This document shows, in pieces, positions 1 to 32,091 of a stretch of DNA of 32,091 nucleotides. A model generated the notes under the pieces. It saw only the letters and a program-made list of their open reading frames with translations, searched no databases and was not told the DNA's origin. Every line of letters starts with the position of its first letter. The first letter of the stretch is position 1. The position numbers and the translations under genes were made by a program. Source of the stretch: Vulcanimicrobiota bacterium (GTDB lineage Bacteria; Vulcanimicrobiota; Vulcanimicrobiia; Vulcanimicrobiales; Vulcanimicrobiaceae); NCBI GenBank assembly GCA_019236495.1, contig JAFAIW010000159.1, positions 1 through 32,091 on the forward strand, given 5' to 3'.

Positions 1-36
1 GCTCAATCAAGAATTCGCGGAGGATAAGCACTCGTA

Positions 37-819
37 ATGATCAACGTGTCAATGAAGGCCATGCTGGAAGCGGGCGTCCACTTCGGCCACCAAACCCGCC
101 GGTGGAATCCGAAGATGAAGCCGTACATCTTCCAAGAGCGTAACGGCATCTACATTATCGATCTTTCCCAAACGGTCGCGCACTTGCGCCACGTTTACGA
201 CGTCGTGCGGCACATGTCACGCGAAGGGAAAGTCATTCTTTTCGTTGGGACGAAGAAGCAGGCGCAGGACGTCGTCCGCGAAGAGGCGGAACGTTGCGGC
301 TCGTTCTACGTCAATCAGCGCTGGCTCGGCGGTACGCTGACAAATTTTTCGACGATTCAAAAGCGTATTGCGCGCCTGCGCGAGCTCGAAAACATGCGAG
401 CTCAAGGCACGTTCGATCTTCTTCCGAAGAAAGAAGTCAGCAAGCTCACCGAAGAACTCGGCAAGTTGGAGCGCTTTCTCGGTGGTATCAAAGACATGCA
501 CCGTTTGCCGGATGCGGTTTTCGTGGTCGATCCGAAAAAAGAGCGCATCGCGGTCTTGGAGGCGCGCAAGCTCCACATTCCGATCATCGCGGTCGTCGAT
601 ACCAATTGCGATCCTGACGAAATCGATTATTTGATTCCAGGCAATGACGATGCGATTCGCGCGGTGAAGCTCATGGTCTCGAAAATTGCGGATGCGGTCA
701 TTGAAGGAAAGACCGAAACCGAGAGCTCGATCGACGTGGAAGAAGCCGATCAAGCCGACTACGCGGCGTACAGCCAACCCGCGACTGCAGAAGCCGTTCC
801 GGAGGAGGCGGGCGTTTAA
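37..819 (+). CDS. rpsB: 30S ribosomal protein S2
   Basis: Protein [32 protein letters not shown]...; S2 signatures [15 protein letters not shown] and [16 protein letters not shown] at 19-24 upstream of the ATG. Confidence 0.98.
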
Positions 820-1433
820 TGTCAACCGCTACCGATTACCAACCGAAGGCCGAGGAAGTCAAACGTTTGCGCGAAGAAACGCAAGCGCCGATGTTGGATT
901 GCCGCAAGGCGCTCGTCGATACGGCGGGCGATTTCGAGAAGGCAAAACAAGCGCTCGTCGAGCGCGGCGCGGCCCAGGCCGCTAAGAAGGCCGAGCGCGT
1001 CGCGAATGAAGGGTTGGTCACGGCGTATATCCACGCTGGGGGAAAGATCGGCGTTCTGGTCGAGGTCAACAGCGAGACCGATTTTGTTGCGCGCAATCCG
1101 AAGTTCGGTGAATTGGCGCGCGACATAGCGATGCACATCGCGGCGATGTCGCCGACGTACATCGATCGTGAAACCGTTCCCGAAGCAACCGTTGAGGAAG
1201 CGCGTGCCGAATTCGTGAAGGCAGTCCCACCCGGGAAACCGGTGGACGTCGCTCAAAAAATCGTCGATGGAAAGCTCAATAAATGGTACGAAGAGCACTG
1301 TCTGATCGAACAACCATTCGTAAAGGACGACAGCATGACGGTTGGCGAGTTGATCAACAGCGTTGTCGGCGTCCTGGGCGAACGCATTCGGGTTCGGCGA
1401 TTCACGAAGTACGCGTTGGGGGATAGCCGGTAG
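819..1433 (+). CDS. tsf: Elongation factor Ts (short form, 204 aa)
   Basis: [18 protein letters not shown] and [13 protein letters not shown] are EF-Ts signatures; TAATG overlap with rpsB; conserved position after rpsB. Confidence 0.97.
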
Positions 1434-1435
1434 TC

Positions 1436-2191
1436 TTGCAAGAGTCCGCCCCGAAATACACCCGAATTCTTCTGAAAATTTCCGGCGAAGCGTTTGCCGG
1501 CAAAGACACCGGAGTCGACGTCGAGACGACGGCGCTCATGGCGGAAGAAATCGCGGCCATCGCGCGAGACGGGATTTCGGTAGCGGTGGTGGTCGGTGGC
1601 GGAAACATTTGGCGCGGCAAGCTCCATGAAGAGCACGGCATGGACCGGGCTACCGCGGACTACATGGGCATGCTTGCAACCGTCATCAACGCCCTTGCCC
1701 TGCAAGACGCGCTCGAGCGCATGGGTGTTCCGTCGCGCGTTCAAACGGCCATCGCAATGCACGAGATTGCCGAGCCGTACATCCGTCGCCGCGCGATCCG
1801 TCATCTCGAAAAGGGCCGCGTGGTCATCTTTGCCGCCGGGACGGGCAATCCGTACTTCACCACCGACACAACTGCAGCGCTTCGTGCCGTGGAAGTAAAT
1901 GCGCAAGCGGTGCTCAAGGCCACCAAGGTCGACGGAATCTATTCTGCCGATCCGAAGAAAGTGCCGTCCGCAACACGCTTTACGCGAGTGACCTATCGCG
2001 AGGTTCTGCGACTCGGTCTTGAAGTAATGGACAACACGGCGCTCACGCTGTGCATGGACAACGATTTACCGATCATCGTCTTCGACATGGGCCGCCTCGG
2101 TAATATTCGTCGCGTCGTCTGGGGCGAACCGATCGGGACTATCGTCGCAAAGGAGCAAGAGGCCCAGACGACCGCAGGAGGTGTGCGATGA
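1436..2191 (+). CDS. pyrH: UMP kinase (TTG start)
   Basis: [23 protein letters not shown] and [11 protein letters not shown] motifs; gene order tsf-pyrH-frr. Confidence 0.97.
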
Positions 2192-2745
2192 GCGATCCCT
2201 ATTCTAAGGATGCAGAGAGCAAGATGGTCAAGTCGGTGGAGGCGACGCGGCACGAATTCGCCTCCGTACGCACCGGCCGCGCTTCGCCCATGCTGCTCGA
2301 TCGTTTGCACGTCGAAGCGTACGGAGCCGCCGTGCCGCTGAAGCAGGTCGCCTCGGTCAGTGCGCCCGACGCGCGTTCGCTCTTGATCTCGGCATTCGAT
2401 CGGAATACGGTCGGCGAAATCAAGAAAGCGATCGAGAAAAGCGATCTCGGCCTGACTCCCAACGTGGATGGGAGCAACGTCCGTCTCACGATTCCGCCGC
2501 TGACGGAAGACCGCCGCAAAGACCTCGTCAAAATCGTGCGGAAGAAGGGCGAAGACGGAAAGATAGCGGTACGAAACATCCGTCACAAGATTCACGATGA
2601 GATCAAGGCGCAGCTCAAAGATCACAAGATCACCGAGGACGAGAGCAAGCGCTTTCAGGACGCACTGCAAAAAGTCACCGATCGCTTCGTGAAAGAAATC
2701 GACGGGCTCGTCGACGCAAAAGAAAAAGAAATCATGGAGGTGTAA
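2188..2745 (+). CDS. frr: Ribosome recycling factor
   Basis: [41 protein letters not shown] and [33 protein letters not shown] overlap with pyrH. Confidence 0.97.
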
Positions 2746-2753
2746 AGCCTCCA
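2735..2753 (+). promoter_or_regulatory. Candidate hairpin TGGAGG-TGTAAAG-CCTCCA with the frr stop codon in its loop and an SD-like GGAGG in its 5' arm
   Basis: Perfect 6-bp inverted repeat tggagg (2735-2740) / cctcca (2748-2753), 7-nt loop containing TAA 2743-2745; next ATG at 2757. Confidence 0.4.
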
Positions 2754-2756
2754 GCG

Positions 2757-2960
2757 ATGACGGAGCTTGCGTTGATGGAAGAGCTGCAGGCGCGCCGGGC
2801 TCACGGTGCCGATTGGGTGCGCTCGCTCACTTTCACCGTGTTGCGACCCGTCTACCCAGCGGCCGGTCGTGGTGCGCTGCGCGTACTGCGTCTGCGCGAA
2901 CGCGAGGGGACGGTCGAATTGGTTGCCGGCTACGAGTCCTACGAGCGCCTCGCCGACTAA
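2757..2960 (+). CDS. Small hypothetical protein (67 aa) between frr and cdsA
   Basis: Co-directional ORF filling the frr-cdsA gap: MTELALMEELQARRAHGADWVRSLTFTVLRPVYPAAGRGALRVLRLREREGTVELVAGYESYERLAD; no family recognised. Confidence 0.5.
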   Translation: MTELALMEELQARRAHGADWVRSLTFTVLRPVYPAAGRGALRVLRLREREGTVELVAGYESYERLAD

Positions 2961-3004
2961 AAGCCGGGGCTAGAGGGCCGTCTCTCGAACGTCCTCCCCG
3001 CATC

Positions 3005-3868
3005 ATGGCTGCAGACGGAGTATCGAAGTCTTCGACGGTTCGAGGCGCAGTGACCGCGGGAATGCCTCTCGCGGTGCGCCGCGTGCTGACGGGCCTGCTG
3101 GTCGCGGTTATCGGAATCGCGACCATTTTCTCGCCCTATACCTTTTTTGCACTCGTGTACCTCATCGGAATGCTTTGCCTGTACGAGCTCTCACAGCTGT
3201 GCGAACGAAAAGGACAGTCGCTCGAATATCCGGTGGCGGTCGTTGCGGTGCTCGGCTACATCACGCTCGCGATCTTCGACCTGCTGCACAAATGGGAAGG
3301 GGCGCTCCTCGCCGGAATCACTATCGCGACTTTTTGGCTGGGTATGTACGGCGAGCAAAAAGGCTACTTTGCACGCACTGCCTACACCCTGCTCGCCGTG
3401 TTTTACATCGGAAAGCTTTTGACGTATTTCGTGTTCATTCGAACGATTCCGGGCGAAGGTCTCGTGCTAACGCTCTATGTCGTCATTTTGATCGCCATGA
3501 CCGACATCAGTGCGATGGTCGTCGGATCGCTCGTCGGTCGTCATCAACTGACCAAAGTATCGCCGAAGAAAACCGTCGAGGGTTCGCTCGGCGCACTCTT
3601 CATCGTCATGGCGCTCGGCTGGCTCTTGGGGAGCTACCCGGGCCTCCATTTGGTGTGGTGGCAGGGGCTGTCGCTCGGCGCGGTTACGTCGCTCGCCGCG
3701 CAGGCCGGCGATTTGGTCGAGTCGGCGTTGAAGCGTGACGCCGGCGTGAAAGATGCCGGCTCGATGATTCAAGGTCACGGCGGCGTGCTGGATCGCTTCG
3801 ACTCGTATCTCTTCGGCGGCATGGCGTTTTACGGTATGCTGCATTTGGTTGGAGTTTTGCCGGCATGA
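3005..3868 (+). CDS. cdsA: Phosphatidate cytidylyltransferase
   Basis: C-terminal signature LAAQAGDLVESALKRDAGVKDAGSMIQGHGGVLDRFDS; multiple hydrophobic segments; the given ORF opens at 2813 but ATG 3005 (MAADGV...) is the likelier start. Confidence 0.92.
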   Translation: MAADGVSKSSTVRGAVTAGMPLAVRRVLTGLLVAVIGIATIFSPYTFFALVYLIGMLCLYELSQLCERKGQSLEYPVAVVAVLGYITLAIFDLLHKWEGALLAGITIATFWLGMYGEQKGYFARTAYTLLAVFYIGKLLTYFVFIRTIPGEGLVLTLYVVILIAMTDISAMVVGSLVGRHQLTKVSPKKTVEGSLGALFIVMALGWLLGSYPGLHLVWWQGLSLGAVTSLAAQAGDLVESALKRDAGVKDAGSMIQGHGGVLDRFDSYLFGGMAFYGMLHLVGVLPA

Positions 3869-5043
3869 CTCGCAAGCGCGTGGCGATCTTGGGATCGACG
3901 GGTTCGATCGGCACGCAAGCTCTCGACGTGATCGCCGCGCATGAAGAGCACTTTGTGGTCGCCGCGCTGGCGGCGGGTCGCAATGCCGAACTGCTCGCCG
4001 CGCAGGCGGCGCGCTTTCGTCCGGATATTCTCGCGCTCGCTCACGGCGGCGAGTTCGAGTCGCATGGAGCGCGCTTCGTTCGCGGTGTAGGCGCCTTGCA
4101 TGCGGCCGCAGTGGAAAGCGCCGCCGACATCGTCCTCGCGGCGACGGACGGCGCGGTCGCATTTGACGCTGTGTTCGCGGCAGTCGAGCGCGGCATCGAC
4201 GTGGCGGTCGCGAACAAGGAACTCGTCGTCTCCGCGGGACCGCTGCTGATGGAATCGGCGGCGCGTCATGGCGCGCGCATCGTACCGGTTGACAGCGAGC
4301 ATAGCGCGATCTTTCAATGTTTGGTGGGTGAACGCGTCACCGATGTCGCCACGATCGTGTTGACGGCGTCTGGAGGACCGTTTTGGCGGAAGAGCGCCGA
4401 GGAGATGCGCGGCGTGAGCGTCGACGACGCCCTCGCGCATCCGACCTGGCGCATGGGCCCGAAAAACACCATCGATTCCGCGACGATGATGAACAAGGGT
4501 CTCGAGATGATCGAAGCATGCCGTCTCTTCGGCGTGCGTCCGGCTCAGGTCGCGATCCTGGTTCATCCGCAGAGCGTGGCGCACGGCGCCGTGATCTTCA
4601 AAGATGGCAGCGTCAAAGCGCAACTCGCTCCTCCCGATATGCGGCTGCCGATCGGATACGCACTCGCGTACCCCGCGCGCCTGGATTCCGGAAGAGCGTT
4701 CGATGCGTTCGGACTCTTTGGTGGGCATCCCGAGGCGGTTTCGGTTCGCCACGACTACGAGCGACCCGACGCGGAACGATTTCCGTGCGTGCGGTTGGCC
4801 TATGCGGCGGCGGAGGCAGGCGGCACCGCGCCGGCCGCCCTCTCGGCTGCAAACGAAATTGCGGTCGCTGCGTTTCTCAACAGGGAAATCCGTTTCGGGC
4901 AGATCGCCGGCACGATCGAGTCGGCGCTGGCGGCCGTCCCGGTCGTCGAGCTCACGCTCGAAGCGGTGCGCGCCGCCGACGCGGCAGCGCGAGCGGCCGC
5001 GCGCTCGGCCGTCGATCGACTGAAAGGGCGAGTTGAGGTTTAA
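3865..5043 (+). CDS. dxr: 1-deoxy-D-xylulose 5-phosphate reductoisomerase
   Basis: RVAILGSTGSIGTQALDVI, VANKELVVSAG, PVDSEHSAIFQCL, TASGGPFW and HPTWRMGPKNTIDSATMMNKGLEMIEA; ATGA overlap with cdsA. Confidence 0.98.
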   Translation: MTRKRVAILGSTGSIGTQALDVIAAHEEHFVVAALAAGRNAELLAAQAARFRPDILALAHGGEFESHGARFVRGVGALHAAAVESAADIVLAATDGAVAFDAVFAAVERGIDVAVANKELVVSAGPLLMESAARHGARIVPVDSEHSAIFQCLVGERVTDVATIVLTASGGPFWRKSAEEMRGVSVDDALAHPTWRMGPKNTIDSATMMNKGLEMIEACRLFGVRPAQVAILVHPQSVAHGAVIFKDGSVKAQLAPPDMRLPIGYALAYPARLDSGRAFDAFGLFGGHPEAVSVRHDYERPDAERFPCVRLAYAAAEAGGTAPAALSAANEIAVAAFLNREIRFGQIAGTIESALAAVPVVELTLEAVRAADAAARAAARSAVDRLKGRVEV

Positions 5044-6174
5044 GTGATCGTGGCAGAGTTCATCCAAGCCGAAAAGCTTATCACGTTCCTCGTGATGCTG
5101 TCGGTCCTGATCGTCTTGCATGAGTTGGGTCATTACATCGTTGCCCGACGCAATGGGGTGCGCGTCAACGAGTTCGCGGTCGGCTTCGGTCCGAAGCTTG
5201 CCAAGGTCGTCGATAAGAACGGGACGGTGTGGGCGCTGAATTTGCTTCCTATCGGCGGCTATTGTGCGATGCAAGGGGAAGACGGAAAGAACACCGAGGC
5301 GGAGCAGCAGCGCGAATTTCGGGCGGGCTCAGCCCGATATTCGGACGACAACTTCCAGGCGAAAGCGGCGTGGCAGCGTTTGGCGATCGTCGTAGCGGGA
5401 CCGTTCGCCAATTTCATTTTGGCATTCGTCATCTTGCTGGCAAGCGCGACGATCTTCGGCGTGCAAGGCGACCGCAGCCAAGCCGTGGTGGGACCACTGA
5501 TTACGGGCATGCCGGCGCAGCGTGCCGGTTTGCGGCCCGGAGATCGCGTCGTATCCGTCGATGGGGTTACCATTCGAGACGGACAACAATTGGTGGACTT
5601 GATCCACAATTCCGGCGGAAAACCGCTGCGTATCGTCTACGTTCGCAACGGCATCGCGAGCAGCGTGACCGTCGCGGCCATCGTCGGCCGGTGCAACGAT
5701 CCCAAGCACCCGCACTATGCGTGCATCGGTTTTACGCCGGTGCCGGCATTTCAGCGGGTCGGGCCGGGCGAGGCACTCCTGGACGCGGCAACCGGCATGG
5801 GGCGGCTCTGGGACCAGACGGTTGGTTCGCTTGCACTGTTGGTCGCGCACCCACGCGAGTACGGGAGCCAAGTACGCGGCATCGTCGGGATGGAGCAGGT
5901 CGCGACCGTCACGCAAGACTTCGGTGGGGGGCTCTATCTCCAGCTGGCCGCCTTGATCTCCTTTTCGCTGGGAATTTTCAACCTTCTGCCGATTCCGGCG
6001 CTGGATGGGGGGCGCGCCGCCTTCATTCTCGCCGAAATGTTGCGTGGGAAACCCGTCGATCCGGAGAAGGAAGCGTTAGTGCACATTGCCGGTTTTGCCG
6101 TCTTGATGCTCGTCATGGTGGCGGTGACCTTCCACGACATCTCGAACATCGTTTCCGGTAAGGGAGTTTTCTAG
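5044..6174 (+). CDS. rseP: RIP / site-2 metalloprotease with PDZ domain (GTG start)
   Basis: Zinc motif LHELGHYIVAR, PDZ region GMPAQRAGLRPGDRVVSVDGVTI, second motif LLPIPALDGGR. Confidence 0.96.
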   Translation: MIVAEFIQAEKLITFLVMLSVLIVLHELGHYIVARRNGVRVNEFAVGFGPKLAKVVDKNGTVWALNLLPIGGYCAMQGEDGKNTEAEQQREFRAGSARYSDDNFQAKAAWQRLAIVVAGPFANFILAFVILLASATIFGVQGDRSQAVVGPLITGMPAQRAGLRPGDRVVSVDGVTIRDGQQLVDLIHNSGGKPLRIVYVRNGIASSVTVAAIVGRCNDPKHPHYACIGFTPVPAFQRVGPGEALLDAATGMGRLWDQTVGSLALLVAHPREYGSQVRGIVGMEQVATVTQDFGGGLYLQLAALISFSLGIFNLLPIPALDGGRAAFILAEMLRGKPVDPEKEALVHIAGFAVLMLVMVAVTFHDISNIVSGKGVF

Positions 6175-6175
6175 C

Positions 6176-7318
6176 TTGCTGACACTGCGCCGCAAATCAA
6201 AGCCGGTTTTCTTGCAGAACAAAACCGGCGATCCCGACGCGAAGGGTGTGTGGATCGGTGGCGACCATCCGGTTGCGGTGCAATCGATGACCACCACGGA
6301 CACGGCCGACGTCGACGCGACGTTGACGCAGATCTACGCCCTCGCGATGGAAGGGTGCGAGATCGTGCGTTGCACCGTCAAGGACCCACCCGACGCGGCC
6401 GGGATTCCGAGCATCGTACGCCGCTCGCCGGTACCGATCGTCGCGGACATCCATTTCGATCACAAGATGGCGCTGGCAGCGCTCGAAGCCGGCGTGGCAA
6501 AGCTGCGTTTGAATCCCGGCAACATCCGCGACTACAACAAAACCAAGGAAGTGGTCGAGCTGGCGGTTCGCACCGGCACGCCGATTCGAATCGGGGTGAA
6601 TATGGGCTCGCTCGCGCCAGATCTCGAAACGTCGATGGGTCATACCCCGGAAGCGATGGTGGAGTCGGCGATGCGTCACGTCGAGATCCTCGAGGGGCTC
6701 GGCCATACCGATATCGTCATTTCGCTGAAAGCCCACGACGTGCGCACGACGGTTTTTGCCTATCGCTTGATGGACAAACGATTGGCCGAACGGAACACGC
6801 CATACCCGCTGCACTTAGGCATCACCGAGGCCGGAATGCTGCGGGACGGCACGATCAAGTCGTCGATGGGGCTGGGCATCTTGCTGTTCGAGGGGATCGG
6901 CGACACGTTGCGCTGTTCGCTGGCAGCGGATCCGGTCGAAGAGGTGCCGGTATGCTGGGGAATCCTCAAGGGTCTCGGGCTGCGCGAAAAAGGCTTCGAG
7001 ATCACCGCCTGCCCTTCGTGTGGCCGGGCTGAAATCGACGTTCTCGAATTGGGGAGAAGCGTCGAGGCCATCGCCAAAGAGTATTCCGCTCCCGTCAAAG
7101 TCGCGGTCATGGGGTGCGTCGTGAACGGCCCCGGCGAATCGAAAATGGCCGACGTGGGAGTGGCCGGCGGCAAGGGCAAGGGGGCCATCTACCGGAGGGG
7201 CGAGCTGGTAGGCACTTTTCCCGAAGAACGCCTGCTTGGAGCGCTCCGCGTGGAGATAGAAAAAGTCATCGTGGAACAATACCCCGAGTACGCGCATGAA
7301 GCGACGTTGGTCAGCTAG
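6176..7318 (+). CDS. ispG: (E)-4-hydroxy-3-methylbut-2-enyl-diphosphate synthase (TTG start)
   Basis: VAVQSMTTTDTADVDATLTQI, LRLNPGNIRD, and Fe-S cysteines CPSCGR / VMGCVVNGPGE. Confidence 0.97.
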   Translation: MLTLRRKSKPVFLQNKTGDPDAKGVWIGGDHPVAVQSMTTTDTADVDATLTQIYALAMEGCEIVRCTVKDPPDAAGIPSIVRRSPVPIVADIHFDHKMALAALEAGVAKLRLNPGNIRDYNKTKEVVELAVRTGTPIRIGVNMGSLAPDLETSMGHTPEAMVESAMRHVEILEGLGHTDIVISLKAHDVRTTVFAYRLMDKRLAERNTPYPLHLGITEAGMLRDGTIKSSMGLGILLFEGIGDTLRCSLAADPVEEVPVCWGILKGLGLREKGFEITACPSCGRAEIDVLELGRSVEAIAKEYSAPVKVAVMGCVVNGPGESKMADVGVAGGKGKGAIYRRGELVGTFPEERLLGALRVEIEKVIVEQYPEYAHEATLVS

Positions 7319-7775
7319 AGTTCAGTGGCGCCCGCTACTGCTGACGGCCGTTATCGCGGCCGCCGTGTCGTCGCTCTTGGCGTTTTCGCAACCGCTGGAA
7401 TTGCGCGTCGACGGACAGCGCGTGGTCACCGACGTTCCACCGATTGCGCACGAACAAGAAATATACGTGCCGCTTCGTGCGGTTGCGGATGCGCTTGGCG
7501 CGGACACGCATTTCGCCAAGAACGGAATGATCGAGGTGATCCGCGGCGATCAAACGCTGCGGTTCGTTCTCGGGTCAGATAAGGCTACTCTGAACAGCGC
7601 ACCGATCTCGTTACGTCGAGCGCCGTTTCGCGTGCGTGGCCGCGTGATGGTGGGGTTGCACACCGTTTCGCGCGCGTTTGGTGTGAAGACGCGGTACGAC
7701 CGCCGAAGCGCACGCATCGACCTCGACACTCCCGGCGTTATCGAGGCGACGACGTCATCCGACGAGACGGAGTAG
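7296..7775 (+). CDS. Copper amine oxidase N-terminal-like (stalk domain) protein, probably secreted
   Basis: N-terminal RR plus hydrophobic segment; VDGQRVVTDVPPIAHEQEIYVPLRAVADALGADTHF resembles the Cu_amine_oxidN1 repeat; overlaps the ispG 3' end by 23 nt. Confidence 0.8.
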   Translation: MKRRWSARVQWRPLLLTAVIAAAVSSLLAFSQPLELRVDGQRVVTDVPPIAHEQEIYVPLRAVADALGADTHFAKNGMIEVIRGDQTLRFVLGSDKATLNSAPISLRRAPFRVRGRVMVGLHTVSRAFGVKTRYDRRSARIDLDTPGVIEATTSSDETE

Positions 7776-7789
7776 CCGGCTAGACTCCG
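7768..7789. terminator. Candidate bidirectional hairpin between convergent genes
   Basis: CGGAGT (7768-7773) / ACTCCG (7784-7789) inverted repeat around AGCCGGCTAG, containing both opposing TAG stop codons; no clear U-tract. Confidence 0.3.
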
Positions 7790-9609
7790 CCGACGAGGCG
7801 TTTGACGAACGAGGCGCGCGCGCCGAGATCCGCCGGCGCTTGTTGCATCGCCTCGAGGGCGCGATTCATGCGATCGAGTTGCGCATCGCGTTCGACTCGC
7901 AATCGTTCGTCGTTCGGAGCATAGCGGGAATAAATCTTCTGGACCGACGCATCGATGACCGATTTCTTGGGGATCGTGGCGCTCGAAGGGTCGTCGAGGT
8001 TGATCCGAACGTCAACTCCCGTCATATCCGTTACGCCGACCTTCGCGAAAAATGAGCTCAACCGAAGCACGTATTCCCAATCGTCGTAAGCGTCCAGCGT
8101 CTCGTCAAAGTATCCCGCGTCGAGAATGCACGCGCGATGATGGCCCATCGCATTGAGCGGCGCGTTGTTCCATACGAGGGTACTGCTGCTTTGCGGTGGA
8201 TACTCGACCGCCAGCGGTCCTTCGAAGATCGGTTCGCTGTACATGAAGCGGCTGGTCATCCCATCGAGAGGCGTGCGCCGGAACAGTTCGAAGGAAGCGC
8301 GATTTCGCACCAAGCGCAGGCCCGATCCATCGATTGCGCCGACGAGGGCGGCGAGATGCGTCGGTTTGAAGACGTTGCCTTCGTCGAGATACGTCATGAT
8401 CTCGCCGCGCGCCAGTTTCAAGCCGACGTTGCGGGCGCTGGCCCGGTTGACCCACTCGCACTGCTCGAAATAACGAATCTTCGCTGCGAACGGGAAGTTC
8501 GAAATGATTGGGCCCAAATTCAGCCGGGTGCACCCGACCGCCACGATTTCCCAATCTTCGTACGTCTGCGCCGCAATCGATTCGAGGGCGTCGGCGAGCA
8601 GTATCAAATCTTCGCCGCGAACCGGCACGATGACGCTGACGCGTGGCCACTTCGCCGGGTCGCGTCGCGGTGAGGCCGCAATGCGCGCCAAACGTTCCCG
8701 GATGACCGGAACGACCGCCGACGCTTTGGGTTCGACGATCTTCCAGACCTCGGGGTCCGCTCGAGCGGTCGTCACCAGCTCGTCCATCCTGCGCAGAAGG
8801 TCTTCGCGGCGGTAGCGGACCATGTCGGCGACGTCTTCCGTGACGTATTTTTCGATGATGTGAAAGAGTCCACGGTAGATGGGCCCCATCGATCGGATGT
8901 ACTTGAGCCTCGAGTTGCCGCCGTGTTGCCGGTCGGCATACGTCGTGAAATTCCGAAAAGAGATTTTTGCACCGCTGGCGGCAATTCCGACGGAAAACTC
9001 GTAATCGCTGGTCTGTTGCGCTTCTTCGTGCTCCGGAAAGCCGATGCGCTGCAGAAGCTCCGTTCGCGTAAACGTACCACCGGCACCCAGGTACACGCCG
9101 TTCACGATGAGGTCGACGAGCTCGTTCCGATCGTCGTACGCTTGAATGTTGCGCAGTTGTGAGGGCTTCCTCACGAAGTATCCTGCGGTTCCGACAAACG
9201 CTCCATAAGCGCGCCCCTGCTCGTCCGCGAAGCTGCCGCTGTCATACAACAGATCGACGTCGGGATGCGCGTCCATGAAGTCCTTTCCGTATCGAAACGC
9301 TCCCGGAAAGAAGAAATCGTCCGCATTACATAGCGTCGCGTACTTCCCGTCCAGGAGGCGCACCCCAACCGCTGCGGCCCTGTTTGCTCCAAGATTTTTT
9401 TCGAGGGCGTGAATGCGGATTCGCGAGTCGCCGGCCGCATAGCGTCGAATGACCTCAAGCGAGTCGTCCGTGGAGCAGTCGTCGACGATCCAAAGGTGAA
9501 AGTCACCGAAGTCCTGGGCGAGTATGCTCTCGATTGTCTTGGGAAGGAACCGAGAGTAGTTGTAGTTCAGCACCAGAACGCCGAGCCACGGCTGTTTTTC
9601 GTGATCCAT
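7780..9609 (-). CDS. Two-domain family 2 glycosyltransferase
   Basis: Two GT2-A starts: WLGVLVLNYNYSRFLPKTIESILAQDFGDFHLWIVDDCSTDDS with CNADDFFFPGA, and RVSVIVPVRGEDLILLADALESIAAQTYEDWEIVAVG with YLDEGNVFKPTHL. Confidence 0.93.
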   Translation of the reverse strand: MDHEKQPWLGVLVLNYNYSRFLPKTIESILAQDFGDFHLWIVDDCSTDDSLEVIRRYAAGDSRIRIHALEKNLGANRAAAVGVRLLDGKYATLCNADDFFFPGAFRYGKDFMDAHPDVDLLYDSGSFADEQGRAYGAFVGTAGYFVRKPSQLRNIQAYDDRNELVDLIVNGVYLGAGGTFTRTELLQRIGFPEHEEAQQTSDYEFSVGIAASGAKISFRNFTTYADRQHGGNSRLKYIRSMGPIYRGLFHIIEKYVTEDVADMVRYRREDLLRRMDELVTTARADPEVWKIVEPKASAVVPVIRERLARIAASPRRDPAKWPRVSVIVPVRGEDLILLADALESIAAQTYEDWEIVAVGCTRLNLGPIISNFPFAAKIRYFEQCEWVNRASARNVGLKLARGEIMTYLDEGNVFKPTHLAALVGAIDGSGLRLVRNRASFELFRRTPLDGMTSRFMYSEPIFEGPLAVEYPPQSSSTLVWNNAPLNAMGHHRACILDAGYFDETLDAYDDWEYVLRLSSFFAKVGVTDMTGVDVRINLDDPSSATIPKKSVIDASVQKIYSRYAPNDERLRVERDAQLDRMNRALEAMQQAPADLGARASFVKRLVGGV

Positions 9610-9688
9610 GAGCCGGGCTCACGCTTCTGCCGAGGGGCACGATCTCCTCGGAATAAAGTGTGCCGGAGGCGGGGCCGATAGTAACAGC

Positions 9689-10465
9689 GTGCCTGTTGAA
9701 CAGAAGGTAGACCTGCCGGTCAATTTGACCCTTCAATTCCCGCTTCCTGACGGTCGCGAACTGGTGCGCGGGCCCCTGACGTACAACTTCGACGGCGTTG
9801 CGACGTTTCACGTCGCCGAGTTTCTCAAGGACGAGCGGTTCAAGCGCGCGTGGGTCGCCGGTGTGAGCACCGAGCACCAACCTCCGGAATTCGAGAATTA
9901 CTGGGGAATCTACATCCACTGCTGGGCGGCGCAGCATGCGCTCCGGCTGCCGGGAGATTTCGTCGATTGTGGGGTCCACACCGGGATTTCTGCTCGCGCC
10001 GCGGCGGACTACGTCGCATTTGAGAGCGTCCACGACAAGACGTGGTTCTTGGTAGACACCTACGCGGGTGCGCCGATCGAGCAATTCACGGCCGAGGAGC
10101 TCCAGCTCGGCGCAGCGGAGCGCGCGAAGCGCTACGCGCTCGATACTTTCGGGATTGTGCAAAGAAGCTTCGCCCGGTATTCGAACGTGCGACTCGTCAA
10201 GGGCGCGATTCCCGAATCATTGAGCCAGGTAACGTGTGAGAAGATCGCCTATCTCTCGATCGACCTCGGCAGCGCCTACGCGGAAACCTCGGTCGCCCGC
10301 GTATTGTGGAAGCGCATGGTCCGCAGCGCAATTGCGATTCTGGACGGCTACGCCAGCGAGTCGCGGCGGACACCCCTAAAAGCCGCGTGGGACGAGCTCG
10401 CGGCGGAGATGGGATTTTCGATCGTCACCGTCCCGACCGGACAAGGCTTGCTCATCAAGGCGTGA
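9689..10465 (+). CDS. Divergent TylF/macrocin-O-methyltransferase-like protein
   Basis: GDFVDCGVHTGISARAAADYV (SAM motif-like), WFLVDTYAG, LVKGAIPESL and IAYLSIDLGSAY...AIAILDGYA align with the TylF pattern; the ORF opens at 9608 but GTG 9689 (MPVEQKVDLP) is a plausible start. Confidence 0.7.
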   Translation: MPVEQKVDLPVNLTLQFPLPDGRELVRGPLTYNFDGVATFHVAEFLKDERFKRAWVAGVSTEHQPPEFENYWGIYIHCWAAQHALRLPGDFVDCGVHTGISARAAADYVAFESVHDKTWFLVDTYAGAPIEQFTAEELQLGAAERAKRYALDTFGIVQRSFARYSNVRLVKGAIPESLSQVTCEKIAYLSIDLGSAYAETSVARVLWKRMVRSAIAILDGYASESRRTPLKAAWDELAAEMGFSIVTVPTGQGLLIKA

Positions 10466-10469
10466 ACCC

Positions 10470-11315
10470 ATGGCGATAGATCAGCGACTGTATATGATGA
10501 TGTGCCGGGAGTACAAGCGGGCCCCGTTTTCCGGGCCGGCACTCTTCCTCGGCAGGCAGCGAGCGGAACTCCTGGCGCTCGCCCAAGCGCAACAGGTAGT
10601 GCGCGACACGGGCTTGACGCCGGCAGAATTGCCGGCCGACTTCGATACGCGGCCGAACATCCCGTACTGCCGGACCCTCAATGAAACCAACGACGAGGCC
10701 CTGGTTCGCCTGCTGGGATGCGACGAAGTTCACGCGATGGACTACTCCGAATACGAAGGCGCAGACATCATTCACGATTTGAACGATCCGATTCCGGAGG
10801 AACTCGCGAATCGCTTTGGACTGATCGTCGACTCCGGCACCATCGAGCACATTTTCGACACTCGCCAGGTGATGCGCAACATCGGCAATATGTTGAAGCC
10901 TGGTGGCCGCGTGATTCATTTTACGCCTGCCAACAACGCGATGGAGCACGGGTTCTTTCAAATGAGCCCGACGTTCTTCGCGGATTTTTATGGCGAGAAT
11001 GGGTTTACCGACGTCGATGTGTGGATCGTCATTCAACCGCGCGACTGCCCACCCGGCAAACCGCTGCGAATGTTTCAGTACGATCGGAAGGTCTTCGGCG
11101 GCTCGAACAGCGTTTGGTCGTCCACCGAGGATCAGATTTTTCTCAACGTCAGTGCGACCAAAACGGCCACCTCGACGACCGACAGAATTCCCGTACAATT
11201 TCGCTATCTGCTGCGCTATCAGGAATTCAAGCAGGGGTCCGCGCCCTACCAATTCCCACTGTTTCTCGTGCGTTGGAACGGGGCGGACTGCGATCTCGTT
11301 CAGGTGGCCCAATAA
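10470..11315 (+). CDS. SAM methyltransferase-like protein (class I fold, degenerate motif I)
   Basis: VHAMDYSEYEGADIIHDLNDPIPEELANRFGLIVDSGTIEHIFDTRQVMRNIGNMLKPGGRVIHFTPANN resembles Methyltransf_11/23 post-motifs. Confidence 0.65.
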   Translation: MAIDQRLYMMMCREYKRAPFSGPALFLGRQRAELLALAQAQQVVRDTGLTPAELPADFDTRPNIPYCRTLNETNDEALVRLLGCDEVHAMDYSEYEGADIIHDLNDPIPEELANRFGLIVDSGTIEHIFDTRQVMRNIGNMLKPGGRVIHFTPANNAMEHGFFQMSPTFFADFYGENGFTDVDVWIVIQPRDCPPGKPLRMFQYDRKVFGGSNSVWSSTEDQIFLNVSATKTATSTTDRIPVQFRYLLRYQEFKQGSAPYQFPLFLVRWNGADCDLVQVAQ

Positions 11316-11365
11316 ATTCGGACGGCCCTTTCACCGATGATGAGCTTGGGAAGGGAGTCCTGGAC

Positions 11366-11956
11366 GTGGACGTCGTCGACCGGTATTTGAGCGAAACCGA
11401 GGCTGGAATCCGCGCGATTTCACGCGACGACGTGCGCGCCGTGGTCGATGCCCTGTTTGCGGCTTGGCTCCAGGGTCGAACCATTTTCATCGTGGGAAAC
11501 GGCGGCAGTGCCTCGACGGCATCGCACATGATGAACGACCTCAATAAATTTACGTCGATCGAAGGTCGCCGGCGTATGCGCGCGATTGCGCTGACCGACA
11601 ACGTTCCGCTCATGACTGCGTACGGCAACGACCTGAGCTACGAAGACGTCTTCGTCGAGCCGCTTCGCAACTTGATGCGCGGCGGTGACGTCCTCGTTGC
11701 GATCTCCGGCTCTGGGAATTCGCCCAATGTGATCAAGGCCGTCCAGTATGCGATGGAGCACGACGCACAGGTCATCGGGTTGTGTGGCTCTCCGGGCGGC
11801 AAGCTTGCGACGCTGTCACACCTGCGGGTCGTCGTCCCCGCGGCGCAAATCTGCCAACAAGAAGATGGGCATCTCGTTCTCAATCACGCAATCGCAATGG
11901 CACTGCGCGCGCGAATAGCAGCCTCGGAAACAAGCGCTGCTCCGTCCGTCGTCTAA
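11366..11956 (+). CDS. SIS-domain sugar isomerase, GmhA-like (sedoheptulose-7-phosphate isomerase family)
   Basis: [40 protein letters not shown] and [14 protein letters not shown]; the ORF opens at 10718 but GTG 11366 with purine-rich GGGAAGGGAG upstream is the likely start. Confidence 0.87.
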
Positions 11957-11959
11957 CCG

Positions 11960-12949
11960 ATGTCCAAGGTCGTCGTCACGGGTGGTGCGGGCTTCATCGG
12001 CAGCCACCTCGTCGAGCGGCTCGTCGCGGATGGACACGACGTCGTAACGATCGACAACCTCGCTGTCGGCAGGCGTTCGAATCTCCGCGCAGTCGAGCGC
12101 AACGGACATTTCAGCTTTCACGCGCTCGACCTGAACGACCCCTCCGCGGCCGCGCTCTTCGCGGGAGCGCATACCGTATTCCATCTTGCGGCGCTCGCGG
12201 ATATCGTTCCGTCGATCGAGCGACCGGAGTCATATTTCCGCGCCAATGTCGATGGGACATTCGCGGTGGTCGAGTGTGCACGTCGCTCCGGCGTGCGTCG
12301 GATCGTCTACGCGGGCTCATCGTCGTGCTACGGCATTCCCGATTTCTACCCGACGCCAGAGACCGCCGAAATTCGCCCGCAGTATCCGTACGCGTTGACG
12401 AAATATCTCGGCGAGTGCATCGCGCTGCACTGGGGCAAGGTCTATGGGATCCCGAGTGTGTCGCTGCGGTTCTTTAACGTCTTTGGGCCACGCGCGCGCA
12501 CTTCAGGAACTTACGGGGCCGTCTTCGGTGTCTTCCTTGCGCAGAAGCTGGCCGGAAAACCGTTCACGGTCGTCGGCGACGGTACGCAAACGCGCGATTT
12601 CACCTATGTCAGCGACATCGTCGACGGGATCGTTGCGGCGGCGGATAGCGACGTCAAGGACGAAGCGATCAATTTGGGCAGCGGCGGGACGTACAGCATC
12701 AACGAACTCGTTGGTTTGCTAAACGGACCCGTCCAGTACATTCCAAAGCGGCCCGGCGAACCTGACAGTACGTTCGCCGACGTGACGAAGGCAAAGCGTC
12801 TGTTAAACTGGGAGGCGAAGGTGTCGTTTGCGGAGGGTGTCCGCTCGATGTTGGAGCACATCGACGATTGGCGCGATGCGCCGGTTTGGGACGCAGAGTC
12901 GATTCACAAAGCGACGGAAGCGTGGTTTCGTCACCTGAGCACGGCGTAG
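11960..12949 (+). CDS. NAD-dependent epimerase/dehydratase (extended SDR)
   Basis: [56 protein letters not shown] (YxxxK), [10 protein letters not shown]. Confidence 0.94.
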
Positions 12950-12969
12950 GCAGCAATAGGAATGAAACG

Positions 12970-13971
12970 GTGAGTTCGAACGGCATGCGGCGGGTCTTGG
13001 TGACCGGCGGCGCAGGATACGTGGGAAGCGCGCTCGTGCCGCGCCTCTTGGCCGCCGGCCACGAAGTGACGGTTCTGGACCTCTACTTGTACGGCGACGT
13101 TCTCACCGAAAGCGCCGGTCATCGAAGCCTGCGCCAAGTTCGCGGCGACATTCGCAATCGCGCCGACGTTCGCCATGCGCTTGTCGGCGCAACCGACGTC
13201 ATCCACCTGGCCTGCATTTCGAACGATCCAAGCTTCGAGCTGGATCCCGCCTTAGGACGCTCGATCAACTACGATTGTTTTCCGATGCTTGTGGACGAGG
13301 CGAAAGCTGCCGGCGTTTCGCGTTTCGTTTATGCGTCGTCGTCGAGCGTGTACGGCTTGCGCGACGAGGACAACGTTACGGAGGATCTGGCACTGCGGCC
13401 GCTCACCGATTATTCGAAATACAAAGCGATGTGCGAAGAGGTCCTTCTCGACCGTCGCGAACCCGGCTTTGCCGCCTTGACGGTCCGCCCCGCGACCGTC
13501 TGCGGCTATGCGCCGCGACTGCGCCTCGATTTGACCGTCAACATCCTGACCAACCACGCGGTAACGAATCGGGCGATCCGCGTATTCGGCGGGGAACAGA
13601 TGCGCCCGAACATCCATATCGAAGACATGGTCGACTTCTACCTTCGGAGCCTGACGTGGCCGGCGGAAGCAATCGACGGGCGCATCTATAACGCGGGCTA
13701 TCACAACCGGCGCGTCCGCGAGATCGCAGAGTCGGTGCGTACGATCGTCGGCGACGACGTTTCCATCGGCGTCGAGCCCACCGACGACAATCGTTCGTAC
13801 CACATTTCTTCCGAGAAAATCAAACGCGAGCTGGGGTTCGAAGCGCAGCGATCGATCGAAGATGCGGTTACGGATCTCGTAGCGGCGTTTGAACGCGGTG
13901 GCGTGCCGAATTCGATGACCGACGATCGTTACTACAACATTCGCACCATGCAAAGGGTGCATCTCGCGTAA
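12970..13971 (+). CDS. NAD-dependent epimerase/dehydratase (extended SDR), second copy
   Basis: RVLVTGGAGYVGSALVPRL, HLACISNDPSFELDPALGRSINYD, YSKYK active site, RPATVCGYAPRLRLD; start GTG 12970 or ATG 12985 inside the 12868 ORF. Confidence 0.92.
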   Translation: MSSNGMRRVLVTGGAGYVGSALVPRLLAAGHEVTVLDLYLYGDVLTESAGHRSLRQVRGDIRNRADVRHALVGATDVIHLACISNDPSFELDPALGRSINYDCFPMLVDEAKAAGVSRFVYASSSSVYGLRDEDNVTEDLALRPLTDYSKYKAMCEEVLLDRREPGFAALTVRPATVCGYAPRLRLDLTVNILTNHAVTNRAIRVFGGEQMRPNIHIEDMVDFYLRSLTWPAEAIDGRIYNAGYHNRRVREIAESVRTIVGDDVSIGVEPTDDNRSYHISSEKIKRELGFEAQRSIEDAVTDLVAAFERGGVPNSMTDDRYYNIRTMQRVHLA

Positions 13972-15090
13972 ATGGCGGTAAGAGCGGAGCCCGACCTCGT
14001 CACATTTTGGCGACACGATCTGGGCGACGCCGAGGCAGCCAAGGTCGCGGAGGCAATTGCCCAACGCCGCTTGAGCCAGGGCCCGATCACGGGGGAACTC
14101 GAGGCCCGTCTCGCCGCTTACTTGGGGGTGGCCCACGTTGCGATGACGACCAGCGGGAGCACGGCGCTCTATGCCGCGGCCGCTACGCTTGGCATCGGAC
14201 CCGGCGATGAGGTCATTCTGCCAAATCGCACGTTCATCGCCACCGCGCATGCGATAATGCTGACCGGGGCGGCGGTACGCCTCGTCGATTGCGAAATCGA
14301 ATCGACGGTGATCGACGCCTCGCAAATCGAGCGAGCGATTACGCCTCGCACAAAAGCGATTCTCCCGGTTCACTTGAACGGAAACGCCGCCGACATGGAG
14401 TCGATCAACGACATCGCGCGGCGGCACGGGCTCTTCGTCATCGAAGACGCCTGTCAGGCATTGGGCTCGCGCTCCGCGGCGGGTGCGCTCGGGGCCTTGG
14501 GCACGTTCGGATGCTTTTCGCTTGGGGCGACCAAGATCGTCACGACGGGGCAAGGCGGATTCGTCGCGACGAGCGACCCCGCATTGCATCAGCGGCTCGT
14601 ACTGTTTCGCAATCACGGGGTCAGCTCGACGTTCATCGCGCGCTACGAGCATTTCGGCTTCAACTTGAAGTACAACGACGTTTTGGCATCGATCGGGCTC
14701 GCGCAGCTCGATCGGATCGACGAGTACGTCGCAAAGCATCGCGCGCAATACCGGCGCTACCAGGCGGCGCTTGCCGATTTACCGTTCATCAGCATGCTCG
14801 AGATGCCGATCGACGACGGACGGGTACCGCTCTGGATCGAGGCCGTCTGCTCCGCACGAGACCGCGTGCACGAACATCTGCTGGAACGGCGCATTCAAAC
14901 GCGCCCGTTCTTGCCGGATTTGAGCGAATCGCCGCACCTCGGGAACGACGACGCACTCTTCGTTCGTTCAAAGCGCTTTCGCAGGGACGGTATCACGCTG
15001 CCGTGCGGGCCCGACCTCTCGGACGAACAATTCGAGCGTACCATTACGGCGCTTGCCGAGTTGCGGGATTTGCCGCCGTACGGCGCCTAG
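13972..15090 (+). CDS. DegT/DnrJ/EryC1/StrS family sugar aminotransferase
   Basis: LSQGPITGELEARLAAYLGVAHVAMTTSGSTALYAAAATLGIGPGDEVILPNRTFIATAHA, VIEDACQALGS, PLP lysine in FSLGATKIVTTGQGG. Confidence 0.95.
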   Translation: MAVRAEPDLVTFWRHDLGDAEAAKVAEAIAQRRLSQGPITGELEARLAAYLGVAHVAMTTSGSTALYAAAATLGIGPGDEVILPNRTFIATAHAIMLTGAAVRLVDCEIESTVIDASQIERAITPRTKAILPVHLNGNAADMESINDIARRHGLFVIEDACQALGSRSAAGALGALGTFGCFSLGATKIVTTGQGGFVATSDPALHQRLVLFRNHGVSSTFIARYEHFGFNLKYNDVLASIGLAQLDRIDEYVAKHRAQYRRYQAALADLPFISMLEMPIDDGRVPLWIEAVCSARDRVHEHLLERRIQTRPFLPDLSESPHLGNDDALFVRSKRFRRDGITLPCGPDLSDEQFERTITALAELRDLPPYGA

Positions 15091-16001
15091 GCCCGTAGCA
15101 GCGCCGCGTAGTTCATCGGGCGCCTTACTGCGTCGGGGGAATCCGTGGGATAGATCGGAAGGACGAGATCGGTTTCGAGCGTCCATCCGCCCGCGCGACA
15201 GAGCTCGCGAATCTCGTCCGCCGAATCGAACATGTAAATGTGGTCGACGTTCGCTGCGAAGACGACCGTCGTGACGAAAAATGGGGCGCGCGGCTTGAGC
15301 GCGCGGCGGATCTCTGAGAGAAGACGCTCCGGATGCTCGACGTGCTCCAATACTTCGCCGCAAACCGCGGCGTCGGCCCAACCATCCGCCGCGGGAATGC
15401 GTTCGGCGGCGTTCGCCAGCTCGAACCGCATCGAGCCTTCACCCCTCTCGTCCGCATAGCGGCGCGCGAACGCGACGGCGAGCTCGCTGATGTCGACTCC
15501 CAAATACTCCATCGCGGGGACGCGTTCGCGCAGCTCGCGCAGATGATAGCCGGTGCCGACGCCGACCTCGAGCACGCGCCCTCCTGCGGGGACCTTCGGA
15601 ACGAACGCTTCAACGAACAGGCGGTTCATCGCGAAGTGGTTGGGCCACAACGCTTCGCTGAGCAATAAGCCCGGCAGATAGTAATGCGAAAACACCTCCG
15701 GATTGGAGTAGACGCGCTCGAACGCGTCGCGTTCGTTTGAAAGGAGGTAACGTCCGGTTTGCTCGAGGCGCCGCTGCAGGGTGAGGAACTCGAGCGAAAG
15801 TGCGACGTATCCCTTGACGCTGGACTGTAGCCAGTCCGAGCCGTCGAGCTCCTCGAGGCGGGCGGCAATCGCAGCGAGCGCGGGCATGCGCTCGCGCAGA
15901 GGCGGATCGCCCGCCTCGGCGGCTTTCCGCAAAAACGGCATCTGGCGCGCGAGCTCGTCGAGGACGGCCTGCGCGCGCGCCTCGTGGAGCTCGGCCGTCA
16001 C
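15087..16001 (-). CDS. Class I SAM-dependent methyltransferase
   Basis: GGRVLEVGVGTGYHLRELRERVPAMEYLGVDIS, AAVCGEVLEHVEHPERLLSEIRRALKP; GTG 16001 forms a GTGA overlap with the FkbH-like stop; the longer ORF to 16235 is a frame extension. Confidence 0.9.
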   Translation of the reverse strand: MTAELHEARAQAVLDELARQMPFLRKAAEAGDPPLRERMPALAAIAARLEELDGSDWLQSSVKGYVALSLEFLTLQRRLEQTGRYLLSNERDAFERVYSNPEVFSHYYLPGLLLSEALWPNHFAMNRLFVEAFVPKVPAGGRVLEVGVGTGYHLRELRERVPAMEYLGVDISELAVAFARRYADERGEGSMRFELANAAERIPAADGWADAAVCGEVLEHVEHPERLLSEIRRALKPRAPFFVTTVVFAANVDHIYMFDSADEIRELCRAGGWTLETDLVLPIYPTDSPDAVRRPMNYAALLRA

Positions 16002-17767
16002 GTGGCGATCCACTGCGGCGCTTCGAATGCAGCGGGGAGAGCAAGGACGTAGCGCCGCCTCATCTCGCTCGCTTCGGTCTGCCGCATGCCGAAGCGGTCG
16101 AAGAGGTCCTCGACTTGGGCGTTTTTCGCGGTCGCGAGATACTCCGCGCGAAGGACCGTTGCACCGGCCCGAGCGAGCTCGTCGAGCAGACGAGCCCAAA
16201 GTGCGCGCTCCGCTCCGCGCCCCAGTGCGCGGCAACTGAGCAGAAACGTGTCGAGGCGCCGTTCTCCGGCGGCGTCGCCCCGAATCGCGATGGCCAGCCC
16301 GACAATCCCTTGATCCCCGAACCGGTCGCGCAGCGAAAGCGTCAGTGCGGTCGTACCGGGCTCGTCGAGAAGGCGGCGAAGGTCGCCCGGTCCGTGGCGC
16401 CGCGTCGTCACGTTGAACTGGTTCGTCTTCGCGATCAACTGTGCGGCACGTTCGAAGCTGCGTTCGTCGACGGGTTCTATGCTCGCATGCAACTCGAGCG
16501 AATGGAGAAAATCTTCGAGATTCGGCGCCCGCACTTCGAGCGCGGCGCGCTGCCGTTGCGCAGCGTAATCTTGCGATCTCACGCGGTCGGTCTCACTGAG
16601 GCGCAGCGCGTCGAAGAGCGGAGTCTCTTCGAGCGCGCGAAGGATTCCTAACGGATCGCGTCCGCCCTCGATCAGTGCGACCTCGGGAAGCTCGTGCCGA
16701 ACTTCTTCCAACTCGAAGGCTTGGTCGTCGACGAACGCGAGTGCATCGACGCCGAGATTCAGCTCGGCGGCGATCGAGCGCAGGTTGAGGCTCTTTGCTT
16801 CCCAATTGATGCGGATTGCCGAGAAGTCGCCGAGCTCGAGCGGCATATCGGGTCGCGCCGCAAATGCTTCGGTGACGTCTGCGGGATTGTTCTTGCTGAC
16901 CAACGCCAAGAGAACGCCGCGCGCTTTCAGGTCGAGCGCGAGTAGTTGAATCCGGCGATAGACGCTTCCCGGAAAATCATGGCCGATTTGCAGTCCGTCG
17001 ATGCCGTCTTCACCGAGTATCCCGCCCCAAAGTACGTTGTCGAGGTCCAAGACAAGAACTTTGCGCGGTGCGACCAACAGCGGTCGCAGCGTTCGTGCGA
17101 CCGCAAAGGCAAAGGACTTCAACGCGCTTGCGGCGATCGGCTGGCGTGCGAAGAGATCCAGTTTGCGATCGAACGAGGCACTGCCGGCGCGCGCCGCCCA
17201 CGCCGCAAAGTCGAACACATAAACGTTTGAGCTGCGCGCGGCGAGCGCAAGGATCGCCGCGTTCAACCGCGCGACGATCTCGCCGAGACCGAAACCCGCC
17301 GTCAAATCGCTCAGCGTCACGGGATCGACCGGCGGGAAAGTCGAGAGGAAGAGCGGCGCGGATGAAGCGTTGCGGAACCCGGCAGTCAGCGCCTCGATCC
17401 GGTCCCGAACCTCTTCGAAGGCGCGCTCGCGTTGTGCGCCCGTCAAAGCGTTCGGTGCCGCGCAGAGATCGGGATGCAGGTCTTGCAAGCGCCACAAGAC
17501 GAGCACGGCGCTGGGGTCCGACGCGAAGATCGCGGAAGAAGGATCGAAGAGCAGCGGTTCCAGCACGCCGTAGTCACCGATGAACACCTCCGGCGAGCAC
17601 GGAATCAGTGCGAGCGCGAAGGCCAGCGCGTCAGCCTGCGTTTCGAGCGTAAAAGTCCGGGCTATCGACAGCCGAAACGGCGGCGCGTTGCGGCTTCTTT
17701 CGCGAATCTCGGCCAGCGCGCGCTTCATCGACGAAAGGCGCCCGTCGCTTAGCGCTTCGTCGATCAC
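15998..17767 (-). CDS. FkbH-like HAD-superfamily IIIC protein
   Basis: KVLVLDLDNVLWGGILGEDGIDGLQIG, LVSKNNPADVTEAF, FVDDQAFELEEVRHELPEV, KTNQFNVTTRRH and FLLSCRALGRGAERAL are HAD-IIIC/FkbH hallmarks; GTG start overlaps the upstream stop as GTGA. Confidence 0.95.
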   Translation of the reverse strand: MIDEALSDGRLSSMKRALAEIRERSRNAPPFRLSIARTFTLETQADALAFALALIPCSPEVFIGDYGVLEPLLFDPSSAIFASDPSAVLVLWRLQDLHPDLCAAPNALTGAQRERAFEEVRDRIEALTAGFRNASSAPLFLSTFPPVDPVTLSDLTAGFGLGEIVARLNAAILALAARSSNVYVFDFAAWAARAGSASFDRKLDLFARQPIAASALKSFAFAVARTLRPLLVAPRKVLVLDLDNVLWGGILGEDGIDGLQIGHDFPGSVYRRIQLLALDLKARGVLLALVSKNNPADVTEAFAARPDMPLELGDFSAIRINWEAKSLNLRSIAAELNLGVDALAFVDDQAFELEEVRHELPEVALIEGGRDPLGILRALEETPLFDALRLSETDRVRSQDYAAQRQRAALEVRAPNLEDFLHSLELHASIEPVDERSFERAAQLIAKTNQFNVTTRRHGPGDLRRLLDEPGTTALTLSLRDRFGDQGIVGLAIAIRGDAAGERRLDTFLLSCRALGRGAERALWARLLDELARAGATVLRAEYLATAKNAQVEDLFDRFGMRQTEASEMRRRYVLALPAAFEAPQWIAT

Positions 17768-18918
17768 GGCATGCTCGCTCCGCCCGTCACCGGAATGTTC
17801 GCTCCGTTGATGAACGCCGCACCGGGCCCACACAGAAACGCCACCACCTCCGCCACGTCCTCCGGTTCGCACATGCGGCGCAAAGGGTTCTTCGCCGACT
17901 CAACCTGCTTCGTGCGTAGAGGAACGTTCACCGACGCGGCGGTGTTCATCATCGACGGCGACACCGCATTGACGCGAATGCCCGCCGGACCGTACTCGAG
18001 AGCCATCGAACGGATCAGGCCCCACAACGCCATCTTTGCGGAAACGTATGCGGCAAGCTTCGGCGGCGGCTGATCGAAGACGTACTGTGAAAGCACCGCA
18101 ACGATGACCGACTGGGCGGCCATTTGCGCGAGAAGCGCGCGCGAAATCTCGTAAAAGGCTTCGACGCTAACGCGCCAATGTTCGCGCAGGGCCTCGCCGT
18201 CATCGGGGAACGCATGCGCCTCGGGCATCGCACCCGCGGCGTGAACGAGCCCCGCAATGGAGCCGGATTCGAGCTCCGCTTCAACCGCACGCGCCAGTGC
18301 AGCTCCAGTGGAGAGATCGATGCTGCGGAACGGAACGTTCCGCGTCCATTCCCCGTGTCTCTCGAATCGCTCGCGATTGCGGCCCCATGCGACAACCTGC
18401 GCACCTGCGTGCGACAAACGCGCGCAGATTTGCGCACCGACGTCGCCGCTCGCGCCGGTCACCAAGATGCGCTTGCCGGCGACCTCACTCGCCGGCCGCT
18501 CCGAGGGTTGGTCGATCATCGTAACCTTCGCTTTCGCTTCGAAGAAGACGGCTCCGTCTTCGGTACCGGCGCCCGTGATGTCGAGATCGAGCGTGTTGGT
18601 GGAAGCGCTTACCGAACGCACCGTGCCGGTGATTTCCAACTCGGTGCCGATGCGGATCGGTCGCTTCCAACGAATTTCGAACTCGTTCCAAAGTGCTCCG
18701 GGGCCGGGCAAATGCATCCCGATGAGCGTCGACACAAACGAGGCGGCAAGCATGCCGTGCACGACTTGTCCGCCCATCGGGGTGCGACGCGCGTAATCGG
18801 GTGAAACGTGGAGCGGATTGCGATCGCCGGTGAATTCGGCAAACGCGGAGAGTTCATCGGCACCGAACCGATGAATTATCGTCCGTGAGTCACCGGCGGA
18901 CCAGCGGTTCACTTTCAA
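17764..18918 (-). CDS. MaoC-like hydratase / short-chain dehydrogenase-reductase fusion
   Basis: N-terminal FTGDRNPLHVSPDYARRTPMGGQVVHGML (MaoC hot-dog); C-terminal KRILVTGASGDVGAQI...YVSAKMALWGLIRSMALEYGPAGIRVNAVSPS...INGANIPVTGG (SDR). Confidence 0.94.
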   Translation of the reverse strand: MKVNRWSAGDSRTIIHRFGADELSAFAEFTGDRNPLHVSPDYARRTPMGGQVVHGMLAASFVSTLIGMHLPGPGALWNEFEIRWKRPIRIGTELEITGTVRSVSASTNTLDLDITGAGTEDGAVFFEAKAKVTMIDQPSERPASEVAGKRILVTGASGDVGAQICARLSHAGAQVVAWGRNRERFERHGEWTRNVPFRSIDLSTGAALARAVEAELESGSIAGLVHAAGAMPEAHAFPDDGEALREHWRVSVEAFYEISRALLAQMAAQSVIVAVLSQYVFDQPPPKLAAYVSAKMALWGLIRSMALEYGPAGIRVNAVSPSMMNTAASVNVPLRTKQVESAKNPLRRMCEPEDVAEVVAFLCGPGAAFINGANIPVTGGASMP

Positions 18919-20017
18919 TTTCCGAGAGCGTTTGAGGTGCGTCCAAGTCCCAGTCCGCGCGCGTGACGTACAGCCGCCCCGCCTCCGGCTCCAGGATGTC
19001 GTCCGCGCGCAGATAGATCAAATTGTGCCGAAAAGGCTTTCGCTCGACGGGCTGGATTCGATTGGGAAGGAGCGGGTGCTCCGGCTCTTCCAAACCCCAG
19101 CCTGCCGCCGCCAGGGTCTCGTGGAAAGCCGGCGGCGACCCGGTGAAGTCCGCGAAAACGCAACCCGCACTCGCGAGGTCGCGGGAAGCTGCCGCCAGCG
19201 CGCGCAAACCGCTCTCCCGTCCTCGCTCGCCGGCGGGATGAAAAAAATCGACAATTCTTCCGACAAGCACCGTTTCGTCATCGAGTGCTCGCTCGATGCG
19301 AGTAGCGCAGAGCGCCGGTTCGCCGGCTTCGCCCGCGATGTAGACGCGATAGGCGTACGCCGGATGCTGCCGGTACCGATGCGCGATGAAATCCGGCGAA
19401 CGCCGGGCGCAATATGCCATCGCGGGGTAACGCGTCCAATCGGGGCGATATGCAGCGGGATCGTACGGGGTAACGCCGCCGGATTCGGCGGGACGGTGCC
19501 GCAACGTGTCGAGCCGAGCGCTGCGTGCCCCCGGCAGCAACAGATCGCGGACGCGCTGCGGATCGAAGACGACGAGCGAGCGCGGCAGCGCCGGGATGAG
19601 CGTGGCGCCTAACCGCTGCATGATGGCGGCGCTTTCGGGTTTCCAAGGACTGCCCAAGAGCAGAGGAAAGAGCGCTCGGGCTGCCGCCAGGAGGCGCAAT
19701 CCGGCTCCGTGCCGGTACGCCGCATCGACCATCCAGTGGCCGATCCACGCCGCCGTGACTTCGGCTTCTCCCCACTGCGTTGTAACCGGATGGTAGCCGA
19801 GCATCCCGGTCAGCCGGTCGCCGTCCCAAACGCTCAAGATATTCGCGCTATCGTCCTCGACGTCGAACGTCCAGTCGAACATGGGGCGTGCGCGCAGCGG
19901 TGTATCGGGACGGAGGTTTCTCGCGACGAACGCATCGAGTTTTTCCCACTCGCGCATCGGGAAACGGGTTCGAACGACCGGCCCTTCGCCCCGCGCGGCG
20001 GGAAGCGACGACGTCAC
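18890..20017 (-). CDS. GNAT-family N-acyltransferase-like protein
   Basis: LTGMLGYHPVTTQWGEAEVTAAWIGHWMVDAAYRHGAGLRLLAAARALFPLLLGSPWKPESAAIMQRLGA matches the GNAT core; ATGA overlap with the ACP gene. Confidence 0.75.
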   Translation of the reverse strand: MTSSLPAARGEGPVVRTRFPMREWEKLDAFVARNLRPDTPLRARPMFDWTFDVEDDSANILSVWDGDRLTGMLGYHPVTTQWGEAEVTAAWIGHWMVDAAYRHGAGLRLLAAARALFPLLLGSPWKPESAAIMQRLGATLIPALPRSLVVFDPQRVRDLLLPGARSARLDTLRHRPAESGGVTPYDPAAYRPDWTRYPAMAYCARRSPDFIAHRYRQHPAYAYRVYIAGEAGEPALCATRIERALDDETVLVGRIVDFFHPAGERGRESGLRALAAASRDLASAGCVFADFTGSPPAFHETLAAAGWGLEEPEHPLLPNRIQPVERKPFRHNLIYLRADDILEPEAGRLYVTRADWDLDAPQTLSEIESEPLVRR

Positions 20018-20253
20018 AATTCTGCGCCCTTTTCCCGTAGAATCGTTCGAATGACCCCGACGTTGACGAACTCCGCGATCTCGAGCAAGTCGAACGTTAC
20101 GCCGAAACGCTGCTCGAGCTCGGCGATCAAATTCACCATGCCGAAAGAATCCCAGCCTTGCACGTCATCGTGCGAGGAGCTTTCGGCGAGCGACCCCGGA
20201 TCGACCGAGAACACGTCGGCGATTGCGCGGTACAGTGGATCGTCGGCCGGCAT
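20014..20253 (-). CDS. Acyl carrier protein
   Basis: 79 aa; phosphopantetheine-site context VQGWDSFGMVNLIAELEQRFGVTFDLLEIAEFVNVGVI. Confidence 0.93.
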   Translation of the reverse strand: MPADDPLYRAIADVFSVDPGSLAESSSHDDVQGWDSFGMVNLIAELEQRFGVTFDLLEIAEFVNVGVIRTILREKGAEL

Positions 20254-20255
20254 CT

Positions 20256-20654
20256 TCAGATGGCGTGCGGGGTTACCGCGAGTTTCTTGACGGCAAGGAT
20301 CTCTTCAACGAGATCGCAGTCGCTCGACGTGCGAACCGCCAGCTCTTCGAGCGCGAAGCGGAATTCGCGGCCTGCGTCGAGGACGGCGTCGAAGAGCGCG
20401 CGGCGTCGCAGCGGATCTTCGGGGAGCATCTCGAGGGAGTAGAAGACGATCCCGTCGATCGAGGCCAAATCGCGTAGCGTTGCGTCCAGCATCATGTAGC
20501 AATCCGGCATATAGTACTCCGTATTGCTCAGCAAGAAAACCGCCCCCTGGCGCGCGCAGTAATCGCGAATGACGAGGTTCTGAACGCGCTGGGGAATGAG
20601 GCTACCGGCGATCTCGCGGCTGAAGATGTAGCCTCGCAAGCGGGCAGCGCTCAT
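20256..20654 (-). CDS. Sporadic carbohydrate cluster protein, LIC12192-like family
   Basis: LRGYIFSREIAGSLIPQRVQNLVIRDYCARQGAVFLLSNTEYYMPDCYMML...SIDGIVFYSLEMLP matches my recall of this family; co-located with a 2OG-Fe(II) oxygenase. Confidence 0.8.
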   Translation of the reverse strand: MSAARLRGYIFSREIAGSLIPQRVQNLVIRDYCARQGAVFLLSNTEYYMPDCYMMLDATLRDLASIDGIVFYSLEMLPEDPLRRRALFDAVLDAGREFRFALEELAVRTSSDCDLVEEILAVKKLAVTPHAI

Positions 20655-21466
20655 CGGATCGAGGGTTTCCGGTAACTATACCCGATTTTGGTCGCTGGGC
20701 GCGTCGTTATCGGAAGGAACGTTTCGCCGAGCGGCTTCGTGTCGTAAGGCGTCAACAGGGACTTGAAGCGCACGTTGATGCTCCAGCGAGCTTTCTCTTC
20801 GAGGTTCACTCGGTTACCGTGCGGCACGGTGTGCGAAAAAAGGACGACGTGACCGTAAGGAACTTCCAGCCAAACGACGCGATCGGCGATCGCGGCAAAA
20901 AAACCTTCAGCGTCGAGTGAAGCATAATGTGGGAAGTCGTCGTAGACGTCTTCGGCTTCGTGGCGCGGCAAGACGAACATCGAACGCGTGCGATAGCAGT
21001 CGACCAAAGGTAACCAACTCACGACCTCGTAAGGCGAATTTCCCGACCAGACGTCCGAGTGGACGGGGAGAACCGAGTCGGCATCGCGCGGGAGTTGGAT
21101 GCTCAAATTGCACGACCGTTGCATTGCCAGCTCGTTACCGGCGAGCCAGGCCAGGTGTTGTTTGACGAGCCGGTAGACCCCGATGCGCGTGCCGTCACCG
21201 CCGGCTGCGAGATGGCGAATCAGGGCCAGCCGAAAATCGTTCAAGCCGTCGACGGTGACGTGATGGTGAATGGAGTCGAAGAATTCGTCTCGGTCGACGT
21301 GCGCGCCGAGCAAGCGTAGCCCCTCGCGATAGATGCCGTCGCGCAACGCGTCCAGCGAGTCCCGATCCTCGACGGCAAAGATCACATAACCGTCTCGCAA
21401 GAATCGATCGATCGCCGCTTGCTCGTTCGGCTCGTAAAAGCTCACGTCTACGGTCTGCATCTCCAC
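20651..21466 (-). CDS. 2OG-Fe(II) oxygenase (sporadic carbohydrate cluster / PhyH-like)
   Basis: HxD in VLPVHSDVWSGNSPYEVVSWLPLVDCY, distal His in VVLFSHTVPHGNRVNLEEKARWSINVRFK; ATGA overlap with the LIC12192-like gene. Confidence 0.85.
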   Translation of the reverse strand: MEMQTVDVSFYEPNEQAAIDRFLRDGYVIFAVEDRDSLDALRDGIYREGLRLLGAHVDRDEFFDSIHHHVTVDGLNDFRLALIRHLAAGGDGTRIGVYRLVKQHLAWLAGNELAMQRSCNLSIQLPRDADSVLPVHSDVWSGNSPYEVVSWLPLVDCYRTRSMFVLPRHEAEDVYDDFPHYASLDAEGFFAAIADRVVWLEVPYGHVVLFSHTVPHGNRVNLEEKARWSINVRFKSLLTPYDTKPLGETFLPITTRPATKIGYSYRKPSIR

Positions 21467-21673
21467 GAAGAGCGTCGACCCCCGTTCGATGGAACTTTAG
21501 GAAGCCGAACACTCCATTGCAAACGACAGGTAAAGAGGACCTGCGAGGATACGGTGCTCCTCAAGGAAGGCGCCGCCAAAACCGAAGATTGGAAGGAGAC
21601 CGAGCGCTCCCCCAACGGGGGCGATTTTCGGGCGCCTTTTGCACGTGGCGGGCAGGTGTTGTTGAGGAATTCC
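21467..21673. promoter_or_regulatory. Divergent intergenic region, probable bidirectional promoter of two cluster operons
   Basis: About 207 nt between divergent starts (minus 21466, plus 21674), the largest intergenic gap in the cluster; SD-like GAGGAA at 21664 before ATG 21674. Confidence 0.5.
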
Positions 21674-23206
21674 ATGGTCGCGGGACCGCCGTCGAAAGTC
21701 CAATCGCTGGCAGAGCTCGCCCTAACGATCGAAAATCTCAAGCGGGAGGGACGAAAGGTCGTCCTATGTCACGGCGTTTTCGATTTGCTGCACATCGGAC
21801 ACATTCGCCATTTCAGCGAAGCGAAGGCATTGGGCGACGTGCTTGTGGTCACCTTAACCGAAGATCGGCACGTCAACAAAGGGCCTCATCGTCCGGCGTT
21901 CACGGAAGCGCTACGCGCGGAAGCGCTTGCCGCGCTGGGCATGGTCGACTACGTCGCCGTGTCGCGCTATCCCGATGCACAAGCCGTCATCTTGCAACTG
22001 CAACCCGACATTTACGCCAAAGGTCCCGACTACAAGGATGCCTCGGCAGACGTCACCGGAGGCATCGTCAAGGAGCGAGAGGCCATCGAGTCGGTCGGCG
22101 GGTCGATCGTGTTCACTGAAGACGTTACCTTCAGCTCGTCGGCGCTACTCAACCGGCATTGGCGAGCGTTCGACGACGGCGTCGAGCGGTATCTTCAGGA
22201 ATTCCGCTCCCGCTATTCCGCACGCGACGTGATCGAGCACGTCGAGCGGCTGAGCACGATGCGCGTTGCCGTCGTCGGCGAAGCGATTCTCGACGAATAC
22301 GTCTACTGCGACCAATTGGGCAAATCCGCGAAGGACCCGGTCTTGGCGATGCGATTCGAATCGGCGGAGGTGTTCGCCGGCGGCGCGCTTGCCGTTGCGA
22401 ATCATCTTGCGGGCTTCTGCCGCTCGGTCGAGCTCGTGAGCTACCTGGGAGCGAACGGCGATCCCCACGAGAATCTCATACGAAGCAGTTTAAAGCCCAA
22501 CGTCCGCCCCAACTTCATCTACAAGAAAAACTCGCCGACGATCCTGAAGCGACGTTATATCGAGCGAGTTCTTTTTACGAAGCTCTTCGAGCTGTACATG
22601 ATCAACGACGAGCCGATTTCCGAGGAGGAAGAGGGCGTCCTGGGATCGTTACTCGACGCGCGTTTGGAAAATGCGGATCTCGTGGTGGCGGCAGATTTCG
22701 GACACGGACTCATTACGCCTCGCATCGTCGCGCAGCTGGCGAGCAGCGACCGGTTTCTGGCCGTAAACACGCAGGTCAACGCCGCGAACATCCGGTTTCA
22801 CGCGATCTCGAACTATCGCCGGGCGGACTACGTCTGCATCAACGAAGGCGAGCTTCGATTGGATGCACGCAACCGTACCGCGGCGGTGGACCATTTGATC
22901 GGCGGATTGAACGAGAAGCTCAATTGCAGTCGCTTTCTGGTGACGCGCGGCAAGAGTGGGGTGAGTTACTTTGAGAGCGGGCGCCAGGTCGACAGCCCGT
23001 CGTTTGCGCACAACGTCGTGGACCGCATCGGGGCGGGAGACGCCGTGTTGGCGATCACGTCGGCTTGCGCGGCAGCGGGGACCCCGCCCGAAATTCTGGC
23101 GTTTCTCGCGAACGTGATCGGCGCGCTCAAGGTGGAGATCATGGGCAATCGTTCTTCGGTCGACCGCGTCTCCACGATCAAGTTCATCGAATCACTGTTG
23201 AAATAG
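21674..23206 (+). CDS. Bifunctional nucleotidyltransferase (N-term) / PfkB sugar kinase (C-term), HldE-related
   Basis: KVVLCHGVFDLLHIGHIRHFSEAKALGDVLVV (HxGH cytidylyltransferase-like), then PfkB FAGGALAVANHLAGF and VVDRIGAGDAVLAI. Confidence 0.93.
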   Translation: MVAGPPSKVQSLAELALTIENLKREGRKVVLCHGVFDLLHIGHIRHFSEAKALGDVLVVTLTEDRHVNKGPHRPAFTEALRAEALAALGMVDYVAVSRYPDAQAVILQLQPDIYAKGPDYKDASADVTGGIVKEREAIESVGGSIVFTEDVTFSSSALLNRHWRAFDDGVERYLQEFRSRYSARDVIEHVERLSTMRVAVVGEAILDEYVYCDQLGKSAKDPVLAMRFESAEVFAGGALAVANHLAGFCRSVELVSYLGANGDPHENLIRSSLKPNVRPNFIYKKNSPTILKRRYIERVLFTKLFELYMINDEPISEEEEGVLGSLLDARLENADLVVAADFGHGLITPRIVAQLASSDRFLAVNTQVNAANIRFHAISNYRRADYVCINEGELRLDARNRTAAVDHLIGGLNEKLNCSRFLVTRGKSGVSYFESGRQVDSPSFAHNVVDRIGAGDAVLAITSACAAAGTPPEILAFLANVIGALKVEIMGNRSSVDRVSTIKFIESLLK

Positions 23207-23207
23207 C

Positions 23208-23804
23208 ATGGTCATCGGTATCGATTTCGACAACACGATCGTCAACTACGACGGACTTTTTTCGAAGGTCGCGGCCGAGGTGGGGCTCGTGCCCGTCACC
23301 TTTCGAGGAAGCAAGACGGAAATCCGCGACCATCTGCGCGCGCACGGCGCGGGCGACGACGACTGGCAACGCGTTCAAGCGGAAGTCTACGGACGCCGAA
23401 TCGAAGCCGCGCCGCCCTTCGAGGGAATCCGGGAATTCCTGGAGCAGTGTCGGATGCGATCGATCCCGACGCACATCGTGAGCCATAAGTCGACTCACGC
23501 GCCGTTGGATCCTCTGCGCACCGACCTGCGCGCCGCGGCTGCGAAGTGGCTCCAACGTCACGACGTGCGCGTGGAAAGCGTGCATTTCGAGGGATCGCGA
23601 GCCGCGAAACTCGCGCGTATCGCGTCGCTCGGCTGCACGCATTTCGTCGACGATCTCGAAGAGATTTTTCTCGAGCCGGCGTTTCCGGACGGCGTAGAAC
23701 GGTGGTTGTTTGCCCCGGCTCATTCGAGTCGCGGCTCCGGATGCCGAACGGTGCAAAGTTGGCGAGACCTGGCGGATGAACTCTTTGGCGTTCGCGCGCG
23801 TTGA
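23208..23804 (+). CDS. HAD-superfamily hydrolase-like protein
   Basis: MVIGIDFDNTIVNYDGLF (motif I), THIVSHKS (motif II), GCTHFVDDLEEIF (motif IV). Confidence 0.85.
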   Translation: MVIGIDFDNTIVNYDGLFSKVAAEVGLVPVTFRGSKTEIRDHLRAHGAGDDDWQRVQAEVYGRRIEAAPPFEGIREFLEQCRMRSIPTHIVSHKSTHAPLDPLRTDLRAAAAKWLQRHDVRVESVHFEGSRAAKLARIASLGCTHFVDDLEEIFLEPAFPDGVERWLFAPAHSSRGSGCRTVQSWRDLADELFGVRAR

Positions 23805-24741
23805 CGTTCCGCGAAAGGGCGGAAACAACCGCCTTTCGTGCATTCAGGCCGGGGCCGGTCGCGTTGCAGAAAAACGCTACGACGCTTCGAGTGCCGACGG
23901 CCTCGAACGGCTCGAGCGTGAGGCTTGCGCGCTCGAGTTTCTCGGTACGCTGGGCGTTCGTAACGTTCCGCAGCTCGTCAGCGTCGATCGCGAGAATCGC
24001 GTCCTCTGCATGGAATGGATCGAAGGTGGTCCTGCGGACTCCATAACTGACGAAGATATCTCGACGGCGCTCTCGCTTGCTGCGACCCTGCATGCAGCCC
24101 GAACGAACGCCGGCGCACACCGGTTGCCGCTCGCTCGCGAAGCCTGTCTTTCGCTCGAGGCGCTGTGCGAGCAAGTGCGCGCGCGCCTGACGCGGCTGCG
24201 CGCCGCCGGCGAGGGCGACCTCGAGCTCCTGCTCGACCGGGCGGCGCGTGCATTCGCACGGGCGGAGAGCGACGCGCGTTCTGCTCCTCTCCGCGAGACG
24301 CTTTCGCATGAAGAAGCGACGCTGTCGCCTTCCGATTTCGGCTTTCACAACGCCCTGCGTACGGCCGACGGCCGCTTGACCTTCATCGACTTCGAATACT
24401 TCGGCTGGGACGATCCCGTGAAGCTGACCGCCGACTTTCTGCTCCATCCCGGAATGGCGCTCTCGCCGGAGCAGAAGCGGGCGTTTGCCCGTGGTGCGGA
24501 AACGATCTACGGGGGCGATGCGCAATTTCGCGCGCGGCTGGTCGCGCACTTCGATCTCTACGCGCTGCGCTGGGCTGCGATCGTTCTCAACGAGTTTCTT
24601 CCCGAAGGGCGAGCGCGCCGTACGTTTGCCGGCGGCGAGCGCGATTGGGAGGCGACGAAACACACGCAGCTCGCGAAAGCGCAACGCTTGCTCGACGAGC
24701 TCGAAAGCGGTGCGGTGCACGAGAGTCTTGCCGATGGATGA
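23776..24741 (+). CDS. APH/choline-kinase-like phosphotransferase
   Basis: EREACALEFLGTLGVRNVPQLVSVDRENRVLCMEWIEGG and LSPSDFGFHNALRTADGRLTFIDFEYFGWDDPVKLTADFLLHP; ATG 23776 overlaps the HAD gene by 29 nt. Confidence 0.87.
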   Translation: MNSLAFARVDVPRKGGNNRLSCIQAGAGRVAEKRYDASSADGLERLEREACALEFLGTLGVRNVPQLVSVDRENRVLCMEWIEGGPADSITDEDISTALSLAATLHAARTNAGAHRLPLAREACLSLEALCEQVRARLTRLRAAGEGDLELLLDRAARAFARAESDARSAPLRETLSHEEATLSPSDFGFHNALRTADGRLTFIDFEYFGWDDPVKLTADFLLHPGMALSPEQKRAFARGAETIYGGDAQFRARLVAHFDLYALRWAAIVLNEFLPEGRARRTFAGGERDWEATKHTQLAKAQRLLDELESGAVHESLADG

Positions 24742-25534
24742 ACGATCGCGCTACCTCAGGCGGCTCACCTTCGATGCGCTCGAAGGTGGAAAGCGCGGAC
24801 ACGTCGGCGCGACGCTTTCGCTCATCGAGATTTTTCGCGTTCTTTACGACGACGTACTGAGCGTTCGACCGGACCAGCCGCAGTGGCCGGACCGCGATCG
24901 CTGCATCCTCAGCAAGGGTCACGGTTGCCTGGCCCTCTATGCGGTGCTTGCCGACAAGGGGTTCTTCCCGATGGAGGAGCTCGTGCGGCAATGCTCTCCG
25001 GGCGCGCTGCTGGGCGGGCACCCCGAAACGCACATCCCGGGCGTCGAAGCGTCGACGGGCGCGCTCGGTCACGGGCTTCCGATCGGCGTGGGCATGGCGG
25101 TGGCGGCGCGCATGCAGGGACGCTCTCACCGCGTGTTCGTCGTGATGGGCGACGGCGAGCTGGACGAGGGTTCGGTGTGGGAAGCGGCGCTCTCGGCAAG
25201 CAAGCACGCCTTGGACAATTTGATCGCCGTGATCGACTACAACAAATTGCAATCCTATGGGCCGGTGAGCGAAGTCCTGCCGCTCGAACCGCTTGCCGAC
25301 AAGTTACGCGCCTTCGGCTTTGAAGTTCGCGAAGCCGACGGTCACGATGTCGCCGCGTTGCGAACGGCCTTTGCGGATCTTCCAGCCGCAGTGGGAAAGC
25401 CCACGGCGCTGATCGCCCATACGGTGAAGGGCAAGGGCATCGATTTTGCCGAGCACAACGCCGCGTGGCACCACAAAGCGAAAATCGACGCCGCGGCGGT
25501 AGACGAATTGCGTGCCGCCCTGGAGCGCGCCTGA
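24734..25534 (+). CDS. Transketolase, N-terminal (TPP-binding) subunit
   Basis: DRCILSKGHGCLALYAVLADKGFF, VEASTGALGHGLPIGVGMA, VMGDGELDEGSVWEAALSASKHALDNLIAVIDYNKLQSYG. Confidence 0.96.
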   Translation: MDERSRYLRRLTFDALEGGKRGHVGATLSLIEIFRVLYDDVLSVRPDQPQWPDRDRCILSKGHGCLALYAVLADKGFFPMEELVRQCSPGALLGGHPETHIPGVEASTGALGHGLPIGVGMAVAARMQGRSHRVFVVMGDGELDEGSVWEAALSASKHALDNLIAVIDYNKLQSYGPVSEVLPLEPLADKLRAFGFEVREADGHDVAALRTAFADLPAAVGKPTALIAHTVKGKGIDFAEHNAAWHHKAKIDAAAVDELRAALERA

Positions 25535-26481
25535 TGCGGCAAGTTGCCGTCAACGCCGTCTACGAACTGGCAAAACGCGACCCGCGCGTGGTCTTCATCG
25601 GTTCCGATCTCGGGCCCGGTGTGCTCGAAAAGATGAAGACCGAAATGCCCGAGCGATTTTTTATGGAGGGCGTCTCCGAAGCACACGTGATTGGAATGGC
25701 GGCCGGGCTTGCGATGGAGGGATACGTTCCTTACATCAACACGATCGCGACCTTCCTTACGCGACGCTGCTACGAGCAGATTGCCATCGACGTCTGTTTG
25801 CACCGTCTTCCGGTGCGACTGATTGCGAGCGGCGGCGGCGTCGTCTACGCTCCCCTCGGACCGACGCACATGGCGACCGACGATCTCGCGCTGATGCGCT
25901 CTCTTCCGCATATGACCGCGGTCGCTCCGGTGGACGCGGACGAGATGCGGCGTCTGATGGACGCCTCGCTCGCATACGACGGCCCCCTCTACATTCGGCT
26001 GGCAAAAGGCGGCGATCCGATCGTTTCTCGAGGTGACGTGCCGTTTAACATCGGCGAGGCGATTCGCATGCGCGGCGGCGACGATGTTCTTATGGTTAGC
26101 ACGGGCGTGATGACGACGCGTGCACTGGAAGCCGCAAAGCTGCTGGAGAATGCCTCGATTTCGGCGTGCGTGCTGCACGCGCACACGTTGAAACCGTTCG
26201 ACGAGGAAGCAGTGCTCACGCTGGCGGCCGGCAGACAGCTCGTCGTTACCGTCGAGGAGCACAGCGCGATCGGTGGACTCGGGAGCGCGGTCTGCGACCT
26301 GTTGGCGCAGAGCGCCCTGGCGGTTCCCGTCCTCAAGCTCGCGTTGGCCGACGGCTTTTCCCACGAGTACGGATCGCAGGATCACATTCTGGAGGTTGCT
26401 CGCCTGACGCCGCCGCATATCGCCGAGCGCGTTTCCGACGCGCTGCGCGCAGCGCACCGCCGCGTTCGTGCGGTGCTGTAG
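25534..26481 (+). CDS. Transketolase, C-terminal (pyrimidine-binding) subunit
   Basis: VVFIGSDLGPGVLEKMKTEMPERFFMEGVSEAHVIGMAAGLAMEGYVPYINTIATFLTRRCYEQI; TGATG coupling with the N-subunit. Confidence 0.96.
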   Translation: MRQVAVNAVYELAKRDPRVVFIGSDLGPGVLEKMKTEMPERFFMEGVSEAHVIGMAAGLAMEGYVPYINTIATFLTRRCYEQIAIDVCLHRLPVRLIASGGGVVYAPLGPTHMATDDLALMRSLPHMTAVAPVDADEMRRLMDASLAYDGPLYIRLAKGGDPIVSRGDVPFNIGEAIRMRGGDDVLMVSTGVMTTRALEAAKLLENASISACVLHAHTLKPFDEEAVLTLAAGRQLVVTVEEHSAIGGLGSAVCDLLAQSALAVPVLKLALADGFSHEYGSQDHILEVARLTPPHIAERVSDALRAAHRRVRAVL

Positions 26482-26491
26482 AACGGAGACC

Positions 26492-27157
26492 ATGCCGGAG
26501 ATCGATTTTATCGGCGAAGTGCACAACCGCACCAAGCGCAACTACGTCCAACGCGTGATCGACTATGACAAAGCCGAGTGCGCAGCCGTCGCCAAGCAAT
26601 ATGCTTTTGACTATTGGGATGGCGACCGGCGGTACGGATACGGCGGCTACAACTATGACGGCCGCTGGCGCGGCGTCGCGGAGCGAATGGCCCGGCACTA
26701 CGGCCTCAAACCCGGTGACCGGATTCTCGACGTCGGATGCGGCAAGGGTTATTTGCTCTACGAGTTCGCGCAAGTCGTTCCCGGCATCGAAATCGCGGGT
26801 GCCGACGTCTCGGCGTATGCGGTGGAACATGCGAAGGAAGAGGTCAAGGACGCCTTGACGGTGGCAAACGCCACGCAGCTTCCCTATCCCGACAAGAGCT
26901 TCGACTTCATCGTATCGCTCGGCGCGTTGCATTGCTTGCCGTTTTCGGGACTTTTTGAAGCGATCGCGGAGATCGAGCGCGTCGGCAAGAACGATCGCAA
27001 GTATCTCATGGTTGAATCGTTCCGTGACGAGCGGGAAAAGGCGAACCTCCTGTACTGGCAGCTCACCTGCGACAGCTTCCACTCCGCCGACGAATGGCCG
27101 CGCGTGCTCGCGAGCGCCGGCTATCACGGCGATTACGGATTCATTTTTTTCACTTGA
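26492..27157 (+). CDS. Class I SAM-dependent methyltransferase
   Basis: YGYGGYNYDGRWRGVAERMARHYGLKPGDRILDVGCGKGYLLYEFAQ. Confidence 0.93.
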   Translation: MPEIDFIGEVHNRTKRNYVQRVIDYDKAECAAVAKQYAFDYWDGDRRYGYGGYNYDGRWRGVAERMARHYGLKPGDRILDVGCGKGYLLYEFAQVVPGIEIAGADVSAYAVEHAKEEVKDALTVANATQLPYPDKSFDFIVSLGALHCLPFSGLFEAIAEIERVGKNDRKYLMVESFRDEREKANLLYWQLTCDSFHSADEWPRVLASAGYHGDYGFIFFT

Positions 27158-27696
27158 GAAGTTTACCGCCCGCAGCGCTGCACGCCGAGAGCCCGGAAGT
27201 CTACTATAGCGAGGCTCCGTTGCCGCTCGCGGACGATGCGATCGTAGCGTTCTTGAAGGAGCGCGCCGCCGAGACTCCGCGCAAGCGCTGTCGCCTGTGC
27301 ACGCATCGCGGGGCGACGGACGCGTTTCATGAAATGCTGATCGTCCATTCGCACGACACGTACGTTCGCCCGCATCGCCATCTGCGGCGTGAGGAGTCCC
27401 TTACGGTACTCGAAGGCACCGCGTCGCTGGTGATCTTCGACGATCGCGGGTCGATCGAACGTACGGTGACGCTGGGCGAGCGCGGCTCCGGGAAGGCGTT
27501 TTATTACCGGATGCCTGCGGCGCGTTGGCACACGCTGGTGATCGACTCGGAATGGTTTGTCTTCCTTGAATCCACAACCGGACCGTTCAACCCGGAGGGA
27601 AGCGAAAATGCGTCATGGGCGCCGGATGGGATTGACGCCCACCTTGCAAATGCGTGGCTGGAAGGGCTCCGCAGCCGGCTGCCCGTCGTCTCTTAA
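27154..27696 (+). CDS. WbuC-like cupin fold protein (TTG start)
   Basis: ALHAESPEVYYSEAPLPLADDAIVAFLKERAAETPRKRCRLCTHRGATDAFHEMLIVHSHDTYVRPHRHLRREESLTVLEGTASLVIFDD; TTGA overlap. Confidence 0.88.
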   Translation: MRSLPPAALHAESPEVYYSEAPLPLADDAIVAFLKERAAETPRKRCRLCTHRGATDAFHEMLIVHSHDTYVRPHRHLRREESLTVLEGTASLVIFDDRGSIERTVTLGERGSGKAFYYRMPAARWHTLVIDSEWFVFLESTTGPFNPEGSENASWAPDGIDAHLANAWLEGLRSRLPVVS

Positions 27697-28896
27697 ATGC
27701 CGCATGCGCTGCGGCGGTGCCTCGCGTGTGCGTCGCCGTCACTGGTTGAACGGGTAGCGCTTCACGACGCTCGTACCGGCACGCGGAGCGTCGCTCTCGG
27801 GCTCGTGCAATGCGCGCGATGCGGTCACGTCCAGCTGCCGGCGAGCGCCGAGCGCGATCGCGCGCTCCATACGATCGCGGCGGACGTTACTCCGAGCCGG
27901 CCGGCCGCAGCGATGGACGCCTGGCTGAGCGCGCAACGGACGTTACCGAAAAGCGGGGAGTCGAAATTACTGGTTGACGTCGGCAGCTCGAAGGGCGAGA
28001 TGCTGCTCGCCGCGTCTCGGATCGGCTGGCGAGTTTGCGGAGTGGAACCTGCCGCCGAGCTGGCGCAAGCCGCAAACGCAGCCGGTGCACCGTCGATATG
28101 CGCGTACTTTGACGAATCGGTGGCGCGCGAAATCCGCGAGCGGTACGGCAGCGGTGCCCGGGCAATCGTCGCAACGAACGTCATCGCGAACGTCGAACAG
28201 CTCGACGAGTTTCTCGGCGCGGCCGGAACGGCGCTCGACGAGTCCGGCGTGCTGATCGTCGAAACGCAGTACTTGCGGGACACGATTGAAGGCGTGATGC
28301 TCGATACGATCCACCACGATCATCTGTCGTACTTCAGCGCGGAGTCGCTGGGGGCCGCTCTCGGCCGCGCAGGTTTCGGCATTGTCGACATCGAGCGAGT
28401 TCCCGCGAAAGGCGGCTCGCTTCGCGCTGCTGCGCGTCTGGGCGTGGGTCACGGCGAGAAGCACGCTGCGCTGGTCGCTGAAGAACGTCGCGCGGGATTG
28501 CGGGATGCAGAGTACTTCGCGCCGTTCTCGCGGACATTGCAACAGTGTGCGTCCGAACTGGATCGCTTGCTGGGCTCGCAAGCGTACGAGAGGGTCGCGG
28601 GCTACGGCAGCTCGATCGGCTGCGGAACGGTGATCGCGCAGTTTGCTCTCGAAGGCCGTCTCGAATTTCTCGTCGACGAATCCATCGGCGAAGGGAGGGA
28701 GGACCGTGCCTTCGGATTGCGTGTCCTCTCGGCGGGCGAACTCGTTCGGTCGGCACCCGAAGCCGTGGTCGTTCTCGCCTGGCGGTTCGCGGATCAAATC
28801 GCCACGAAAACGCGCGAGTATCTGGAGGGCGGCGGTGCTTTCATCGTTCCGCTGAGGGAAGTGCACGTGATCGGCCGGAAAGGTTCCGCGGTATGA
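27697..28896 (+). CDS. Sugar C-methyltransferase-like SAM methyltransferase with N-terminal zinc-binding motif
   Basis: CLAC...CARCGHVQ zinc motif, LLVDVGSSKGEMLLAASRIGWRVCGVEPA, DTIHHDHLSYFSAESL, VAGYGSSIGCGTVIAQFAL (Methyltransf_13/14 pattern). Confidence 0.9.
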   Translation: MPHALRRCLACASPSLVERVALHDARTGTRSVALGLVQCARCGHVQLPASAERDRALHTIAADVTPSRPAAAMDAWLSAQRTLPKSGESKLLVDVGSSKGEMLLAASRIGWRVCGVEPAAELAQAANAAGAPSICAYFDESVAREIRERYGSGARAIVATNVIANVEQLDEFLGAAGTALDESGVLIVETQYLRDTIEGVMLDTIHHDHLSYFSAESLGAALGRAGFGIVDIERVPAKGGSLRAAARLGVGHGEKHAALVAEERRAGLRDAEYFAPFSRTLQQCASELDRLLGSQAYERVAGYGSSIGCGTVIAQFALEGRLEFLVDESIGEGREDRAFGLRVLSAGELVRSAPEAVVVLAWRFADQIATKTREYLEGGGAFIVPLREVHVIGRKGSAV

Positions 28897-29579
28897 CGGA
28901 GCGGCGCAAAGAAGTCGAGCACTGGACCAGTACAACCGGCGCGATGATCGGCGATGAGCGCCTGGCGATGTCGCCCTACTTCACGTACCTCGTTCGCAAT
29001 ACTCCGCGGCGCTTGCTGTACAACCTCAGTTATCACAAGTTCGCCGCTAAGATGATCGGGGACGGCAAGCGCGTTCTCGAAGTCGGCTGCAACGACGGTT
29101 TTCAAACGGTCATCTTGGCGGAGACGGCGGCGTACTGCTTAGGAGTCGATGTCGATGAAAAGGCGATAAACGTCGCCCGCGAAACGTTCGCTCGCGACAG
29201 GTTGGACTTTCGCGTTGCGGACATCATGGAGGAACACGTCGGATTGTTCGACGCGGTCGCCTGCTTCGACGTCGTGGAGCATGTGTTCCCCGAAAACGAG
29301 GACCGGTTCTTTTCGGCGATTGCATCCCATCTCGTCCCGCATGGAATCTTCATCGTCGAAACCCCGAGCAAGGAGTCCGACGCTTTTGCATCGCCGGTCA
29401 CACGCGCGGGCCATGTGAACCTTTATACGCTCGAGCGGTTACGTGAAACGCTCTTACGGCACTTTCACACTGCGTTCATGTTCTGCTGCAACGACGAAAT
29501 CGTGCACACCGGGTTTCCGCGTTTCGCGCACTCGCTGATTGGGATCGGAGTGCACGCTCGCGAGGGCGCGACCGCCTAA
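28893..29579 (+). CDS. Class I SAM-dependent methyltransferase
   Basis: GKRVLEVGCNDGFQTVILAETAAYCLGVDVDEKAINVARE, VACFDVVEHVFPENEDRFFSAI; ATGA overlap with the upstream gene. Confidence 0.92.
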   Translation: MTERRKEVEHWTSTTGAMIGDERLAMSPYFTYLVRNTPRRLLYNLSYHKFAAKMIGDGKRVLEVGCNDGFQTVILAETAAYCLGVDVDEKAINVARETFARDRLDFRVADIMEEHVGLFDAVACFDVVEHVFPENEDRFFSAIASHLVPHGIFIVETPSKESDAFASPVTRAGHVNLYTLERLRETLLRHFHTAFMFCCNDEIVHTGFPRFAHSLIGIGVHAREGATA

Positions 29580-31174
29580 GCGATCGATACCGAAGCGGCC
29601 AGCTCTTGGATCGGCTGACGAGCCTCTTGAGCTCGCCGATTCGCCTGCATGACTTCGTTGTCGCCGTACACCTGGAGAAACAGCGCGACGTTGCGCTTGA
29701 CGAGCTCCTGGTTGACGTGGAACGAGCTGCCATCTTCGGCTCCGTAAACCGGCCCCGTATGGCACCCGACCCACTTGACCATTTCGTACGACGGCCAATA
29801 GTGAACGTTGGGCAGGGCTTGCTGCATGACTTCATGAGCGGCCACACGCAAGGTCGATTTCGAAACGCAGTCTGCGATCAGCGCCGACTGGAATTCGAAG
29901 GTCGCCTTCAGCGGCACCGGAGAGACGGTCAAGAAGATGTGCGAATTCGGATTGAAGGCTCGCAAGTCGTCGAACATTGAAAGCAGATTTGTGACGTTTT
30001 CAGTTACCGTCGTCGTCCTGAACTTGAATTGATGGGCGACGAGCGCGGCCTGCATATTTTCTCCGAGCGTAAGCACGTACTCGCCGGTCGCCGCATCGAA
30101 AAAGCAGGGTGCGACGCCCAGTGAGTAGATGACCACCTTCGCGCTTTCGATGGTCGCTCGCATCTTGTCGCGGTAATCCGATCCAAAATTCTCGAAATAA
30201 AACTCCTGTATCCGCTCGGTCTGCACGTTCGTGGCGCCGTTCCTCACCCAGTCGAGGAAGTGCCGATTTGCAAACGTGCTGTTCAACTCTTCGGCCATGT
30301 TGACGTACTCGGCGTGCATGCCGAACGCCCGCAGGTTTTGCGCCAGGAAGTTTGCAAAGCACGATCCGAGCGTGAAGATTTGCGTCGCCATGTTAATGAG
30401 CGGTCGCTCGTCACGGTACGCCGGTGCCACGTAACGATCGAAAAGTTTCTCGAAGTCCGCAAACTCGTCGGTCTCGCGCGGGTAGCGGGCCAGCGGGGTG
30501 CGACGTGAGCGGCGCTGGTGTTTGACGCGTTCGAGCTCGCGGCGTGCGCTGTGTTGGTTCGGATCCGCGGCCGCGATTTCGAGAAAGGGAACGGCTTCTT
30601 CAGCGCGATCCAACTCGATCAGCGTGGTTCCAAGCGCGTAGGCTGCATCCGGCCAATTCGGCTGCATTTCCAGAGCACGGCGGAGAAGAGGCTCGGCCTC
30701 GGCTTCCTTGCTCGACATGAGCAGCGCGTTCGCGCAATCGTAAAGAATTTGTGCCGAATCCGGCTCGAGCTCGGCGGCTTTGCGCAGCGCATCCTGGCCG
30801 GGGGCGACGCCGCTGGGCCAGCCGACTTTCCAGACCAGCGTCATCCCGAGTTGATGCCATCCCTCGGCGAATGGCGGATGAAGGACGGTGGCCGCTTGGA
30901 ACTCCTTGACCGCCTCGCCGATTCTGGCCGTTTCCCGCATGAAGAACCCGCGGTTGTAGTGCCCCATTGCCCAATTCGGCGCTAGCTGCACGATTTGCGT
31001 GAGAAGGCGTTCCGCTTCCGCGTTGTCACCTTGTCGGATGCGCAGTAACGCGAGCACGGTAATGGCGCCGACGTCCGCCGGGTTCTCACGAAGCCGCGCC
31101 TGGGCGAGGGACTCGGCTTCCTCGTTCCGTCTTTCCGCGGCCGCAATGCCGGCCGGGCTGTTCTCGATAATCAT
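29576..31174 (-). CDS. TPR-repeat protein with C-terminal GSCFA domain
   Basis: N-terminal TPR-like repeats (LTQIVQLAPNWAMGHYNRGFF, LRRALEMQPNWPDAAYALGTTLIELDRAEEAVPFLEIAAADP); IFTLGSCFANFLAQNLRAFGMHAEYVNMAEELNS is the GSCFA signature. Confidence 0.93.
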   Translation of the reverse strand: MIIENSPAGIAAAERRNEEAESLAQARLRENPADVGAITVLALLRIRQGDNAEAERLLTQIVQLAPNWAMGHYNRGFFMRETARIGEAVKEFQAATVLHPPFAEGWHQLGMTLVWKVGWPSGVAPGQDALRKAAELEPDSAQILYDCANALLMSSKEAEAEPLLRRALEMQPNWPDAAYALGTTLIELDRAEEAVPFLEIAAADPNQHSARRELERVKHQRRSRRTPLARYPRETDEFADFEKLFDRYVAPAYRDERPLINMATQIFTLGSCFANFLAQNLRAFGMHAEYVNMAEELNSTFANRHFLDWVRNGATNVQTERIQEFYFENFGSDYRDKMRATIESAKVVIYSLGVAPCFFDAATGEYVLTLGENMQAALVAHQFKFRTTTVTENVTNLLSMFDDLRAFNPNSHIFLTVSPVPLKATFEFQSALIADCVSKSTLRVAAHEVMQQALPNVHYWPSYEMVKWVGCHTGPVYGAEDGSSFHVNQELVKRNVALFLQVYGDNEVMQANRRAQEARQPIQELAASVSIA

Positions 31175-31219
31175 GAATGTTTTACTGGACTCCTCTAAGG
31201 AGTCATCGGCTTCGCCGGG

Positions 31220-32091
31220 CTAGTATTCCAGCGCCGGCGGCTCTTCGACCGGAACGATGTCGGCCGGGTTCGAACGCCAGAATCCGTACGAGAAGAAAAA
31301 GATCAAGCCGATGACGAGCGCGCCGGCAAACCAGGTCCACGTGGTGCGCGAGAGGCCGAAGACGGCCAAGAAGAGTGAGAAGAGGATTCCGAGGATTGGA
31401 AAAAGCGGAACGAACGGCACCTTGAAGCTGCGAGGGATGTCGGGTTTGTGTTTGCGTAAATACAACACTCCGGCGCAGACCACCGTGAACGCGATCAGCG
31501 TGCCGATATTGACGAGATTGAGCAATTGCGTCAGCGGCACGATCAACGCGAGAAACGCCACCGCGACACCGGTGATCATGGTGGTGATGGCCGGCGTTTT
31601 GAAACGCGGATGCACTTTGGCGACTACCGGCGGTAACATCTTGTCGCGGGCCATGACGTAGAAAATACGCGCTTGGCCGAGGAGAGAGCTGAGTGCGACG
31701 CTCGTGGTTCCCGCGAGCACGCCGATCGTGATGACCCAGCCGAGCCACGGTTGATGCAGCGGCGCGAGCGCGTTGGCCAGCGGATCCTTCACGGGAACGT
31801 CGTTCCACGGGACGGCGCCGATGAGCACGACCGCGGTCGCGCAATAGATGACCGTACCGATCGCGAGCGCTCCGATGACGCCGACGGGAACATCGAATTT
31901 GGGGTTCTTGCACTCTTCTGCGGTGGTCGTCGATGCGTCGAAGCCGATGTAACTGAAAAAGACGAACGCGCCGATTGCGATGATGCCATATGGCTGCGAC
32001 GATTCGACCGTCCCGCCGAAGGGCTTGAGCGCCCCCCATCCGTACGGATTGAATTGCGCGAAGTGCGCGGGGTGAAAGAGCCAAATTCCGG
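31220..32091 (-). CDS. APC-family (cationic) amino acid permease, 5' end beyond the window
   Basis: MLIGAVPWNDVPVKDPLANAL...TTSVALSSLLGQARIFYVMARDKMLPPVVAKVHPRFKTPAITTMITG; same frame upstream reads FVFFSYIGFDASTTTAEECKNPKFDVPVGVIGAL and stays open to the edge. Confidence 0.95.
   Translation of the reverse strand, partial: GIWLFHPAHFAQFNPYGWGALKPFGGTVESSQPYGIIAIGAFVFFSYIGFDASTTTAEECKNPKFDVPVGVIGALAIGTVIYCATAVVLIGAVPWNDVPVKDPLANALAPLHQPWLGWVITIGVLAGTTSVALSSLLGQARIFYVMARDKMLPPVVAKVHPRFKTPAITTMITGVAVAFLALIVPLTQLLNLVNIGTLIAFTVVCAGVLYLRKHKPDIPRSFKVPFVPLFPILGILFSLFLAVFGLSRTTWTWFAGALVIGLIFFFSYGFWRSNPADIVPVEEPPALEY

Follow-up and report, generated by a model that had tools for sequence, protein, structure and literature searches.

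The seven minus-strand genes at positions 15087 to 21445 of the 32,091-nucleotide stretch of Vulcanimicrobiota DNA analysed here (the window) are two units rather than one pathway. Judging from sequence, we lean slightly towards the view that five of them and a convergent DegT gene form an amino-sugar acylation module, DegT / MTase-FkbH-(MaoC-SDR)-GNAT-ACP, that was inserted into a surface-glycan locus and follows a lactyl route. Its probable function is to convert a glycolysis intermediate into an ACP-bound C3 acyl group, most likely lactyl, for attachment to a surface amino sugar. The remaining two genes (LIC12192 and a 2OG oxygenase) are best explained as serving the neighbouring sugar pathway, although they are co-transcribed with the module.

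Profile matches to TIGR and Pfam models confirmed all seven genes of the preliminary description, with the GNAT match being weak and below its cut-off. They encode a 2OG-Fe(II) oxygenase of the sporadic carbohydrate cluster family (20651 to 21445), a LIC12192-family protein (20256 to 20654), a dedicated ACP (20014 to 20253), a candidate two-domain GNAT acyltransferase (18890 to 20017), a MaoC dehydratase/hydratase fused to an SDR ketoreductase (17764 to 18912), FkbH as a predicted HAD-IIIC glyceryl transferase/phosphatase with an N-terminal SGNH-like domain (15998 to 17767), and a methyltransferase (MTase) with its own N-terminal domain of ~125 residues (15087 to 16001). The oxygenase start first placed at 21466 is in frame, but several in-frame starts are possible and we adopted the GTG at 21445. 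Each of the four gene pairs already described as coupled (2OG/LIC12192, ACP/GNAT, MaoC-SDR/FkbH, and FkbH/MTase) overlaps by 4 bp, while GNAT and MaoC-SDR overlap by 23 bp and LIC12192 and ACP are separated by 2 bp. MTase meets the plus-strand DegT/DnrJ aminotransferase gene (13972 to 15090) convergently with another 4 bp overlap. No ketosynthase was found across the 32-kb contig, in line with the earlier claim.

The site is bordered by conserved plus-strand flanks, a GmhA-like isomerase with two NAD-dependent sugar SDRs on the left (11315 to 13971) and an HldE-like kinase/adenylyltransferase, a HAD protein, an APH-type kinase, and a split transketolase on the right (21602 to 26481). MTase, FkbH, MaoC-SDR, GNAT, and ACP together with convergent DegT form an insertion that separates the second sugar-SDR gene (NSDR2) from LIC12192. 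Three relatives of the same family carry the 2OG-LIC12192 pair at the equivalent site without the other five genes: NSDR2 directly adjoins LIC12192 with nothing inserted in two of them (L011 and L007), an RfbG-like dehydratase lies in between in the third (L012), and DegT is missing from the corresponding position in the relatives. Conversely, a search of 11 genomes with FkbH plus MaoC found no TIGR04323 (the LIC12192 family). The proposal that all seven genes are one cassette is not supported by these observations, and we rejected a single pathway of all seven on the basis of synteny.

The products of the separate pair score well above the curated cut-offs of the sporadic carbohydrate cluster models, with 281.9 bits against 150 for the oxygenase (TIGR04324) and 146.1 bits against 55 for LIC12192 (TIGR04323), and their genes are adjacent; they are ordinary members of this cluster type, outside the acyl module. 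An HSD...H metal-binding motif is visible by eye in the oxygenase, and the LIC12192 model (AF2, pLDDT 77.8; Foldseek) predicts a serine-recombinase-like fold. Sequence searches with both proteins against the PDB, and with LIC12192 against Pfam at E 10, returned nothing useful, and tblastn of the oxygenase, GNAT, and LIC12192 against plasmid and phage records gave no match.

The catalytic core of the insert appears intact. FkbH scores 265.9 bits against TIGR01686 (cut-off 146.65), and its DxDN(T/V)xW motif and Cys512 within SCR (SCRxxxR) are invariant in an alignment of six sequences, with D241, D243, N244, C512, R513, and R517 unchanged in all six; its sole sequence relative in the PDB is 3slr. 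The ACP matches PF00550 (33.1 versus a cut-off of 20.8), contains the GWDSFG phosphopantetheine motif, and accounts for one of the two PP-binding matches of the whole genome, which also encodes a PPTase. In the MaoC-SDR fusion (PF01575 plus PF13561/PF00106), the catalytic motifs TGDRNPLH of MaoC and YVSAK of the SDR are intact, as they are across the compared FkbH-linked set, and the SDR half clusters with 16 other FkbH-linked SDRs at 98% SH-aLRT. The remaining proteins are less sharply defined. GNAT matches PF13527 weakly (21.9 versus 25) and shares 20% to 30% identity with its relatives; family members occur at four other loci (L009, L080, L013, and L053) that each contain an ACP. Its low-confidence model (pLDDT 52.8) has 75 PDB matches at E<=0.001, of which those listed are GNAT enzymes, with aminoglycoside and glucosamine N-acetyltransferases among the folds matched; this model was too weak to assign a substrate, and GNAT is a candidate acyl-ACP:amino-sugar N-acyltransferase. 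MTase (PF08241 and related Methyltransf_11/25 models) has homologues at 11 of 102 FkbH loci, most with the same N-terminal domain, and is a candidate acyl-ACP or glycan O-methyltransferase. DegT (PF01041, 306 bits) likely makes the amino-sugar acceptor; its product is PseC-like but stays below the equivalog cut-offs of PseC (219.9 versus 423.5 bits) and LegC (198.4 versus 420 bits).

From this gene content, we infer the following chemistry. FkbH would load a C3 unit from 1,3-bisphosphoglycerate onto the ACP to give glyceryl-ACP, MaoC would eliminate the beta (C3) hydroxyl to yield a 2-hydroxyacrylyl thioester (the enol form of pyruvyl-ACP), and the SDR would reduce the 2-keto group to produce lactyl-ACP. 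MTase may then O-methylate lactyl-ACP, much as FkbG-type enzymes O-methylate hydroxyacyl-ACPs, before GNAT would use it to acylate the amine placed by DegT. This lactyl route is the simplest chemistry without a ketosynthase. It agrees with the preliminary suggestion that a short ACP-bound hydroxyacyl group is made without a ketosynthase and moved to an amino sugar, for which core recurrence elsewhere (see below) and the presence of DegT in the same insert provide sequence-level support.

Polyketide assembly is the main known setting of FkbH enzymes. The FkbH-containing loading modules of trans-AT PKSs (FR901464 and bryostatin BryA) share FkbH, dehydratase, ketoreductase, and carrier protein with the window, where all four are encoded together with intact active sites. 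FkbH loading is summarized elsewhere as 1,3-bisphosphoglycerate plus ACP giving D-lactate-ACP, with citation of the FR901464 study (PMC7901079). Unlike in these modules, the window domains are discrete genes without a downstream ketosynthase, and release would be by GNAT, with an amino sugar as the probable acceptor. Given that the 32-kb contig has no ketosynthase, the window works like a lactyl loading module but is not a member of this group. The flagellin glycosylation locus of Campylobacter jejuni similarly has an FkbH-domain gene (cj1302) within a surface-glycan locus, and cj1302 is a candidate contributor to its glyceric acid-derived N-acyl group, comparable to the predicted C3 acyl group of the window. 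However, the MaoC-SDR pair is extra in the window, and the DUF2172 gene of the C. jejuni locus was not found among the window genes scanned.

Our survey comprised 102 FkbH loci that were drawn using FkbH. Most of them lack MaoC, but where MaoC lies on the same strand it is typically close to FkbH (<300 bp in 19 loci and 300 to 1500 bp in 3, that is, 22 within 1.5 kb, with 1 further out). MaoC plus SDR lie beside FkbH at 16 loci, of which 12 have no detected ketosynthase, making the window the 13th such case. FkbH proteins with MaoC-SDR do not form one clade, as the label is scattered over the tree with 12 changes, not fewer than for shuffled labels. A plasmid match from Cetobacterium (H8) with SDR and MaoC is an unrelated butyrate/acyl-CoA operon, and no MaoC-SDR was seen in the annotation around FkbH matches of Burkholderia, Aquisphaera, and S. 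meliloti. In ammonia-oxidising archaea, inspection by eye showed FkbH-ACP-MaoC with a holo-ACP-synthase-like gene next in line, and PF00109 gave short partial matches in three of four archaeal genomes and none in the other; without an SDR, the archaeal pathway would stop at pyruvyl or MaoC would have another role.

As a set, five of the seven genes resemble a portable kit, present in at least ten bacterial phyla. FkbH-ACP-MaoC-SDR-GNAT stands by itself in a distant clostridial genome (Subdoligranulum, L009), and the block also recurs in Paludibaculum; the objection that the homologues never co-occur elsewhere therefore fails for this core, though recurrence speaks for the core and not for a cassette of all seven. 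The acyltransferase adjoining FkbH varies between GNAT (L009, L080, L074, and L084), AAC(3) (L090 and, fused to FkbH, L044 of Sinorhizobium sp. RAC02), and MBOAT (L146 and the Obscuribacterales locus L069), suggesting a portable acyl-ACP generator. Two of these loci (L044 and L074) are nonulosonate loci with PseF-like or NeuB genes and a DUF4910/DUF2172 protein of the Cj1295 type.

Several alternatives to the lactyl route deserve consideration. FkbH, ACP, MTase, and GNAT could instead place a (di-O-methyl)glyceroyl group on the amino sugar, with MaoC-SDR working elsewhere or as a hydratase. C. jejuni NCTC 11168 indeed makes Cj1295-dependent di-O-methylglyceric acid derivatives of pseudaminic acid (PMC3068675), cj1302 of the same locus has an FkbH domain (PMC7099621), an FkbH-linked MTase family exists, and MaoC is missing from most surveyed loci. 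We nevertheless consider this unlikely, given that MaoC-SDR is translationally coupled between GNAT and FkbH with its active sites kept and that both enzymes are physically tied to FkbH at 12 ketosynthase-free loci. Equally improbable to us is that MaoC-SDR and a distant ketosynthase such as housekeeping FabH act on a beta-ketoacyl-ACP of C4 or longer to give an acyl group of the 3-hydroxybutyryl type or a longer one primed by FkbH. Bacterial amino sugars commonly carry 3-hydroxybutyryl amides, and four loci (L053, L066, L071, and L134) have a KAS-III gene beside MaoC-SDR-FkbH, so that a condensed chain may be the MaoC-SDR substrate there. On the other side stand the 12 other loci and the window without a detected nearby ketosynthase and the archaeal genomes with at most partial PF00109 matches, and FkbH would be redundant for making 3-hydroxybutyryl.

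The tight coupling of all seven genes into a single polycistron would fit a role of the oxygenase and LIC12192 in altering the acyl group on the ACP or on the sugar, but this seems very improbable with the pair standing alone in three relatives, no FkbH match found in genome G005, and TIGR04323 not found in the 11 FkbH-MaoC genomes. Still more remote is a type II hydroxymalonyl/methoxymalonyl-ACP pathway (FkbG-K): FkbH, ACP, and MTase are shared with it, but the cassette has MaoC-SDR in place of the FkbI-like acyl-CoA dehydrogenase and FkbK-like 3-hydroxyacyl-CoA dehydrogenase, and the contig offers no ketosynthase to use the extender. The favoured lactyl route has weak points of its own: the window could in principle rely on a housekeeping ketosynthase, four related loci carry KAS-III, archaeal MaoC seems to have no SDR partner, GNAT is diverged with a low-confidence model, and the action of MaoC and SDR on glyceryl or pyruvyl thioesters is a prediction.

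No published description of this gene set was found in the literature searched. More tentatively, the window may exemplify a widespread, undescribed ketosynthase-free FkbH-ACP-MaoC-SDR route in Bacteria and Archaea that leads from glycolysis to lactyl-ACP (or pyruvyl-ACP in ammonia-oxidising archaea, which keep MaoC and seemingly lack the SDR) and, via interchangeable GNAT, AAC(3), or MBOAT enzymes, to surface glycans. Each proposed step corresponds to a distinct mass shift of the carrier protein and is therefore directly testable. If true, a discrete FkbH/carrier/dehydratase/reductase module with swapped acyltransferases would explain how C3 hydroxyacyl surface sugars arise without fatty-acid synthase, and would offer a gene signature by which such decorations could be searched for and predicted.

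The seven minus-strand genes named in the preliminary description (15087-21466) are indeed present and tightly coupled in the window, one complete contig of 32,091 bases from a draft genome, and are transcribed in the order 2OG oxygenase, LIC12192, ACP, GNAT, MaoC-SDR, FkbH, and methyltransferase. The convergent DegT aminotransferase gene (13972-15090, plus strand) overlaps the methyltransferase end by 4 bp. No ketosynthase is found anywhere in the 32,091-base contig, and the genome encodes a phosphopantetheinyl transferase. The earlier interpretation is partly supported: a ketosynthase-free core recurs elsewhere, but what had been read as a single seven-gene cassette resolves into two units, with the 2OG-LIC12192 pair occurring without the other five genes in three relatives.

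These three genomes belong to the window's own family. In two of them (loci L011 and L007, the latter a 2.6-kb contig covering only the inner part of the locus), the pair directly adjoins NSDR2, the second of two NAD-dependent sugar SDR genes, while in the third (L012) a single RfbG-like dehydratase gene lies in between. Most of the outer genes (sugar SDRs, HldE-like, HAD, APH, split transketolase) are kept around the pair in the relatives: both L011 and L012 retain NSDR1-NSDR2 at one flank and HAD-APH-transketolase at the opposite flank, and L011 alone of the three showed GmhA and HldE-like, the latter in another position. None of the three carries FkbH, MaoC-SDR, GNAT, ACP, or the methyltransferase at this site, and FkbH had no match in the whole of genome G005. 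In the window, DegT and these five genes occupy exactly the spot between NSDR2 and LIC12192. This is most simply read as an insertion at a variable site within a conserved glycan locus, or else as a loss from that site in the relatives. The LIC12192 model TIGR04323, which detects the window and the three relatives, found no match in 11 genomes with FkbH and MaoC elsewhere. The surrounding block of GmhA-like, two sugar SDR, HldE-like fused kinase/adenylyltransferase, HAD, APH-type kinase, and split transketolase genes (11315-13971 and 21602-26481) is largely conserved in two relatives, and its GmhA, HldE-like, and transketolase genes hint at a putative heptose-type sugar, possibly an unusual nucleotide-linked heptose. 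A TPR-GSCFA domain protein (29576-31174, minus strand) lies at the glycan-locus edge.

The LIC12192-family protein itself (20256-20654, minus strand) has the predicted fold of the catalytic domain of serine recombinases/resolvases (E 1.6e-4 to 5.6e-3 for the nine best matches in the PDB). It looks like a recombinase fold repurposed in a carbohydrate cluster, because the D/R active-site residues of resolvases are, by eye, not conserved and the protein stops after the recombinase-like domain.

Gene-neighborhood comparison, proposed in the preliminary description, shows that the five-gene core recurs, e.g., in a Subdoligranulum record (L009) with consecutive FkbH-ACP-MaoC-SDR-GNAT among housekeeping-looking genes. 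An FkbH scan of GTDB genomes gave at least 80 loci, and we examined 102 (the 80 GTDB matches listed, 20 from the window's phylum, and 2 from plasmid records). Of these, 19 have a same-strand MaoC no more than 300 bp from FkbH, 3 have one at 300-1500 bp, and 1 has one at a greater distance; this fraction is biased upward, since the query alignment included four FkbHs known to lie beside MaoC. MaoC and SDR both adjoin FkbH in 16 of the 102, as separate genes in L125, L146, and L009 and fused with ACP in L044. No ketosynthase was detected in the stretch covered for 12 of the 16, some of these stretches being short enough for a distant one to be possible (L084, 4.9 kb; L070, 8.3 kb; L146, 9.0 kb); these loci belong to Bacillota (L009), Pseudomonadota (L044, L084, L090), Melainabacteria (L069), Planctomycetota (L070), Myxococcota (L074), Acidobacteriota (L080), Actinomycetota (L123), Nitrospinota (L125), Synergistota (L146), and Omnitrophota (L147). 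The remaining four (L053, L066, L071, L134) represent a second version of the module, with KAS-III beside MaoC-SDR-FkbH, which suggests FkbH-primed longer acyl chains; an AMP-ligase is also present in L053, L066, and L134. The Planctomycetota locus (L070:733-8094) combines MaoC-SDR, FkbH, and ACP with BshC-like, PIG-L deacetylase, and AMP-ligase genes and resembles bacillithiol-type enzymes. The methyltransferase family recurs in 11 of the 102 loci, with an N-terminal domain common to most members.

The ketosynthase-free core is accompanied by an exchangeable ACYLTRANSFERASE, the partner type differing between loci: GNATs in the window, L009, L080, L074, and L084, an AAC(3)-type N-acyltransferase adjoining FkbH in L090, an AAC(3)-type domain fused to FkbH in L044 (assigned by eye and a weak match to the L090 protein), and MBOAT O-acyltransferases in L069 and L146. 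Both L044 and L074 are nonulosonate loci, encoding PseF-like or NeuB proteins together with a DUF4910/DUF2172 protein; in Sinorhizobium sp. RAC02 (L044:8149-13670), the AAC(3)-like-FkbH fusion is followed by a MaoC-SDR-ACP protein and flanked by one gene for a PseF-like cytidylyltransferase and another for a DUF4910 protein of the Cj1295 type. All members of the window-type GNAT family (window, L009, L080, L053, and L013, the last with ACP, AMP-ligase, and SDR without FkbH by eye) share their locus with an ACP, which points to acyl-ACP, not acetyl-CoA, as the donor.

A glyceryl-pyruvyl-lactyl route would account for the presence of MaoC and SDR where no ketosynthase is found. Glyceryl-ACP would offer its C3 (beta) hydroxyl and C2 proton to the MaoC dehydratase, giving 2-hydroxyacrylyl-ACP, the enol of pyruvyl-ACP, which the SDR would reduce to lactyl-ACP; the GNAT may then acylate the DegT-made amino sugar, and the methyltransferase could O-methylate the acyl group. 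We infer this mechanism, from FkbH to GNAT transfer; the catalytic motifs TGDRNPLH (MaoC) and YxxxK (SDR) are intact in the window, and the MaoC aspartate and histidine are retained in aligned homologues. The bryostatin loading module is similar to FR901464 FkbH loading. PMC7901079 lists FkbH loading as 1,3-bPG + ACP to D-lactate-ACP, citing the FR901464 gene-cluster paper, and this reaction, as listed there, is a precedent for the proposed lactyl-ACP. O-methylated acyl groups do exist on surface sugars, as di-O-methylglyceroyl pseudaminic acid in C. jejuni (PMC3068675), whose locus includes cj1302 with an FkbH domain (PMC7099621).

Four loci of ammonia-oxidizing archaea contain FkbH-ACP-MaoC; in three (L083, L089, L103, about 7900-10700), which lie in sugar-biosynthesis neighborhoods, a holo-ACP-synthase-like gene comes next (by eye). 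In these mostly incomplete draft or single-cell genomes, where absence is tentative, ketosynthase family PF00109 gave short partial matches in three and none in one, and the sole PP-binding match in G209 and G210 coincides with the ACP beside FkbH. That MaoC adjoins FkbH without a ketosynthase argues that it acts on the FkbH-derived unit. The three loci with the holo-ACP-synthase-like gene also point to a carrier-protein acyl pathway in ammonia-oxidizing archaea without a clear ketosynthase.

The MaoC-SDR label is scattered over the FkbH tree (the ketosynthase-free class needs 12 changes, no fewer than shuffled labels do), while the module SDRs split from 13 other SDRs of the same loci (98% SH-aLRT). 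FkbH and MaoC-SDR therefore seem to have been joined repeatedly, or exchanged horizontally, one SDR family serving as the partner.

The open-access papers searched yielded neither FkbH together with O-antigen and acyl carrier protein nor the phrase "sporadic carbohydrate cluster", and of three that mention FkbH alongside polysaccharide, the C. jejuni paper alone concerns a glycan locus; the novelty of the module, judged against this literature, is provisional. C3 loading chemistry of the polyketide type would here be uncoupled from polyketide synthesis and apparently serve to decorate glycans.
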